Positions 1-64,000 of a DNA stretch of 64,000 bases are shown one piece after another; the first letter of the stretch is position 1; every line of letters begins with the position of its first letter. Both the position numbers and the translations under genes were made by a program. This DNA is from Marinobacter adhaerens HP15. GTDB lineage: Bacteria > Pseudomonadota > Gammaproteobacteria > Pseudomonadales > Oleiphilaceae. The notes under the pieces were generated by a model that was given only the letters and a program-made list of their open reading frames with translations, ran no database searches and had not been told where the DNA came from. The stretch spans positions 3,782,001 to 3,846,000 of the forward strand of contig NC_017506.1 in NCBI RefSeq assembly GCF_000166295.1, read 5' to 3'.

Positions 1-2415
1 GATGTCACACAAGAGCTCCGCCAGGGCTTCACAGGCTTTATCCGGGCGTTTGCGCTCAAACGGATGCAAATCAAGCGCTCGCAGCCGCTGCAGCGATTCG
101 TTCAGATCCGGCGGAAACAGCTGACCGGTTTTACGACCCATCTCCGGCAGGTCCTTCTGCAGCTGGCGCAGCTGGAACATCACCGAATGAGGATTGCTTG
201 CGTCTATCACCAGGGTATGGAGTACCCCCAGAAGCTCCGGTGTCCGACGGTACCGGGTGCGGTAGGTGACTTCCGAGTTGGCCACTTCCAGCAGCCACTC
301 GAGCATGGCATGGCGGCTGAACCGGTCGCTGAACAGGGGCACGCAAATCAGCGTACAGAGATTGGCCAGTCGCTCAAGGCGCCGGCCGATCACGAGGAAA
401 ACCCAACTGGCATCCCGCGTAATGTCATCCATCGCAAAGCCCGCCAGGGAGATGCAGTCCAGCAACACCAGGTTCAGTGCCCGAATCGACCGGTCCGGCG
501 TGGTTGGCGCCGGGCTCAGGGGCTTACCCACCCGATTGAGCGTGTGCCAGTTGTCGGAAGACAGACGGTCACGGACCTGGCTGGCATTGAACAGCAACGC
601 CTGGAGAATCGACGCAATTGAACCCGGAAATTGCAGGTCACTCACCGCTCTCAACAAGGCGTCGGGAAGCGGCTCGGGGACCGCATCTTCTTCAGGCTCC
701 GGAAGGGTCCCGAATTGCTCGGCGGCCTGTTGCAGCCCGAGCAGGGCTTCTTCACTGGCCTGGTCGTGGCCCGACAGGCGGTTGAACGCCGCCCGCAATA
801 AACGGGCAGTTCCCTCCGCCCGCTCCGAGTGCCGGCCCATCCAGAACAGGTTTTCTCCCACCCGGGAGGGCGTGTCCCGCTCGCCGTCGAGCAGGTCAGA
901 CACCTGCAGCCGTTTCTTGATCAGTGACTTGGAGGGGGCCGTGTAGCGAGCCTGTACCCAGGTGTCCTTCGACAGCCCGCCCCGTTGCATGGAGATGACT
1001 TCCACACCCGCATCCATGGCGACCCGGGTCAGCCCGCCGGGCATGACCCGCCAGCCGGAGGGTGTGGCCGCCGCAAACAGCCGCAGGCCGATAGACCGGG
1101 TGGCCAGCGGCTGCTCCGGATCTCCCTTCCAGACCGGCGCCTGGGAAAGATGAACGAGCTCCTGGCCGACAAAGGCATGGGGATGGGCATGCATCTTCTT
1201 GATCAGGGCGTCCCGCTCTGCACCTTTCACCTGGTAACCGAACACCGGCTCCATTCGCATGCTCGCGAAGGCCGGTTTAATGACCAGCTCGTCCAGGTGC
1301 TCAATGACATAGTCCAGGGCCGGTTTCTCACCACACCACCAAGACGCCACCGACGGCATAGCCAGAGGCGAGCCCAGTAATTTCTTCGAAATCTCCGGCA
1401 AAAACCCGAATAACGCCGCACTCTCCAGTACCCCGGAACCCAGGGCATTTGCCATCAGAACCTTGCCTGCCCGCACCGCACCCAGAAGCCCGGGAATCCC
1501 CAGCACGGAATCGGCGCGAAGCTCCAGCGGATCACAGAAGCCATCGTCCAGCCGGCGATAAATGGCGTGTACCCGCCGCAGGCCCTGAAGCGTTTTCAGG
1601 TACACCGTGTCATCTCGCACGGTCAGATCCTGGCCCTCGACCAGCGGCAAACCCAGGTAACGGGCCAGGAACACATGTTCGAAATAGGTTTCGTTGAAAC
1701 GGCCCGGGGTCAGCAGAACGCAAAGCGGTGACTCGGTTCCGGCTGGCGACATGCCCGCCAGACTGTTCTGGAAACCCTGGAAGAATTCAGAAAGGTTGGT
1801 TACCGGCAGGTTGTGGAATGGCGCCGGGAACGCCCGGGAAATCACCAGCCGGTTCTGAAGGGCGTAACCGGCGCCGGAGGGCGCCTGGGTACGGTCTGCC
1901 ATCACCCACCAACCGCCGTCTGGTGCGCGCGCCAGATCTACGGCATACAGATGCAGGAACCGGCCCCCGGCAGGCTGAATCCCCTGGCAGGGCCACTGGA
2001 AACCCGCCTGCCCATAGACCAGGGCCGGGGGCATAAGACCTTCTTTTAACAGCGACTGCTCGCCGTATAGATCGGCCAGAACGCTGTCCAGGAGCTCTGC
2101 ACGCTGGGCGACGGCTTTCGAGAGCCATTGCCACTCATCGGCGCCCAACACCAGCGGCAGCAGATCCACCTCCCAGGGTCGGGTATCGCCGCGGGGGTCT
2201 TCATAGACGTTGTAGGTTACGCCATCTTCGGCGATGGCATTGGAAACCGCCTGAGCCCTGAGATTGAGACCGGCGACAGACTCAAGGTTCAGCTGCTGCA
2301 ACAAAGGCCGCCAGTGCGACTTGGGCCCGGAACCCTCGGTGCCAAGCTCATCAAACCGGTCCGGCACCGGATGGTACTGGCGGAGGATGTCAGTAACTGC
2401 TTGCTGCTTCGCCAC
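1..2415 (-). CDS. Circularly permuted ATP-grasp / alpha-E fusion protein (partial, C-terminus off the left edge)
   Basis: The reading frame is open from a GTG at 2415 to base 1, so the C-terminus is missing. The start reads VAKQQAVTDILRQYHP; a GGAG lies about 12 bases upstream. Residues about 1-480 resemble the circularly permuted ATP-grasp family (motif WEVDLLPLVL near residue 80). From about residue 490 the protein changes to an alpha-helical alpha-E domain (RVGENLFWMGRHSERAEG, near 870-840 in the DNA). Known of the family: ATP-grasp enzymes join a carboxylate to an amine using ATP, and alpha-E proteins co-occur with them. It is the last gene of a five-gene same-strand cluster that also has a free-standing ATP-grasp and a free-standing alpha-E protein, so both modules are present twice. 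The substrate is unknown. Confidence 0.88.
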   Translation of the reverse strand, partial: MAKQQAVTDILRQYHPVPDRFDELGTEGSGPKSHWRPLLQQLNLESVAGLNLRAQAVSNAIAEDGVTYNVYEDPRGDTRPWEVDLLPLVLGADEWQWLSKAVAQRAELLDSVLADLYGEQSLLKEGLMPPALVYGQAGFQWPCQGIQPAGGRFLHLYAVDLARAPDGGWWVMADRTQAPSGAGYALQNRLVISRAFPAPFHNLPVTNLSEFFQGFQNSLAGMSPAGTESPLCVLLTPGRFNETYFEHVFLARYLGLPLVEGQDLTVRDDTVYLKTLQGLRRVHAIYRRLDDGFCDPLELRADSVLGIPGLLGAVRAGKVLMANALGSGVLESAALFGFLPEISKKLLGSPLAMPSVASWWCGEKPALDYVIEHLDELVIKPAFASMRMEPVFGYQVKGAERDALIKKMHAHPHAFVGQELVHLSQAPVWKGDPEQPLATRSIGLRLFAAATPSGWRVMPGGLTRVAMDAGVEVISMQRGGLSKDTWVQARYTAPSKSLIKKRLQVSDLLDGERDTPSRVGENLFWMGRHSERAEGTARLLRAAFNRLSGHDQASEEALLGLQQAAEQFGTLPEPEEDAVPEPLPDALLRAVSDLQFPGSIASILQALLFNASQVRDRLSSDNWHTLNRVGKPLSPAPTTPDRSIRALNLVLLDCISLAGFAMDDITRDASWVFLVIGRRLERLANLCTLICVPLFSDRFSRHAMLEWLLEVANSEVTYRTRYRRTPELLGVLHTLVIDASNPHSVMFQLRQLQKDLPEMGRKTGQLFPPDLNESLQRLRALDLHPFERKRPDKACEALAELLCDI

Positions 2416-2504
2416 CTTGAATTCAGGCTCCGTTAGTCAGTGAGCTGGAAGCATAGCCGCTTTCTACTCTCCGGAGCCAGCATCAAACCACACGTCCAGG
2501 CATC

Positions 2505-5500
2505 TTATTTGTGATATCGCAGATCCAGGGTAAACGGAAACTCCCGATGCTCCGGAACCGGCCGCAGGGGCTGTTGCCCCGAGCTGTGTCCCATCCGGAA
2601 GAAGCGCGCCATGCGGCGGCCTTCCGCTTCGAACGAGTTCACCGGCAAAGTCTCGAAATTCCGGCCACCGGGATGGGTCACGTGATATTCACAGCCGCCC
2701 AGGCTGCGTTCATTCCAGGTGTCCACGATATCAAACACCAAAGGCCCATCCACACCAATGGTCGGGTGCATGCACTGGGATGGCTGCCAAGCCCGGTACC
2801 GGACGCCGGCGACCGATTCACCCACCATCCCTGTTGGCTGAAGCGGCAACGGCACCTGATTGCAGGTGATCTGGTAACGATCCGGGGCAGCGCCGCGTAC
2901 CTTCACCTGCAAACGCTCCAGGGAAGAATCCACGTAGCGGGCGGTGCCGCCGATCGCACCGTGCTCCCCGGTCACATGCCAGGGCTCCAGAGCGGAACGC
3001 AGCTCAAGGGTTATGCCCTTGACCTTGTAATCGCCGATCCGGGGGAACCGGAACTCGAAATGGGGCGCGAACCACTCGCTCTCGAGCGGGTAACCCTGGG
3101 CCTTCATATCGTCGATGACGTCCTCGAAGTCCTGCCAGACATAGTGAGGTAGCAGGAACCGGTCGTGCAGCTCGGTTCCCCAGCGAACCAGCCCGCTGGG
3201 TTTGTAGGGCTGTTCCCAGAATCGGGCCACCAGCGCCCGCAGCAGCAATTGCTGGGTCAGGCTCATGCGGGCATGGGGTGGCATCTCGAAGGCCCGCAAT
3301 TCGAGCAGACCATGACGCCCGCCCGGGCCGTCCGGGGAATAGAGCTTGTCGATACAGAACTCGGCCCTGTGAGTATTGCCGGTGACGTCCGTAAGCAGGT
3401 CCCGGAGCAAGCGGTCCACCACCCAGGGCGCGACTTTTTTGCCCACAGGGCATAACCGCTCCATCTCCCGGAACGCCAGTTCCATTTCGAACACATGGTC
3501 GTTGCGCGCCTCATCAATCCGCGGCGCCTGGGAACTGGGACCAATAAACAGGCCGGAAAACAGATAAGACAGGCTGGGATGGTTATGCCAGTAGCTGATC
3601 AGGCTGCGTAGCAGATCCGGACGCCGCAGGAACGGCGAATCCTCTGCCTTTTGCGAACCCAGCACAAAATGGTTGCCACCACCGGTGCCGGTGTGACGTC
3701 CGTCCATCATGAACTTCTCGGAGGTCAGCCGGCACTCGTAGGCGTCCGCGTAGAGCGTCTCGGTCTGTTCAACCAGCTCGTCCCAGGTTCGCACCGGCTG
3801 CACATTCACTTCGATCACCCCGGGGTCTGGCGTGATGCGGAAATGACTCAACCGGTGGTCCGAGGGTGGCTCATACCCCTCGAGCAGGACCGGCTGCTGC
3901 AGCTCCTTGGCGGTTTTCTCGATGGCGGAAACCAGGGCCAGGTATGGCTCCAGCTTTTCCAACGGCGGCATAAAAATACGAAGAATGCCCTCCCGGGGCT
4001 CCACGCAAAGGGCGGTGCGGACGATCTCGGGTGCCGACTTTCCTTTTTTCGGCGGCGCCCGTTCTGGCGACACCTGCCCGGACTGGCCCCGGCTGTTCCA
4101 TTGCCGGATTTCCTCGCTGGCAGGCAGCGGGCCACGGGGCGCAAACGGGTCCTGCTCATGGATCCAGGGGTAATCGGCTTCCTCCACCCAGGGCTGGCTG
4201 TCCAGGGGCAGCCGGTGCCCCATGGGGGAGCCGCCCGGAATCAGGTAACAGCGCTCACTGCGAAGGAACCACGGACCGGTTTCCCAGGTTTGTTCCTTTT
4301 CCGACACACGCAGTGGCAGCACATAGCCGACGGGCTCATCCAGCCCCCGGCTGAAAATCTGCTGAAGCTGCTTGCGCTCCAGGGCATTCTCGAGTTTTGC
4401 ATCGAAAGGATCGACGTTGACCGGCAGCCGTCGTTCCCGCCACAAGTAATAAAAGGCATCCTCGAACCCCGGGAACAGCTGTTTTTCATCAACACCAAGC
4501 TCTTTCGCCAGGGCCGACAAAAACCTGTGAGCATCTTCCGGGCTTGCGTTGCCTTCGATGCGCTCATCCGCCAGCCAGCGCTCGTCCCGCCAGATCGGCT
4601 CGCCATCCTTGCGCCAGTAACAGTTCAGGGACCATCGGGGCAGCGGCTCTCCGGGATACCACTTACCCTGCCCGAAATGGACCAGCCCGCCAGCGCCGTA
4701 GCGGTCCCGCATCCGGTGATACAGCTCGATGGCCTTCTTGCGCTTGGTGGGGCCCATGGCCTCGGTGTTCCACTCCGGCTCGTCCCGGTCGTGATTCGCC
4801 ACGAAGGTAGGCTCACCGCCCTGGGTCAGACGTACATCCAGTTCTGTCAGACTTTGGTCCACGTCATGGCCCAGCCCAACGATGCGTTGCCACTGGGCCT
4901 CGGTATAGGGTTTGGTCACCCGAGGTGCTTCCCAGATGCGCTGGACGCTCATCTGGTGCTCGAATTCGACCCCGCATTCCTCAACCATGCCGGTAATTGG
5001 CGCCGCCGAGGACGGATCCGGGCTGCAGGCCAGCGGGATATGCCCTTCTCCGGCAAACAGGCCGGACGTCGGATCCAGCCCAACCCAACCGGCGCCCGGC
5101 AGAAAGACTTCGCACCAGGCGTGCAGATCGGTGAAATCTTCCTCAGCGCCCGAAGGGCCATCCAGTGCTTTCTGGTCTGCCTTGAGCTGAATCAGGTAGC
5201 CGGACACAAATCGCGCCGCCAGCCCCAGATGCCGGAGCGTCTGCACCAGCAGCCAGGTCGAATCCCGACAGGAGCCGGAGCCCTTTTTCAGGGTTTCCTC
5301 CGGGGTCTGGACACCCGGCTCCATCCGGATCAAGTAATCAATTCGATCAGCAAGGCTCTGATTCACACCCACCAGGAAATCCACGCTGGGGGTTTCCTTG
5401 CGGTCTATGGTGGCCATCCACTTACGGAATTCCGGTGTTTCCGGCAGTTTCTGTAAATAAGGCGCCAGCTCTGCCGTCTGCCATTCCTCGTAGTCAAACG

Positions 5501-5807
5501 GAATGGTCTCTGCCCGGGGTTCCAGAAAGAAATCGAACGGGTTGATCACGGCCATCTCGGCAACGAGGTCCACGGTGATCTTCAGCTCGCCCGTTTTTTC
5601 GGGGAACACCAGGCGGGCCAAATAATTGGCCTGGGGGTCCTGTTGCCAGTTAAGGAAATAACCTTCTGGTTCCACCTTCAGCGAGTAGCTGAGGATGCGG
5701 GTTCTCGCGTGCGGACAGGGACGCAGACGAACTATCTGGGGCCCAAGGGTGATCGGGCGCTCATAGCAATAGTGGGTGGTATGGCTCAGGGCAACATGAA
5801 TCGACAT
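2505..5807 (-). CDS. Transglutaminase-like protein fused to DUF2126 putative amidoligase
   Basis: A very long protein of 1100 residues. The N-terminus (about 1-290) is a bacterial transglutaminase-like domain of the kind that begins with a beta-rich region; the presumed catalytic triad is Cys180 in GSGSCRDSTW, His229 in DLHAWCEV and Asp245 in GLDPTSGL. The remainder, about 310-1100, matches the DUF2126 family, proposed to have a glutamine synthetase/GCS-type COOH-NH2 ligase fold. One chain therefore combines a putative isopeptide-cleaving or transferring domain with a putative peptide-ligating domain. It lies between the ATP-grasp/alpha-E fusion and the single alpha-E gene, with 35-90 base gaps. 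No signal peptide is visible, so a cytoplasmic location is likely. Family identity is strong; biological role is unknown. Confidence 0.9.
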   Translation of the reverse strand: MSIHVALSHTTHYCYERPITLGPQIVRLRPCPHARTRILSYSLKVEPEGYFLNWQQDPQANYLARLVFPEKTGELKITVDLVAEMAVINPFDFFLEPRAETIPFDYEEWQTAELAPYLQKLPETPEFRKWMATIDRKETPSVDFLVGVNQSLADRIDYLIRMEPGVQTPEETLKKGSGSCRDSTWLLVQTLRHLGLAARFVSGYLIQLKADQKALDGPSGAEEDFTDLHAWCEVFLPGAGWVGLDPTSGLFAGEGHIPLACSPDPSSAAPITGMVEECGVEFEHQMSVQRIWEAPRVTKPYTEAQWQRIVGLGHDVDQSLTELDVRLTQGGEPTFVANHDRDEPEWNTEAMGPTKRKKAIELYHRMRDRYGAGGLVHFGQGKWYPGEPLPRWSLNCYWRKDGEPIWRDERWLADERIEGNASPEDAHRFLSALAKELGVDEKQLFPGFEDAFYYLWRERRLPVNVDPFDAKLENALERKQLQQIFSRGLDEPVGYVLPLRVSEKEQTWETGPWFLRSERCYLIPGGSPMGHRLPLDSQPWVEEADYPWIHEQDPFAPRGPLPASEEIRQWNSRGQSGQVSPERAPPKKGKSAPEIVRTALCVEPREGILRIFMPPLEKLEPYLALVSAIEKTAKELQQPVLLEGYEPPSDHRLSHFRITPDPGVIEVNVQPVRTWDELVEQTETLYADAYECRLTSEKFMMDGRHTGTGGGNHFVLGSQKAEDSPFLRRPDLLRSLISYWHNHPSLSYLFSGLFIGPSSQAPRIDEARNDHVFEMELAFREMERLCPVGKKVAPWVVDRLLRDLLTDVTGNTHRAEFCIDKLYSPDGPGGRHGLLELRAFEMPPHARMSLTQQLLLRALVARFWEQPYKPSGLVRWGTELHDRFLLPHYVWQDFEDVIDDMKAQGYPLESEWFAPHFEFRFPRIGDYKVKGITLELRSALEPWHVTGEHGAIGGTARYVDSSLERLQVKVRGAAPDRYQITCNQVPLPLQPTGMVGESVAGVRYRAWQPSQCMHPTIGVDGPLVFDIVDTWNERSLGGCEYHVTHPGGRNFETLPVNSFEAEGRRMARFFRMGHSSGQQPLRPVPEHREFPFTLDLRYHK

Positions 5808-5842
5808 GGAACCTATCTCGCAGGCGAATAGAATTGGCAGTT

Positions 5843-6781
5843 TCAGGCTGTCTCGTAGACAGGAAACCAGGTCTCTGCAATGTCGTCGTGGAGCTCACCG
5901 ATTTCCAACTGCAGGTTTTCCAGGAACAGGATCACGTCTTCCTTGCGGATCAGCGCATCCACGTCGCCCTCCCGGGTATGACGTACCGCCTGCAACGCGG
6001 TGCGTAACGGAATCTCGTTCCTTGGCAGGCGCCCGAGCGCGTTGGCCACTTCGCTGAGGCTGTGCAACACCGACCGCGGGAACGGCTCATTCTGCAGCAG
6101 AAAGCGAATGACCAGAGGCCCGCTGACCTTGCGCCGGACATTGTGACGGTACATCTGGAAGGCGCTCTGGTAACGCAACACACTGGTCCACAAGAGCCCG
6201 CCGTAGGTTTCGGTGCCATCCCAGCCGTCGAGGAACTGCAGGGCGCCCACTTCAATCTGCCGGGTGGCCATGTCCGCCCGCTCCAGGTTGCGGCCTACCC
6301 GGATGAAGTCATACCCCTCATCGTGACTCATGCAACCGGCCAGCAAACCATTGAGCATCTGGCAGCGACCCACGATTTCGTTGAGGAATTCGTACCTCGC
6401 CCGCTTACCAACCCCCTGGTCTATGTTCTCCAGGATGTACCGGTACAGCTCGTTGATCACCTCCCAGGCGTCGGTCGGAATCTGGTCCCGGGTGGTGCGC
6501 ACGTTCTCCCGGGCGGCCTTGATGCAGGAGGCAATGGAGCTCGGGTTGTAGCCATCCGCCATCAGAAACTTCACACAGTTGCGCTCATCGGCCTTCTGAT
6601 GATGCTGGTCAAACAGCGCCCCCATGCCCGTCACGGCCACCAGTCCCTTCCAGGAAAGCTGGGTTTCCCGGGGCATGTCCAGCGACAGGGAATTAAAGGC
6701 CATGATCATCCGGGCGTTGTTCTCGGCCCGCTCAAGGTATCTGGCCATCCAGTACAGTCGTTCCGCTACACGTGACAGCAC
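5843..6781 (-). CDS. Alpha-E domain protein
   Basis: About 312 residues, entirely helical, with the family opening VLSRVAERLYWMARYLERAE. I chose the GTG at 6781 because a GAGGAG lies 7 bases upstream and the stop of the preceding ATP-grasp gene (TGA at 6783-6785) sits directly before it, which suggests translational coupling; a longer frame to an ATG at 6823 would overlap that gene by 41 bases and adds residues not typical of the family. Alpha-E proteins have no known catalytic activity and nearly always neighbour circularly permuted ATP-grasp genes, so it is probably a partner or substrate carrier of the ligase. Confidence 0.88.
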   Translation of the reverse strand: MLSRVAERLYWMARYLERAENNARMIMAFNSLSLDMPRETQLSWKGLVAVTGMGALFDQHHQKADERNCVKFLMADGYNPSSIASCIKAARENVRTTRDQIPTDAWEVINELYRYILENIDQGVGKRARYEFLNEIVGRCQMLNGLLAGCMSHDEGYDFIRVGRNLERADMATRQIEVGALQFLDGWDGTETYGGLLWTSVLRYQSAFQMYRHNVRRKVSGPLVIRFLLQNEPFPRSVLHSLSEVANALGRLPRNEIPLRTALQAVRHTREGDVDALIRKEDVILFLENLQLEIGELHDDIAETWFPVYETA

Positions 6782-6782
6782 A

Positions 6783-8243
6783 TCAATTCTCCTCGTCCAC
6801 GATCCAGGTATCCTTGCTTCCACCGCCCTGGGACGAATTCACCACCAGGGAACCTTTTCGCATCGCCACCCGCGTAAGCCCGCCAGCTGTAACATAGGTT
6901 CTCACGCCCTGCAGCACGAAGGGCCGAAGATCCAGGTGCCGGGGCGCCAGGCCCTCGTCGCACAACGTTGGGGCCACAGAGAGACTCAGTGTGGGTTGGG
7001 CGATGTAGTTGCGCGGGTTCTTTTTGATCAGGCGCGCGAACTCGGTGCGCTGCTTCTTGGTGGAATGCGGCCCCACCAGCATGCCATAGCCCCCGGACTC
7101 GTTCGCGGGCTTGACCACCAGCTCGTCGAGATGCTCAAGGACATATTCCTGATCCTGCTTGTTCACACACATGTAGGTGGGCACGTTGGGGATGATCGGC
7201 TCCTCATCCAGGTAGTAACGGATCATGTCCGGCACGAAGGCGTAGATCACCTTGTCGTCGGCCACGCCGGCACCCGGTGCATTGGCGAGGCCAACCTTGC
7301 CATTGCGCCAGGCTCGCATCAGACCGGGCACGCCCAGGGTGGAATCGGAGCGGAATACCTCCGGGTCCAGGAAATCGTCGTCAATGCGGCGATAAATGAC
7401 ATCCACACGTTCCAGCCCCTCGACCGTGCGCATGTAGACACAGTCATCCTCGCCAACCACCAGGTCGGCCCCTTCCACCAGTTCAGCGCCCATGCGCTGG
7501 GCCAGGAAGGAGTGCTCGAAGTAGGCGGAGTTGAAAATACCCGGTGTCAGCACCGCAATTTTCGGGTGGTCCTGGGGCCGGGGCGAGATTGACGCCAACA
7601 TGTCGAACAACTGGTTGGTGTAGTCGTCCACCGGCAGGATGTTGGTGTTGTCGAAAAGCTCCGGGAACACCCGCTTGGTCAGCTGACGGTTCTCCAACAT
7701 GTAGGAAACACCCGAAGGCACCCGCAGGTTGTCCTCGAGAACATACACCTTGCCGTCCTTGTCACGCACCAGATCCGATCCGCAGATGTGCGCCCATACT
7801 CCCAGTGGCGGCGTGAATCCGCGGCACTGCTCGCGGAAGTTCTTGGAGTTGGCGAACACGTACTTGGGAATCACCTTGTCCTTGACGATGTTCTGGTCGT
7901 TATAGATGTCGTTGATGAACATGTTGAGCGCCGTCAGGCGCTGCGCCAGGCCCTGCTCGATGGTTTCCCACTCACGGAGCGAGATCACTCTAGGAATGAT
8001 GTCGAAGGGCCAGGCCCGATCGATGTTCTCGCCCTCACTGTAAATGGTAAAGCTGATCCCCATCTCCAGTATCGCCAGTTCGGCAGCCTGCTGGCGCGCC
8101 TGGATTTCCTCGGAACCAAGGTTGCCCAGGTAGTCGGTAATCGCCGTGGCCGCCGGCCGGGGCTTGCCCTTGGCGGCAATCAGCTCATCGAAGAAGTCGT
8201 TGGGGTCGTAGTTTTTCCAGTCTATCGATTTGTTCTTTTTCAT
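6783..8243 (-). CDS. Circularly permuted ATP-grasp protein
   Basis: 486 residues, full length for the family, containing family blocks such as RAWPFDIIPR, LNMFINDIYND and EDNLRVPSGVSYMLENR. Predicted to be an ATP-dependent carboxylate-amine ligase; members are known only from sequence and structure. It is followed with almost no gap by the alpha-E gene and preceded 14 bases away by the zinc-peptidase gene, so these are probably cotranscribed. Unlike the paralogue at 1-2415 it is not fused to an alpha-E domain and diverges from it clearly, so the two are probably not interchangeable. Confidence 0.92.
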   Translation of the reverse strand: MKKNKSIDWKNYDPNDFFDELIAAKGKPRPAATAITDYLGNLGSEEIQARQQAAELAILEMGISFTIYSEGENIDRAWPFDIIPRVISLREWETIEQGLAQRLTALNMFINDIYNDQNIVKDKVIPKYVFANSKNFREQCRGFTPPLGVWAHICGSDLVRDKDGKVYVLEDNLRVPSGVSYMLENRQLTKRVFPELFDNTNILPVDDYTNQLFDMLASISPRPQDHPKIAVLTPGIFNSAYFEHSFLAQRMGAELVEGADLVVGEDDCVYMRTVEGLERVDVIYRRIDDDFLDPEVFRSDSTLGVPGLMRAWRNGKVGLANAPGAGVADDKVIYAFVPDMIRYYLDEEPIIPNVPTYMCVNKQDQEYVLEHLDELVVKPANESGGYGMLVGPHSTKKQRTEFARLIKKNPRNYIAQPTLSLSVAPTLCDEGLAPRHLDLRPFVLQGVRTYVTAGGLTRVAMRKGSLVVNSSQGGGSKDTWIVDEEN

Positions 8244-8257
8244 TTGGGGTCCTTTCG

Positions 8258-9319
8258 TTAACCACCGTGAGCTATTCGGTGTACCAGGCGGAGCTTCTCC
8301 ACCACCGGAGCCGCAAGCACGAAGGGGTAGGCGTCCTCATGCCCCATGCTTCGGTTAAGGCTGTTGAGCGCAAGCGTCAGGGGTAACCAGTGCTTGATCA
8401 GTGCATCGAAATCGTCGGCCTGGTAGGGATCAAACGCAGGGTCTGGTTCGCTGTTCATTACCGGGCGCTGGCGGGCATTCACCCGCATCCCGAATTGCCA
8501 GGCAGTCTCTAATGTATCCACCATATGCAGGTAATGTGCCCAGGTCTCGGCCCAGTCTTCCCAGGCATGGCTGCTGGCATAGGCGCTGATGTACCAGCTC
8601 TGCCAGTCACCGGGCGGGCCGTACTGATAATGCTGGTCCATGGCCTGCCTGTAGTCCCTGGTGTCGTCACCAAATACTTCCCGCACCGGGCTCAGCCAGG
8701 GCCCGGACCGCACCAGCAGGTCCCAGTAGTAGTGGCCGGATTCGTGGCGAAAGTGCCCCAAAACAGTGCGATAGGGCTCGGCCATCTGGCTGCGCATCCG
8801 CTCCCGTTCCACCGGGTCGGCCTCGGCAATGTTCATGGTGATCACACCATTGGCGTGGCCGGTTTTTACTTTCGCGCGTTCGTCGAACATCGCCGGCTGG
8901 TCAGCCAGAAAATCAAACGCCAGCCCGTACTGGTCCTCATTACGGGGTTCGCAGGGCAGCTCAAGGCGCAACACCGAATACACCAGACGCCGTTTTTCCT
9001 TCTCCAGACGCCGCCAGAGATCGTTGTTCTTCGGGATGCTGAGATCGGGGATGGTGCGGTTCAGTCGGCAGGCGACACAGAAGGTGTGGGAGTCCGGAGA
9101 AGGGATCAGCCAGTTGCAGGCACCCTGGTTCTGATAGTTGCCACAAAGCCTGTAGAGGTCGCCCCGGGCGACGGCCGCCCAGGTGCCATCATCGTTTGGC
9201 TCGATAGCCAGCAAGTCCATGACATCCGGGGCAAAGCCCAGTCCAGACCCACAACTGGTACAACGACTGTTTTCAAAATACAGCAGGTTGGCGCATCGGC
9301 CACAGTGAAACAGCTTCAT
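8258..9319 (-). CDS. Putative zinc-binding metallopeptidase (zinc-ribbon N-terminus)
   Basis: 353 residues. The N-terminus carries a zinc ribbon (CGRC at 6-9 and CTSCGSG near 18-24) and a second Cys cluster follows at about 75-100 (CGNYQNQGAC, FCVAC). A metallopeptidase-like motif HESGHYYWD appears near residue 190, with Glu/Asp-rich sequence after it that could supply further ligands. This matches the putative zinc-binding peptidase family often found beside ATP-grasp/alpha-E genes. It is the first gene of the cluster on the minus strand. In a ligation system it could process or release the product; that is inference. Confidence 0.85.
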   Translation of the reverse strand: MKLFHCGRCANLLYFENSRCTSCGSGLGFAPDVMDLLAIEPNDDGTWAAVARGDLYRLCGNYQNQGACNWLIPSPDSHTFCVACRLNRTIPDLSIPKNNDLWRRLEKEKRRLVYSVLRLELPCEPRNEDQYGLAFDFLADQPAMFDERAKVKTGHANGVITMNIAEADPVERERMRSQMAEPYRTVLGHFRHESGHYYWDLLVRSGPWLSPVREVFGDDTRDYRQAMDQHYQYGPPGDWQSWYISAYASSHAWEDWAETWAHYLHMVDTLETAWQFGMRVNARQRPVMNSEPDPAFDPYQADDFDALIKHWLPLTLALNSLNRSMGHEDAYPFVLAAPVVEKLRLVHRIAHGG

Positions 9320-9360
9320 CAGGGGACATCCTTGGCCGAGAGCGGCAAGACCATCCTTTC

Positions 9361-9388
9361 AGTATTGGCCAAAAGGGCCAAAACGCAA
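9361..9388 (-). promoter_or_regulatory. Possible sigma70-type promoter for the ATP-grasp cluster
   Basis: Read on the minus strand, TTGCGT is followed after 16 bases by AATACT, about 40 bases upstream of the zinc-peptidase start. Both hexamers are imperfect matches to TTGACA/TATAAT, so this is only a candidate. Confidence 0.25.
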
Positions 9389-9434
9389 CCTGGACACGCC
9401 CGAAAGCTGCCCGAAAGTCCCCTGCTGCCAACCG

Positions 9435-11018
9435 TTAAACGGCCAGAGCCGATTCGCTCTCGCTAACCCCGGATTCTGGTGCACGAACCAGATATTGAGC
9501 CGCATCAAAGCGTCGTGTCTGCTGACGGAACTGCCAGGTGAAGCCTGGCCATAATGTGGTGTTCTTGCCGTTTTCGTTCACGTACCAGCTCTTGCAGCCG
9601 GTCTGCCAGACTGAATCACCAAGCTTTGCATGAATGGAGGCGTTGTAGCGGCTCTGGGCGTCCTGCCTCACTTCCAGGGTGCTCCATTGATGCCGCTGTT
9701 TTTGCTTGAGGGCGTCCAGCACATACTGAATCTGGCTCTCAATCATGTACACCATGGAGCTGTGGCCGAGGCCGGTATTCGGCCCCATCAGCATGAAGAA
9801 ATTCGGGAAGCCACTGATGGTGGTGCCTTTATAAGCTTCGGCGCCATCCTTCCAGGCGTCCAGCAGATCCTGACTATTACGGCCAAAGATCATGCCCGCG
9901 GGAATCGGGTCCTGGGCTCGAAAACCGGTGCCGTAGATGATGCAATCCACTTGCCGCTTGTTGCCCTGGCCATCGATCACGGTGTTGCCCTGCACCTCAC
10001 GGATACCCTCGGTCACCACATCCACATGGTCTTGGGCCAGCGCCGGATAATAGTTGTTGGAGATCAGCACTCGCTTACAGCCGAAGTGGAAATCCGGGGT
10101 AACCTTTTTGCGCAAGGTCTTGTCCGGAATCTGGTTGCGAATATGCCGGCGGGCCTGCAGTTCACCCAGCTTCAGAATACGCGGGTTGCCCACAAAGCCC
10201 AGTACCCGCGCCTCAAGCGACCAGTAAATACTCTGCCTGAACGCATTGAGTGTTTGTGGGAACATCCGGAACAGCCGCTTCTCCACTGGCCGGATGGCAC
10301 GGTCCGGCTTGGGCATGATCCACGGGGGTGTGCGCTGGTACAGGTCTACTTTTGCCGCCTGCTTCGCCACTTCCGGAACAAACTGAATGGCCGACGCGCC
10401 GGTGCCAATCACCGCTACCCGCTTGCCACGCAGATCGTAGTCGTGGTCCCAGTCCTGGGAGTGGAAGCGCTTGCCCGTGAAGGACTCAATCCCTTCGATT
10501 TCCGGATACGCCGGCGTGCTCAATCCCCCCATTCCGGAAACGAGGATATCGGCCCTCAAGGTAGTGAATTCCGGCAGCCCCTTATCGGTTCGATCCAACC
10601 GGTCGCCCGGCTTCACGCCTCTTTCCTGCATGTACGCCCAAAGCGACGGACTATCACAGGTTTCAACAACCCACTGTTGATGGTTCTCATCAAATCGCGC
10701 TCCCGCCACGTGGGTGTTCAGCCGGATGTGCTTCATCAGCCCGTATTTCTCGGCGCAATGTTTCAGATACGCCTTGATCTCGTGCTGCTGGGCGTACATC
10801 CGGCTCCAGTTCGGGTTCTGCTCGAAGGAGAAGGAGTAGAGTGCAGACTGAACGTCACAGGCACACCCCGGGTAATGGTTCTGGTGCCAGGTGCCGCCGA
10901 TGTCGTCGCTCTGTTCAAAGATCACGAAGTCGTTGTAACCGGCTTCCTTGAGTTTGATGGCCATGCCCAGGCCGGAGAAGCCGGTGCCGATGATGGCGAT
11001 CTGTGTGTTCTGTGTCAT
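9435..11018 (-). CDS. Flavin-containing monooxygenase, Baeyer-Villiger type
   Basis: About 527 residues from the ATG at 11018, preceded by AGGAG with good spacing; a longer frame to 11234 runs through the divergent promoter and the TetR gene and is unlikely. FAD-binding GTGFSG is at 11-16, an NADPH-type GTGASA follows centrally, and FTGKRFHSQDWD matches the Baeyer-Villiger fingerprint FxGxxxHxxxW(P/D). The expected reaction is NADPH- and O2-dependent insertion of oxygen into a ketone or hydroxylation; the substrate cannot be told. It is divergent from a TetR regulator with palindromes between them, so repression by that protein is likely. Cytoplasmic. Confidence 0.88.
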   Translation of the reverse strand: MTQNTQIAIIGTGFSGLGMAIKLKEAGYNDFVIFEQSDDIGGTWHQNHYPGCACDVQSALYSFSFEQNPNWSRMYAQQHEIKAYLKHCAEKYGLMKHIRLNTHVAGARFDENHQQWVVETCDSPSLWAYMQERGVKPGDRLDRTDKGLPEFTTLRADILVSGMGGLSTPAYPEIEGIESFTGKRFHSQDWDHDYDLRGKRVAVIGTGASAIQFVPEVAKQAAKVDLYQRTPPWIMPKPDRAIRPVEKRLFRMFPQTLNAFRQSIYWSLEARVLGFVGNPRILKLGELQARRHIRNQIPDKTLRKKVTPDFHFGCKRVLISNNYYPALAQDHVDVVTEGIREVQGNTVIDGQGNKRQVDCIIYGTGFRAQDPIPAGMIFGRNSQDLLDAWKDGAEAYKGTTISGFPNFFMLMGPNTGLGHSSMVYMIESQIQYVLDALKQKQRHQWSTLEVRQDAQSRYNASIHAKLGDSVWQTGCKSWYVNENGKNTTLWPGFTWQFRQQTRRFDAAQYLVRAPESGVSESESALAV

Positions 11019-11091
11019 TGCTGCACTCCTGCGTTGGCCTGCCCGGCCTTGTCTGTTGTTGTCCGGCGGGTCATCATGGCCGGTAGACACA

Positions 11092-11123
11092 TGTATACAC
11101 AGGTGGGTATACAGCCGTATACC
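11092..11123. promoter_or_regulatory. GTATAC palindromes, probable TetR operator
   Basis: Between the divergent monooxygenase and TetR genes lie TGTATACA (11092-11099, perfect palindrome) and GGTATAC-AGCC-GTATACC (11106-11123, perfect 7-base arms). Three GTATAC units occur in 32 bases. Position and symmetry fit a TetR-family operator controlling both genes. Confidence 0.6.
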
Positions 11124-11136
11124 AACGGAGCAGTGA

Positions 11137-11832
11137 ATGGCCTGCGTTGACTCATACTTGGCCCCGCCTGCAGGCCCAACCTCCAAAAATGAGAAAAAGA
11201 TGAGCGTAATAACCGGCGGAAAGCTGAAACTCATTCAGGCTGCACTTCGGCTGATTACCGAAACCCGGAGCCTGACATCGCTCGGACTGCGGGAGCTTGC
11301 CCGGGAGGCGGGGCTGAATCCGAACACGTTTTACCGGCACTTCAAAAGCCTCGATGAATTCGGGCTAACGGTACTGGGTTACATTGCCGAGGAGATGAAA
11401 GCCGGAGTACGGGATCTGCGCCAGATGGCCGATTCGTCGGAACAGGCGTCCCGGGATACCGTGGCCTTCGTTTACCACTATTTCCTGGCCAATCCGGCGG
11501 CCACCACTGTCGCTGTCCGGGAACTTCATGGCCCCTCGCCGGTACTGCGCAGGGCGCTCGAATCCCAGCTGGAAGCCAGCGCCCAAGAGATGGCCGAGGA
11601 TATTATCGAGCGTCAACTGGTCAGCGACGTGCCACCGGAGACCATTCATGAAATCTCCCGCATGACCATTCGGTACATTCTGTTCCGGGCGATGGACTAC
11701 ATCGAGAAACCGGCACAGCGGGAAACCATCCAGGCCGAAACCGAGCGTTTCATCAACCGACAATTCCGGGGCGCTATTCTGGACGGCCTGTCGGAATCGT
11801 CGATTCAGTCTCTGCGCCACCGCCTTCCCTAG
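11137..11832 (+). CDS. TetR/AcrR family transcriptional regulator
   Basis: 231 residues from the ATG at 11137, which has GGAG 6-7 bases upstream; a second ATG at 11200 (MSVITGGKLK) gives 210 residues and begins nearer the conserved domain, so the start is ambiguous. The helix-turn-helix lies at about 45-80 of the long form (LRELAREAGLNPNTFYRHFKS), and this region resembles the FabR/DesT type. The C-terminus is a helical ligand-binding region. It is divergent from the Baeyer-Villiger monooxygenase and probably represses it and itself through the GTATAC palindromes at 11092-11123. The ligand is unknown. Confidence 0.85.
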   Translation: MACVDSYLAPPAGPTSKNEKKMSVITGGKLKLIQAALRLITETRSLTSLGLRELAREAGLNPNTFYRHFKSLDEFGLTVLGYIAEEMKAGVRDLRQMADSSEQASRDTVAFVYHYFLANPAATTVAVRELHGPSPVLRRALESQLEASAQEMAEDIIERQLVSDVPPETIHEISRMTIRYILFRAMDYIEKPAQRETIQAETERFINRQFRGAILDGLSESSIQSLRHRLP

Positions 11833-11959
11833 CCTTCGGTACCGTCATTTGACCGTAAAGGTTCTCATTTAGGTATTTCTCAGCAAATCTGATACCATCC
11901 CCGGCTACGTAAAAACCGAGATATCCATTGAGTCGGTCGTTCCGGAGGACGCGCTTAAC

Positions 11960-13537
11960 ATGAAAATCGGTATCCCCAAGGAAATCTTCGAGGCTGAGAG
12001 GCGGGTGGCTGCAACGCCACCCTCTGTTCACAAATTAGTCGGGCTTGGTTACGACGTCATCGTGGAAGGAGGCGCCGGCGAGGCTGCGAATTACTCCGAT
12101 GCGGCCTATGAGAAAGTGGGCGCAGCCATCGCAACAGACACCAGTTCGCTCTGGAAAGAAGCCGACTTCATTCTGAAAGTCCGCGCGCCCATGGAAAATC
12201 CGGCGCTGGGTAAACACGAAGCGGATCTGATGAAAGAGGGCGCGTTTCTGGTCAGCTACATCTGGCCGGCGCAAAACCCGGAACTCCTGGAAAAGCTGGC
12301 CGCCAGAAAGATTACCTCTTTTGCTATCGACAGCCTGCCCCGCATCAGCCGCGCCCAGAAGATGGACGCCCTCAGCGCCATGGCCAATATTGCCGGCTAT
12401 CGGGCGGTGATCGAAGCGGCCAACCATTTCGGGCGTTTCTTTACCGGCCAGGTCACGGCTGCCGGCAAGGTGCCACCGGCCAAGATCATGGTGATCGGTG
12501 CCGGCGTTGCCGGCCTGGCTGCCATTGGTGCTGCCAACAGCATGGGCGCCATCGTGCGGGCCTTCGATACTCGCCTGGAAGTAAAAGAACAGGTTGAAAG
12601 CATGGGCGCCCAGTTCCTGGTGCTGGACTTCGAAGACGAGGACGGCAGCGGCAGCGGCGGCTACGCCAAGCAGATGAGCGACGAGTTCATCAAGGCGGAA
12701 ATGGAATTGTTCGCTGAGCAGGCCAAAGAGGTGGACATCATCATCACCACCGCTTTGATTCCCGGCAAGCCAGCACCGAAGCTGATCACCGCAGACATGG
12801 TGAAATCCATGAAGCCCGGCAGCGTGATTGTGGATCTGGCGTCCGAACGGGGCGGCAACTGCGAGCTCACCGAGCCTGGCAAAGTGGCGCACGAGCACGG
12901 CGTAACCCTGATCGGCTACACCGATTTGCCCAGCCGTATGGCCAAGGTGGCCAGTGAGCTCTACGCCACCAACCTGGTGCATCTGCTGACCGAGCTGACA
13001 CCCGAGAAAGACGGCAAACCCGTGGTGAACATGGAAGACGATGTCATCCGTGGTCTTACCGTGGTTCATGAGGACGACATCACCTGGCCACCACCACAAC
13101 CGGAGGCACCGGTCAGTCCCAAGCCGGCACCGGGTACGGAGGAGCCGTCGGCCGCTGACAAGGCCGCCGCGAAGAAAGAGGCCGATCGCAAGAGCCTGAT
13201 CGGTAAAGGCGTCCTTCTGGCCGTGACCGCCCTGGCACTCTACGGGGTTGGCGCACACGCGCCGGAAAGCTTCCTGCAGCACTTTACCGTGTTTGTTCTG
13301 TCCTGCTTTATCGGTTGGCAGGTCATCTGGAATGTCACGCCTTCCCTGCATACGCCTCTCATGAGCGTAACCAACGCGATCAGTGGCATCATCGTGATCG
13401 GTGCGATTCTGCACCTGGCACAGGCGGAGAACGTTGCCGTCGGGATCATGGCCTTTGTCGCGGTGCTGATTGCCAGCATCAACGTAGGGGGCGGCTTCCG
13501 GGTCACCCATCGCATGCTCAAAATGTTCCGCAAGTAG
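11960..13537 (+). CDS. pntA: NAD(P) transhydrogenase subunit alpha
   Basis: 525 residues, close to the E. coli PntA length. The N-terminal part begins [20 protein letters not shown], typical of the alanine dehydrogenase/PntA fold, and includes the NAD-binding stretch [13 protein letters not shown]. The C-terminal about 120 residues hold four hydrophobic segments after a Pro/Ala/Lys-rich linker near 360-400. The enzyme couples proton re-entry across the inner membrane to hydride transfer from NADH to NADP+, supplying NADPH. pntB follows 12 bases downstream in the same operon. Confidence 0.96.
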
Positions 13538-13549
13538 GAGACGCCCGAT

Positions 13550-14942
13550 ATGAGCACAGGACTGGTGAGCGTGGCCTACGTGGTCGCAAGTATCTTGTTT
13601 ATTCTCAGCCTTGGTGGCCTTAGCCACCAGACATCGGCACGACGGGGCAATCTCTACGGCGTCGCCGGTATTATCATCGCCGTGGGAGCAACCCTGGCCA
13701 GCGTTGACGGCGGCATCGTCTCGATCCTGGTGGCCGTGTTGCTGGGTGCCGGCATCGGCATTGCTATCGCCAACAAGGTGGAAATGACCCAGATGCCACA
13801 GCTGGTGGCCCTGCTTCACAGCTTTGTGGGCGCGGCAGCCGTGTTTGTAGGCTTTTCAGGCTACATCGAGCCTCTGATTGCAACCTCCGGCGCGGAGCAC
13901 ACCATCAAGCTGGTGGAGGTCTTCGTTGGCATCTTCATTGGTGCGGTGACCTTTACAGGTTCGCTGGTGGCCTGCGGCAAGCTTGATGGTCGCATCGACA
14001 GCAAGGCCCTGACCCTGCCCGGCCGGCACCTGATGAACCTGGCAGGCGTTATCGTCTGTGTTTTCCTCGGGGGCCTGGTTCCTGGGTACCGACAGCATGG
14101 CCCTGGGCATCGTGGCGCTCGTTCTGATGACCGTCATTGCCTCGGTCCTCGGCATCCATCTGATCATGGCCATCGGCGGTGCCGACATGCCTGTGGTGGT
14201 CTCCATGCTCAACAGCTACTCCGGTTGGGCCGCAGCCTCCATCGGCTTCATGCTGGGCAACGATCTGCTGATTGTCGTTGGTGCCCTGGTGGGCAGTAGC
14301 GGTGCCATCCTCAGCTACATCATGTGCAAGGCCATGAACCGCTCGTTCATCAGCGTGATTCTCGGCGGCTTTGGCCAGACCAGCAGCAGCTCGGCTGCCG
14401 CCGATGCTGACCAGACCGTGCATGAATCCAGTGTGGATGAGGTCTGTGAAGAGCTACGCAACGCCCAGTCGGTGATCATCGTGCCCGGTTATGGCATGGC
14501 GGTCGCCCAGGCGCAGAACGGCGTCAGCGATATGACCAAGATCCTTCGGGACCGTGGCGTAAACGTGCGCTTCGGCATCCATCCGGTGGCCGGCCGCCTG
14601 CCAGGGCATATGAACGTACTGTTGGCGGAAGCCCACGTTCCTTATGACATCGTTCTGGAAATGGACGAAATCAATGATGATTTCCCGGATACCGACGTGG
14701 TGCTGGTTATTGGCGCCAACGACACGGTGAACCCTGCGGCAGCAGAAGATCCCGGTAGCCCGATTGCCGGCATGCCGGTGCTGGAGGTCTGGAAGGCTGG
14801 ACAGGTTGTCGTGCTCAAGCGAGGCATGGCCACCGGCTATTCCGGCGTAGAGAACCCGCTGTTCTTCAAGGACAACACGCGCATGTTGTTCGGCGATGCC
14901 AAGGACAGCATCGACAAGCTGGTAGGAGGTTTGCGGGGCTGA
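13550..14942 (+). pseudogene. pntB: NAD(P) transhydrogenase subunit beta, frameshifted
   Basis: Starts at ATG 13550 (MSTGLVSVAYVVASIL) and matches PntB up to about residue 173 ([12 protein letters not shown]), then leaves the frame; homology resumes at once in the next frame ([12 protein letters not shown]) and continues through [17 protein letters not shown] and [10 protein letters not shown] to the stop at 14942. The break is the run of five G at 14069-14073; four G would restore an unbroken 463-residue protein, very close to E. coli PntB (462). Apart from that base, domain structure is complete: a membrane domain of several helices and the NADP-binding C-terminus. An essential-looking operon gene with one homopolymer error is more likely a sequencing error than real decay, but a true mutation cannot be excluded. 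Confidence 0.9.
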
Positions 14943-14962
14943 AGGCAGCCCCGCGCCTGATC
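14933..14962 (+). terminator. Rho-independent terminator of pntAB
   Basis: Perfect 8-base stem GCGGGGCT (14933-14940) with AGCCCCGC (14947-14954), six-base loop, followed by GCCTGATCTTTT. It overlaps the pntB stop codon. Confidence 0.7.
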
Positions 14963-14972
14963 TTTTGCCAGT

Positions 14973-15284
14973 TTATTCCGTGGTGTTGTAGACGTAAGAC
15001 GAGACCGTGCCGTCCTGGTTGAATCGAACAACCAGGTCGGTGGTTTCTGCATCACCAAAGGCAGACCACTTGTACTTGCCATAGGTCCAGGTGCGTTTGC
15101 CGTCTTCGATCCCGGTGCGCCACGGCTCGCCGAACATCTCCTGGATATCCGCCCGTGTGGTTTCACCAATCTGGATCTGGTCCACGTTGTGGGTGGCGAA
15201 GTCTTTCCCAACGGTCGCACAGCCCACGATGGCCGAGATCATCAGAGCCACAGCCAGTGTTTTGATTGAACCCATCATCGACAT
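14973..15284 (-). CDS. BamE/SmpA-like outer membrane lipoprotein
   Basis: 103 residues. The N-terminal signal ends in a lipobox IVGC (Cys at about 22), so it is a predicted lipoprotein. The mature part (IQIGETTRADIQEMFGEPWR) has the SmpA/OmlA fold signature shared with BamE. GAGGG lies 7 bases upstream of the ATG at 15284. It may be a BamE paralogue rather than the BAM subunit itself, as the genomic setting (convergent with pntB) gives no support for either. Confidence 0.75.
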   Translation of the reverse strand: MSMMGSIKTLAVALMISAIVGCATVGKDFATHNVDQIQIGETTRADIQEMFGEPWRTGIEDGKRTWTYGKYKWSAFGDAETTDLVVRFNQDGTVSSYVYNTTE

Positions 15285-15373
15285 GCTGATCCCTCTTACT
15301 TCAGGTGAGTTTCACCCATCATAACGTGTCTCTGATCAGACGCGATTACGAAGACGACAGATTCACCGGGCAC

Positions 15374-15404
15374 AAAAAAGCCGCAGGCCCGAAGACACTG
15401 CGGC
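15374..15404 (-). terminator. Rho-independent terminator of the OYE-family gene
   Basis: On the minus strand GCCGCAG pairs with CTGCGGC (15404-15398 and 15386-15380), followed by six T (15379-15374). It lies 32 bases beyond the stop of the oxidoreductase. Confidence 0.85.
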
Positions 15405-15435
15405 AAGTTTCGATCGTCCGATCGAAAGGGGTTAA

Positions 15436-16548
15436 TCAATAAAGCTTGGCGAGGGACTTCTTGGCGAAAGATTCCACCTCGTTCAGTCGGCCTTCTTTCA
15501 CCTTGATCAGCCATTCCGGATCCTGCAGAAGTGCCCGACCCACGGCGATCAGTTCAAACTCGTGGTTGTTCATTCGCTCCACCAGCTCATCGATCCCGGC
15601 TTTCTCAACGGCTTCCTGCTTGCTGGCAAAGGTGCCGCTGATGAAATCTTCCGTCAGCCCGACACTGCCCACGGACATGGTCGGTTTACCGGAAAGCTTC
15701 TGGGTCCAGCCTGCGAGGTTCAGATCCGAGCCTTCAAACTCCGGCTCCCAGAAACGGCGGGTGGAGGCGTGGAAAATGTCGACACCTGCGTCCACCAGAG
15801 GCTTCAGGAACCGCTCAAGTTCCTCAGGGCTATTAACCAGTTTGGCCTCGTAATCCTGCTGCTTCCACTGGGAGAACCGGAGCATGATCGGGAAGTCCGG
15901 GCCAACCCGATGACGCACCGCTTCAACGATCTCCACCACGAACCGCAGCCGGTTCTCCAGGCTGCCGCCGTACTCATCGTCGCGCTGGTTGGTACCTTCC
16001 CAGAGGAACTGGTCCAGCAGGTAGCCGTGGGCGCCATGGAGCTCGACACCATCAAAACCCAGGGCCTTGGCATCCTGGGCCGCATCGGCAAAAGCGACGA
16101 CAACATCCTCGATGTCTTCTTTGCTCATGGCCTTGCCGTTGGGCTTGCCCGGTGCGAACAAGCCGGAAGGGCTGTATCCGGGTACCGAAGGATCCGGCGG
16201 GGTGCCCTCCTTCCTGACCGCGCCCACGTGCCAGAGCTGCGGGAAAATCGCGCCGCCGGCCTCATGGACCGCGTCGACCACATGCTTCCAGCCCTCAAGA
16301 GCATCGGTGCCGTGAAACGCCGGTACATTCGGATAGCCGTTGGCGGCCGCGTGATTGACGGTCGTGCCTTCGGTAATGATGAGGCCAACGCCTGCTTCGG
16401 CCCGTCGGCGGTAATAGGACACCACGTTCTCTCCCGGAACGCCATCCGGCGAGAAATTACGGGTCATGGGCGCCATAGCCACCCGGTTTCGCAGTTTGAG
16501 GTTGTGAAGTTCAAACGGTTCGAAAAGCGGGCCAAGATTCATGCTCAT
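15436..16548 (-). CDS. NADH:flavin oxidoreductase / Old Yellow Enzyme family
   Basis: About 370 residues from ATG 16548 (MSMNLGPLFEPFELHN); an ATG two codons later is also possible, and a longer frame to 16587 would run through the repeats upstream. A TIM-barrel FMN enzyme: family blocks RNRVAMAPMTRN, FDGVELHGAHGYLLDQFL and GGSLENRLRF are present. Such enzymes reduce activated C=C bonds or nitro groups with NAD(P)H. It is divergent from an HxlR regulator that probably controls it, a common arrangement for electrophile-responsive reductases. Confidence 0.92.
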   Translation of the reverse strand: MSMNLGPLFEPFELHNLKLRNRVAMAPMTRNFSPDGVPGENVVSYYRRRAEAGVGLIITEGTTVNHAAANGYPNVPAFHGTDALEGWKHVVDAVHEAGGAIFPQLWHVGAVRKEGTPPDPSVPGYSPSGLFAPGKPNGKAMSKEDIEDVVVAFADAAQDAKALGFDGVELHGAHGYLLDQFLWEGTNQRDDEYGGSLENRLRFVVEIVEAVRHRVGPDFPIMLRFSQWKQQDYEAKLVNSPEELERFLKPLVDAGVDIFHASTRRFWEPEFEGSDLNLAGWTQKLSGKPTMSVGSVGLTEDFISGTFASKQEAVEKAGIDELVERMNNHEFELIAVGRALLQDPEWLIKVKEGRLNEVESFAKKSLAKLY

Positions 16549-16567
16549 GGTAGTATGCAACCTCACT

Positions 16568-16622
16568 AATTTGGTTTCGTAAAGCAACCCTATTAAATCT
16601 GGTTTTAAAATGCAACCCTATT
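16568..16622. promoter_or_regulatory. Two 27-base direct repeats between OYE and HxlR genes
   Basis: Copies at 16568-16594 and 16596-16622 share AATNTGGTTT...AAAGCAACCCTATT-like sequence with few differences and a 28-base period. They fill most of the intergenic region of the divergent pair and are good candidates for HxlR binding sites overlapping both promoters. A shorter related piece, ATGCAACCT, lies just upstream at 16555-16563. Confidence 0.6.
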
Positions 16623-16637
16623 CGGTACACTCCCGTC

Positions 16638-17108
16638 ATGGCCAGAAAACGTTTTGATGACTCCAGCTGTTCCGTCGCCCGCGCCCTCAATGAAGTGGGC
16701 GACTGGTGGTCCCTCCTGATTGTGCTGCACGCCATGTATGGCACCCGCCGGTTCGTGGATTTCCAGCAGGAACTGGGCATTGCCAAGAACATCCTGTGTG
16801 ATCGCCTCGCACGGCTGGTGGACAATGAAGTGCTGCGCAAGGTGGATGTGGGCGAACATGGGTCACGCTTTGAATACCGCCTGACCGAAAAAGGCAGGGA
16901 TCTTTTCCCGGTGGTTATCGCTCTTCGCCAGTGGGGAGATAAGTGGAACCCTGCTCCGGACGAGCCTCCGCTCGATTTGCGCGACCGCGCCACCGGCCGG
17001 CCGATACACACGGTGGAAGTCCAGGACGCCGATGGCCAGGCCCTGTCCATCAGAGACGTGTTTGTCCCGGACGAGAGTCTGCCCGTGCGGAAAAAGAACT
17101 CTGCCTGA
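16638..17108 (+). CDS. HxlR-family transcriptional regulator
   Basis: 156 residues with the winged helix typical of HxlR (GDWWSLLIVLHAMYGTRRFVDF then a wing near residues 70-90). A single N-terminal Cys (Cys11 in DDSSCSVARAL) is at the place where several members sense oxidants or electrophiles. Divergent from the OYE-family reductase. C-terminal extension of about 45 residues beyond the usual domain (residues 110-156) is longer than in minimal members. Confidence 0.88.
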   Translation: MARKRFDDSSCSVARALNEVGDWWSLLIVLHAMYGTRRFVDFQQELGIAKNILCDRLARLVDNEVLRKVDVGEHGSRFEYRLTEKGRDLFPVVIALRQWGDKWNPAPDEPPLDLRDRATGRPIHTVEVQDADGQALSIRDVFVPDESLPVRKKNSA

Positions 17109-17275
17109 CTATTCGCAATAACCGCAGCAATCGAATCACCGTCAGTTTTTTTGAGTTGAATCAATCCGCTGATCAAACGCGCTCGCCTGCCCGGGCATTC
17201 TTGCGCTAAATCAAGTTTCCATTTCCCGATGTCATTAATCTGCAGTCATCAACGATTCAGGTTAAGGAGATGGAT

Positions 17276-17998
17276 ATGTCCCGTACATTCAAACTTGGTG
17301 TTCTGGCTGCAGCGGTAATGGCTGCTGCTCCCGCTGTTCAGGCGTACGAAGCTGGTGATTTTATCGGCCGCGTTGGTGTGGCAACGGTTGATCCGGATTC
17401 TTCCAGTGGTAACTTGAACTCCAACGCGCTTGGCGAAATTGATGGCGCCAAGGTCAGCGTCGATTCCAACAGCCAGTTGGGACTGACCGCAACCTACATG
17501 CTGACCGACCAGATCGGGGTTGGCGTGCTGGCGGCAACCCCGTTCAAGCACGATATCAAGGGTGACGGCGCAGCTCTGGGTGGCACTGGCAAGCTGGCAG
17601 AAACCAAGCACTTGCCGCCGACCATCACACTGCAATACTTCCCGATGCCCAGTGGTAGCAAATTCCAGCCATACGTCGGCGCTGGCGTGAACTACACCAA
17701 CTTCTTTGAAGAGAAAACCACTCAGACACTGACGAACACCTATGACGCTGTAGCCGGAAACCCGGGTATTGACGGTACAGACATCAAGCTGGATGACAGC
17801 TTTGGTCTGGCAGCCGAAATTGGTCTTGACTACATGATCACCGAAAACGTGGGTATCAACGCTGCGGTCTGGTGGATCGACATCGACACCGAGGCCACCA
17901 TTAACGCCTACGCGGGCAATGCGGTAGCCGATACCAGCACCATCGACGTGGATATCGACCCCTGGGTCTACATGGTAGGCGTGTCCTACAAGTTCTGA
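17276..17998 (+). CDS. ompW: OmpW-family outer membrane protein
   Basis: 240 residues from ATG 17276; AAGGAG ends 6 bases before it, whereas the ATG at 17270 directly abuts the ribosome site. A signal peptide (cleavage after VQA, about residue 23) precedes the mature YEAGDFIGRVGVATVDP. The OmpW pattern is clear: GDFIGRVG near the N-terminus, FKHDI in the middle, PPTITLQYFP, FQPYVGAGVNYT, and a C-terminal aromatic residue (VGVSYKF). OmpW is a small eight-stranded beta barrel, thought to admit hydrophobic compounds. Confidence 0.95.
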   Translation: MSRTFKLGVLAAAVMAAAPAVQAYEAGDFIGRVGVATVDPDSSSGNLNSNALGEIDGAKVSVDSNSQLGLTATYMLTDQIGVGVLAATPFKHDIKGDGAALGGTGKLAETKHLPPTITLQYFPMPSGSKFQPYVGAGVNYTNFFEEKTTQTLTNTYDAVAGNPGIDGTDIKLDDSFGLAAEIGLDYMITENVGINAAVWWIDIDTEATINAYAGNAVADTSTIDVDIDPWVYMVGVSYKF

Positions 17999-18057
17999 TC
18001 CCCGTGCCTCCGCCAGTCGCCACGGTCTGTTGGCTGGCGGAAGGTGCGTTTTCCTAT

Positions 18058-18084
18058 GCGGGGCTTCTCCGGCCCCGCCTTTTT
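18058..18084 (+). terminator. Rho-independent terminator of ompW
   Basis: Seven-base stem GCGGGGC/GCCCCGC (18058-18064, 18072-18078), loop of seven, then CTTTTT. Confidence 0.88.
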
Positions 18085-18135
18085 ATATCGATACCCAATC
18101 ATCAAACGGCTCTTCCCTGAGCCTGTCATCAAATC

Positions 18136-20006
18136 CTACTGAACCTCGAAGCTGAGCTCGGCCATAACCTCGGCGGGCGGTGGGTTCAATCTGGCGATTG
18201 TCTGGAACTCATCAACCCATTCATGCTCTCCGTGCAAACCATCAATAAAAGTCGGGCGGATAGACTGGTAGTAGAGAGTCGCATCCACTTGCAGGGGCAA
18301 AGCCACAGCCGCGCCAACCGGAATCCGATAGTGGATGGTGTCCCGCCCTGCATTACCAGCGTTAAAATCGCTATCGTCATTCAGCCCGATCGGCCGGACA
18401 TCTTCTGGTACCGAGGCAATATCGAACCCCTTGGGAGGGATACGATTATCCTTCAGTGGGTTAGCGGCGTAGAGCAGAATATGGGTAATTGCGCCGGTGG
18501 TTGAGCCCAGAACAGTTTCATAAACCGGCACATCGTTTTCGGACGATACCTCATTGAGATGAGCCTGATAGCAGACCGAGGAATCAAAATCGGAGGTCTT
18601 CTTCGCGGCTAGACAGGCCTCCGAAGTAAACACCGCATCCATTGGCAAACGATAAGACTCATCCGGGAGCCCGCCGGCAAACACCGTTGCGCCATTGGCA
18701 TCACGCACCCGGGTTCCTACCCACATTCTCCGAGCGGGGAAACTGGTGGGTAACTTGTGGCCGGTTTCGTTCTGAATGGTCAGATCAAAGGCCAACTCGC
18801 CAGCTCCCAGGGTCTGCCCGTTTACTGATAACGTGACAGCCGTTTTGAGGAATTTCCGGGTCAACTCTGCCGTTGCCGCAAATTCTCCCGCCTCATTGAT
18901 ATCGCTGCGACCGAGTTCCTCCCTGAACAGCTCCAGGGTTTCAAGCAACCAGGTATTTCCGCCAAGCATCACATGAGGTGAGTAAGGCTGCCTCTCGGGC
19001 CAACTGGCGTTTACCGAGCCGTTCGGTCTGACCGCCAGACGGGTTAGGAAGTCCTCAGTTATCTCTTCACGCGCCATATGGCACTGCTGGCAGGAACGGG
19101 GTTGCTGCCATTGGGTCCGAAATCACTGTTTGCCCACTCGGTGTAAGGCGTCTGTTCAGGGTAATCCTCACCGTTGGGCTGATCCGTCTCCATATCGATG
19201 GTCGGGGTGTAAAGTTCGTGGCAGCTGGCGCACTGCCGGGAGTCCGACATATGCAGACCAAAGACTGGCGTGTAACCGACCTGATTCTGCATCGCCTGCC
19301 CCTGCGGGTTCTGGTATGGCCCATGGATCGTGAATGCGTCCGGATCACCCTCGGCAGGAATCTCGAAATTGCCGGAGTGCACGCCATCGGGGTAGGCATT
19401 ACCGTCCAATACACTGTCGGTTATCTGATGGCAGGCTGTGCAACTGACCCCCTCTCGGGCATGGGGGTCAACAAGGGCCTGTTCGGCCCGGTAAAAACCA
19501 TCATCGAGACCTGACCCCGTCTGGTGAGCATGCGTGGTCGCCATGGGGCTGTGGCAGGTCAGGCATTTATTCTCAATGAAACCTGCCAGATGGGGGAATG
19601 TCTCCGACTCATGCACCATGTTCGCCCGGAAATAAGGATCGGTGAACGCATTCGCCATCACCGTGCTTTTCCAGTCTGCGAAGGGACTGATGTCATCACC
19701 CTGGGGCGAGGGCTGGTTCTCCGAGATCTGAGCATCTGGCGCCCGCAGCACCGCGGGGCTGTCACCGGGCTGACTGGCAGTATGGCACTGGCCACAATCC
19801 GCCGCCGCCAGGAAAACGCCGGTCGGACTCCAGTGCTCTATCTGGGCAGTTAGCGAGGGTAAAACCTCTTCATGGGCGGAATCCGGCTCGGTCTCGCCAT
19901 TTGCGTCTCCCGAAGACCCGCCAGTATCGCTGCAGGCCGTTAAAAATATCGACATGAGCGCAACATATCGCCATGGAAACACACTTTTCGGGAGAAAAGT
20001 CTTCAT
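18136..20006 (-). pseudogene. Five-heme c-type cytochrome lipoprotein, frameshifted
   Basis: Start chosen at ATG 20006 (MKTFLPKSVFPWRYV), with GAGG upstream; lipobox LTAC makes it a lipoprotein. Four heme motifs lie in the first frame (CGQCH, CLTCH, CTACH, CASCH). At the C-run complementary to 19098-19101 the frame breaks: the first frame ends IWRVKR, and the second frame continues as RSCQQCHMAREEITED, giving a fifth heme motif and about 310 further residues to 18136. One more C (five rather than four) would join them into about 623 residues. Resembles cytochrome c554-like multiheme proteins. Probable electron transfer at the cell envelope. The break could be a sequencing error, as in pntB. 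Confidence 0.85.
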
Positions 20007-20190
20007 AACCGCCCTCGAGATTGCCGTGATATTCAGGCTGATACACAAGCAGAATTCCGGCTTTGACACTGATCAACTTTTGACCACACTCCGTCACCAC
20101 CAACGCGTGACCCGGCATTAGTTATAACGTAATAGCCAAAAGAAATATAGGGCGTGCTGCCGTGGGGCTATTTACAAATGAAACTGGCGC

Positions 20191-20670
20191 TCAAAAACTA
20201 AGATACGTCTGGCCCAAGAGGATCGAAAAGTTGTACGTGGCGTGCAAAATCACACAGGGCAGCAGCGAGTCGTGCCGGTCCCGAAAATACCCGAACACCA
20301 GAGCAGGAAGGAACACCAGCCAGGCCATCAGATCGGTTCGATAAACAAGATGCCAGGCGGTAAATAAAAGCGCAGCGATCAGATTTGCGAAGGACAGGCC
20401 GGCAAAGCGTTTCTGACCCACCGGAGTGTGAGCTAGCCAGCCCTGCACCACGCCGCGAAATGCCAGTTCTTCGATGATAGGCGCCCAGAGTACCAGTGAA
20501 AGAATCGACAACAGGTCGGCATCCTGCCAGCCACTGCCTCCGGCAAGCACTGTCAGCAACATCCCGATCAGACAACCGATAACCAGAGCGAGCACAAACT
20601 GACCATCGGCCATGGACCGTGTTGGTCGGCTCAAGCCCAACTGTGCCCGTAGAGAGCTGGATTGATGCAT
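20191..20670 (-). CDS. CPBP-family intramembrane metalloprotease
   Basis: About 159 residues from the ATG at 20670 (MHQSSSLRAQ); the longer frame to 20790 would run back through the terminator of rhlE. The family motifs are APIIEELAFRG (EExxxR glutamate pair), FTAWHLVYR and LLPCVILHATYN (histidine motifs), spread over four or so hydrophobic helices. It is close to the glutamic-type subgroup associated with the JDVT-CTERM sorting signal, but I see no such signal in the neighbouring proteins. It is upstream, on the same strand, of the multiheme cytochrome, 184 bases apart. Confidence 0.78.
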   Translation of the reverse strand: MHQSSSLRAQLGLSRPTRSMADGQFVLALVIGCLIGMLLTVLAGGSGWQDADLLSILSLVLWAPIIEELAFRGVVQGWLAHTPVGQKRFAGLSFANLIAALLFTAWHLVYRTDLMAWLVFLPALVFGYFRDRHDSLLPCVILHATYNFSILLGQTYLSF

Positions 20671-20752
20671 AGGCGGGAATATCCTGGCCGGACTGGTTTC
20701 AGACCCTGATACTAGAGCATCCATCCTCAAAAAGTCAGGGCACCAGAAACAG

Positions 20753-20775
20753 AAAAACGGAGCCGAAGCTCCGTT
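20753..20775 (-). terminator. Rho-independent terminator of rhlE
   Basis: Perfect 8-base stem AACGGAGC/GCTCCGTT with tetraloop TTCG (20756-20775), followed on the minus strand by TTTTT overlapping the stem end (20757-20753). Confidence 0.88.
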
Positions 20776-20797
20776 TCTCATGACTGCCAATCAGCCT

Positions 20798-22120
20798 TCA
20801 GGCACTCTGGCGCTGGGCCGGACGACTCCGCTGACCACCGCCATTCTGGCTACGGCCACCGCTGCGACCACCCGGCTTGGCGCCGAAGCTCTTCGGCTTT
20901 CCGCCGGGACGACCATTGCCACCGCCGTTACCATTGCGGTTGCGGGCGCGGCTGGGGTCTGCCTTGGCCTTGGGCTTCAGCGGCAGGTTGTTGGTCGGCT
21001 CAAAGCCTTCCACTTCCGTGCGCGGCAGCTGCTTTTTAATCAGTCTTTCGATACCGGCGAGCATCTTGCCCTCATCGGCACTGACCAGAGACAGGGCGTG
21101 ACCACTTTCACCGGCACGGCCGGTACGGCCGATACGGTGCACGTAATCTTCCGGTACGTTGGGCAGTTCAAAGTTCACTACCTGGGGCAGCTGCTTGATA
21201 TCCAGGCCACGGGCGGCGATATCCGTCGCCACCAGCACACGTACTTCGCCAGCTTTAAAATCCGCCAGCGCGCGGGTACGGGCACCCTGTGACTTGTTGC
21301 CATGGATGGCAGCAGCCGTAATACCGTCCTTCTCCAGCTTCTGGGTCAGGCGATTGGCACCGTGTTTGGTGCGGGTGAAAACCAGCACCTGATCCCAGCT
21401 GTTATCGCGAACCAGCTTGCTCAGCAGCGCTGTCTTCTGGCTCTGATCTACCGGATAGACAGACTGCTTGATATTTTCGGCAGAGGTATTCCGAGCCGCA
21501 ACTTCAACCTGAACCGGGTTATCCAGCAGACCTTCTGCCAGAGTCCGGATCTCGTTGGAGAAGGTGGCGGAGAACAGCAGGTTCTGGCGCTTGGCCGGCA
21601 ACAACGAAAGGATCTTGCGGATGTCGCGGATAAAGCCCATGTCCAGCATGCGATCGGCTTCGTCCAGAACCAGGATTTCCACTTCGTTGAAGCGCACAGC
21701 ATTCTGCTGATACAGGTCCATCAGACGACCCGGTGTTGCCACCAGCACGTCCAGGCCTTTGCGCAGCTTCATCATCTGCGGATTGATTTTCACACCACCG
21801 AAGACCACGGCGGCCTTGGTTGGAATGTATTTGCTGTAAAGATTCACGCTGTCATGAACCTGCGCCGCCAGTTCACGGGTGGGCGTCAGAATCAGGGCGC
21901 GGGGGCCTTTGCCAGTGCGCGGGTTTTCACCCAGACGCTGCAGCAAGGGCAAGGTAAAGCCGGCGGTTTTGCCGGTACCGGTCTGGGCTGCCGCCATAAC
22001 GTCCCGGCCAGAAAGCACGGCAGGAATGGCCTGGGCCTGAATGGGAGACGGGGTTTCATAACCCTGGTCAGACGTGGCACGGACCAGCTGCTCGGACAAA
22101 CCGAGTGAAGAAAAACTCAT
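20798..22120 (-). CDS. rhlE: ATP-dependent RNA helicase RhlE
   Basis: 440 residues with all DEAD-box motifs in order: AQTGTGKT (Walker A), PTRELA, GG, TPGR, DEAD (VLDEADRML), SAT, ARGLD and HRIGRTGR. A basic Gly/Arg/Asn/Gln-rich tail of about 55 residues (from about 385) is typical of RhlE and probably binds RNA. Acts in ribosome assembly and RNA turnover. It has a long untranslated leader region upstream, common for cold-regulated helicase genes, though no known motif was identified there. Confidence 0.95.
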
Positions 22121-22440
22121 ATAAGATCAACTCTTGATTATTCTGCCTCCACGACCACCGTTTTCGGCGAATGCGGGCAGATGCCATGAATATTCATGGA
22201 ATAAAAGACGACTACGGTCACGCGCCGTTATCGGGGTGACGTCCTCTGACAGGTCGTATGGAAAGGTCGCACGGGCTTCAAGCCTTAAACTGCGGAATCC
22301 CTAGAGGCAGGATGAGGGCACATTAACAGAGCCCCGGCCAATTAGCCATAGGTGATTATAATAAGCATCCGAAGGAACCTGGATTGCATCTTCGAGTCAG
22401 ACTGCCTTCACGAAACCGAAACACACAGGGATTTGTCAGA
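22121..22440. other. Intergenic region between divergent rhlE and thioredoxin-like gene
   Basis: 320 bases without a gene. It must hold the rhlE leader and both promoters. Visible: the palindrome ATGAATATTCAT (22186-22197 approximately) and TATAAT-like TTATAATAA near 22356. I see no clear riboswitch, repeat or coding frame. Confidence 0.5.
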
Positions 22441-23256
22441 ATGAGCGTCAGTATTGGCCCAGTGAGCCTGTCCATCGGCCATCTTCTCCTGGTTATCGCC
22501 TTCGGGCTGGCTCTGCTGGTTGGAGGGATGCTCGGCCGCAAATATCGGGTGCCGGTAGCCGGATCGGTGGCCGATATCTTTGTAGTCGCGATGCTGAGCG
22601 CCCGGATCGGTTTCGTAATTAGCTACTTCGAGCATTACCAGAACGACCTGCTGGGCATCATTGATATCCGGGACGGCGGTTTTGATGCGCTCTGGGGTGT
22701 CATCGGCGCCATCATCTTCACCGGCTTTTTGATGTGGCGCAGGAGAGCACAACGCAAGCCGCTGGCTACCGCCGCGTTAACGGGCGCCCTGTTCTGGGCA
22801 GGTACCGCAGGCACCATTACACTGATCGAACAGCAGGCCCGCAGTATGCCGGACGTGACCCTGCGCTCGCTCAATGGTGAAGTGATCAACCTGTCCCGGT
22901 TGGCTCCCGGCCAACCCCTGGTCGTGAACCTCTGGGCAACCTGGTGCCCACCCTGCATCCGGGAAATGCCGGTGCTGGAGGAAGCCCAACACATCTATCC
23001 GGATATCGCATTCGTGTTTGCCAACCAGCGCGAACAGCCCGAGACCATCCGTTCCTTTCTTGAGGAAAACCGCCTGAACCTGAACAACCTTTACCGGGAC
23101 GATCAGGCCCAGCTGGCACGCGCCGTTGGCAGCAATGGCTTGCCAACAACGCTTTTCTACAATGCCCAGGGCGAGCTCATCGATTCCCATATGGGCGAAC
23201 TGTCACGGGCAACACTGGCCAGGGGCCTGGAAAAGATCCGGGCACCCTACGAGTGA
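22441..23256 (+). CDS. Membrane-anchored TlpA-like thioredoxin-fold protein with Lgt-like N-terminus
   Basis: About 271 residues from ATG 22441 (MSVSIGPVSLSIGH). The first about 130 residues carry four hydrophobic helices; GGFDALWGVIGA resembles the GG(F/L)xxLGGxxGA motif of prolipoprotein diacylglyceryl transferase. The C-terminal half is a TlpA/ResA-type thioredoxin domain with active site WCPPC (Cys169, Cys172) and the cis-Pro motif GLPTTLF. The active site should face the periplasm and reduce or relay disulfides, as in cytochrome maturation. The fusion is known in gammaproteobacteria; the exact partner is unknown. Confidence 0.82.
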   Translation: MSVSIGPVSLSIGHLLLVIAFGLALLVGGMLGRKYRVPVAGSVADIFVVAMLSARIGFVISYFEHYQNDLLGIIDIRDGGFDALWGVIGAIIFTGFLMWRRRAQRKPLATAALTGALFWAGTAGTITLIEQQARSMPDVTLRSLNGEVINLSRLAPGQPLVVNLWATWCPPCIREMPVLEEAQHIYPDIAFVFANQREQPETIRSFLEENRLNLNNLYRDDQAQLARAVGSNGLPTTLFYNAQGELIDSHMGELSRATLARGLEKIRAPYE

Positions 23257-23296
23257 AACAGGCCCGCTGTGCCCGTTAACCGCATGGCGTTTTTAT

Positions 23297-23752
23297 CTAC
23301 CGGGTTGCCGCTTTGGCAAAATTTCCCAGTGCGCCGCTTACTTTTCCGAGCACCTCATCGCACCCCTCAATGCCATGGCGGCTCTTGAGGTATTGCGGAT
23401 CGTTGTACCCCAGCCACACCTCTCCGTTGGCATCCTCCCAGATCAGGGCTTTTTGGGGCAGGTCGATGGCGACACTCTGGGCGCACTGCATCAGCGGTGT
23501 GCCGACTTTGGGGTTGCCGAAAATAACCACTTCGGTCGGACGCAATTCCAGACCGGCTTTTTCGGCGCCCTGCTGATGATTAACGCGGGCCATGACCGTC
23601 ATGCCCTTCTCTTTGAGCACAGACTCGAGTTTGTCGGCCGTGGCTTTTACATCGTGACTGCTTTTGATCGCGACCAGTCCATCTGCGGCATTGGTGAGCG
23701 TGGCGAACAGCAGAGTCGATGCCACCAGAACCAGTCTGAGAGTGCAGCGCAT
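23297..23752 (-). CDS. DUF302 domain-containing exported protein
   Basis: 151 residues from ATG 23752 (MRCTLRLVLVASTLL), with cleavage predicted after TNA near residue 22. The mature protein is a single DUF302 domain (SSHDVKATADKLESVLKEKGMTV, EVVIFGNPKVGTPLM, IDLPQKALIWED). Periplasmic. DUF302 proteins have no established activity; they are often annotated as conserved exported proteins. Convergent with the thioredoxin-like gene. Confidence 0.88.
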   Translation of the reverse strand: MRCTLRLVLVASTLLFATLTNAADGLVAIKSSHDVKATADKLESVLKEKGMTVMARVNHQQGAEKAGLELRPTEVVIFGNPKVGTPLMQCAQSVAIDLPQKALIWEDANGEVWLGYNDPQYLKSRHGIEGCDEVLGKVSGALGNFAKAATR

Positions 23753-23821
23753 AGTATCCTCCAGAGGGTTGGCTGAAGTTTTCAGGATAGAACAGAGGCA
23801 GGCGTTACGCATGAACGCGCC

Positions 23822-24742
23822 TCAGTATATGGCTGCCGCACCTTCTGGCCTGCTCTTGAATCGCTTGTGCAGCCAGAGGTACTGATCGGGTTGCTCACGA
23901 ACAGTGGCTTCAATAAAACTGTTCCAGACTTTGGCGTCCTGTTCCGGATGTTCGCCAAAGGACTCCTGAATCGGAGAAAACACCACCCGGTAACTGCCAT
24001 CGGGCATTCGCAAGTGACTGACGCAGATAACCGCGGCGCCGGACTCCCTGGCAATGAAGCTTGGCGACGTAATACAGCCGGCACTGATCCCAAAAAAGGG
24101 CACGAACACCTCGGACTTCTTGCCGAAATCCTGGTCACAGGCGAACCAGACCTGCCCCCCTTCTTTCAGGAATGACAACATGGGTCTGATCTGACGTTTG
24201 GTGAAGGGGCGAATACCAAAATGCCGCCGCCGGCCACGTTCGATCATACGGTCAATCACCGGATTGTTGTTAGGGCGGTACATGTAACCCGGCTTCTCAA
24301 GCTTGCAGGCAATCAGAGGCAGGGCAAAGTCGAAAATACTGTAGTGCCCGCCGATCAACAGCACTCCCTTGCCGCGTCGTTTCGCTTCTTCAAGGTGCTC
24401 GGTACCCTGGACCGAGGCGCTCTCGCAATAGGGGGTCATATCCCGCCACCAGGCATGAACGCTTTCCAGAACGCCACGGGCCGAGGCCACAAACGCATCC
24501 TCCACCAACTGGCTACGGGTCGCTTGGTCGAGTTCGGGCATGCAGGCCGCCAGGTTGGCGTCCGCAACCCTGGCACGGGATCGCATTTTGCTGGAAAGGC
24601 GCTTGCCCAACCAGCCTCCAAGACGCTGCTTCAGTCCCATCGGAAGAAACGACAAAAGCCTGAGCAAGCAGACCAGAGTCCAGGCCGGCCAGTACGACGG
24701 ATGCCAGAGAGAGTGTTTCCTGTTTCTTTTGCCGGACGCCAT
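23822..24742 (-). CDS. LpxL/HtrB-family lipid A acyltransferase
   Basis: 306 residues, usual length for the family. It has an N-terminal membrane anchor (about 17-35) and the HX4D motif GGHYSIFD, the catalytic pair of lysophospholipid-type acyltransferases. Other blocks: ARGVLESVHAWW, FACDQDFG, and QYLWLHKRFKSRP. LpxL/LpxM enzymes transfer an acyl chain from acyl-ACP to lipid A precursor at the inner face of the inner membrane. Which position is acylated cannot be decided. Confidence 0.88.
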   Translation of the reverse strand: MASGKRNRKHSLWHPSYWPAWTLVCLLRLLSFLPMGLKQRLGGWLGKRLSSKMRSRARVADANLAACMPELDQATRSQLVEDAFVASARGVLESVHAWWRDMTPYCESASVQGTEHLEEAKRRGKGVLLIGGHYSIFDFALPLIACKLEKPGYMYRPNNNPVIDRMIERGRRRHFGIRPFTKRQIRPMLSFLKEGGQVWFACDQDFGKKSEVFVPFFGISAGCITSPSFIARESGAAVICVSHLRMPDGSYRVVFSPIQESFGEHPEQDAKVWNSFIEATVREQPDQYLWLHKRFKSRPEGAAAIY

Positions 24743-24930
24743 TTAAAAGTGGCCTGTGATAATGAGAAAACGGGCGACCAGCCTGACACAATCTCCCTCA
24801 GCTAGATACGTGATTTACTCATGGATGCGTTTGGTCAAAGGGAATCCAATTCCCGAACTCAGGAGTATGGTTTTAAGAAGATACGTGTTAATACGTAGAA
24901 GTCATTTCAAAAGACAGGAAATTCCTCGCT

Positions 24931-26301
24931 ATGTTCCGATGGAAGTTCGCCGCGGGTCTTGTGATCCTGCCACTCCTGCTTGCCGGCTGCAGTGACAACA
25001 CCAGCACCAGCCAACCGACGACAACGGATATCAAGCCACCGTCGGAAACGGGCGTACTCAAAGTGGCTACCCGCAATGGCTCCACAACCTATTACGTGGA
25101 TCGGCATGAGAACCCCGTCGGTCCAGAGCACGCACTGATCAGCGCCTACGCCGAGAGTCGGGGCTGGCAGGTAGAATGGACCATGCTCGATTCCACCAGC
25201 GACGTTCTGGCGGCGTTGGAATCTGGCAACACCCATCTGGCCGCAGCGGGACTGACGCACCTCGCCTCCCGCGATGAGCGCTTTGTAAGAGGCCCGGCTC
25301 ACACCGAGATTACCGAACAACTCGTCTGCCATCGCGACGCTCGGCCCATGCCCCGCAAACCTGCGGACATTCCCGGCACTGATATTGTCGTAACCGCGGG
25401 CTCCAGCTACGTTGAAACCCTGAACAAGCTGAATGAACAGCATCCGGGAATCGTTTTTGAGGAGGATGCAGACCGCACGACAGAGGTCATTCTCTCAGAC
25501 GTAGCAGAACGGGATGTTAGCTGCACCGTCGCTGATTCCAACATTGTTCAGGTCATGCGCCGGCATTTCCCCCACCTGGAAGTGGCGATGACGCTAACAC
25601 AGGGTCGGAATCTTGGCTGGTATATGCCCAAGGCTTCCGAAAATCTGGCTTCCGATGCCCATGAGTGGATGAATAGCGTCGAAGGCGATGAGGCCATAGG
25701 GCTGATGGAGAACCGCTACTATGCCTACATTGGCGACTTTGATTTCGTGGATCTGCGTGCCCTGAATCGACGCATTGAAGACCGCCTGCCCGATTTCATC
25801 GATCAATTCCGGGAAGCGGAGGCCAAAACCGGCATGCCCGCAGACCTGCTGGCCGCGCTGGCCTACCAGGAATCCCACTGGGATCCAGCGGCGAAATCAC
25901 CCACCGGTGTCCGCGGCATCATGATGCTGACCCGACGAACCGCCGAATCTCTGGGTGTAACCAACCGGCTCGATCCCGATGCAGCTATTGATGGTGGCGC
26001 CCGCTATCTGGCCGACCGTCACCGCCGCCTGCCAGAGACTATTCCTGAGCCGGACCGCACCTTCCTGGCGCTGGCGAGCTACAACATCGGCCGTGGGCAC
26101 CTACTGGATGCCCGGGAGCTGGCGCGGAACCTGAACAAGAATCCGGACTCCTGGCAGGATATGACCGAGGTGCTACCCCTGAAGGCCGACAAGCGATACT
26201 ACCCCAGCACCCGCTACGGATACGCCCGGGGCTATGAGCCGGTGCACTACGTGCAGCGCATTCGCAACTATCGGGATGTCATACGTTCGGCGTTTGAGTG
26301 A
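24931..26301 (+). CDS. mltF: Membrane-bound lytic murein transglycosylase F
   Basis: 456 residues, a lipoprotein (lipobox LLAGC, Cys19). An ABC substrate-binding-like domain at about 45-265 (LKVATRNGSTTYYVD, ILSDVAERDVSCTVADS) is followed by an SLT transglycosylase domain at about 285-450 with the catalytic Glu in LAALAYQESHWDP. MltF cleaves the glycan strand between MurNAc and GlcNAc, and sits in the outer membrane. Ends tail-to-tail with the next monooxygenase gene with no gap. Confidence 0.93.
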   Translation: MFRWKFAAGLVILPLLLAGCSDNTSTSQPTTTDIKPPSETGVLKVATRNGSTTYYVDRHENPVGPEHALISAYAESRGWQVEWTMLDSTSDVLAALESGNTHLAAAGLTHLASRDERFVRGPAHTEITEQLVCHRDARPMPRKPADIPGTDIVVTAGSSYVETLNKLNEQHPGIVFEEDADRTTEVILSDVAERDVSCTVADSNIVQVMRRHFPHLEVAMTLTQGRNLGWYMPKASENLASDAHEWMNSVEGDEAIGLMENRYYAYIGDFDFVDLRALNRRIEDRLPDFIDQFREAEAKTGMPADLLAALAYQESHWDPAAKSPTGVRGIMMLTRRTAESLGVTNRLDPDAAIDGGARYLADRHRRLPETIPEPDRTFLALASYNIGRGHLLDARELARNLNKNPDSWQDMTEVLPLKADKRYYPSTRYGYARGYEPVHYVQRIRNYRDVIRSAFE

Positions 26302-27828
26302 TCAGGTTCCGAACAGGGCCGAGCGCAGGGGCCGCAGGAAACCACCGGATTCCTTGTGGCTCGCGTGGGTCCGCTTGCCATCGAATTCCAGGTAGCCATC
26401 CTCAATCGGCTCGAATCGCAGTATTCTGACGTCCTCCAGATAATTCTGGGACGACTTCCAGGGCCCGTGAGTGCCCTGGCGGGGCAGGCGATCGGCGGCC
26501 CGGCGAATATAGCCGGCATCCAGAGAGCCAAGCACGGTGTCGTCGCCGCGACTGTTCTCAGTGTCCCGGGCCACCACGGTACGATAGCCACGCTTGTCCA
26601 TCAGATTCATCAGCCGGCACAGGTACTCGGCGGCAATGTCCACCTTCAGGGTCCAGGAAATGTTGGTGTAACCGAAGATCATGCCGGCGTTGGGCACGCC
26701 CTCCACCATGACATTCTTATAGATAATCTTGTCTTTCATCACGACTTCCTGGCCGTCCACAGTCGGCCGGATTCCACCCAGCATCTGGATATCCAGACCT
26801 GTTGCCGGGATGATGATATCCGCTTCCAGTTCCTCACCCGATTTCAGGCGGATGCCGGTTTCCGTGAAGCGGTCAATATGATCGGTGGCAATGGACGCCT
26901 TGCCCGCTTTCATAGCCTGGAAAAGATCCCCGTCTTTTACCACGCACAGGCGCTGGTCCCACGGATTGTAATCCGGCGTGAAGTGCCGCATGTCGGCGGT
27001 GTCCCCAACCTTGCGTTTGATAATGCCCAGGAACAGCCGGCGCATGAACTTCGGGCTCCTTCTGGAGCGCAAGTAAAGGAAACGGGAAATGGAAATATTC
27101 CGGGCCCGGGTCAGCCGATAGGCGGTTCTCTCGGGCAGAATTTTCTGCAGGGCCAGAGACACCTTGTCGGTTGAAGGCAGAGGCATCAGATAGGTGGGTG
27201 AGCGCTGAAGCATGGTGACATGCGAGGCCTTCTCGGCCATCGTTGGCACCAGGGTAATGGCAGTTGCGCCGCTGCCAATAACCACCACCTTCTTGCCCGC
27301 GTAGTCGAGATCTTCCGGCCAATGCTGCGGGTGTATGACCTGGCCGCGGAAATCATTTTCACCCGGGAAGTCCGGCTTGTAGCCCTGATCATAATTGTAG
27401 TAGCCGGTACAGCCGACCATGAAGTTGGCGGTGTAGTGTTCTGTTTCGCCGGTGGCTTCGTTCAGGGCCGAGAGCTTCCAGCATTTGTCGACACCTGACC
27501 AGTCCGCTGTCTTCACCGCCAGCCCGAAGCGGATGTGGCGTTCGACATCATGCTCCCTGGCGGTCTCCGCCACATAATTCTTGATCGATGCGCCGTCGGC
27601 CAGCACCTTGCCGCCTGTCCAGGGACGGAAATTGTAGCCGAAGGTAAACATGTCCGAATCCGAACGGATTCCCGGGTAACGGAACAGATCCCAGGTGCCA
27701 CCAAGGGACTGCCGACGTTCGAGGATGGCAAACGACTTGCCGGGGCATTCACGCTTAAGATGGCATGCCATGCCAATGCCGGAAACGCCGGCGCCGATGA
27801 TCAGTACATCGAAATGCTGGTTACTCAT
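26302..27828 (-). CDS. Flavin-containing monooxygenase, Baeyer-Villiger type (second copy)
   Basis: 508 residues. The FAD-binding motif GAGVSG is at 12-17; GSGATA marks the NADPH site; FRGQVIHPQHWP fits FxGxxxHxxxWP. It also carries RSDSDMFTFGYNFRPW, typical of the 4-hydroxyacetophenone/EthA-like branch, which the first copy at 9435 lacks, so the two probably have different substrates. It is alone on the minus strand; its stop codon (26304-26302) directly adjoins the stop of mltF. Confidence 0.88.
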   Translation of the reverse strand: MSNQHFDVLIIGAGVSGIGMACHLKRECPGKSFAILERRQSLGGTWDLFRYPGIRSDSDMFTFGYNFRPWTGGKVLADGASIKNYVAETAREHDVERHIRFGLAVKTADWSGVDKCWKLSALNEATGETEHYTANFMVGCTGYYNYDQGYKPDFPGENDFRGQVIHPQHWPEDLDYAGKKVVVIGSGATAITLVPTMAEKASHVTMLQRSPTYLMPLPSTDKVSLALQKILPERTAYRLTRARNISISRFLYLRSRRSPKFMRRLFLGIIKRKVGDTADMRHFTPDYNPWDQRLCVVKDGDLFQAMKAGKASIATDHIDRFTETGIRLKSGEELEADIIIPATGLDIQMLGGIRPTVDGQEVVMKDKIIYKNVMVEGVPNAGMIFGYTNISWTLKVDIAAEYLCRLMNLMDKRGYRTVVARDTENSRGDDTVLGSLDAGYIRRAADRLPRQGTHGPWKSSQNYLEDVRILRFEPIEDGYLEFDGKRTHASHKESGGFLRPLRSALFGT

Positions 27829-27983
27829 TGCCTGTCCTCTCGGATTCCAGTCCGCTTTTTATAATCAATGGCCTGCAATCAAGATAGCTCAGGCAGCGCT
27901 GGTCGGGAATTGGCCAAAGTGGTCCCTGCCCCTGGTTGTTTCAGTCAGTCTCGAGATGCGAAACCGCCGACCCGCAACGCCGT

Positions 27984-28532
27984 TCAACTTCCGGGCGTGA
28001 AATCGGGGTATTTCTTCTGCAGCCGATAGAGCCGGATGATGGTGATGATGTTGGTGACCAGCACCATGCCTTCCGCCAGGGTGCCACCCACGGAGCCGAT
28101 CACGATGTTGTTGAGCATCCAGGCCAGGGCAGCAAACCCGAGCACGATTCGCAGGGGAATACCCCTGAGCATGAACATGCCCACGGTGCCGAAAACGGCG
28201 GCGGCGAGGGGGAATACGTCGGTGATGGATTTCCAGGTCGCCCAGGCAACGACCAGGTTCACCGCCAGGATGCCCAGCATAATGGGCCAGTTGCCCTGGT
28301 ACTTGCGCGCCAAAGTAATGCGCACAATTACCAGAACGGTCAGTGCCGAGGCGGTCCAGCTCTCGAAGAACGCGAACATCAGGGCAAACGCAACGTTGGC
28401 GGAGATCAGCAGCACCATCAACCGGTCGTCATTCTTGTTCGCGAAGCCGGCAATGCAGAAACCCAGGGCTACAAGACCGCACACCTGGCCCAGAACCTCG
28501 GCGAGGGTCATGTCCGCGATCAGATCAATCAT
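27984..28532 (-). CDS. YgjV-family inner membrane protein
   Basis: 182 residues, five to six hydrophobic helices, no signal peptide. The sequence (GQVCGLVALGFCIAGFANKN, VAFALMFAFFESWTAS, GFAALAWMLNNI) fits the YgjV family, whose function is unknown (fold resembles MFS/acyltransferase-type small membrane proteins). Divergent from the acetylpolyamine amidohydrolase-like gene. Confidence 0.7.
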   Translation of the reverse strand: MIDLIADMTLAEVLGQVCGLVALGFCIAGFANKNDDRLMVLLISANVAFALMFAFFESWTASALTVLVIVRITLARKYQGNWPIMLGILAVNLVVAWATWKSITDVFPLAAAVFGTVGMFMLRGIPLRIVLGFAALAWMLNNIVIGSVGGTLAEGMVLVTNIITIIRLYRLQKKYPDFTPGS

Positions 28533-28675
28533 CCTTTACCGTCCTGTCGCTCGTCGCCATATCGGTAATCCCCTCTGCCCGCAAAAGGTTTCAGCCTGCC
28601 ACAATCAGGGCCTTTGAGCCATCAAGCTCCCTGTGCCAAAGTGCTCACGTCATTCAGCAAGGACCACTCAAGACC

Positions 28676-29710
28676 ATGAAAACCGTATTCTCTCCATTGC
28701 ACAGCCGCCGACACGTCAAAACCGAACTGGATGGCGGACTGCTGATCGAGCCTCACGAGAAGCCGTCCCGTGCCGAAACCATCCTGGCACGAGTGAAAGA
28801 ACAGGCGCTGGGAGAGATTCTGGAACCGGAAGAATTTGGTCTGGAGCCCGTCAAGCGGGTGCACACAGCGGATTACGTGGCGTTCCTGGAAACCTGCTGG
28901 CAGGAATGGCTGGCTGCCGGCAAACCGGGTGAAGCCATCCCGGCGGTCTGGGCGGGTCGCGGCATGCGCCACCGGCTGCCCAGGGACATCGACGGCCGGC
29001 TGGGCTATTACAGCTTCGCGGCGGAGACGTCGATCTCGGATGGTACGTGGGAAGCCGCCCGGGCATCCGCCAATGTGGCCCTTACCGCCCAGAAACTAGT
29101 GGCCGGAGGCGAGCGCGCGGCCTTTGCCCTGTGCCGCCCACCGGGACATCACGCCCATGCCGATCTGTTCGGCGGGTACTGTTTCTTCAACAATGCCGCC
29201 ATCGTGGCGCAAGCCTTTCGTGACCAGGGCTATGGCAAGGTCGCTGTGCTGGATGTCGACTTCCACCACGGCAACGGCACCCAGGCGATCTTCTATGATC
29301 GCAACGACGTGCTCACCATCAGCCTGCACGGCGATCCGGATCTGGTGTTTCCCCATTTTCTGGGCTTTGAGGACGAGATTGGCGAGGGCGCCGGTGAGGG
29401 CTACAACCTGAATATCGTCTACCCGCCAAACACGCCCTACAGTGTCTGGAGTCAGGGTCTGGAAACCGCCTGCGAGCGGATACAGTCATTCAAGCCGGAC
29501 GCCCTGGTGGTCGCCCTAGGTGTCGATACCTTCGAGGAAGACCCGATTTCCTTCTTCAAACTGAACTCCGGCGATTATCTGACCCTCGGCCAGCGTCTTG
29601 CCGCGCTTGGATTACCAACAGTCTTTACCATGGAAGGCGGTTACGACGTCGACGCCATCGGCGTCAACGCGGTGAACGTCATGCAGGGATTCGACCGGGC
29701 TGCAGGCTGA
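28676..29710 (+). CDS. Histone deacetylase family protein (acetylpolyamine amidohydrolase-like)
   Basis: 344 residues from ATG 28676 (MKTVFSPLHSRRH). The start chosen is the family's usual N-terminus; an upstream extension to 28343 would overlap the divergent gene. Arginase/deacetylase fold with active-site blocks RPPGHHAHADLFGGYCFFNN and DVDFHHGNGTQ, giving the general base His pair and the Asp/His zinc ligands. The family hydrolyses acetyl groups from polyamines or related amines. The N-terminal PSRAETILARV loop resembles acetylpolyamine amidohydrolases. Converges with rlmE. Confidence 0.88.
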   Translation: MKTVFSPLHSRRHVKTELDGGLLIEPHEKPSRAETILARVKEQALGEILEPEEFGLEPVKRVHTADYVAFLETCWQEWLAAGKPGEAIPAVWAGRGMRHRLPRDIDGRLGYYSFAAETSISDGTWEAARASANVALTAQKLVAGGERAAFALCRPPGHHAHADLFGGYCFFNNAAIVAQAFRDQGYGKVAVLDVDFHHGNGTQAIFYDRNDVLTISLHGDPDLVFPHFLGFEDEIGEGAGEGYNLNIVYPPNTPYSVWSQGLETACERIQSFKPDALVVALGVDTFEEDPISFFKLNSGDYLTLGQRLAALGLPTVFTMEGGYDVDAIGVNAVNVMQGFDRAAG

Positions 29711-29711
29711 A

Positions 29712-30332
29712 TCAGCCCTTGAAGCCCTTGCCGAGAATGTAGACTTCCCGGGAGCGGGAGCGGGAGGAATCCGGCTTTCGCACCACAACCTTGTCGAAGA
29801 CAGCGCGGACCGATTTCAGGTACTCATCGTACCCTTCGCCCTGGAACACCTTGGCCAGGAAGCTGCCCTTGGGCTTGAGCACCTGGCTTGCCATGTCCAG
29901 GGCCAGTTCGACGAGATACATGGACGAGGCCTGGTCGGCCACGGTCACGCCGCTGATGTTCGGAGCCATGTCGGAAATCACCACGTCCACCGGGTCATCA
30001 CCCAGGGTGGCCATGATCGACTCGAACACATCGTTCTCGGTGAAATCACCCTGGATAAAATCCACACCGGCAATGGCATCCATGGGGAGAATGTCTGAGG
30101 CAATCACACGGCCTTTGTGGCCCACCAGTTTGGCCGCCACCTGCGACCAGCCGCCAGGTGCAGAGCCCAGATCCACCACCACCATATTGGGATGGATCAG
30201 CCGGTCCTTCTTGTTGATTTCAAGAAGCTTGTAACTGGCCCGCGAGCGGTAGCCATCCACCTGCGCCTGTTTCACGAAAGGGTCGTTGACGTGCTCTTCA
30301 AGCCAGCGGTTACTGCTTTTGGATCGGGCCAT
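29712..30332 (-). CDS. rlmE: 23S rRNA (uridine-2'-O-)-methyltransferase RlmE (FtsJ)
   Basis: 206 residues. SAM-binding motif [15 protein letters not shown] (about 54-68), catalytic K-D-K-E set including Lys at SYKLLEI, Asp at SDMAPN and Lys at [13 protein letters not shown]. RlmE methylates U2552 of 23S rRNA in the large subunit; E. coli protein is 209 residues. Usually before ftsH, but here ends just after the deacetylase gene and ftsH is not nearby. Confidence 0.95.
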
Positions 30333-30488
30333 GGGGTCTCTTCACAACGGGAAAGCCAAACTTCAATTGTACGTGCCGCGCCGGGCGGCGGCAAAATCCT
30401 GACAACCGGGACGGCCACACGTACAATCCTGCCTGAATTCTGTGATTTTTCAGAACCCACCACGCCCACCTGACGGGAGACCGCCCTC

Positions 30489-31217
30489 GTGAATCTGGCC
30501 GACATCAAAAAACTGCACCAGAAAAAGTACCGGCAGTCGTTTGGCCACTACCTGGTTGAGGGCGAACACCTGGTTCTTGAGCTGCAGAAAGCCACCGACG
30601 GCCAACCTGCTCTCAAGGCCTCGGAACTTTACGTCACCGGGGCCTATGAGCACTGGCAGAGCCCGTTCAGAACCCATGTCATCAGCGAACGCCAGATGGC
30701 ACAGCTCGCCGACACCCGAACCCCGCAGGGGATTCTGGCGCTGGTACCCATGCCGGAGCGCCCGGCCGAACCGGTTCTCGGGGAGAAAGCGATTTACCTA
30801 CATGAGGTTCAGGACCCCGGCAACCTCGGTACGATTCTGCGCACCCTGGCCTGGTTCGGCGGTTTCCGGTGCCTGTTGAGCCCGGGCAGTGTCGACCCCT
30901 TCAATCCGAAGGTGGTGCGTGCCAGCATGGGGGCGCTCTTTCACGTCCCTCTTGAAACCGACGTTGCTCTGACAAGCCTTCCCGACCGATACCAGAGCCT
31001 TGCCTGCCTCGACCTCAATGGCGGTTCGATGGCATCCCGGGGCTTCAGGGAACACGACTGTTATCTGTTCGGCAACGAAGCCCGGGGTGTGCCGCGGGAG
31101 GCCCTCGATCAATTGAAGGCGGTGCCGTACAGCATTCAAGGCCAGGGGCAGATCGAGTCCCTGAACCTGGCCTCGGCGGTGAATATGTGCACCTACGAAT
31201 TAATGCGGGACCTTTAG
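30489..31217 (+). CDS. TrmH/SpoU-family RNA 2'-O-methyltransferase
   Basis: 242 residues from a GTG at 30489. N-terminal small substrate-binding domain (KKYRQSFGHYLVEGEHLV), then SPOUT motifs HEVQDPGNLGTILRT, LFGNEARGVPREAL and SLNLASAVNMCTYEL, the last two forming the SAM-binding knot. Such enzymes methylate ribose of tRNA or rRNA; the target cannot be told from sequence. Divergent from rlmE with 156 bases between. Confidence 0.9.
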   Translation: MNLADIKKLHQKKYRQSFGHYLVEGEHLVLELQKATDGQPALKASELYVTGAYEHWQSPFRTHVISERQMAQLADTRTPQGILALVPMPERPAEPVLGEKAIYLHEVQDPGNLGTILRTLAWFGGFRCLLSPGSVDPFNPKVVRASMGALFHVPLETDVALTSLPDRYQSLACLDLNGGSMASRGFREHDCYLFGNEARGVPREALDQLKAVPYSIQGQGQIESLNLASAVNMCTYELMRDL

Positions 31218-31327
31218 ACTGCAAACCCCATGCTCTGAGCACTTTCCCCAATCGTTCTGGCGGAAACCGCCATTGCCTGTGCCTTGCCAATTGAGCACGA
31301 TCAGAATCTGATCCCGAGACCGGACTG

Positions 31328-32002
31328 ATGACTATGGAACGCTATCTCCAGCCCACCGCCTTTTTTGACTATGACCATCCCAGGCTGAAGGCATGGATCG
31401 AGTCAGAGCTGGAGGGAGTTCCTGATGAGCCGGTGGAGCAGATCAAGGCGCTTTATCTCGCTGTTCGTGACAGCATCAGCTACAACCCCTACGTGTTCCG
31501 GACCGATGCGAACACGTTCAGTGCCAGCTACGCTCTGGAAAGCGGCGAAACCTACTGCATCCCCAAGGCCGTTCTTCTGGGCGCGGCAGCTCGCTCGATT
31601 GGCATTCCCAGCCGGCTTGGGCTGGCCGATGTTCGCAATCATCTCTCAAGTCCGAAACTGATCGAATGGCTGCGGTCGGACATCTTCCGAATGCACGGTT
31701 ACATCGAGCTTTTCCTGAACGGCCAATGGGTCAAGGCGACGCCAGCGTTCAACCGGCAACTGTGCGAACTGATGAAGGTGGAACCGCTGGAATTCGACGG
31801 GGTGCACGATTCCATGTTTCAGGAGTACACCGACGACGGTCACGCGCACATGGAATATGTGAACGACCACGGCCTGTTCGACGACGTGCCCCATGAGTTT
31901 ATCGTCTCTGGTGTCCGGGCGGCCTACAGTCATCTCTTTGCCGAGGAAGAGGAGCCTGAAGCTCCGAAAGGCAGTCTGGTGCAGGACATATCGAGCCCCT
32001 AA
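31328..32002 (+). CDS. Transglutaminase-like cysteine peptidase family protein
   Basis: 224 residues. Catalytic-type Cys77 in GETYCIPKAVLLGAAARS and His123 in RMHGYIELFLNG fit the transglutaminase-like fold. The third acidic residue expected in a D-P-T context appears as KATPAFN, as in other members of this family, so the triad may be non-classical. No signal peptide. Function unknown; it is not related to the 1100-residue transglutaminase at 2505 beyond the fold. Confidence 0.75.
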   Translation: MTMERYLQPTAFFDYDHPRLKAWIESELEGVPDEPVEQIKALYLAVRDSISYNPYVFRTDANTFSASYALESGETYCIPKAVLLGAAARSIGIPSRLGLADVRNHLSSPKLIEWLRSDIFRMHGYIELFLNGQWVKATPAFNRQLCELMKVEPLEFDGVHDSMFQEYTDDGHAHMEYVNDHGLFDDVPHEFIVSGVRAAYSHLFAEEEEPEAPKGSLVQDISSP

Positions 32003-32026
32003 AGCCTGCTCGAATCCAGGAGGACC

Positions 32027-33181
32027 TTATTCTCTCCTCGCGACCGTGTCTGCTCTCTGCCCTGCCAGCGCCCCAGTGATCGCATCCAGCACGGCATCAG
32101 AATCGGGCACTGTTTTCCCGGTCTCAGTCTCGCCAACGCGGCTAAAGCGCCGGAAATCAATGGCGCTCCAATTCTCAGAGTCCATAATGCGCTGCACCCG
32201 CTCAACATTGCCACGGGTTGCAGGTTCCAGCTTGTAGCGGAAAACATAGTCCGGTGACATATCTCCAAAATCTTGGCCATGGTGATAATCATGCAGAAGG
32301 AGCAAGGCAAGTCCACCGCCCATGAAATGTCGGCCGAGGCTGACCAGCAACTCCCCCTGCCGGATACTTTCCAGGGCCTCAGGTTCCCAGTCTACGCCGC
32401 CCACCAACAGATCTTTGCCCGGCGTCCGGCCGGCATTTCGAGCGGCTTCAATCGCGCCCAGTGCCATGCCATCACTCGCGCTCCAGATTGAGACAGTATT
32501 CGGATAGCGCTTCAGCAGGACCTCCGTTTTTTCACGGGCCAGGGCTCCGCTCCAGTTGGCATACACCAGTTGCATAAGCTCGCTGCGCTGCTGGACTGCA
32601 GCCGCCAGCAACCCTCCATTCCTGTCCTTGGTGGCAGAGGAATCAAGGGTTCCCGAGAGGGCGACCATGGGAATACTGGGGCCGGAGGCCAGCCCCAATT
32701 GTTCGGCCTGTTTGCCAAGCAGCGTTACGAGGACACGACCAGCGGCGATATTGTCCGGCGAAAGATGGCCGAGCCAGCCCGACAAGACGGTTCGGGGCAT
32801 ACCGATGCTGGCTCGAGCGGCGTCAGGCACATCGGTATTGAAGGTAAACGTCTTTACACCGGCCCCATCCGCGAGCCTGAGCATGGATTCGGTAACATGC
32901 TCCTTGCACATGAACAGCAGATAGTCGGGCTTTTCTTCGCGGGCCAATACGTCCTTCGCCATGCGAAGATAGCTGAATCGATGACTCTCCCGATCGTACT
33001 GAACCTCCAGGTCTACCTCGAGATCCTCCGCCACCGACTCCATGAAACCGGCCACCAGTTGCCAGAAACGAGAGTCGTCCGGGGAAAGAAAAACAACGCT
33101 TGGTCGGGTGCCGGCGTCTGCCAAAGGACCTGTAAACAGGAGCAGGAAACCGATGAGGAAGCGGGCTGGAAAGGACTTCAT
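32027..33181 (-). CDS. Periplasmic sugar-type ABC transporter substrate-binding protein
   Basis: 384 residues, signal peptide cleaved after ADA near residue 24. Two-lobed periplasmic binding protein of the LacI/ribose-binding class (PSVVFLSPDD, NTVSIWSASDGMALGAIEAARNAG, LLVGGVDWEPEALESIRQGE). No permease or ATPase gene is adjacent, so it may feed a sensor (compare TorT/LuxP-type) rather than a transporter. Ligand unknown. Confidence 0.82.
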   Translation of the reverse strand: MKSFPARFLIGFLLLFTGPLADAGTRPSVVFLSPDDSRFWQLVAGFMESVAEDLEVDLEVQYDRESHRFSYLRMAKDVLAREEKPDYLLFMCKEHVTESMLRLADGAGVKTFTFNTDVPDAARASIGMPRTVLSGWLGHLSPDNIAAGRVLVTLLGKQAEQLGLASGPSIPMVALSGTLDSSATKDRNGGLLAAAVQQRSELMQLVYANWSGALAREKTEVLLKRYPNTVSIWSASDGMALGAIEAARNAGRTPGKDLLVGGVDWEPEALESIRQGELLVSLGRHFMGGGLALLLLHDYHHGQDFGDMSPDYVFRYKLEPATRGNVERVQRIMDSENWSAIDFRRFSRVGETETGKTVPDSDAVLDAITGALAGQRADTVARRE

Positions 33182-33314
33182 GTAATGAACAACCCTCTGG
33201 ACGATCTGGCAACGTTCGCTTTCGCGGGGCCTAAGCTACCGAGCTGTCGTGTAACAGACAAGCATAGATCCGTAACCAATGTCTCAGTTCGGGAGGGAAT
33301 GTTCAGCGGAAACG

Positions 33315-33341
33315 AAAAAGGCACCGGATCGCTCCGGTGCC
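33315..33341 (-). terminator. Rho-independent terminator of ahpF
   Basis: Nine-base stem GGCACCGGA/TCCGGTGCC with a GCGA loop (33341-33320), then TTTTT on the minus strand. Confidence 0.9.
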
Positions 33342-33371
33342 TTTCTCTCTAATCAGGCGGCGTTGAGTGGA

Positions 33372-34958
33372 TTACGCCGCTTCGTCTTCGCTCTCGTCCA
33401 CAGAATTGCGGATCAGGAAGTCAAAGGCGCTGAGGGCGGCTTTGGAACCTTCGCCCATGGAGATCACGATCTGCTTGTAAGGCACAGTCGTCGCGTCGCC
33501 CGCTGCAAAAACGCCCGGAATGGAGGTTTCGTTGCGGTCGTTGACGATGATCTCGCCGTGCTGGCTCAGTTCGATGTCACCCTTCAGCCACTCGGTGTTG
33601 GGCACCAGGCCGATCTGTACAAACACACCTTCCAGGGAGATGTGGTGCTGCTCACCAGAGGTGCGGTCGGTGTAATTCAGACCGTTGACCTTGCCATTTT
33701 CCCCGGTAATCTCGGTGGTCTGTCCGGACGTGATGATCTCCACGTTCTTCAGACTCCGCAGTTTCTTCTGCAACACCTCATCAGCGCGCATCTCGGCACC
33801 GAATTCGATCAGGGTTACATGGCCCACGATACCGGCCAGATCGATGGCTGCTTCAACACCGGAGTTACCTCCACCGATTACCGCCACGCGCTTGCCCTTG
33901 AACAGGGGGCCGTCGCAGTGCGGGCAGTAGGCCACACCCTTGTTGCGATACTCTTCCTCTCCCGGAACGCCCATCTGGCGCCAGCGGGCACCGGTGGACA
34001 GCACCAGGCTGCGCGCTTTGAGAGTGGCACCGTTTTCGAGCCTTACCTGGTGGAGCATGCCAGGGCGTGACGCCGGGATCAGCTTCTCAGCGCGCTGCAT
34101 GTTCATGATATCCACGTCGTATTCCTTGACGTTTTGCTCCATGGCCGCCACCAGTTTCGGACCCTCGGTGTAGGGTACGGAAATCAGGTTCTCAATGCCC
34201 ATGGTGTCAGCTACCTGGCCACCGAAACGCTCGGCCGCGATGCCGGTGGAAATGCCCTTCCGCGCAGCGTAGATGGCAGCAGAGGCGCCAGCCGGACCGC
34301 CACCAATGATCAGGACCTCAAAGGCGTCTTTCTGATTGATTTTCTCGGCGTCTTTCTCGCTGGAGCTGGTGTCCAGCTTGGCAACAATTTCTTCCAGGGT
34401 CATACGGCCCTGGCCCCACGGCTCACCGTTCATGTAAACGCTGGGAACCGCCATGACTTCGCGCTGCTCCACTTCATCCTGGAACAGGGCGCCATCGATA
34501 GAAGTGTTCGTGATGTTCGGGTTCAACACGCTCATCAGGTTCAGGGCCTGAACCACGTCCGGGCAGTTCTGGCAGGACAGGGAAAAGTAGGTTTCAAACT
34601 CGAACCGGCCTTCCAGAGACTGGATCTGCTCGATCACATCCTGGGACGCCTTGGAGGGATGGCCACCCACCTGCAGCAGGGCCAGCACCAGGGAAGTAAA
34701 CTCGTGGCCCATGGGGATGCCCGCAAAGCGAACGCCAATATCGGTGCCTACTCGGTTGATGGCGAAGGACGGACGACGCACGTCATTGGATTCTTCAGTG
34801 CGGAGACTGATCTTGGAAGACATCGGCTCCAGCTCTTCCAGCAGCTCCCGGAGTTCTTGGGACTTCTTGCTGTCGTCATAGGCCGCAACCAGCTCAATCG
34901 GCTGCTGCAGCTTGTCCATGTAGGCCTTGAGCTGTTCCTTGATATTGGCATCCAACAT
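33372..34958 (-). CDS. ahpF: Alkyl hydroperoxide reductase subunit F
   Basis: 528 residues, full length. An N-terminal tandem thioredoxin-like domain (1-200, with CQNC near residue 131) transfers electrons from the C-terminal flavoprotein (NADH:FAD, from about 215) that carries [17 protein letters not shown] and the redox pair CPHC (ACHCDGPLF region, about 350). It reduces AhpC with NADH. ahpC lies 1.5 kb away on the same strand rather than directly upstream. An ATAG-N7-CTAT element upstream (35082) suggests OxyR control. Confidence 0.95.
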
Positions 34959-35081
34959 AGTCTGACTTCTCCTTTAAATTTCGGAACTAAGTATTTGAAT
35001 CAAATACGGTGGTTAAGTTGAGTTGGTGCAACAATACGGCCCCGCCACTCAATGCTCAAATTAATTGACCCAAACTGTTTG

Positions 35082-35096
35082 ATAGGGCTTTGCTAT
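35082..35096. promoter_or_regulatory. OxyR-like half element upstream of ahpF
   Basis: ATAG-GGCTTTG-CTAT fits the OxyR core ATAGNTNNNANCTAT in spacing and flanks. It is about 125 bases upstream of ahpF and 120 bases upstream of the divergent DUF3581 gene. Only one of the tandem halves expected for a full OxyR site is visible. Confidence 0.45.
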
Positions 35097-35217
35097 ACCT
35101 CCAGATTCACCGCTGCTCGGGGCTTGACCAATAGCGCATATCCACCGAAAGCCTGCCGCAGTATGATGTTGTCATATCGTCGCAACATCATTCTCTGGTA
35201 TCCAGAATAGGCAACGC

Positions 35218-35973
35218 ATGTTTCTAGACCGTTTCCACTCCGTCCAGGACGGACACGTCGTAATTTCCGCCCTGCAGGCAAGCCAGTTCGCCAAGGAAAT
35301 CGCGGGGGATTTCAATCCCATCCACGACCCGGATGCCCGCCGTTTCTGCGTTCCAGGAGACCTGCTTTTCGCCATTGTGCTCGCGCGGTTCGGGCTGTCG
35401 GAGAACATGACCTTCCGGTTCCGCAGCCTGCTTGGAGAGAATGTACCGCTCAAGTTCGTTGAAACCGAAAACACCATTGACGTCTGTGACGATGCCGGCA
35501 AAGTCTATATCGAGGTGGCCCGCAGTGGCGCGACAACCCGGGATGAGGAGTTGATCGAGACCATCACCCGTGCCTATGTGGCGGCCTCCGGCAAGAACTT
35601 TCCCCATACCCTGAAACCTTTAATGGAGTCTAACGGGGTGATGTTCAATCCTGATCGCCCCATGGTGATGTACGAGAGCATGAGCCTGGCCCTGGAGAAT
35701 CTGGATCTGCCCTCGCCCGGGCTGGAATTGCACAACGCCACCCTGGAGGCAGCCGGTAAACGGGGTAACGTTCTCCTGGAATACCGTCTGACCGCCGATC
35801 ACAAACCAGTGGGCGAAGTGACCAAACGGCTCGTATTAAGTGGTCTGCGGCCGTACTGTGCCGAAGCGATGGCCGGCGTAATTGAAGAGTTCTATCGCCT
35901 CAAGGCCCGGGGTGCCGACTATTTCAACAAGGACAACAGCGGAGACCATAGCAATGCCAATTCAGCCGGGTGA
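35218..35973 (+). CDS. DUF3581 family protein
   Basis: 251 residues, hotdog-like sequence (ASQFAKEIAGDFNPIHDPDARRFCVPGDLLFAIVLARFGLSENMTF), matching DUF3581, a conserved family in marine gammaproteobacteria. The NPIHDPD motif resembles the hydratase/dehydratase motif of MaoC-type hotdog folds, but an active enzyme is not proven. Its 3' end overlaps the start of the peroxiredoxin gene by 20 bases, so the two are cotranscribed. Confidence 0.85.
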   Translation: MFLDRFHSVQDGHVVISALQASQFAKEIAGDFNPIHDPDARRFCVPGDLLFAIVLARFGLSENMTFRFRSLLGENVPLKFVETENTIDVCDDAGKVYIEVARSGATTRDEELIETITRAYVAASGKNFPHTLKPLMESNGVMFNPDRPMVMYESMSLALENLDLPSPGLELHNATLEAAGKRGNVLLEYRLTADHKPVGEVTKRLVLSGLRPYCAEAMAGVIEEFYRLKARGADYFNKDNSGDHSNANSAG

Positions 35974-36430
35974 TACCCTGCCAGACATCGAACTTCAGGT
36001 AATGGGCGAAAAAGGCCCTGAGAAAGTCCGTACCAGTGAACTCTTTGCCGGCAAGAAAGCCGTTCTGTTTGCTGTACCCGGCGCGTTTACCCCCACCTGT
36101 TCAGCCGCCCATTTACCCGGTTTTGTGGTAAATGCCGACAAACTGCGGGCCAAAGGCATCGACAGCATCGTCTGCACGTCAGTAAACGACGCGTTTGTAA
36201 TGGACGCCTGGGGCAAGGCCCACAACGCCGAAGAAATCGTCATGCTGGCCGATGGCGTAGCAGAGTTCGCCAAGGCTCTGGATCTGACCCAGGATCGGAC
36301 TGCGAACGGCATGGGCATTCGTAGCCAGCGCTACGCCATGATCGTGAACGACGGCAAGGTCGAGCTGCTGAATATCGACGCCCAGGGATTGGACCAGACC
36401 AGCGCCGAAACCATCCTAGAGGCTCTTTGA
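35954..36430 (+). CDS. Peroxiredoxin, Prx5/AhpE-type (redoxin)
   Basis: 158 residues from ATG 35954 (MPIQPGDTLPDIELQVM), with GGAG 8 bases upstream; the longer frame to 35882 duplicates the preceding gene's sequence in another frame. Peroxidatic Cys in PGAFTPTCSAAHLPGF (about Cys49) and the FV..ARG-type partner GIDSIVCTSVNDAFVMDAW indicate the Prx5 class that reduces H2O2 and organic peroxides. Overlaps DUF3581 by 20 bases, sharing its operon. Confidence 0.92.
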   Translation: MPIQPGDTLPDIELQVMGEKGPEKVRTSELFAGKKAVLFAVPGAFTPTCSAAHLPGFVVNADKLRAKGIDSIVCTSVNDAFVMDAWGKAHNAEEIVMLADGVAEFAKALDLTQDRTANGMGIRSQRYAMIVNDGKVELLNIDAQGLDQTSAETILEAL

Positions 36431-36452
36431 ACCTCAGATTTTCGTGAGACAT

Positions 36453-36481
36453 AAAAAACCCCGGATTTTCCGGGGTTTTTT
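36453..36481. terminator. Bidirectional Rho-independent terminator between peroxiredoxin and ahpC
   Basis: AAAAAACCCCGG, loop ATTTT, CCGGGGTTTTTT: a 12-base perfect stem with A and T tracts on both sides, serving the convergent peroxiredoxin and ahpC genes. Confidence 0.9.
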
Positions 36482-36507
36482 GTAACCAAGCTTTCCGTAA
36501 GGAGAGC

Positions 36508-37071
36508 TTAGATCTTACCAACCAGGTCCAGTGACGGAGTCAGCGTTTCTTCGCCTTCCTTCCACTTGGCCGGGCATACTTCGCCAGGATTCTTGCGAAC
36601 GTACTGAGCGGCTTTCACTTTGCGCATCAGGTCGTCAGCGTCACGGCCGATACCTTCAGCAGTGATTTCCATCGCCTGGATAACGCCGTCCGGATCGATC
36701 AGGAAGGTAGCGCGGTCTGCCAGGCCCTGACCTTCGCGCATCACACCAAAGTTGTTGGTGATGGTACCGTTCTGGTCGCCAACCATGTAGTAGTTGATCT
36801 TACCGATGGTCTCGGAGCTGCTGTGCCATGCCTTGTGGGTGAAGTGCGTGTCGGTAGACACGGAGAATACTTCAACGCCCAGTTTCTGCAGCTCTTCGTA
36901 CTTGTCAGCCACGTCGCCCAGCTCAGTCGGGCACACGAAAGTGAAGTCGGCCGGGTAGAAGAAAAATACCGCCCACTTGCCTTTCACGTCTGCTTCGCTG
37001 ATCTCAACGAACTCGCCGTTTTTGAAGGCGGTAGCGTTGAACGGTTTGATCTCGCTGTTAATGATGCCCAT
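36508..37071 (-). CDS. ahpC: Alkyl hydroperoxide reductase subunit C
   Basis: 187 residues from ATG 37071 ([16 protein letters not shown]), with AAGGAG upstream, the length of E. coli AhpC; the frame extends further to 37098. Typical 2-Cys peroxiredoxin: peroxidatic Cys in [10 protein letters not shown], resolving Cys in GEVCPAKW. Reduces peroxides using AhpF. OxyR-like element at 37173. Confidence 0.96.
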
Positions 37072-37165
37072 TAAAGAACTCCTTGTTGATGGATTCATAA
37101 GTTAATGAATTTGTGGCGCCCACAGTACGGATATCGGCGATGCGGATAAAATTGATAATTCCCAA

Positions 37166-37194
37166 GCCAGGGATAGAAAAAACCTATCTCTGGC
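37166..37194. promoter_or_regulatory. Hairpin and OxyR-like element upstream of ahpC
   Basis: GCCAGGGATAG and CTATCTCTGGC form an 11-base stem with one mismatch and a 7-base loop. Within it ATAG-N7-CTAT (37173-37187) has the same architecture as the element upstream of ahpF. It lies about 100 bases upstream of ahpC and 40 bases downstream of the BCCT transporter gene. It may be a regulatory site or a weak terminator of the bet operon; on the minus strand no T tract follows. Confidence 0.45.
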
Positions 37195-37233
37195 TTTTGA
37201 AGGGAATTTTTCCGCCACCCCGTTTATGGGGTC

Positions 37234-38451
37234 TTAACCAGCCAGTTCAATCTTTCCAAAGTCCAGAATATTTTCTTTCGGTGACGCTTTAATGGCAGCC
37301 ACTTCTGCCCGCTTGTTCGCCAGGATATAGACGAAACAGCCAAAATACAGTGCAATCACCAGGGCACCAACCCACTGAATCCGCAGGAAATCCAGCTGGA
37401 ACAGCATGGTCAGACCAACCATCGCCAGGAAATTGAACACCACATAGTTCACCCGCCCGAGGCGCTGGGCAGTGAGATTGAGGTTGTCGGTATAGAGCCG
37501 GATCAATGAATCCAGCGAGTTCACCACCATCAACACACCCACCGAAATCATGGCGAGATTGGTGAACGCCGCAATCTGCAGGCCTTCCGCGTGGTAGTGG
37601 TAAAGCACGGTAAACCAGACACCAATGGCGATGGACGGTACCACCAGCATGGCAATCAAGAGCTGCCAGGTGCGGATACCGCTCACGAAACGGGCGGTGA
37701 ACTGGCCGATCATGATGCTCCAGGCAAACCACCAGAACAGGTAGAACTCATGGTAGTCGTTGATCGGCAGGGCAAACTGGTGGATGTTGGCGAAGTACTC
37801 GCCGATCAATCCGGCGGTGCCGAAGAAATCTGCCGGTGAGCCCGCACCCATAACGAACGCCCGGAACCACATGCCCACGATCAGGGCAATAAACAACAGG
37901 CTCGAACCCAGACTGAGGATGCGCACATATTTGATCTTGGAGCTGGAATAGACCGCCAGCGCTATCGAGGCAAATACAATGGCGTAGAACGCTGGCACCA
38001 CCGATTCGCCATCACCGAGCATGGGCAGGTACCAGGGCAGATTCACCAGCAGCAGATAGGCGGTAAACGCACAGGTTCCGATGATTACCACGTTGTTTAC
38101 GACCTTCACCAACGGAATCTCAAAGAACTGCACACGCGGCTCAATGATCGCGAAGTAAAAACAGGTCAGGAAATAGAAGCCCCAGATCAGGAACGCCCAG
38201 AACCCGAATTCGATAGCCAGGGGGTTGGCAAAGCCGTACTCAGGGCTCGCAGACAGATCGCCATAGCCACCGAACTCGGTCAACGGGAACATGATCAGCC
38301 CCACATCCAGACCTGAGGTGAACAGGATGGCGATAAAGGTGAAGGTGCGGACGGGCGTTACGCCGATGCACTGGATGTCCCACCATTTGTACAGGATCAG
38401 CACAATGGCGGCGAAGGTGAAGATCAGACCTGCGGATAACCAGAGTGTCAT
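37234..38451 (-). CDS. BCCT-family choline/betaine transporter, short form
   Basis: 405 residues, shorter than classical BCCT carriers (500 or more), with about 10 to 11 hydrophobic helices. The BCCT-type Trp motif appears as FWWFAWSIMIGQFTARFVSG near residue 240. Expected to bring choline into the cell with an ion gradient. It is the last gene of the bet cluster, supporting choline as substrate. A stretch of the usual N-terminal helices may be missing. Confidence 0.72.
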   Translation of the reverse strand: MTLWLSAGLIFTFAAIVLILYKWWDIQCIGVTPVRTFTFIAILFTSGLDVGLIMFPLTEFGGYGDLSASPEYGFANPLAIEFGFWAFLIWGFYFLTCFYFAIIEPRVQFFEIPLVKVVNNVVIIGTCAFTAYLLLVNLPWYLPMLGDGESVVPAFYAIVFASIALAVYSSSKIKYVRILSLGSSLLFIALIVGMWFRAFVMGAGSPADFFGTAGLIGEYFANIHQFALPINDYHEFYLFWWFAWSIMIGQFTARFVSGIRTWQLLIAMLVVPSIAIGVWFTVLYHYHAEGLQIAAFTNLAMISVGVLMVVNSLDSLIRLYTDNLNLTAQRLGRVNYVVFNFLAMVGLTMLFQLDFLRIQWVGALVIALYFGCFVYILANKRAEVAAIKASPKENILDFGKIELAG

Positions 38452-38617
38452 AACGTCCTCCGGTTACTTTGTTTCTTTGCAATGAACAGCATGGGTGTTC
38501 CTCCTCTACTTAGTAAGCGCTGCTTCTTTCGAATCGGACACAAACCCAGGACTTGCCTATCGGGCGCCCGAAAACGGCAGAACACCGTCGCGCTGATAGG
38601 GAAATCCTGAGGGCTTG

Positions 38618-38646
38618 CAAAACCCCGGGCACGTTGCACGCCCGGG
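38618..38646 (-). terminator. Possible terminator between betA and the BCCT gene
   Basis: CCCGGGC/GCCCGGG stem (38624-38646), followed on the minus strand by GTTTTGC. The T tract is short, so it may only attenuate transcription into the transporter gene. Confidence 0.5.
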
Positions 38647-38661
38647 TGGGATGACGACGCG

Positions 38662-40347
38662 CTATGCGAGCGCGCGCTTTGCCTGTCCCGGTCGCTGACG
38701 TGTCTGCCACTGGTCGTCCATCACCACAGGCGCGTCAGAAGGTTGCAGGGGCTCCCTGCCCCGGATCAGATCGGCTGCCCGCTCGGCCACCATGATGGTG
38801 GGCGAATTCAGGTTGCCGTTGGGTATGGTCGGGAAGATGGACGAATCCACCACCCTGAGATTCCGGATACCGTGAACCCGCGTCTCCGGGTCCACCACCG
38901 CCAGCTCGTCGGTGCCCATCTTGCAGGAGCAGGACGGGTGGTAGGCGCTCTCAACCGCCTGGCGAACAAACGCATCAATTTCCTCGTCGGTCTGGACCTC
39001 GGCACCGGGCTGGATCTCCGCTCCGCGGTACTCGTCCATGGCCGGCTGGTTGATGATTTCCCGGGTCAGGCGCACACAGTCCCGGAAGCCCTCGCGGTCT
39101 GCCTCGTGCTGCAGATAATTGAAGCGGATGGTCGGTGCCTGTTTCGGGTCGGCCGATTGCACATGCACAAAGCCCCGACTCTTCGGCTTGTTGTGACCAA
39201 TGTGCAGCTGGAATCCGTCTCCATTGAAGGCTTCTTTACCGTCGTAGCGCATGGCTGCCGGTAAGAAGTGATATTGCAGGTCGGGCCACTCGACGCCGGC
39301 CTTGGACCGGATAAAGCCACAGGACTCGAAGTGATTGGTGGCGCCCAGACCGTCCTTGCGGAGAATCCAGCGAACACCGATCTTCAGCTTGTTCCACCAG
39401 TCCAGCTTGCCGTTGAGCGACACCGGCTGTTTGCAGCGGTACTGAAAGTAAAACTCCAGGTGGTCCTGCAGGTTCTCACCAACGCCGGGTAGCTCGTGCT
39501 TTACCTCGATACCAGCCTTCTCCAGTACCTCACGCTTGCCAATTCCGGACAGCTGAAGCAGGTGGGGTGAACCGATAGAGCCCGCTGACAGGATGACTTC
39601 CTCGGCGGCTTTCGCCTCGTGCACCTTGCCGCCCTGCTCGTAACGGACACCTGTGGCGGTTTTGCCATCGAGCAACACCTTGTGCACCAGGGCATGGGTG
39701 ACCACAGTCAGGTTATCGCGATCCATGGCCGGGCGCAGATAGGCGTTCGCAGTGGACCAGCGACGACCGTTCTTCACGGTCATGTGCATGGCGCCGAAGC
39801 CTTCCTGCTGGGTACCGTTGTAATCATCGGTCTCAAAGTAACCGGCATCGGAACCCGCCCTGATAAAGGCCTTATAGAGCGGATTCTGCATGTTATTGCC
39901 GTTATTCACACCGAGCGGGCCCTTATCGCCCCGGTAGTCATTGCCGCCAAAGGCCCAGGTCTCGGCCTTCCTGAAATAGGGCAGGACGTTGCGATAATGC
40001 CAGCCGGTAGCGCCCTCGGAATCCCATTCGTCAAAATCCCGGGCGTGGCCACGGACATACACCATGCCGTTGATGGAGGAAGAACCACCCAGCACCTTGC
40101 CCCGGGGGCAGTGCATGCGGCGGTTATCCAGGAACGGCTCTGGCTCGGTCTCGAACTGCCAGGCGTATTTCTTGGTGTTCATGGGAATGGACAGGGCGGT
40201 GGGCATCTGGATGAAGATGCTCTTGTCGCTGCCGCCGGTTTCCAGCAGCAGCACCCGGTGGCGCGCGTCCTCGGTCAGGCGGTTGGCCAATACACAACCG
40301 GCGGAACCCGCACCCACAATGATGTAGTCGTATCGATTTTCTGTCAT
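38662..40347 (-). CDS. betA: Choline dehydrogenase
   Basis: 561 residues from ATG 40347 ([18 protein letters not shown]). GMC flavoenzyme: FAD motif GAGSAG near the N-terminus, [14 protein letters not shown], and the C-terminal HPSCSCKMG followed by [19 protein letters not shown]. It oxidises choline to betaine aldehyde, feeding electrons to the respiratory chain. Position and neighbours (betB upstream, betI upstream, BCCT downstream) confirm the assignment. Confidence 0.95.
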
Positions 40348-40372
40348 ACGCGTTCTCCTGTGTGGCCTGCGA

Positions 40373-41842
40373 TTAAAAGGGAGCGTCCAAATCTTCCATG
40401 CCCACATACACCGATTTGATCTGGGTGTAGTGAGCAATGGTTTCGCGCCCGTTCTCGCGGCCGATGCCGGAGAGTTTGTAACCGCCGACCGGCATTTCCG
40501 CCGGGGAAGCGCCGTAGCTGTTGATCCAGCAGATGCCGGCCTGGATCTGGTGAATCACCCGGTGAGCCCGACGGATATCGTTGGTGAACACGCCAGCGGC
40601 CAGACCCGTATCCGTGTTATTCGCGCGGGCAATCACCTCGTCCTCATCGCGGAAAGTGAGGACCGACATCACCGGCCCGAAAATCTCTTCCTTTACGATG
40701 GTCATATCATCGGTGCAGTCGGTGAAAATGGTGGGTTCCACGAAATAGCCGCCTTTGGAATCCTCCGGCTCGAAGGCCCGACCACCGTGGCTGAGAGTCG
40801 CGCCTTCGGATAGGCCTTTGGCGATGTAATCGAGCACCAGATCCCGGTGTTTTGCGGAGATGAGCGCGCCGAAATTGGTGTCCGGATTCATCGGGTCGCC
40901 GGGCTTGATATTGTTGCGGGTGCGTTCCAGCAGACGTTCGATAAAGCGCGGGTACAGATCTTCATGAACAAACACCCGGGTGCCGTTGGTGCAGATCTCA
41001 CCCTGGGTGTAGAAGTTGCCGACCATGGCGGCGGAAATGGCGTTCTCAAGATCCGCATCGTCAAAGATGATCAGCGGGGATTTTCCGCCGAGTTCCATGG
41101 TGACGTCTTTCAGGGTGGAAGATGCCGCTGCCATAACTTTCTTCCCGGTGGCCACTTCGCCGGTGAAGGAGACCTTGGCAATCTCGGGGTGGTGGGTCAG
41201 CCACTGGCCAACTTCGGCGGCGCCCTGCACCACGTTGAATACGCCCGCCGGCACGCCCGCTTCGGTAAAGATTTCCGCCAGCTTCACCGCACCCATGGGG
41301 GTTTCCTCGGATGGCTTGAAGATCATGGCGTTACCGCAGGCCAGGGCCGGCGCGGATTTCCAGCAGGCGATCTGGATCGGGTAGTTCCAGGCGCCAATGC
41401 CGGCGCAGATGCCCAGGGGCTCCCGGCGGGTGTAGTAAAAATCACCGCCCAGGTCCTGTTGGTTACCTTCGATGGAGGGTGCCAGGCCGGCAAAGAACTC
41501 AACCGCATCGGCACCGGTGACCACATCCACGGCTTCTGCTTCCTGCCAGGGCTTGCCAGTATCGCGCACCTCTGCGGCAGCCAATTCATCATTACGCTCT
41601 CTCAGAATCGCAACCGCTCGAAGCAAAATCCGGCTGCGCTCGATGGCAGTCATGGCAGACCACTCGGCAAAACCGGCGCGGGCACTTTCAATGGCGGCCT
41701 GCTGCACGGATTCATCCGCCACTTCCACTTCGTAGATAACCTGACCCGTGGCCGGGTTCACCACGGGGAAGGTTTCGCCAGTGCTGTTGGCCAGGAAACG
41801 GCCATGGACGAAATTCTGAACAACAGGAAGAGATGCAGACAT
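40373..41842 (-). CDS. betB: Betaine aldehyde dehydrogenase
   Basis: 489 residues. Catalytic Glu in TMELGGKSP and catalytic Cys in [24 protein letters not shown] and [11 protein letters not shown] are conserved family blocks. Converts betaine aldehyde to glycine betaine with NAD(P)+. Follows betI with 63 bases between and precedes betA with 25. Confidence 0.95.
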
Positions 41843-41905
41843 AGTCGGTAATTAACCTCGGTTCGGTGTCTTCAGGCCTTGTGGGCCGTTCGAATCAATC
41901 TCGGC

Positions 41906-42499
41906 TCAGGCGGTTGCCTGGGCCAGTGTCTCGTGGACAAATTTCTTGCAGAGCCGCTCACCGGCTTCAAAGCTCTCTGCCGGGTCCAGGCTCAGGGCAC
42001 TGCGCAACCAGAACCCATCGATCATTGCCGCGGTTTGCCGGGCGGCCTCAGTCGCTGCGCCGGGTTCAAGCACCTGTGCGAAGGAATATCGCAGGTTGCT
42101 GTACAGCCGGGCGTTGTTGATCTGCTGCAGCCGCTTGAGCCCCGGCTCATGCATCGACCGGGCCCAGAAGCTCAGCCAGGTCTTGGCCGCCAGCGCCGAG
42201 CGCTGAAACTCGGAAAAGTTCGACTCGATGATGCAATTGAGCCGCTGTTCCGGGGAGCGGTCGGTCTTGGCCATGCGCTCCCGCAGTTCCTTGCCCAGTT
42301 GATCGAGCAGATAACGCAGGGCCGCCTCAATCAGACCCTGCTTGCCGCCGAAATAATGGCTGATAATCCCGGAGGACATGCCCGCCCGTTTGCTGATGCT
42401 CACAATGGTGGTGTTCTGCATTCCGAGCTCGGCAATCGAATGCATGGTGGCTTCGATCAGCTGCTGCTTGCGTGTGTCTTTGACCCCAACTTTTGGCAT
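41906..42499 (-). CDS. betI: Transcriptional repressor BetI
   Basis: 197 residues from ATG 42499 (MPKVGVKDTRKQQLIEAT), the usual BetI N-terminus; a longer frame to 42580 would begin inside the operator. Helix-turn-helix around ISKRAGMSSGIISHYFGGKQGL. TetR-family repressor of the bet genes relieved by choline. First gene of the operon; the perfect palindrome at 42557-42592 lies 58 bases upstream. Confidence 0.94.
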   Translation of the reverse strand: MPKVGVKDTRKQQLIEATMHSIAELGMQNTTIVSISKRAGMSSGIISHYFGGKQGLIEAALRYLLDQLGKELRERMAKTDRSPEQRLNCIIESNFSEFQRSALAAKTWLSFWARSMHEPGLKRLQQINNARLYSNLRYSFAQVLEPGAATEAARQTAAMIDGFWLRSALSLDPAESFEAGERLCKKFVHETLAQATA

Positions 42500-42556
42500 G
42501 GCGGCTTCGGTTACTCGTCTTGATTCCGGTGTTGAAAAGCAGCACCAATCAGCCCT

Positions 42557-42592
42557 GCTTTTTATTAATTGAACGTTCAATTAATAAAAAGC
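42557..42592. promoter_or_regulatory. BetI operator, perfect 36-bp palindrome
   Basis: Arms GCTTTTTATTAATTGAAC and its exact reverse complement, with no spacer. The central ATTGAACGTTCAAT agrees with described BetI boxes. It lies 58 bases upstream of the betI start and probably overlaps the promoter. Confidence 0.85.
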
Positions 42593-42694
42593 TTACAGAA
42601 GCGAGGCGGGGAATTCAAACCTGATCAGAAAGCAGGGAGCCTTCGCGCCACTCTGATATGGCGCGGTTGTGACGGCAGGAAGGGCAAGCAAATA

Positions 42695-42907
42695 TCAGCT
42701 ATGGCGACGGTAATCCGGGTCTGTCCAGCACACAGGAAGCGCTTCACCGGAGGGAAATGCGAGTTCGGATTTTTTAAACAATTCAGGATCCTGCGCCTCC
42801 TCTCCGTAATGGAGGCTGCCTCGCACCTGCTGGCTATGGGGATCAAACAGCGCCTGTGTATCCAGAACTTCGATCAGGTGCCCGGTTGCTTTTTCAGCGA
42901 CGAACAT
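42695..42907 (-). CDS. Small conserved hypothetical protein
   Basis: 70 residues (MFVAEKATGHLIEVLDTQALF). A very strong ribosome site, AAGGAGG, is placed 5-6 bases before the ATG, and codon use is normal, so it is probably real. Sequence suggests a small acidic cytoplasmic protein; CWTDPDYRR near the C-terminus. No family is known to me. It lies beyond the bet operator on the minus strand, pointing towards it, with no terminator evident between. Confidence 0.65.
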   Translation of the reverse strand: MFVAEKATGHLIEVLDTQALFDPHSQQVRGSLHYGEEAQDPELFKKSELAFPSGEALPVCWTDPDYRRHS

Positions 42908-43144
42908 AGAGGCCTCCTTGGGAATGAATATCTCCTTTCAACGTAGCAGATGGGCCGCTATCGAGACAGGTGCTTGAGGGCTACGGAGAGCAAAAAGGGA
43001 CGGGTGGGCAAGGCGGAGAATCTGCAGATATGAGACATTTCGCTACATTAAATATTGGTTCTCGGCTTTTCCGGTGAAGAAAGGCTGTTAAGCTGATGAT
43101 CAGGAAAATAAAAAAGCCTGATGGCGATATAACGGGGTCTACTG

Positions 43145-45748
43145 TTGGTGATCCTCAGCACTGCTCTGCGTATCTTTTTACTGAGTCTGGCGACGTTCAC
43201 GTCGCAGTTTGCGCATGCGGATAGCGCCCCGGTCACACTTGCCTCAGAAAAACCGATTGAAAGCCATTTCCAGTACTGGGAAGACGCCAGCGCCGAAGCG
43301 GAGCTGGCCGATGTTCGCGCCCTCCCCGATGCCGCCTGGCAGACCAACCCATCGGGAAAGGCCACCTTCGGGATTACCGATTCCGCCTACTGGCTGCGGG
43401 TTGAGGTGCAAAACCAGACCGGGCGCGACCAGCTGCTGATTGCCGAGCTGGGCTATTCCCAGTTTGATGACGTGGTGTTTCACGAGCTCTCCGGCGGCAC
43501 CCTGCTTCGAGAATTCGCCACCGGGGACACCCGCCCTTTCTACCCCAGGGATGTCGACCATCCCAACATGCTATATCGATTCCATGTGGCCCCGGACGCC
43601 TCGAAAACGCTTTATATCCGGGTCGCCACCCAGGGCACGATGGTAGTGCCGCTGCAGATCTGGCAGCAGAATGATTTTTACGAAGCCGCTGCCAACGAGC
43701 AGAAGCTGCACTTTTTCTATTACGGCAGTCTGGCAGTGATCATCCTGATCAACCTGGCCGTGTTCCTGACCCTGCGAGAAAAGCTGTACCTGTACTACGC
43801 CCTGGCCATTTCAGGCTACTTCCTGTTCTTCGCCGCTGTGCGCGGCTATACACTTCAGCATATCTACCCGGGCGCACCGTTTCTTCACACGCATGTGCTT
43901 CTACTGTCGATGCCATTCCTGGCGATGTTCTCGATACTGTTCTGCATGGAGTTCCTCCAGGTGCGCTCTAACAGCCCCAGGCTGTACCGGGCCCTGCAGG
44001 CGATGCTCTTGTTTGAAATGCTGTTTTTCCTGTCTGCGCCGATGCTGGATTACGACACCGGTATCCGGGTGGCGGCCGTTTCCGCGTTCGCATTCTTCTC
44101 GCTGCTCCTGGTGGCCGGCCCTGTGGCCTGGGCTGCCGGTGTCCGGGCCGGGGTATTCTTCACGATCGCCTGGACACCTCTTACGATAGGGGTCTCGGCA
44201 ACGGCAGGGCGGGCCCTGGGCCTGCTGCCGGAGAATTTCTTTACCGAGTACGCCATGCAGATCGGCTCCGGGCTCGAGGCTTTCATTCTCACGCTTGCCC
44301 TCGCCGACCGCCTATACCGGGAACGGGAACAGAAAATTCAGGCTCAGGCCGATATCCTCAAACAACAGAAGGCCCGCAACGAAGCCCAAACCCAGTTGAA
44401 TGAAGCGCTGACCCATGACCCGGTGACCGGGCTACCAAACCGGAACCGATTCGAATGGATGGTGGATGAGCAATTGCGGCAAAACCCCAACGGGCGCTTC
44501 ATGGTGGGCGTTACCCGGATAACGCAGCTCAAGGAAATAAACCGGACCCTGGGCCTGGACCGCAGCGAACGTTTGCTCAAGGCCATGGCAGAGCAGATGA
44601 CCCGTTTAGCCTCAGGCCTTCCCATGGTTCATCACACCGTCGATGCGCGTGGGAACGATGAGCGGGTATATCAGCTGTCTGGCGACAGTTTTGGTTTGTT
44701 GGTGAACGTCAGTAAAACGGCAGACGACTTCCAGTCGCTGGATAACGCACTTAAACAACTGGCGGAACCCGTGTTGCTGGATAACATCGCCATAGAGCCC
44801 AATCCCCGGTTCGGTGCCGCCAGCTATCCGGAACATGGCAAGAAAGCCGCCCTGCTGATCCGCAATGCCCATGTCGGCATGGAAATGGCGCCTCATGGCC
44901 CGTATCAAACCGGCCTGTATTCCCGCAAGGATGACATCTATGACGAAAGCCGGCTGACGTTGATGTCCGACCTCCGGGAGGCACTGCACCACAATCAGAC
45001 CGAGCTCTACTATCAGCCCAAAATCAGCCTGGCGACAGGTAAAGTGGTGGGTGTGGAAGCCCTGATCCGCTGGCATCACCCGGACCGGGGCTGGGTGCCG
45101 CCGATTGAGTTTGTTCCGATGGCGGAGAAAACCGGGGTGATCAAACATCTGACCCGATGGGTGGTGGACCAGGCTCTGAACGATCTGAAGGAACTCCATG
45201 CCCTCGATCCGGCTCTGACCGTTTCTGTGAATATCTCTGCCCGGGATCTGAGCTCTCCGGAACTGGTGGGCCTGTTCGAAACCCGGACAAAGCGCAATCA
45301 GCTGAACCCGGAACAGGTCATTATTGAGCTGACCGAAACCGCTGCCATGGATGATCCCCACAGGGGCCTGAGCGCCCTGAACGAATTAACGGCTATCGGG
45401 CTGAAGCTGTCGATTGACGACTTTGGCGCCGGCTACTCCTCGCTTTCCTATCTCAAGAAACTGCCGGCCAGCGAAATCAAACTGGACCGCGCCCTGTTAC
45501 AGGACATCGAATCCAGCGAGGGCGCGCGGATGATTGTCGAAACCGCCATCAGGATGGGCCAGGGCCTGGGCTATCAGGTGGTGGCCGAGGGTGTCGAAAC
45601 CGAAAAGTCGGCCCGCCTTCTGAACCAGTTGGGAGCGGAAATGCTCCAGGGCTACTGGATCTGCTCGCCGAAGCCGCTCCACGAGCTACAGGCCTGGCTG
45701 GAGGTTGAAAGAAAGGCGCCCAGCCTCCAAGGACTACAACAGGTATAG
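43145..45748 (+). CDS. 7TMR-DISM sensor with degenerate GGDEF and EAL domains
   Basis: 867 residues; the first codon is TTG at 43145, with a GTG one codon later, so the exact start is uncertain. Signal peptide to about 26; periplasmic 7TMR-DISMED2-like domain (about 30-165); about seven transmembrane helices (190-390); coiled coil (about 395-425). The GGDEF domain (about 430-600) has SGDSF at about 511-515 in place of GGDEF, so it should not make c-di-GMP. The EAL domain (about 620-860) has the intact motif VGVEALIRW and DDFGAGYSSLSYL. Predicted c-di-GMP phosphodiesterase responding to an extracytoplasmic signal. Confidence 0.92.
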   Translation: MVILSTALRIFLLSLATFTSQFAHADSAPVTLASEKPIESHFQYWEDASAEAELADVRALPDAAWQTNPSGKATFGITDSAYWLRVEVQNQTGRDQLLIAELGYSQFDDVVFHELSGGTLLREFATGDTRPFYPRDVDHPNMLYRFHVAPDASKTLYIRVATQGTMVVPLQIWQQNDFYEAAANEQKLHFFYYGSLAVIILINLAVFLTLREKLYLYYALAISGYFLFFAAVRGYTLQHIYPGAPFLHTHVLLLSMPFLAMFSILFCMEFLQVRSNSPRLYRALQAMLLFEMLFFLSAPMLDYDTGIRVAAVSAFAFFSLLLVAGPVAWAAGVRAGVFFTIAWTPLTIGVSATAGRALGLLPENFFTEYAMQIGSGLEAFILTLALADRLYREREQKIQAQADILKQQKARNEAQTQLNEALTHDPVTGLPNRNRFEWMVDEQLRQNPNGRFMVGVTRITQLKEINRTLGLDRSERLLKAMAEQMTRLASGLPMVHHTVDARGNDERVYQLSGDSFGLLVNVSKTADDFQSLDNALKQLAEPVLLDNIAIEPNPRFGAASYPEHGKKAALLIRNAHVGMEMAPHGPYQTGLYSRKDDIYDESRLTLMSDLREALHHNQTELYYQPKISLATGKVVGVEALIRWHHPDRGWVPPIEFVPMAEKTGVIKHLTRWVVDQALNDLKELHALDPALTVSVNISARDLSSPELVGLFETRTKRNQLNPEQVIIELTETAAMDDPHRGLSALNELTAIGLKLSIDDFGAGYSSLSYLKKLPASEIKLDRALLQDIESSEGARMIVETAIRMGQGLGYQVVAEGVETEKSARLLNQLGAEMLQGYWICSPKPLHELQAWLEVERKAPSLQGLQQV

Positions 45749-45775
45749 ATTTCCCTGAAAAGGACGGTATTCGCT

Positions 45776-46459
45776 ATGAGCCTTGATCAGATTCAGGCCC
45801 TTATCGACACCTGGACGGGATTGGGCATCTGGCTGGCCCTTGTTGCGGCCAGCGTCGTCTGGGTGGTTTACGACCTGAGAACCAGCAACAGCCACATTGC
45901 CTCCATGATGCAGTGGGTGTGGGGGCTTACCGTGCTTTATTCCGGGCCGGTCGGCGTCGCTATCTACCGATACTCGGGGCGCAAACAGATCCCGACAGAC
46001 AGCCTTGCCCGCAAGGGCTTCCGGTCGGTAGCACATTGCTACTCCGGCTGCGGCATCGGCGAAATTCTCGGCGTGATTATTTCGGTTGGCCTGTTTGCCA
46101 TGGGTAATTTCTGGGCTGCCATCATCACCTTTACGCTGGCCTATATCTTCGGCTTCGCCCTGAATATTGGCCCGATGATGCAGAACGGCATGGCATTCAA
46201 AGAAGCGTTCAAGGGCGCCTTCTTCGCAGAAACCATAAGCATCGTTGTGATGGAGTCCGTGGCAATTACCACCGATCTCTACCTCGGCGGCAACGCCACC
46301 ATGGGGGATGCCCTGTTCTGGTCCTCTCTTTACATCTCACTCTCACTGGGTTTGTTTGCAGCCTGGCCCGCCAACCTGCTGCTGATCAAATACGGCCTCA
46401 AGGGTGGCATGGGCGATCCGAGGGATGAGAACGCGGCTGCTCACGCGCACTGCCACTGA
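45776..46459 (+). CDS. DUF4396 membrane protein
   Basis: 227 residues, four or five hydrophobic helices and a His-rich tail (NAAAHAHCH). GYSGCGIGEILG-like (HCYSGCGIGEILGVIIS) and GPMMQNG match DUF4396. Cys/His-rich features suggest metal binding, possibly copper, but function is not established. 27 bases after the c-di-GMP phosphodiesterase, same strand, probably cotranscribed. Confidence 0.8.
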   Translation: MSLDQIQALIDTWTGLGIWLALVAASVVWVVYDLRTSNSHIASMMQWVWGLTVLYSGPVGVAIYRYSGRKQIPTDSLARKGFRSVAHCYSGCGIGEILGVIISVGLFAMGNFWAAIITFTLAYIFGFALNIGPMMQNGMAFKEAFKGAFFAETISIVVMESVAITTDLYLGGNATMGDALFWSSLYISLSLGLFAAWPANLLLIKYGLKGGMGDPRDENAAAHAHCH

Positions 46460-46467
46460 ATTGCTGA

Positions 46468-46929
46468 TCACATCCAGCGGCGAACCTCGGCACAGTAGGT
46501 CGCATAGGCGGCACCGAACTTGTCCCGCATGAACCGCTCCTCCGGAACAATCTGGAAATGGTTCATGTAGAGGACAAATGCCGGTAGAAAAAGCAGGGCC
46601 GGCAGATTGCCAAGCCACAGCCCCCAGGCGCAGAGAACCAGCAGGAATCCGAGGTACATCGGGTTTCTGCTGTACCGATAGACACCAGAAACCACGAGAC
46701 TTTCCGACTGCCCGGGAACCCTGGGATCTACCGTTGTGCCCGCCTTTCTGAACGCCGAGACACCAAGAATCGCGATCGCCATACCCGTCAGTGCAACGCC
46801 AGACGCCAACCAGCCTGCTGCTGGAATGGCAATTGCCAAGTCAGGTGCAATGCGGGACAGAGCCCACATCCCAACTGCCACAATAGCGACAAGAACCACC
46901 GGCGGTATTTTCAGCTCAAGTGCTGTCAC
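46468..46929 (-). CDS. Isoprenylcysteine carboxyl methyltransferase-type integral membrane protein
   Basis: 153 residues from a GTG at 46929 with GGAG upstream. Four hydrophobic helices, and the family signature RYSRNPMYLGFLLVL followed by PEERFMRDKFGAAYATYCAEVRRW. Members methylate small or unknown substrates with SAM in the membrane. The start is coupled to the preceding gene: the GTG lies 6 bases after its stop. Confidence 0.88.
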   Translation of the reverse strand: MTALELKIPPVVLVAIVAVGMWALSRIAPDLAIAIPAAGWLASGVALTGMAIAILGVSAFRKAGTTVDPRVPGQSESLVVSGVYRYSRNPMYLGFLLVLCAWGLWLGNLPALLFLPAFVLYMNHFQIVPEERFMRDKFGAAYATYCAEVRRWM

Positions 46930-46935
46930 AAGCCA

Positions 46936-47709
46936 TTACTCCTCTGCTGACCGGAGCGCCCGGCCAAGAGCGGTATAATAATCGCAAAAAGCGTTTTTGA
47001 CGCGTTCGCGTTCCGCGCCCACCGGGTACAGACCCAGTTTTGCCTCTTCAGATTCTCGGGTTCCGCTCACCAGAAAGGCGTTCTTCACGTTTGCATCCTG
47101 CACAAACGCTTCAAACGCCCGGGCGCAAAGCTCTTCGGGCAGGCTGAAATACTGAATCCCCGCCGCCTTGTCGGCCTTTATTGAGCAACGGAAAAGCTCG
47201 CTGGGCTCTGCACCTTTTTCGTCCAGAAGAATCGCCTTGAAGCAGGCCTGCAGTCGATCGTTCAGCGGATGCCGAACAGCGTCGTCACGGCCAAGCCAGA
47301 GCTTTGAGGCAAACTGGCCTCTCTGGGCCTCGCCGAAAAGTTTCTCGCCGATGTAATGATCGAAGGCGTGAAACCACTCGTGGGCGATGCTGCCAGGCCC
47401 GGCATTTTTGGCCAGTGAGAAGCTGCGCGTGGCCGGCGTGTAGTGGGCCGACACACCGGGCCGCCCACCAATGCCATATTGAAGAGCAAGGGTGCCACGC
47501 AGGGAAACCAGCGACTCGGTGCCGCCAAGAATGGTCATCAGGTCGCACAGGGCATCGTAGAACAGCGACGCACTGCGCTGTTTTTCCGGCTCGGTGACCC
47601 AGCGGCCAAGCTCGATGGTACGAAACTGGAAACGACGGCGGACGTCGAGAAAGGTAACCGGCGCTCCGGCTCGATGGTCCGGGCCCCGACGGTAAAAGGT
47701 TTTAGCCAT
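46936..47709 (-). CDS. Predicted zinc metallopeptidase-like protein (CLCA_X / LPD-type)
   Basis: 257 residues from ATG 47709 (MAKTFYRRGPDHRAGA). The frame is open further upstream to 47829 but no ribosome site supports it. HEWFHAFDHYIG is a gluzincin-type HExxH variant, followed by several acidic residues that could be the third ligand. It resembles the CLCA_X family of large polyvalent-type proteins. Function unknown; coupled to the ICMT-like gene. Divergent from the molybdopterin oxidoreductase. Confidence 0.65.
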   Translation of the reverse strand: MAKTFYRRGPDHRAGAPVTFLDVRRRFQFRTIELGRWVTEPEKQRSASLFYDALCDLMTILGGTESLVSLRGTLALQYGIGGRPGVSAHYTPATRSFSLAKNAGPGSIAHEWFHAFDHYIGEKLFGEAQRGQFASKLWLGRDDAVRHPLNDRLQACFKAILLDEKGAEPSELFRCSIKADKAAGIQYFSLPEELCARAFEAFVQDANVKNAFLVSGTRESEEAKLGLYPVGAERERVKNAFCDYYTALGRALRSAEE

Positions 47710-47873
47710 GGGGCTATTGTACGATGAAATTCCGGCCTGTCTTTCAGGCACCGGGAGAAACATTATTTGGCGGGATTGACCGGTTTTATGTGAATTATGA
47801 CCGTCTGATTTTTCGCCGGCTTGTGCCACACTGCCAGAACCAATAACGACAATATCCGGACCGAGTGTTTGCC

Positions 47874-49976
47874 ATGACCGACACCCAGACCCATTACCGC
47901 ACCTGTAACATCTGTGAAGCCATGTGTGGCCTCGAAATCCAGCATCGGGGTAGCGAGATCCTGTCCATCAAGGGTGACAGCAACGACCCGTTCAGCCACG
48001 GCCATATCTGCCCGAAAGCCGTTGCACTGCAGGATTTCTACAATGACAAGGACCGCCTGAAAGCACCCATGAAGCGCACCGCGGACGGCTGGCAGGAGAT
48101 CAGCTGGGAAGCTGCCTTCGAGGAAATCGCCTCGCGGTTTCGCGGCATCCAGCAGGAACACGGGCAGGATGCGGTCGGGGTTTATCTGGGTAATCCAAAC
48201 GCCCATAACTTCGGCAACGCCATCATGCTGCCGCGGTTCTTCAAGGCGCTGGGCACCAATAACCGCTACAGCTCCGCATCGGCGGACCAGTTACCACACC
48301 ACGTGGCCTCCAATTACATGCTGGGTGCCGGCATGCTGATTCCGGTGCCAGACATCGACCATACGGATTTCATGCTGATCATTGGTGCCAACCCGATTGT
48401 TTCCAACGGCAGCCTGATGACCGCCCCCGGCGTCGGCAAACGCCTGAAGGCCATCCAGCAACGCGGCGGCAAGGTGGTGGTGGTTGATCCACGGCGTACC
48501 GAGACCGCGAGAAAGGCCGACCAGCACCTGTTTATCCGCCCGGAAACCGATGCCCTGTTCATGCTGGCCATGGTCCACACCCTGTTCGAGGAACAGCTGG
48601 TTACCCTTGGCCACCTGGAAGACCGGATCGACGGGCTGGAGCAACTGGCCGAGGCCGTAAAACCCTATAGCCCGGAAACCGTGGAGGCAGCCTGTGGTAT
48701 GACCGCAGAGGCCATCCGCGAGCTGGCCCAGGAGATGGCAGCTGCGAAGAGCGCCGTTTGCTACAGCCGCATGGGCGCCTCGACGCAGTCGTTCGGCGGC
48801 CTCTGCCAGTGGCTCAACAATGTATTGAATATTCTCACCGGCAACTTCGATAGCCGCGGTGGCGCCATGTTCCCCCAGCCGGCCTTTGATCTTGTCAGGG
48901 ACAAAAAGGGCAAGCCGAGTTCCTATGGCCGTTACGAGTCCCGGGTGCGAAAACTGCCCTACTTCAACAACGAATTCCCGGTCGCTACCCTGGCTGATGA
49001 GATCCTGACCCCGGGCGAGGGCCAGATCCGCGCGATGATCACCATCGCCGGCAATCCGGTGCTTTCGGCACCCGGCGGAACCCGCCTGGAAGACGCCTTT
49101 GATGCCCTGGATTTCATGGTGTCGGTGGATATCTACCTGAACGAAACCACCCGCCACGCGGACATCATCCTGCCGGCCACAACCGGGCTGGAAGTGCCGC
49201 ACTTCGATGTGTTCTTCAACTCTTTCGCCGTTCGCAATACCGCCAAGTTCTCGGAACCGATGTTCGAGAAAGCGCCGAACCAGAAACACGACTGGGAAAT
49301 TCTGCGGGATCTGGCCCTGCAGTTAACGGGCCTGGAAGACGATGGCGTAACGCCGGAGGCCATGCTGGATCTGGGACTGAAACACGGCGCCTACGGAAAA
49401 GTGGGCATGAGCCTAGAGACCCTGAAAGCCAACCCCCATGGTGTGGATCTGGGACCACTGCAGCCCTGCCTGGCGCAGCGCATCCAGACCGAGGACGGCA
49501 AGATCCGCATTGCCCCCGAGCTATACCTGAAGGATCTGAAACGCCTGGATGCCTCGGGCCTGTTGCAGGCAGATGAAAACAGTGACTATCCGTTCACGCT
49601 GATTAGCCGCCGCCTGCCCCGCAGCCACAACACCTGGACCCAGAACTCCCACCGCCTGGTCAAAGGCAAGAACCCGTGCACGCTACAGATGAACACCGCA
49701 GATGCCCTCAAAATCGGGCTTGAAGACGGACAACTGGCCACGGTTACGTCGGCTTCCGGGAGCATCAACCTGCCGGTGGAAATCGACGACGATATGTTTG
49801 AGGGTGTGATCAGCATGCCCCAGGGCTGGGGCCACAACCGGCCGGACACCGCCATGTCGATCGCCGAGGGACAACCCGGCGTGAGCATGAACGACGTCAC
49901 CGATTCCGGGCGCATTGACGCACTGACGGGCAATGCGGCGTTTAATGGTACGAGGGTAGCCGTACGCGCAGCCTGA
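47874..49976 (+). CDS. Molybdopterin oxidoreductase, BisC/FDH-like
   Basis: 700 residues from ATG 47874; a GTG three codons upstream also starts the frame. N-terminal [4Fe-4S] motif CNICEAMCG...HICPKA, then molybdopterin domains (NPNAHNFGNAIMLPRFFKALG, ADQLPHHVASNY) and C-terminal dinucleotide-binding domain (LISRRLPRSHNTWTQNSHRL, MPQGWGHN). Cytoplasmic, since no twin-arginine signal is present. Substrate unknown; it is not a clear formate dehydrogenase or nitrate reductase, as the SeCys/Cys catalytic site cannot be identified with certainty. No partner subunit is adjacent. Confidence 0.9.
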   Translation: MTDTQTHYRTCNICEAMCGLEIQHRGSEILSIKGDSNDPFSHGHICPKAVALQDFYNDKDRLKAPMKRTADGWQEISWEAAFEEIASRFRGIQQEHGQDAVGVYLGNPNAHNFGNAIMLPRFFKALGTNNRYSSASADQLPHHVASNYMLGAGMLIPVPDIDHTDFMLIIGANPIVSNGSLMTAPGVGKRLKAIQQRGGKVVVVDPRRTETARKADQHLFIRPETDALFMLAMVHTLFEEQLVTLGHLEDRIDGLEQLAEAVKPYSPETVEAACGMTAEAIRELAQEMAAAKSAVCYSRMGASTQSFGGLCQWLNNVLNILTGNFDSRGGAMFPQPAFDLVRDKKGKPSSYGRYESRVRKLPYFNNEFPVATLADEILTPGEGQIRAMITIAGNPVLSAPGGTRLEDAFDALDFMVSVDIYLNETTRHADIILPATTGLEVPHFDVFFNSFAVRNTAKFSEPMFEKAPNQKHDWEILRDLALQLTGLEDDGVTPEAMLDLGLKHGAYGKVGMSLETLKANPHGVDLGPLQPCLAQRIQTEDGKIRIAPELYLKDLKRLDASGLLQADENSDYPFTLISRRLPRSHNTWTQNSHRLVKGKNPCTLQMNTADALKIGLEDGQLATVTSASGSINLPVEIDDDMFEGVISMPQGWGHNRPDTAMSIAEGQPGVSMNDVTDSGRIDALTGNAAFNGTRVAVRAA

Positions 49977-50078
49977 TGTGAGACATGACATGGAGAAGAT
50001 TGCGCTTCTTCCTGAATAGGGGAAGGCTGTCAATTAGTCCTCGCTGGTAATGCCGGAGGCTGGTCGGCGAATCCCCTT

Positions 50079-50984
50079 TTATGGGCTTTCTTTCCACACA
50101 CAAGGCTGACTGCCGGCAGAACCAACAAAGGGCGTTTGATTCGATTCATAGTGCCAGGGAAGGCCTTTCTCGTACGTTTTCAGGCGACACTCCAGCCAAC
50201 TTTTCCAGACCAGGAACTTGGGATAATCCTTACTATCCTCAATCAACCTGTCTATCGCGTTCTTCTGAGTTTCGACAGCTTCATCAAACTGACCATTTTC
50301 TGCGAGAACGGCCGCCAACGTATCCAGTGTTGTTGCCTGCTTTGATTCCTCATCGTCCTCCATGACTTCCTGAATCAACTCCAGCGCTCGAGCACCATCA
50401 CGAAACTCTGCATCCGGGTGGACCGCCAAAAACCAGGAATAATGATGCGCTGAATAGACTTCGCTATCGTAATCGACTGATCGTTCGAACAGCGCCTTGG
50501 ATATGCCGATATTCTTATCGACACCTTTTCCGAAAGCGTAAGATTTGGCCAGTAAACCAAGAGCAGGCGAATACTCGGAGTAACGATCTCCCCTTAAAAT
50601 ATCCGTTCCTTCTTCATCATTGCCGGGATCATCGTCGTAAAGCAGAATTTTAGCGTTTGCCAACGGCATAAAGTAATCGAGGTACTGATCCCAACGACCG
50701 TGCTCCAGGCTTTGCGATAGCTGGTAATACTCCTTTGCTTTCTCGATATCGCGCGGGATCTGGTAATCGGACAAAAAAAGGAAGCTGGCCATGACCGCAG
50801 AGGACTTACTACCGTCCTCGTTTGCTGCCGTTTCAAAATATGGCAGAGCTTCCTCGTATTTATTGTCGTCTACAAGATCAAAGCCTTTTCCACTTTGAGT
50901 GATTGAACACCCCGCGAGCTGCAACAAACACAGCAAAACGATCCCTCGACACCTGACGCTCACCACCCGAACTCCATCAACCAT
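50079..50984 (-). CDS. Lipoprotein with Sel1/TPR-like repeats
   Basis: 301 residues, lipobox LAGC (Cys at about 26). The mature part has alpha-helical repeats of the Sel1/TPR type (LVDDNKYEEALPYFETAANE, AKSYAFGKGVDKNIGISKALFERS). Composition is AT-richer than the chromosome to the left, and the gene lies directly beyond the last attC-bearing cassettes, so it may be an old cassette whose attC has decayed. No attC was found after its stop. Function unknown. Confidence 0.8.
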   Translation of the reverse strand: MVDGVRVVSVRCRGIVLLCLLQLAGCSITQSGKGFDLVDDNKYEEALPYFETAANEDGSKSSAVMASFLFLSDYQIPRDIEKAKEYYQLSQSLEHGRWDQYLDYFMPLANAKILLYDDDPGNDEEGTDILRGDRYSEYSPALGLLAKSYAFGKGVDKNIGISKALFERSVDYDSEVYSAHHYSWFLAVHPDAEFRDGARALELIQEVMEDDEESKQATTLDTLAAVLAENGQFDEAVETQKNAIDRLIEDSKDYPKFLVWKSWLECRLKTYEKGLPWHYESNQTPFVGSAGSQPCVWKESP

Positions 50985-51082
50985 TGACCAAGAATAAGGT
51001 TTTACAGTTTTCTGCAGCTTTTTTCACACAATCCGAGCACAAATTCAGCGATCAATAGCGCACTGATTCTCCCCGCGCCGTA

Positions 51083-51421
51083 TCAGCTATCGGAAAACGA
51101 GACTGGCTGAGCCAAAACAGGCTGCAAGTAATCGTCACTGACTTCCAATTCATAGACAGTTTTCGATTGAACCAAACAGTCGAGCATGTGTTTGCGTGCT
51201 CTATGATATTTTTCATCGATCACGTGACGATCTTTTTCCCACGTTTCCCGATCAGGCCACTGAGCATAACCAACCAGGATATTCGGCTTGTCTGAGGTAT
51301 GGAGTCTTGAACCAAAACTGCCACAGTGCTCATAGATAGCTTTCGTCACTTCAAGCCAGGCTTCACGAAATGAAGTCTCTGTGCCTTCCTTGATTTCAAA
51401 CTCGTAAACGGCAACAAACAT
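51083..51421 (-). CDS. Antibiotic biosynthesis monooxygenase (ABM) domain protein
   Basis: 112 residues with the ferredoxin-like ABM fold (MFVAVYEFEIKEGTETSFREAWLEVTKAIYEHCGSFGSRLH, ILVGYAQWPDRETWEKD). ABM proteins are found as quinol-oxidising enzymes or as stress-related enzymes of unknown substrate. It is the last cassette-like gene of the array: attC1 lies upstream of its start, but no attC follows its stop. Confidence 0.82.
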   Translation of the reverse strand: MFVAVYEFEIKEGTETSFREAWLEVTKAIYEHCGSFGSRLHTSDKPNILVGYAQWPDRETWEKDRHVIDEKYHRARKHMLDCLVQSKTVYELEVSDDYLQPVLAQPVSFSDS

Positions 51422-51436
51422 TCGTTTCCCCTCTGA

Positions 51437-51512
51437 GCTCTAGCGCTGAGCGCACCGGCGCACTAGCGCACCGGCGCACTTTAGTGCGTCCGAGTGGCGC
51501 GTTTTGTTAGGC
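51437..51512. other. attC1
   Basis: Core GTTAGGC (51506-51512) and a degenerate GCTAGAGC (minus, 51444-51437) bracket a palindrome. A 16-base piece, GCGCACCGGCGCACTA, is duplicated in tandem (51450-51465, 51466-51481). Strongly like attC9. Confidence 0.7.
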
Positions 51513-51522
51513 TCCAAGTGAT

Positions 51523-52347
51523 TCATTTCGAGTATTCTGCTAGAAACTCCTTTGCTTTTCTTAGTGATTCCTTGATGTAAAACTTTGAGCCCGGCTTGAT
51601 ATTTTTCTCTTCAATAAAATCAACGTAAAACTTTAACCGATCATACGCTTTATCGAACTGACCTAGTGCGCGATACTGTTCACCGGCCCTCAGATATGCC
51701 AAACACTGCTTGGGATTCAGTTCGATCGATTTTTCCCACGAGGAAAGAGCTAAATCAAGGTATCCCATGGCTTGATACCTATTCCCTATATTTAGAAAAC
51801 ATAAAGAAGGGTTGGGGTCATTATTTTCTATGGCTTTCAAATACGCAGCAATTGCTTCTGCGTGTTTTCCAGATGCACCGAGCCGAACGCCCAAGTCAAA
51901 ATTTAGCTCTTCTTCTTGTTCTTTTATCTCAGCATTTAATTCGCCCAATTTCTTAGCGAAAATATCGCTAATGTTTTTCTTTACACCATCATCCAGACTC
52001 TTAGACAAATCGTGAAATTCTTTTTCTATTTCATTTTTAGTTACCTCAACCTTTTCCTCGATTGCTTGGAAAGCGGAACGCGTTAGATATTTACCTTGAA
52101 TTGAAGTCAAAAAGTTTTCTTCATCTTTGAAGTCACTAGGTGCATATAGAACCTTAGGATTAAAATTAAGAGTTAAAAAGAAGATCATCACGATGATTAG
52201 TGGGAACAGCATCACGAACCAGATAAAAATCTTCTGTAAATCCGGGGAGATAAGCCCGACCGTAATTGTTCCAGCAATTTCCGCTAGCGCTGAAAATATG
52301 GCAATTATCGTCAGTGGATTCGAAACGGTTCTTATTCTTTCGATCAT
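51523..52347 (-). CDS. Integron cassette: 2TM-coiled coil-TPR protein
   Basis: 274 residues. Two N-terminal hydrophobic segments (about 10-35 and 40-62) around PDLQKIFIWFVMLFPL, then KVLYAPSDFKDEENF, a coiled coil (about 100-145) and TPR-like helices (about 150-250, AEAIAAYLKAIENNDPN). The membrane plus repeat architecture suggests a sensing or scaffold role; no enzymatic motif is seen. Its cassette ends with attC1. Confidence 0.78.
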   Translation of the reverse strand: MIERIRTVSNPLTIIAIFSALAEIAGTITVGLISPDLQKIFIWFVMLFPLIIVMIFFLTLNFNPKVLYAPSDFKDEENFLTSIQGKYLTRSAFQAIEEKVEVTKNEIEKEFHDLSKSLDDGVKKNISDIFAKKLGELNAEIKEQEEELNFDLGVRLGASGKHAEAIAAYLKAIENNDPNPSLCFLNIGNRYQAMGYLDLALSSWEKSIELNPKQCLAYLRAGEQYRALGQFDKAYDRLKFYVDFIEEKNIKPGSKFYIKESLRKAKEFLAEYSK

Positions 52348-52363
52348 TTCATATTTCTCGATA

Positions 52364-52438
52364 GCCTAACGCCGAGCAGAGCGGCGGCTGAAAGCCGTCC
52401 GGCGGCCAACGGCCGCGTACTGATGCGACTGGTTATGA
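52364..52438. other. attC2
   Basis: GCCTAAC (52364-52370) and GTTATGA (52432-52438) flank a palindrome with GGCGGC repeats. The upper core overlaps the stop of the DUF1272 gene. Confidence 0.85.
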
Positions 52439-52681
52439 ATTGGCACTGCATCCACCGGCCTTTACCACACGTTGCGTTGGCGCCGGATATTTGCCAAGCA
52501 GTGATTCTGGGCGAATGGGACGGGGCGAAAAATTGCCACCACAGTTGGGGCACTGATTACCCAGCACATCAGATGCGCAAGATTCGCAGAACGTGCACTC
52601 GAATGTGCAGATTACCGCCTCACTGGAGTCCGGCGGCAAATCCTTGTCACAACACTCGCAATTGGGTCTCAATTCGAGCAT
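52433..52681 (-). CDS. Integron cassette: DUF1272 zinc-binding protein
   Basis: 82 residues starting MLELRPNCECCDKDLPPD. Three Cys pairs (CECC, CTFCESC, CPNC) make zinc binding likely; sequence matches DUF1272. The stop codon lies inside attC2's core box. Function unknown; the small zinc-ribbon form is common in proteobacteria. Confidence 0.88.
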   Translation of the reverse strand: MLELRPNCECCDKDLPPDSSEAVICTFECTFCESCASDVLGNQCPNCGGNFSPRPIRPESLLGKYPAPTQRVVKAGGCSANS

Positions 52682-52699
52682 AGAATCCTCCGTGCTGAT

Positions 52700-52771
52700 T
52701 CATAACGCCGATGGTAATGGGCGGCTACGGAGCGCAGCGCAGTAGACGTACCGTTGACCATATTGTTATGG
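52700..52771. other. attC3
   Basis: TCATAAC (52700-52706) and GTTATGG (52765-52771) with an imperfect palindrome between. Confidence 0.82.
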
Positions 52772-53527
52772 CTTCTTCTGCACATAGTATCGATTTGCGC
52801 ACTCACTGAACTCGAAGCTAACCAATTTTGTTTCCATCACAGTACAGGTAACGACTTCGGCAGCATCTAGTTGAAAAAGAATAAAGTTGTGTCCGCCGCC
52901 CATGCTACTTTTAAAACAAACACCGTCGTATCCTTGCGACTTAAAAAACTCGGCTAATATCTGTGTTGGCACGTAATCTGACGCATCATCAGCGTTAGTT
53001 ACTGGTTTGGTAAATGCCTCGTTGATCATTGACCAGACGGCGTTGCCAATATCTTCTTGGGATACTGGTGGGTTAAAAATACATTCAACGTGGGAATAGT
53101 GATGGGGAACTGAGTAGCAATCGACGAGCCTCAGGTTCTTTTGTATTTCGAACTGAGCAGATGACAGACGTTGGCCTAAATGTGGACGAAGTTCCGCGAG
53201 CGCAGTATTCTCATCATTCGACAGATATAAATACGAAATCCCCTTCGGATTGCCACGTCCCTCCTTTCCCTTATTTGGAATAGGTTTCATGCGTTGGGCT
53301 GCATATCCTGTTATTTCCGGCCCTCCCTCCAGCTCATGCTCGTCATGGCCGATCTGAGCTCGATAAAGGATGCTTTCTTTAGCCAAGGATCGTTCGCGCG
53401 GAGGCAAGGTACGCTTTATATTAGCTAGAAACTCCGATACCAAGGGCGAATGGACGAAACGGTTTTCTAGCTTGACCTCTCTTTCAAAGTCTTGAAAATC
53501 CCGCCATGAATTAAATCCCAAACCCAC
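52766..53527 (-). CDS. Integron cassette: RES-domain protein
   Basis: 253 residues. The RES residues are present: Arg56 in ILYRAQIG, Glu112 in ALAELRP, Ser207/208 in FKSSMGGGHNFILF. RES proteins are ADP-ribosyltransferase-like NAD-consuming toxins, normally paired with an Xre-type antitoxin. Here the cassette holds no antitoxin gene, and the N-terminal extension (about 50 residues) is not usual, so it may not be a standard toxin, or it may be tamed or regulated in another way. Confidence 0.85.
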   Translation of the reverse strand: MGLGFNSWRDFQDFEREVKLENRFVHSPLVSEFLANIKRTLPPRERSLAKESILYRAQIGHDEHELEGGPEITGYAAQRMKPIPNKGKEGRGNPKGISYLYLSNDENTALAELRPHLGQRLSSAQFEIQKNLRLVDCYSVPHHYSHVECIFNPPVSQEDIGNAVWSMINEAFTKPVTNADDASDYVPTQILAEFFKSQGYDGVCFKSSMGGGHNFILFQLDAAEVVTCTVMETKLVSFEFSECANRYYVQKKP

Positions 53528-53545
53528 AACCTCCTGAATTGGTGC

Positions 53546-53625
53546 CCATAACTACGAGCGCAGCGGCAAAAAGCCGTCCAGTGGAGGGCCATAGGCCCGG
53601 AACTGACTTAATGGCCTTGTTATTG
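53546..53625. other. attC4
   Basis: CCATAAC (53546-53552) and GTTATTG (53619-53625). Its right-hand 45 or so bases are shared with attC8 (AGGGCC...GGCCC...GACTTAATGGCCTTGTTAT). Confidence 0.82.
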
Positions 53626-53643
53626 GGCAGAAAAACTCCTGAG

Positions 53644-53847
53644 TCACGGCTTGGTGTAGCCATACTTGCCCGGGTCCTCAAAAATGGTTGCCACTGTCGC
53701 CGTTGCCTCTTCCCTCGAAAGCTCTACACGTTGCAATAGAGCAATCGCTTCTTCTTGATCGCGAGACAAAATGGCCGCATCAAACTCATCCATGATCCGG
53801 GCATCAAAGAGACGTTCATTGATGGTCATTCCAGCCAGTTTGCTCAT
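53644..53847 (-). CDS. Integron cassette: small hypothetical protein
   Basis: 67 residues (MSKLAGMTINERLFDARIMDEFD), acidic and largely helical, with a VELSREEATATVATIFEDP middle. No domain recognised; I have seen similar short cytoplasmic proteins in other arrays but no function is assigned. Its size and charge would fit an antitoxin, but there is no toxin beside it in the cassette. Confidence 0.7.
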   Translation of the reverse strand: MSKLAGMTINERLFDARIMDEFDAAILSRDQEEAIALLQRVELSREEATATVATIFEDPGKYGYTKP

Positions 53848-53860
53848 AATCGTCTAGAGA

Positions 53861-53950
53861 CCCTAACGCTGAGGTAACCGGCACCGGAGCGCCAGCGGAG
53901 GGAACCAAAAGCGGTACGCTTTTAGCGTCCGGTTGACCATATGGTTATGG
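53861..53950. other. attC5
   Basis: CCCTAAC (53861-53867) and GTTATGG (53944-53950). Nearly identical in its middle 60 bases to attC10. Confidence 0.87.
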
Positions 53951-53984
53951 CTCAACCAGCCAAGCTCCGCCGGAAAACACAGCT

Positions 53985-54119
53985 TTAGTGGCAATGATAA
54001 GGCTGTGAACCTGCGTGACAGCATTGCCCAGGTGGGCTGTCTTTCCGGCAACCGCCACCATGAGCGAACGCCGTCGAGGCGAACACAACAAGAAACAAAC
54101 TTAGCATTATTTTTTTCAT
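53985..54119 (-). CDS. Integron cassette: 44-residue exported Cys/His-rich peptide
   Basis: Read from the sequence: an ATG at 54119 with GGAG upstream opens a 44-codon frame ending TAA at 53985. It has a classic signal peptide (MKKIMLSLFLVVFASTAFA, cleaved after AFA) and a short mature part, HGGGCRKDSPPGQCC and PYHCH. Four Cys and several His suggest metal or disulfide binding; it resembles the YHYH/YHCH small-protein family. It fills the otherwise empty cassette between attC5 and attC6. The overlapping longer minus-strand frame 53863-54195 runs through the attC and is not the gene. Confidence 0.72.
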   Translation of the reverse strand: MKKIMLSLFLVVFASTAFAHGGGCRKDSPPGQCCHAGSQPYHCH

Positions 54120-54228
54120 GGTCATTCTCCGGGATTGAGGTGCTAGCGCATTGTGCAACCTCCATGTTCATTGCTCTCCAACTATCTTGGCACAACCCAG
54201 AAAATGTAGACGAAATGTACGTAAAGCG

Positions 54229-54330
54229 CCAAAACGCCAGCGCACAACGGCGCCCTTGGAATGAAGGCGCAGCCGCAATGTAAAGGGCGTCCGGTGGCCA
54301 CCGGCCGGGAACTGCTGCGCTTTGTTAGCG
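54229..54330. other. attC6
   Basis: CCAAAAC (54229-54235, degenerate) and GTTAGCG (54324-54330) bracket a longer palindrome than in the other sites, about 100 bases. Confidence 0.78.
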
Positions 54331-55059
54331 ATTGCCTGGTAGTTGCAACGTGCTCAACCACGCAATCAAGTGATCATAATCTCGTAAGGTAAGAATATGT
54401 TTTGTTTCGTCGGCAACTGCCTGAGCATCCTTCGTGAAAAAAGATGTGGTTACTACAACCCCTTTATTGGCTCTTGCTTGAGTCACCGTTCCCAGCAGAC
54501 GTTGCACCACCCCGATTCCAACGGATCTGTCGGGTGCATATCTCTTACATTCAATTAGATGCACGCTTCGACCAACAAAATTGGATTCCTCTACCGCGAC
54601 AATATCGACGCCGCCGTCTCTACTCTGTGGAGTTAACTCCACAGAAAAACCATTGTTTCGAAATATCGAGGCAACGAGCTCTTCAAATTTACGAGGAGGC
54701 AAAGAATAGAGCTGCTCAGGATGTCGACGGAAATAAGCAAGCATCTCCGCCTCTACATCCGGACACCAGAGTGAGAGGCAATCGGTGACTATCTTTGGTT
54801 CTTCCAAATACCGGAAGTCTTCCAGAAGCTTCTCTGCATCCCCACCCGCTAACTGATCGACGACGGCTTCTAGTTCATCCTCGTTTAGGCTATCCGTTTT
54901 AAAAACGGCAATCAGCTCTCTTTCAGTTAACTCCTGCCCAGTGTGCAATTTTTCCGCTGCGGATCGCGCCAGTTTTCTGTGGGCTTTCATGTCTTCAGGG
55001 ACGGGAGGGCCTTTTCTGCGTCTCTTTTTTCGCCTTGTGTTTGGCTCTAAATCCGCCAC
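54325..55059 (-). CDS. Integron cassette: Mrr-type restriction endonuclease-like protein
   Basis: 244 residues. The C-terminal half has the PD-(D/E)XK fold: Glu127 in KFEELVASIF, Asp152 in GGVDIVAVEE, E170-C-K172 in IECKRYAPD and Gln186 in VVQRLLGTV. This matches the restriction-endonuclease-like family of Mrr/topoisomerase-associated type. The basic N-terminus (KKRRRKG) suits DNA binding. Likely a nuclease against modified or foreign DNA; stop codon lies inside attC6. Confidence 0.88.
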   Translation of the reverse strand: MADLEPNTRRKKRRRKGPPVPEDMKAHRKLARSAAEKLHTGQELTERELIAVFKTDSLNEDELEAVVDQLAGGDAEKLLEDFRYLEEPKIVTDCLSLWCPDVEAEMLAYFRRHPEQLYSLPPRKFEELVASIFRNNGFSVELTPQSRDGGVDIVAVEESNFVGRSVHLIECKRYAPDRSVGIGVVQRLLGTVTQARANKGVVVTTSFFTKDAQAVADETKHILTLRDYDHLIAWLSTLQLPGNR

Positions 55060-55078
55060 ATCAGAACTACCTTCTAAA

Positions 55079-55158
55079 CGCTAACGCCAAAAGCACGCGC
55101 GGCTTCGGAATGGAGGCGAAGCCGCAATGTAGTATCCGTCGCCGCACCTGTGATTATT
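55079..55158. other. attC7
   Basis: CGCTAAC (55079-55085); the upper core box GATTATT (55152-55158) is degenerate. Palindrome with AAGCCGC/GCGGCTT arms. Confidence 0.75.
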
Positions 55159-55561
55159 AAGATTGTTGAGGATATCGCGCTCTCAAGAAGTCGACAGTTT
55201 TTCTTAGTAGCGGACCGACGTGAACAATATCATCGTAATTATCTTCAGCGAACTCTTCGTCAAGATAGTTATGGGATGTGGTATTCCTACTATCTAGCAT
55301 GTCTAACCATTCGTCTTCGTCATCAAGCCATCCAATCTTAAACGCTTCCTTTACACTTTCACGCGGGGTTTTCGGGTAAACACCCTCAAACTCTAATGCG
55401 CGCTTCAAAGTCTTCCACATTAGCTCTATGACATACTCGAACCGTTGAATTGTGCCCTCAACCACTAATTCTCTATTGCGAGGTATCTGTAGTGCCGACT
55501 CCAATTTGGCCATGGCTTTTTCGAGATTTCCCAAGCTATCCTGCAACTTACGATCGCTCAT
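55157..55561 (-). CDS. Integron cassette: HEPN-like nucleotidyltransferase substrate-binding protein
   Basis: 134 residues of the HI0074-type family (NTase_sub_bind), with RFEYVIELMWKTLKRALEFEGV and RNTTSHNYLDEEF. The stop is followed by attC7. Its start overlaps the nucleotidyltransferase gene by 14 bases, so the two form a single two-gene cassette. This pairing is known to form a complex; some systems are type VII toxin-antitoxin pairs (HEPN/MNT). Here the key HEPN RNase motif (RX4-6H) appears as RNTTSH, one residue shorter than usual spacing in part, so RNase activity is plausible but not certain. Confidence 0.85.
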   Translation of the reverse strand: MSDRKLQDSLGNLEKAMAKLESALQIPRNRELVVEGTIQRFEYVIELMWKTLKRALEFEGVYPKTPRESVKEAFKIGWLDDEDEWLDMLDSRNTTSHNYLDEEFAEDNYDDIVHVGPLLRKTVDFLRARYPQQS

Positions 55562-55841
55562 ATATGACTACTCCTTGAGAGACTATTCGTTCTTGTAGTG
55601 CAGGAGGGTTTGATTCGAAATGAACCAACGAAACCCAGTAAAGCGTCCGGGATTCTGCTGCATCTAGCCGTAATCTTGAAAATTTTTTTCTGCACAATTC
55701 CGGTGCAAATACTGCAATATCAAAATCAGAGCGAGAATCAAAATCACCCACAGCCCTAGAGCCAAAAAGCATCAGCTTCTCAATTGGATAAAGATCAACC
55801 AATTCATCAATAACCGATTGAACGGATAAAGGTTCTCTCAT
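55548..55841 (-). CDS. Integron cassette: MNT-type nucleotidyltransferase
   Basis: 97 residues with GSRAVGDFDSRSDFDI (about 27-42), the classic GSxx(11)DxD nucleotidyltransferase motif. In HEPN/MNT systems this antitoxin adds AMP to the HEPN toxin. Overlaps the HEPN-like gene by 14 bases. Confidence 0.9.
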   Translation of the reverse strand: MREPLSVQSVIDELVDLYPIEKLMLFGSRAVGDFDSRSDFDIAVFAPELCRKKFSRLRLDAAESRTLYWVSLVHFESNPPALQERIVSQGVVIYERS

Positions 55842-55848
55842 CGTAAAA

Positions 55849-55935
55849 CCTTAACGCCAGCCATAAGCGGCGCCCTGAAAAGGGCGTCCGGTGGAGGGCC
55901 AGAGGCCCGTAACAGACTTAATGGCCTTGTTATAA
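55849..55935. other. attC8
   Basis: CCTTAAC (55849-55855) and GTTATAA (55929-55935); right half like attC4. Confidence 0.84.
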
Positions 55936-55939
55936 GTGA

Positions 55940-56230
55940 TCAATTTAGCTCGTACTGGACGAAACTGTTCCAGTCACCGATAGCGTCCTGGGCAGCCTGT
56001 TGATGAGCCGCGGCAGCTTCTTGTTGCTCTTCGACGAAACGATTGATGCAAGAGCGATAGTCTTCGACCTCGGAATTGAATTGATCAACCTCCCATTGAG
56101 AGGTGAACTCATAAGGTTTGCTCGGCTCATAGCATGAGTGGCTTGGGGCAAACATATCTGCAAGAACTGGAAGCGCGATTGCAGCACCAACAATTCCGAT
56201 ACCGAATTTCATACTTCTAAGCTGCATCAT
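55940..56230 (-). CDS. Integron cassette: small exported hypothetical protein
   Basis: 96 residues; a second Met (MKFGIGIVGAAIALPVLA) gives an N-terminus with a signal peptide, so the protein is probably periplasmic, starting near DMFAPSHSC. Two Cys (SCYEPSK and RSCINR) could form a disulfide; then a helical Glu/Gln/Ala-rich tail. No known domain. Function unknown. Confidence 0.72.
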   Translation of the reverse strand: MMQLRSMKFGIGIVGAAIALPVLADMFAPSHSCYEPSKPYEFTSQWEVDQFNSEVEDYRSCINRFVEEQQEAAAAHQQAAQDAIGDWNSFVQYELN

Positions 56231-56242
56231 TTCTCCATTTCG

Positions 56243-56301
56243 TTATAACGCGGAGCGCACCGGCGCACTTAAGTGCGTCCGAGTGACGCGATTTGTTATA
56301 C
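56243..56301. other. attC9
   Basis: TTATAAC (56243-56249) and GTTATAC (56295-56301). The shortest site (about 59 bases), close relative of attC1 without its internal duplication. Confidence 0.85.
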
Positions 56302-56901
56302 CTTTTCCCAGCGCAATCCCACGTTCGTATATCGAGCCTGGTACTGGTGCTTGAATTCAGATACTAACGGGCTTGCTACCAATGAATGAGCGGCATTTGG
56401 ATTATGGAGCACCACTAATTCTTTGGTCGCCGCGAATGCTACCGCAATTGCACTGATATATTTCTTTCGATTGGTAAATAAGCCGGGGTGACGGCGTACT
56501 TCTACAACTTGGCCATCTTTCCGCTCCATGAACTCCGCAACCCCCATCATCGCAGACTGAATATTCTGGATGAGCAGCAAATCTTTTACGACGAAGTCTC
56601 TATTGTCGCAGAGCACAACTACACACGGCTTGCCAGTAGCGCCATGTCCTTTGAATTGAACAGATGCACTCTTCACTCGATCTTCTATTCTGTCAGAGTT
56701 GATACTGTATATTTCGTGATGTCCTTCCAGAACCTCTTTTTCGTACGGATTTTCGACAAACTCTTTTACTTCCCAATAACTGGTCAGGCTTCCCACCCAA
56801 ACCTCAAAGTCAGGTACAGGGTCACCCAACTCAGGCAGTTTTCGGTGTCCGATACCAAGGTCAGTAAGGATTTCGTCTACTAGGATTTCCGACTCGTTCA
56901 T
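56296..56901 (-). CDS. Integron cassette: possible PD-(D/E)XK-type hypothetical protein
   Basis: 201 residues from ATG 56901 (MNESEILVDEILTDLGIG); a longer frame to 56961 would run through attC10. PDFEV (Pro30-Asp31) followed by WEVKEF (Glu44-Val-Lys46) has the D...ExK spacing of PD-(D/E)XK nucleases and related proteins. The rest (KPCVVVLCDNRDFVVKDL, NRKKYISAIAVAFAATKEL) suits an alpha/beta fold. The assignment is a guess from two motifs. It would be the second nuclease-like cassette here. Confidence 0.55.
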   Translation of the reverse strand: MNESEILVDEILTDLGIGHRKLPELGDPVPDFEVWVGSLTSYWEVKEFVENPYEKEVLEGHHEIYSINSDRIEDRVKSASVQFKGHGATGKPCVVVLCDNRDFVVKDLLLIQNIQSAMMGVAEFMERKDGQVVEVRRHPGLFTNRKKYISAIAVAFAATKELVVLHNPNAAHSLVASPLVSEFKHQYQARYTNVGLRWEKV

Positions 56902-56913
56902 AGGTTCACGTAG

Positions 56914-57003
56914 GTATAACGCATAGGTAACCGACGCCGGAGCGCCAGCGGAGGGAACCAAAAGCGGTACGCTTTTGGCGCCCGGTTGACCGACTGGTTA
57001 TGG
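56914..57003. other. attC10
   Basis: GTATAAC (56914-56920) and GTTATGG (56997-57003). Nearly identical to attC5, with GCGCCAGCGGAGGGAACC shared exactly. Confidence 0.87.
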
Positions 57004-57363
57004 CTGCTCATTCCGCCTCACGATACCGATGACCAACTTGCCACAACCTAGCGCCAACAAAAGCATCGATAGAATCTGCACTACGCTAATGGCTATAAAG
57101 TACCACTGGTATTTGTCTTGGGCTTCTTTTTTGGCTGAAGAGAACTTTTTCAGGAAGTCATCATTTTTCATAAGATTCGAAAGCTGCTCTTTCGACATGA
57201 ATTCCCAGGTTTCGAGGTTCCAAGGCTCTTGACCAAGCACGCTCACGCGAATCTCTTTCTCCATCCTTTCCTGAAGAACGCTTCGACCTGTTTCCAATAC
57301 AGATTCGACCAAGTTCACGAGTAAGAAAAAGGCGAATATGGTAATACAAACTTTAAGCTTCAC
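56998..57363 (-). CDS. Integron cassette: two-helix membrane protein, hypothetical
   Basis: 121 residues. Two hydrophobic helices (about 5-25 and 88-112, ISVVQILSMLLLALGCG) flank a soluble loop (WNLETWEFMSKEQLSNLMKNDDFL). Topology suggests both ends in the cytoplasm or periplasm together. No domain recognised. Its stop lies inside the upper core of attC10. Confidence 0.65.
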   Translation of the reverse strand: MKLKVCITIFAFFLLVNLVESVLETGRSVLQERMEKEIRVSVLGQEPWNLETWEFMSKEQLSNLMKNDDFLKKFSSAKKEAQDKYQWYFIAISVVQILSMLLLALGCGKLVIGIVRRNEQP

Positions 57364-57378
57364 TCGACTTCCCTGTGG

Positions 57379-57456
57379 CCATAACGCTATGCGAAGCGGC
57401 CGGTTTGGAGGCGCAACCGCGCCGGAAAACCGGTCCGCTTGCGCTATTGGTTAGGC
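57379..57456. other. attC11
   Basis: CCATAAC (57379-57385) and GTTAGGC (57450-57456); CCGGTTT/AAACCGG palindrome arms similar to attC12. Confidence 0.87.
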
Positions 57457-58094
57457 AATCTGGCCAGAATATTCTTGACCCAGAATGCCTCTATGATGCC
57501 CGCATTGGTCCCAAAATTTCTTATATCATCTAAAGTTTCTGGGTGTATCGGGTTCTCAGTTAAATAACCACTTATAGTGCCAATGACTCGGGGTATACCC
57601 GAATCCATGTATATCACTGGGCCTCCGGAAAAACCTTTGTTGTTATGCCCATCCAGAAACAATGTAGTCAATCCGTGTTTTTCAAAGTCAATGCAGGAAA
57701 TAAGCGCTGCTTTGACGAATGGAAAAGGGAACCTATTATTTAACTCGCCCGATGGTGAGGCCATGCCAAAAGGGAAACCTAGAAAATAGACCCATTGACC
57801 CAACGTTGCTCCCGCAGGCCCAATTAAGATCTCATGACGTGGAGATAGGTCAGACTCCAGCCTAAACACAATCGTGTCGGCATGCTCTCGTTCATTGAAC
57901 ACTGTATGGACTGGAACATCCCGCCAAGCCTTGTTCTGGAATACCTTAACCGAGGGAATTTCGAGCGAGCCTTCGAATACGTGAGCCGCCGAAATCAAAA
58001 ATTGATTTCGGCCTTTCTCAACGGTGTAACCTGAAGCAGTTTTTCCTTCGTGAAAAATTCGAAAAACCCGCTGAATGATATTCGTCGTTATCAT
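57444..58094 (-). CDS. Integron cassette: trypsin-like serine peptidase
   Basis: 216 residues from ATG 58094 (MITTNIIQRV); a longer frame to 58112 begins inside attC12. Chymotrypsin-fold triad: His38 in SAAHVF, Asp73 in HADTIVF, Ser156 in NKGFSGGPV. No signal peptide is evident, so unlike most trypsin-like proteins it may act in the cytoplasm, where related proteases guard against phages or process partners. No partner gene in the cassette. Confidence 0.85.
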   Translation of the reverse strand: MITTNIIQRVFRIFHEGKTASGYTVEKGRNQFLISAAHVFEGSLEIPSVKVFQNKAWRDVPVHTVFNEREHADTIVFRLESDLSPRHEILIGPAGATLGQWVYFLGFPFGMASPSGELNNRFPFPFVKAALISCIDFEKHGLTTLFLDGHNNKGFSGGPVIYMDSGIPRVIGTISGYLTENPIHPETLDDIRNFGTNAGIIEAFWVKNILARLPNQ

Positions 58095-58100
58095 CCCTTT

Positions 58101-58176
58101 GCCTAACGCCATGCGCAGCGGCCGGTTTGTGGAGCGCAGCGGAACAAACCGGTCCGGCTGACGCTACTGGTTAGAA
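58101..58176. other. attC12
   Basis: GCCTAAC (58101-58107) and GTTAGAA (58170-58176), with long arms GCGCAGCGGCCGGTTT-like, close to attC11. Confidence 0.87.
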
Positions 58177-58664
58177 GTTCTTGGCCGCCTATCTGCGGTT
58201 TTTCTCTGAATCCATGACAAAAGACAGCACGCCGAGATGGCGGCCAGCGCAAACCCATATGCTGCAGCGGTAATTAGCAGTCCATCCATCGAATATTCCG
58301 CACCAAGCAAAATCAATGGGACTAAAATCAAAGCTCCGGCAATAACTCTGTATACACTTAGCAAGCTAAACCCAACTTGTTCAGAGATATCATGAGCGTT
58401 TCGAAAGAAGGAATTTATAGTCTCATTAGGCTTGAACCACCAATAATCCACGGCTGAGAGCAAAAGATGCCCTACAAATAAGGCTGCCCAGTACCAAATT
58501 AAAAAATCTGCTGCCTTCAAAGATTTGAAAAAAGCGATCAAACCGCCATCACCAGGGAAATAGCATACGAGTACGCTTGGGACACCTCCCAATATTAATG
58601 CGCAAATGGTCTCCCTGAACGCATAATCTTTAATTTCCAACTTCCTGATTGTCTTTCTCCCCAA
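58164..58664 (-). CDS. Integron cassette: membrane protein, hypothetical
   Basis: 166 residues from a TTG at 58664, which has no strong ribosome site; the true start may be slightly downstream. Four hydrophobic helices (about 20-40, 58-75, 108-128, 132-155). DYWWFKPNETINSFFRNAHDISEQVG connects helices two and three. No family recognised. It is the first cassette at the right-hand edge of the array and stops inside attC12. Confidence 0.65.
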   Translation of the reverse strand: MGRKTIRKLEIKDYAFRETICALILGGVPSVLVCYFPGDGGLIAFFKSLKAADFLIWYWAALFVGHLLLSAVDYWWFKPNETINSFFRNAHDISEQVGFSLLSVYRVIAGALILVPLILLGAEYSMDGLLITAAAYGFALAAISACCLLSWIQRKTADRRPRTSNQ

Positions 58665-58679
58665 CTTCTAACAGCTAAT

Positions 58680-58699
58680 TATACGAACGCGTTCGTATA
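58680..58699. repeat. Perfect 20-bp palindrome
   Basis: TATACGAACG and its reverse complement, with no spacer. Immediately beside the array's leading edge. Confidence 0.8.
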
Positions 58700-58913
58700 T
58701 CACCCGCTCGTAAAACTCCAATAAAAAATGCTCAAGACAAAACGATTTTATTAGATAAAACAATCATTTGAGCACCAACCACCACGGCTACCGCCGGAGT
58801 TATACGCCCACCCATTAGCGGCCCCGCTTCCAAACCGGGGCGTATATCTCCGCCCGGCCATTGTGACTTATTCAACCCTAGCAGATAGTTACCTTCATTT
58901 CGCACCGGGAATC

Positions 58914-58947
58914 CCGGAGTTATGCGAACGTGTTCGTATAACTCCGG
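58914..58947. repeat. Hairpin repeat after nrdB
   Basis: Arms of 16 bases (CCGGAGTTATGCGAAC) pair with one mismatch across a 2-base centre. It is 15 bases beyond the nrdB stop; with no T tract it is not a typical terminator. Confidence 0.7.
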
Positions 58948-58961
58948 CTGTTCAGGCGGGT

Positions 58962-60020
58962 TTACCACTCCAGCTGAGCCCCGGTCTGGTACTCAATCAC
59001 CCGGGTTTCAAAGAAGTTCTTTTCCTTGCGCAGTGTGGCCTGTTCATCCAACCAGGGCGAGACGTTCTTTGCTCCGGGGAACGGCTCTTCAAGACCTACC
59101 GTCCTGGCACGGCGGTTGGCCACAAAGCGGAACTGTTCGCTGTGGTACTCGGCCGAATAACCGAGAATCGGGTCTCGCAGGATGTAGTCCGCATAGGCCT
59201 TCTCGGCGGCTTCGGATTCGTCCCACATCTCACGCACGGCCTTCGGATCGAAGGTGATGTTCTCCTCTTCCACGATCTGGTTGACCACTTTCAGGCCGAA
59301 TGAGAAGTGCATGGCCTCATCCCGCAGGATGTACTGAAGCTGTTCGCCCGTGCCTCGCATCAGTCCTCGACGCTGCAGGGCGAAGATAGGGCTGAAGCCG
59401 TTGTAGAACCAGGTGCCTTCGAACACCGCCGCGAAGAACAGGTAAGACATGATGAATTCCTGCAGGTCATCCTTGTTGCGCAGGTTCATGTCTGGCCGCA
59501 TGGCCGCATCCAGCCGGCGGTTGGCGATCTGGATCTTGCCGTTGATGGCAGGCACCACGCGGTAACGGTTGTAGATCTCGCTCTGGTCCAGGTTGAGGGT
59601 TTCGATGCAGTGCTGGTAGGCCCAGGTATGCATGGCTTCCTCGTATACCTGCCGGGCCTGGTAGATCTGCAGCTCCGGCGCGCTCATCTTCTCCATCACC
59701 GCCAGGCCGATGTTGCGCATGGCCAGGATGTCGGAAGTGGTGAGGTAGGCCAACACGTTCTCGTATACATGTTTTTCCGGCGCAGTCAGCCGGTGGTGGT
59801 AGTCGTGAACGTCCTGGGCCATGTTCACGTCCAGGGGGGTCCAGTGGTTTTTGTTGGCGTTCATGAAGTACTCCCAGGCCCAGGGGTACTTGAACGGTGC
59901 CAGCTGGTTGATGTCGGTTTCGCCGTTGATGACGCGTTTATCGTCCACGTTCACCGGTGCCGGGGCGCCGGGATGCGCCGCCCTGGATTCAGTTTTTGGT
60001 TCGTCGTCCCAATCAAGCAT
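58962..60020 (-). CDS. nrdB: Class Ia ribonucleoside-diphosphate reductase subunit beta
   Basis: 352 residues. The ferritin-like iron ligands can be seen: Glu in YEEAMHTWAYQH (EAMH pair), EGTWFYNGF and EAMHFSFGLKV (second Glu/His set). Provides the tyrosyl radical for NrdA. Follows nrdA by 30 bases in the same operon. E. coli NrdB is 376 residues; this one fits the Pseudomonas-type proteins. Confidence 0.96.
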   Translation of the reverse strand: MLDWDDEPKTESRAAHPGAPAPVNVDDKRVINGETDINQLAPFKYPWAWEYFMNANKNHWTPLDVNMAQDVHDYHHRLTAPEKHVYENVLAYLTTSDILAMRNIGLAVMEKMSAPELQIYQARQVYEEAMHTWAYQHCIETLNLDQSEIYNRYRVVPAINGKIQIANRRLDAAMRPDMNLRNKDDLQEFIMSYLFFAAVFEGTWFYNGFSPIFALQRRGLMRGTGEQLQYILRDEAMHFSFGLKVVNQIVEEENITFDPKAVREMWDESEAAEKAYADYILRDPILGYSAEYHSEQFRFVANRRARTVGLEEPFPGAKNVSPWLDEQATLRKEKNFFETRVIEYQTGAQLEW

Positions 60021-60050
60021 GTTTTTGCCTCGAAATCGTGAAGTGAGCAG

Positions 60051-62816
60051 TTACTGACAGGCTTCGCAGTCCGGATCGTCGATGCTGCACACCTGGGGTT
60101 GGGGCGCGGCAACCGGTGCGGTTTTTTCAGCGCCGGTAGCTCCCAGGGAGCGCAGGTAATAGGTGGTTTTCAGCCCACGTTCCCAGGCCAGCTGGTAAAG
60201 GGCATCCAGCTTTTTGCCGCTGGGCTCGGCCATGTACAGGTTCAGGCTCTGGGCCTGGTCGAGCCATTTCTGGCGCCGGGCCGCGGCCTCCACCAGCCAT
60301 CTTGCGTCGATCTCAAAGGCGGTGGCGTATCGCGCTTTCAGTTCATTCGGGATGCGGTCGATCTGCTGAACGCTGCCGTCGAAGTATTTGAGGTCGTTCA
60401 CCATCACGTTGTCCCACAGTCCTTCGGCCTTGAGGTCTCGGACCAGCGACGGATTGACCACCGTGAACTCGCCGGAGAGGTTCGATTTCACGAAGAGGTT
60501 CTGGTACGCCGGCTCGATGGACTGGGACACACCCACGATGTTGGAAATCGTGGCAGTCGGGGCGATCGCCATCACGTTGCTGTTGCGCATGCCGTTTGTT
60601 GCGATCAGTTCGCGTACGGGAGACCAGTCCAGCCGGGCGTTGGTGTTCACAGACAGGTCCCCTTCCCGGCGGTTCTCTTTGAGCAGGTTGATGGAGTCGA
60701 TCGGCAGGATGCCCTGCTGCCAGAGAGAACCCTCGTAGCTTTCATAGGCGCCCCGCTCACCCGCCAGCGTGGCGGAAGCACGGATGGCGAAGTAACTGAG
60801 CTGCTCCATGGCAACGTCAGCAAACTCAACCGCTTCCGGGCTGGAATACGGCAGGCCCAGTTGATAGAGCGCGTCCTGGAAGCCCATGATGCCGAGGCCA
60901 ACCGGGCGATGCTTGAGGTTGGAATTGCGGGCCTGGGGCACGGCGTAGTAGTTGATGTCGATAACGTTATCGAGCATGCGCACGGCGGTGTTTACCGTCT
61001 GTTCCAGGCGCTGCACGTCCAGCTCGCCGTTGGCAATATGGGCCGTCAGGTTCACGGAACCGAGGTTGCATACGGCGATCTCGTCGGCACTGGTGTTCAG
61101 GGTGATTTCCGTGCACAGGTTAGAGCTGTGCACCACGCCCCGGTGCTGCTGGGGAGAACGCAGGTTGCACGGGTCCTTGAAGGTGATCCAGGGGTGGCCG
61201 GTTTCGAACAGCACGGTGAGCATCTTGCGCCAGAGCTGCTTGGCCGGGATTTTCTTGAACAGCTTGATTTTGCCCTGCTCTGCCAGGGCTTCGTAATGCT
61301 CGTAGCGTTCACGGAAGGCGTTGCCGTACAGGTCGTGCAGATCCGGCGCATCGCTGGGAGAGAACAGGGTCCAGTCACGGTCTTCGCGCATGCGCTCGAT
61401 CAGCAGATCGGGCACCCAGTTGGCTGTATTCATGTCGTGGGTTCGGCGGCGTTCGTCGCCGGTATTCTTGCGCAGCTCCAGGAACTCCTCGATGTCCAGG
61501 TGCCAGCTTTCCAGGTAGGCACACACTGCGCCTTTACGCTTGCCGCCCTGGTTAACCGCCACGGCGGTGTCGTTGACTACTTTCAAGAAAGGCACCACGC
61601 CCTGGCTCTGGCCGTTGGTTCCCTTGATGTGGGATCCCAGCGCACGAACTGGCGTCCAGTCGTTACCCAGACCGCCTGCCCATTTCGACAGCATGGCGTT
61701 ATCCCGGATGGCCCCGTAGATGTCTTCAAGATCGTCGCCCACCGTCGTCAGGTAACAGGACGACAGCTGAGAATGGCGGGTACCGCTGTTGAACAACGTG
61801 GGTGTGGACGCCATGTAGTCGAACGACGACAACAGGTTGTAGAACTCGATGGCCCGGGCATTCGGGTCGTCTTCGCGCAGGGCCAGGCCCATGGCAACGC
61901 GCATGAAAAATACCTGGGGCAATTCCAGGCGGGCCTTGTTCCAGTGCAGGAAGTAACGGTCGTACAGGGTTTGCAGACCCAGGAAGCCAAACTGCAGATC
62001 CCGCTCCGGCTGAAGGGCCGCACCCAGGCGCTCCAGATCAAAGGCGGCCAGAGCTTCATCCAGCAATTCGTACCGGATTCCAGCCTCGACAAAGGCGCTC
62101 AGTGCCTGTGGATAAATCTCAGCCAGTGGCAGACTGATAGGCAGGCCAAGGGCAGCGGCATTCTCCAGGCGAAGTTGCTCCAGGAGCAGGCGCGCAGTGA
62201 CCGCGCTGTAGTCCGGCTCCCGCTCAATCCGGCTGCGGGCCGTCATGATCAAGGCCGACAGCACGTCTTCCTCGGCGATGCCGTCGTACAGGTTGGTCAG
62301 GGCATCGTCCACCAGGGAATCACCGTCAATGCCCTCCAGCCCTGTGGCGGCCTGTTCCACCTGCAGTTTCATCAGGCCCAGATCCAGCGGAGCAATCTCG
62401 CCACTGGTCTTTTTCACCGTCAGATGGGGGTGCGCCTCAACCGGCGCATGGCGGGCGCGCTCGCGGGCATGCTCTTCCCGATACAGGACGTAGGCGCGGG
62501 CCACCTTCTGTTCTTCGGCCCGCATCAGGGCCAGTTCCACCTGATCCTGGATGTCTTCGATATGCACCTTGCCACCGGCCTTCAGGCGACGGCCAATCGC
62601 CTGGATAACCTGGTCGGTCACCCGGTGTACCGCGTCATTGATACGCGCGGAACCGGCGGCGGTGTCGCCCTCAACTGCGAGGAAGGCTTTGGTTACGGCG
62701 ATGCTGATCTTCGAGGGGTCGAAGCCCACAAGCGTGCCGTTGCGCTTGATGACCTGAAGGGATTCGGTGTCCGTGTGCGAGGTTGGCCGGGGTTCGGCCA
62801 GGGCTGAGGCAGACAT
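60051..62816 (-). CDS. nrdA: Class Ia ribonucleoside-diphosphate reductase subunit alpha, with two ATP-cones
   Basis: 921 residues, much longer than E. coli NrdA (761). The excess is N-terminal: a first ATP-cone at about 20-110 (QVIKRNGTLVGFDPSKI) and a second, more divergent one at about 130-225 (HLTVKKTSGEIAPLDLGLM). Catalytic parts include AVCNLGSVNL, CTEI, GLGIMGFQDALY, PTATISNIVGVSQSIEP and a Cys-rich C-terminus (DDPDCEACQ). Reduces NDPs to dNDPs. A cobalamin riboswitch lies in its leader. Confidence 0.96.
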   Translation of the reverse strand: MSASALAEPRPTSHTDTESLQVIKRNGTLVGFDPSKISIAVTKAFLAVEGDTAAGSARINDAVHRVTDQVIQAIGRRLKAGGKVHIEDIQDQVELALMRAEEQKVARAYVLYREEHARERARHAPVEAHPHLTVKKTSGEIAPLDLGLMKLQVEQAATGLEGIDGDSLVDDALTNLYDGIAEEDVLSALIMTARSRIEREPDYSAVTARLLLEQLRLENAAALGLPISLPLAEIYPQALSAFVEAGIRYELLDEALAAFDLERLGAALQPERDLQFGFLGLQTLYDRYFLHWNKARLELPQVFFMRVAMGLALREDDPNARAIEFYNLLSSFDYMASTPTLFNSGTRHSQLSSCYLTTVGDDLEDIYGAIRDNAMLSKWAGGLGNDWTPVRALGSHIKGTNGQSQGVVPFLKVVNDTAVAVNQGGKRKGAVCAYLESWHLDIEEFLELRKNTGDERRRTHDMNTANWVPDLLIERMREDRDWTLFSPSDAPDLHDLYGNAFRERYEHYEALAEQGKIKLFKKIPAKQLWRKMLTVLFETGHPWITFKDPCNLRSPQQHRGVVHSSNLCTEITLNTSADEIAVCNLGSVNLTAHIANGELDVQRLEQTVNTAVRMLDNVIDINYYAVPQARNSNLKHRPVGLGIMGFQDALYQLGLPYSSPEAVEFADVAMEQLSYFAIRASATLAGERGAYESYEGSLWQQGILPIDSINLLKENRREGDLSVNTNARLDWSPVRELIATNGMRNSNVMAIAPTATISNIVGVSQSIEPAYQNLFVKSNLSGEFTVVNPSLVRDLKAEGLWDNVMVNDLKYFDGSVQQIDRIPNELKARYATAFEIDARWLVEAAARRQKWLDQAQSLNLYMAEPSGKKLDALYQLAWERGLKTTYYLRSLGATGAEKTAPVAAPQPQVCSIDDPDCEACQ

Positions 62817-62954
62817 GCAGTGTTCTCCTGAATACGCGTTGAGTTCCTTTCACCATCGCGTACGCAGGGGCACACCTCGCCATGGGAATGGCTGGGCATA
62901 ACCGGTCTGCTCACCCTGGGTCGCGAAGGTGCAGTTGGGAGCCGTAAGGCTCCT

Positions 62955-63115
62955 TCATCCCTGGCAGGTCTTCGGACTCAGGGGCGTGAATCGATAGATT
63001 CGGCCTCGTGTGGCGACTTCCCGGCTTTCGCCAGTGTCTTGATGCCACGCTTGTTCCCCAATACCGCTGCGCGTCAGTTCCGGAGTCTCACCGGATTCCC
63101 GATACCAGAATGGCT
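62955..63115 (-). ncRNA. Cobalamin riboswitch upstream of nrdAB
   Basis: On the minus strand the leader has GGGAATCCGGTGAGACTCCGG with AACTGACGCGCAGCGGT (about 63100-63064), matching the conserved cobalamin riboswitch core, and ends with the B12 box AGTCCGAAGACCTGCC (62978-62963). About 150 bases follow to the nrdA ATG, including a hairpin GGAGCCTTACGGCTCC (62957-62942). Likely turns off nrdAB when cobalamin is plentiful. Confidence 0.87.
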
Positions 63116-63226
63116 GAGATGATCACACGTTGACCGAGTTGGTTACGCACTGATCACTACATCTGGTATTTGACCAAGGATAGAAACACTATATACACGA
63201 TATTCGGAAGGGACAACCTGAAGCAA

Positions 63227-63251
63227 TAAAAAAGGCCCCGGAGAGGGGGCC
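63227..63251 (-). terminator. Rho-independent terminator of the fmdAB genes
   Basis: GGCCCC/GGGGCC stem on the minus strand (63251-63234) followed by seven T (63233-63227). Confidence 0.88.
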
Positions 63252-63279
63252 AAACACGTGACAGTTTCAACTCAGCCAA

Positions 63280-63633
63280 TCAGTGGCTGATCATCCAGGG
63301 CCGCATGGAGGGAAACATCTTCTTCCCGTCAGCGGTGTAGAACAGCATGGACTTTCCGGGTTTCGGGGAGCCGCAGCCGCAGGCGCGACTGTGCTCCTTA
63401 TCATTCGCCCTTCGGTCTGCGGTGGAAAACACCGGCTCATGCCGGGACCGCTCGTTCCGGTCCTCGGCCGCCCTTTTGGCCGGGTCCATGGCGGCAATGT
63501 GGGATGGCAACACGATCACCCGCGGCGACATTGCCTTACAGGTAGGGCATTGCGCCGGCTTGGCCGCATCCTCCATGGTGGCCAGTGTGTGAAAGAGGCC
63601 ATGTTCACGGCACTTGTAGTCATACACGGGCAT
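63280..63633 (-). CDS. fmdB: FmdB-type zinc-ribbon protein
   Basis: 117 residues. N-terminal MPVYDYKCREHG with CPTC forms the FmdB zinc ribbon; CGCG lies near residue 86. Downstream of the formamidase gene by 5 bases, AAGGAG-led start. FmdB is thought to regulate or assist amidase; the exact role is not known. Confidence 0.88.
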   Translation of the reverse strand: MPVYDYKCREHGLFHTLATMEDAAKPAQCPTCKAMSPRVIVLPSHIAAMDPAKRAAEDRNERSRHEPVFSTADRRANDKEHSRACGCGSPKPGKSMLFYTADGKKMFPSMRPWMISH

Positions 63634-63638
63634 GGCGA

Positions 63639-64000
63639 TTACTCCTTATCTTTCGACAGCGGTACGTCCATGCCCCCGCTGACTTTCTTCTGCGGACCAT
63701 CGGCGGACGGGTTAATGTCGAAGTCGAAGATGCCCGTCGGCAACCAGAGCGTGGCGCAGGCGTTCGGGATATCCACCACGCCGCTGATGTGGCCTTCCAC
63801 CGGCGCACAACCCAGAATCGCGTAGGCCTGAGCCTTGGTGTAGCCGAACTTGGTCATGTATTCGATGGCGTTCAGACACGCCTGACGATAGGCCACGTGC
63901 ACGTCCAGGTAATGCTGGCCGCCGTCTTCGTCTACGGAGATGCCTTCAAAGATCACATAGTCGTCGTAACGGGGCTTGATCGGGCTGGGCTTGAACACCG
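63639..64000 (-). CDS. fmdA: Acetamidase/formamidase (partial, N-terminus off the right edge)
   Basis: The frame is open to the right end of the window; 120 C-terminal residues are seen (KPSPIKPRYDDYVIFEG, QHYLDVHVAYRQACLNAIEYM, ILGCAPVEGHISGVVDIPNA). These match the C-terminal region of FmdA-type formamidase/acetamidase, which hydrolyses formamide to formate and ammonia. Followed at once by fmdB. Confidence 0.92.
   Translation of the reverse strand, partial: VFKPSPIKPRYDDYVIFEGISVDEDGGQHYLDVHVAYRQACLNAIEYMTKFGYTKAQAYAILGCAPVEGHISGVVDIPNACATLWLPTGIFDFDINPSADGPQKKVSGGMDVPLSKDKE

Follow-up and report, generated by a model that had tools for sequence, protein, structure and literature searches.

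A stretch of 64,000 nucleotides from the Marinobacter adhaerens HP15 genome (the window) contains twelve attC sites at 51438-58176, every one of them in minus-strand orientation, in an array of twelve cassettes with 13 ORFs. This nrdB array is a genuine cassette array, and its assignment as a CALIN by the usual definition, namely an attC cluster without an integrase, is supported. Given that it opens at an attI module (58668-58947), it is not a bare CALIN; the parts that it is missing are the integrase and its promoter. Sequence comparisons make it probable that the array is a satellite attI dock, loaded in trans by an IntI from elsewhere in the chromosome and here stranded after intI was deleted. 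Such a satellite integron would comprise an attI module lacking its own integrase gene and the twelve cassettes inserted at this attI; the enzyme would most likely have been the type-A IntI of an imuB-like locus, where intI would later have been deleted in this lineage. The features, in window positions from the head of the array to its tail, are as follows.

58962..60020, minus: flank, the gene that we take to be nrdB (ribonucleotide reductase beta subunit); matched in 52 of the 58 genomes searched
58668..58947, minus: attI module, ~280 bp; crossover G|TT at 58672/58671; three palindromes
58164..58664, minus: cassette 1, 166-aa protein, membrane-like by eye, no family
58101..58176, minus: attC of cassette 1; 52.1 bits, E 3.3e-11
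57444..58112, minus: cassette 2, trypsin-like serine protease; PF13365; AAH, HAD and GFSGGP motifs by eye
57379..57456, minus: attC of cassette 2; 51.0 bits
56998..57363, minus: cassette 3, 121-aa protein, membrane-like by eye; sub-threshold ETRAMP match only
56914..57003, minus: attC of cassette 3; 40.8 bits
56296..56901, minus: cassette 4, 201-aa protein, candidate PD-(D/E)XK nuclease; invariant PD-x12-E-x-K
56243..56301, minus: attC of cassette 4; 57.1 bits
55940..56230, minus: cassette 5, 96-aa protein, no family
55849..55936, minus: attC of cassette 5; 71.2 bits
55548..55841, minus: cassette 6 gene a, MNT nucleotidyltransferase, predicted MntA-like antitoxin; PF18765, 56.1 bits; GS-x10-DxD by eye
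55157..55561, minus: cassette 6 gene b, HEPN-type partner, HI0074 family; PF08780, 98.1 bits; R-x4-H by eye
55079..55162, minus: attC of cassette 6, degenerate; 23.3 bits, E 0.0019
54325..55059, minus: cassette 7, Mrr-type nuclease domain protein, 244 aa; PF04471, 100.9 bits; PADLOC domain matches only
54229..54330, minus: attC of cassette 7; 56.6 bits
53985..54119, minus: cassette 8, 44-aa protein, signal-peptide-like start by eye
53861..53950, minus: attC of cassette 8; 38.7 bits
53644..53847, minus: cassette 9, 67-aa protein, no family
53546..53626, minus: attC of cassette 9, degenerate, L boxes mismatched by eye; 21.1 bits, E 0.007
52766..53527, minus: cassette 10, RES-domain protein, 253 aa; PF08808, 63.3 bits
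52700..52771, minus: attC of cassette 10; 37.9 bits
52433..52681, minus: cassette 11, DUF1272 protein; PF06906, 98.9 bits
52364..52438, minus: attC of cassette 11; 65.8 bits
51523..52347, minus: cassette 12, TPR-repeat protein, membrane-like N-terminus by eye; PF07719
51438..51512, minus: attC of cassette 12, end of the array, one R' substitution; 44.7 bits
51083..51421, minus: flank, ABM-domain gene outside the cassettes, left of the array; window 51124-51446 is 94% identical in the near relative G096

The attC sites were scored with a covariance model, R1, trained on 35 attC sites from other genomes. With filters off, R1 recovered all 12 window sites (E 2.5e-16 to 0.007), and no other match in the 64 kb scored below E=9.6; since the training sites had been gathered by similarity to those of the window, this test is cross-genome rather than blind. 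A larger search with default filters returned 11 of the 12 at E<=0.05, missing 53546-53626, and a genome-wide search in which 150 of 2623 candidates were scored had nine of the twelve among the matches listed. Two of the twelve sites are degenerate (53546 and 55079), and the final one (51438) has one base changed in R'. In the training alignment, for which the structure was drawn by hand, two-sided changes occur in 12 of 18 pairs, against a mean of 9.7 after shuffling; the covariation score is 0.514 against 0.125, and further pair types (28 vs 25.9) are not above chance. A conserved R-box core and paired L boxes with extrahelical bases are present in the relatives' sites, as judged from alignment A2 and pair counts. 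Scans for attC with loose pattern or folding criteria proved unspecific, with many random matches in the window, and were replaced by the covariance model. Although such scans could be taken to mean that the sites are chance inverted repeats or some other repeat family, the recovery of all twelve by R1, on one strand, one per cassette and with nothing else below E=9.6, together with the covariation in the training alignment, renders this explanation practically negligible. A sequence-only reading of the same DNA had proposed twelve attC sites, about thirteen minus-strand genes and a CALIN without an integrase, and had suggested a covariance-model search; our own model and ORF count agree with it on sites and genes, and its right end, 58672, coincides exactly with the attI crossover G|TT.

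The attI module ends 14 bp short of nrdB. Over ~280 bp it is 74-77% identical to the spacer between intI and attI in four relatives that carry intI, and its nhmmer score is 259.7 bits over model positions 2-280. Its crossover falls at the same base as in intI-bearing Marinobacter integrons. An array could also arise off target, through insertion by IntI at a non-attI site (attG), which would yield a CALIN without a platform; insertion of this kind has been published (Loot et al. 2024, as cited in PMC12444791), but a head that is homologous to intI-bearing integrons and shares their crossover base makes it highly improbable here. Beside the module there is no integrase gene, LexA-like box or intI-promoter flank. 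A consensus promoter scan of the module found no cassette promoter (Pc); a putative promoter inside the module would drive the first cassettes. The distal palindrome was considered as part of nrdB and rejected, as the palindrome or a decayed form of it was seen by eye in only six of the 32 nrdB ends listed. At the other end of the array, the ABM gene belongs to the flank and is not a cassette; this DNA is common to G096, whose array at the same site has one attC. Searches of plasmids gave no match to the attI module and 25 matching records for the array; in the 20 listed, the match spans no more than 3% of the query.

A CALIN is defined by two or more clustered attC sites with no integron integrase nearby; the array has twelve, and no integrase scores above the family cut-off anywhere in the genome (11 matches to TIGR02249, the best at 82.8 of 265 bits), as the sequence-only reading had held for the array itself. 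With regard to a sedentary chromosomal integron, an attI at the array head is indicated by homology and the common crossover base and the attC sites share a single orientation; an intact intI is absent, with no more than a scar at the imuB-like locus (L213). There, the last ~12 codons of intI persist and ~1.0 kb is missing relative to G130, with a flank 96% identical. The same scar occurs in the sister species G009, which retains an IntI of another type (46% identical, L123), so that the enzyme last active in this lineage is uncertain. A 105-aa ORF resembling an IntI N-terminus (C1:3666174, 116 kb before the window) was rejected as a remnant of intI: it is a free-standing PF13495 ORF with similar counterparts in other genomes, and no attC lies nearby among the matches listed genome-wide.

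Besides the nrdB array, the genome has two more attI modules, one of them truncated at position 259, and four more attC clusters with at least 27 sites, which brings the totals to three modules, five clusters and at least 39 sites. The attI head and the four additional clusters had not featured in the sequence-only reading, which had called for a genome search for intI and attI. With intI deleted, the nrdB array and the other arrays would be stranded unless an IntI arrives from outside. The earlier question, whether the array is a relic or is served by an integrase elsewhere, thus probably has both for its answer: no IntI above the cut-off exists in the genome now, while the attI head and the cassettes common to both array types in four relatives point to past service from a distance.

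Three single-contig genomes with one intact IntI each carry cassettes that are 99.8-100% identical between the IntI-linked array and a distant intI-less array, at modules that are 91-93% identical: 429/429 bp in G130 (modules 91.0%), 430/430 bp in G095 (93.2%) and 824/826 bp in G080 (91-93% depending on the ends chosen). The draft genome G034 likewise has the same cassette in both arrays (101/101 bp; modules 87.1%). In G103, a single-contig genome with one IntI and a satellite, the two arrays share only attC-sized sequence in the stretches fetched, as do the two arrays of G032. For the window array itself, the DNA of cassette 8 and the first cassette of the intI-bearing G035 are 95.7% identical over 372 bp (nrd DNA 86%), a relative of cassette 9 is present in the IntI-linked array of G095, and an 89% identical protein to that of cassette 11 lies at the far end of this genome's second attI array. 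We infer that IntI acted in trans and that the imuB IntI would have been the enzyme that loaded the nrdB array; homologous recombination between arrays could be an alternative source of the cassettes common to both arrays of one genome.

Of the full-length attI modules at the Marinobacter loci fetched, 27 lack intI and 14 have an intact intI, a count that leans towards this genome's attI type because loci were fetched by match to its module. Many further modules that were listed, and IntI types with another attI, lie outside the count. Sixteen loci were excluded beforehand, namely those with a broken intI beside the module (L251, L265, L308, L309), the scarred L213, L254 at a contig edge, and partial, split, divergent or weak modules (L087, L097, L103, L107, L110, L248, L253, L259, L261, L297). 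All 27 intI-less modules end at model position 277-280; since the last position of the HMM was set by the homology break of this genome, the common edge also rests on the flank test, in which the intI-promoter flank was found at 14 of 14 intI-bearing and 0 of 27 intI-less loci. The intI-less modules fall in at least 11 flank groups, a number that merges L212-type, L256-type and L313 flanks, partly separate in an earlier grouping, so that merged groups may share only a gene family. An empty-site comparison at two satellite loci showed surroundings that vary on both sides.

These loci bear on an alternative in which a complete integron at nrdB, having laid down the present content with its local intI, lost that gene and its promoter to leave an ordinary CALIN. 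Both G008 and G034 have an intact intI plus attI near nrdB (0.4 and 1.0 kb away, respectively), so an ancient intI at the nrdB locus is possible. Deletions of intI do happen, as the scars in L213 and L248 and the broken copies in L251 and L265 attest, and loss of intI is reported as common in Xanthomonas (PMC12444791). At one intI-less module, L311 of G089, ~18 bp of intI-side flank are apparently kept by eye (the flank model gave no score), which at that locus speaks for loss of intI rather than dispersal of the module. In contrast, G016 and G028 also have the nrdB intI-less junction, as do G032 and G096 in part, yet with other arrays that lack the window cassettes. A common intI-less junction with unshared cassettes suggests that content changed after the ancestor was already intI-less. 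Moreover, only the 14 bp separate module and nrdB, and action in trans is required anyway; we hold this account as a whole to be unlikely. Loading of a satellite dock in trans, the reading that we prefer, would also fit what is seen at orthologous modules: in six orthologous sets, homology does not extend past the crossover, and array-side identity at orthologous intI-less modules is 35-53% in 10 of 10 pairs compared. At the nrdB site, arrays in other species have no cassette in common with that of the window. Fixed content in unchanged order, which the earlier reading had named as evidence against a mobile array, is thus not what is found between species.

The array resembles a CALIN as treated by IntegronFinder 2.0 in having two or more attC sites and no intI near; the description there (PMC9024848) is of attC clusters without intI, whereas the window array is additionally headed by a full attI module. 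The closest precedent among the accounts drawn on is the Shewanella prophage M16-3 (PMC9892861), in which a CALIN shares its attI with a complete integron carried by that prophage. That is one case, in a cryptic prophage and with a 28-bp attI, whereas the Marinobacter modules are chromosomal, occur in many species and at many loci, and come with evidence of cassette sharing. In Xanthomonas (PMC12444791), a sedentary integron at ilvD is accompanied by CALINs at seven other conserved loci; a genus-wide ancestral platform, frequent intI loss and extra intI-less arrays at fixed places are common to both genera, but an attI is described for none of the extra loci in the portions of that report drawn on here. 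Delta-attI cassettes of class 1 and 2 integrons (PMC12901181) likewise place attI sequence outside its usual position. In the cases given there, attI pieces, mostly of 14-18 bp with one complete 65-bp site, replace attC at a cassette end, whereas in Marinobacter a module of ~280 bp stands at the head of arrays in separate places on the chromosome.

We tentatively suggest, as a possibility that we would not favour at present, that the Marinobacter integron is a distributed system, with several attI docks on the chromosome depending on one SOS-controlled IntI and with the ~280-bp dock spreading as a unit of its own, as the 27 intI-less copies, their 11 or more flank groups and their two common edges might indicate. 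CALINs in other genera may be similar docks that were overlooked because attI was not searched for. If many CALINs were attI docks loaded in trans, one integrase would serve several arrays, every one of which has a first-cassette position of its own, and loss of a single gene would freeze all of them at once. The natural series of intact, pseudogene, scarred and absent intI would provide a system in which to study cassettes after integrase loss.

With respect to content, the domains named in the sequence-only reading were mostly right, RES, HEPN/MNT, Mrr, trypsin-like and TPR being confirmed by family matches. PADLOC gave domain-level matches for three of the ten array proteins scanned (those of cassettes 3, 5 and 8 lay outside the scan) and no complete known defence system among the ten; the matches of cassette 2, to LmuA and RT-protease domains, are weak. 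The RES protein of cassette 10 has no partner gene within its cassette. Genes a and b of cassette 6 overlap by 14 bp; in a test for MntA-HepT (type VII), the HEPN protein passes the TIGR01987 cut-off and the MNT protein scores 49.8 bits against NF047752, with a cut-off of 60. The RES, MNT/HEPN, Mrr and protease cassettes are predicted to act in defence or as toxins. Finally, the earlier guess of a PD-(D/E)XK fold appears to fit cassette 4, for which seven homologues were found, two of them assigned to Marinobacter: P30, D31, E44 and K46 are invariant in the window protein and six aligned homologues, and the AlphaFold model of the protein has a pLDDT of 81.3.

The sequence-only reading had placed twelve attC sites at 51437-58672, and a covariance model of attC (R1), run with filters off over the whole window, recovered all twelve (E 2.5e-16 to 0.007), two of them weak and degenerate; no further R1 match below E=9.6 was found in the window. 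R1 rests on alignment A2, which comprises 35 attC sites taken from other genomes, and we drew the structure of R1 on A2 itself. The drawn structure fits 95.7% of the cells of A2. Of its 18 pairs, 12 show two-sided changes versus a shuffled mean of 9.7, and the covariation score is 0.514 versus 0.125; the count of further pair types in A2 is not above chance. The sites delimit 12 cassettes, whose 13 genes all lie on the minus strand. In the genome as a whole (4,651,725 bases, 3 contigs; closest named relative by NrdB Marinobacter flavimaris LMG 23834, 99%), five clusters hold 12, 17, 3, 4 and 3 sites, counting the window's twelve from the filters-off search and the others at E<=0.05. The resulting total of at least 39 is a lower bound because the genome-wide search, in which 150 of the 2623 candidates were scored, overlooked 3 of the 12 window sites.

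The reported lack of an integrase extends to the genome: none of 11 TIGR02249 matches exceeds the cut-off (best 82.8 versus 265 bits). PF00589 gives 13 tyrosine recombinase matches, 11 of them chromosomal. The chromosomal one closest to any attC cluster lies 8 kb off (C1:4401252 on chromosome C1; TIGR02249 28 bits), and for the remaining four clusters the closest is more than 120 kb away. A stand-alone 105-aa protein with an IntI-type N-terminal SAM-like domain (PF13495) is encoded at G000:C1:3666135-3666452 (8136-8453 of fetched locus L016), and similar short frames occur in other Marinobacter.

At the head of the array, window positions 58669-58946 align with the interval that separates intI from the first cassette in relatives, at 76-77% identity with G029 and G034 and 74-75% with G002 and G008. 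Conservation starts at one base, G|TT, in all aligned loci, and the first cassettes differ. In intI-bearing loci, this module leads on to the start of intI by way of a LexA-like box, and in the window 14 bp separate it from the end of nrdB. On this alignment the head of the window array reads as an attI. Three palindromes lie within the module (58668-58947), for example GGAGTT..GCGAACGCGTTCG..AACTCC, and deletions within modules seem to join such palindrome repeats (G009, locus L248; perhaps G096, locus L297). A module HMM located two more copies in the genome:

C1:975670-975948, attI module, followed by an array of 17 attC sites (L212 5948-15889), without integrase (module HMM, R1)
C1:1405295-1405537, attI module cut at model position 259, then 3 attC sites (module HMM, R1)

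The L212 array is thus the second attI-headed array of this genome; the arrays at the orthologous place in G009, G096, G130 and G131 are largely different. For the two further clusters (4 and 3 sites), no attI module was found in the fetched stretch.

Docks of this kind without integrase are common in Marinobacter. At E<=1e-10, 67 of the 124 Marinobacter genomes searched have a match to the module, the window's own included, as do 25 of 58 genomes of a first set of relatives at E<=0.001. Among the fetched loci, 27 full-length modules lack an adjoining intI and 14 have an intact one, a count that leaves out 16 other fetched loci. The 27 intI-less modules all stop at model position 277-280. The intI-promoter flank (~75 bp) was detected in 14/14 intI-bearing versus 0/27 intI-less loci, and the CTGT-N8-ACAG box in 12/14 versus 0/27. 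At least one attC follows the module in 24 of the 27 (E<=0.05 in two locus sets, E<=0.01 in the third; L263 only at E=0.049); of the other three, L098 and L246 reach the contig end and L311 has none within 2.9 kb. Module and attC are separated by an inserted element in L096 and L256. Present in two species, in each case at the attI crossover (L096 2374-5050, L256 7621-10293), this element encodes an IS91-like transposase (PF04986 and PF14319, scanned in L096) as well as a 298-aa tyrosine recombinase.

The distal flanks of the intI-less modules form 11 groups, including nrdB, the locus of L212, L247, L298, L299 and L307, and a second ribonucleotide reductase gene (PF02867; L246, L255), whose syntenic locus in the window's genome (L215) has attC and lacks the module. 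Such a spread could reflect either dispersal of the module or repeated loss of intI from full integrons. The common edge is compatible with dispersal and equally with deletions that stop at the distal palindrome. L311 may retain a few intI-side bases, as loss would leave, and one scar joins the intI tail near the distal palindrome. This scar lies at C1:1.405 Mb, beside an impB/mucB-family gene (PF00817), here named imuB-like, in a flank whose identity is 97% with G009, 93% with G023 and 96% with G130. IntI is intact there in G023, G029, G002 and G130; in the window's genome the final ~12 codons of intI remain, followed by the truncated module (L213), and G009 has the same scar with more of the module gone. 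Because the scar is common to both genomes, the deletion probably preceded their split. Their attI-proximal cassettes nevertheless differ at this locus. Either the IntI of the imuB-like locus or a different IntI type, retained by G009 (46% identical), would have been the last enzyme acting in the lineage.

Comparison of orthologous intI-less modules (L256/L257/L263; L260/L264; L258/L098; L090/L091; L246/L255; L212/L298/L299/L307) indicates that these docks took cassettes. Between species, nucleotide homology ends within a few bases of the crossover; in 10 compared pairs the array-side 120 bp are 35-53% identical and the modules 64-99%. The intI-less junction at nrdB is common to the window's genome, G016 and G028, whose arrays (12, 11 and 5 attC) share no cassette. 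G096 has one attC at nrdB, and its module parts there show 95-98% identity to those of the window.

Each of four single-contig genomes (G130, G095, G080, G103) combines a single intact IntI, adjoining one of its modules, with one or more intI-less modules more than 300 kb off. In G130 a 430-bp cassette of the IntI-linked array is identical over 429 bp to two satellite copies (satellites being attI-headed arrays without their own intI) and 99.8% identical to a third copy, with modules at 91.0%. G095 has one first cassette at both modules (430/430 bp; modules 93.2%), and G080 shares 824/826 bp between arrays (modules 91-93%, by ends chosen). In draft G034 the first cassettes are identical over 101 bp up to the contig end (modules 87.1%). 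Homologous exchange between arrays could yield such identity; that one IntI loads both docks is the simplest account. In the fetched stretches of G103 and G032, only attC-sized pieces and the module are common to the arrays. G103 also carries a 436-aa tyrosine recombinase in at least nine copies, all with equal scores.

In the parts covered here, the Natural History review attributes CALINs (attC clusters without integrase) to off-target insertion, intI loss and rearrangement (PMC8618304); to these three, an attI dock that is served from elsewhere would add another. An attI-headed array without intI has a precedent in a Shewanella prophage, where such a CALIN lies next to a complete integron (PMC9892861). 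In Xanthomonas, seven conserved extra loci bear CALINs, with no attI mentioned in the text covered (PMC12444791), and Treponema phagedenis retains attC without intI (PMC3607928). Literature searches, which covered few subscription papers, found no publication on the genus-wide intI-less attI pattern and none naming both M. adhaerens HP15 and 'integron'.

Family profile searches bore out the RES, Mrr, MNT/HEPN, trypsin-like and TPR domains suggested for the cassette proteins, whose catalytic motifs were read by eye against the usual motif definitions. The 201-aa cassette 4 protein has seven homologues; since an alignment with six of them shows P30, D31, E44 and K46 to be invariant and the predicted model has a mean pLDDT of 81.3, it is a plausible candidate PD-(D/E)XK nuclease. 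PADLOC gave domain-level matches only, for 3 of 10 cassette proteins scanned. Cassette 8 (44 aa) is 95.7% identical over 372 bp to the first cassette of intI-bearing G035 and 94.9% to a G067 satellite cassette, and a 257-bp piece is 85% identical to G135; cassettes 9 (67 aa; 83%) and 11 (DUF1272; 85%) have relatives in other arrays. These matches place some of the content in a pool common to Marinobacter. The remaining window cassettes have no nucleotide match of at least 150 bp in the fetched loci.

The 430-bp cassette lies at attI in several species, in up to three copies in one fetched array, with weaker copies in L274 and L271. By eye, a LexA-like box (CTGT-N8-ACAG) and a hairpin of 25 bp can be read in it, and it has one open frame, possibly coding, of ~100 codons. 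Its copies are:

L299 7920-8775 and 9611-10040
L300 7948-8376
L301 9435-9867
L302 9390-9822
L116 2706-3136 and 4507-5364

Beside the window array, a TPR/Sel1-type gene (50079-50984) between the array flank and gene 47865-49976 has no match at the same place in G009 or G096, marking a second variable spot. A cobalamin riboswitch (62946-63124, minus strand, 80.6 bits) lies directly upstream of the minus-strand gene 60051-62816, which is presumably nrdA-like.
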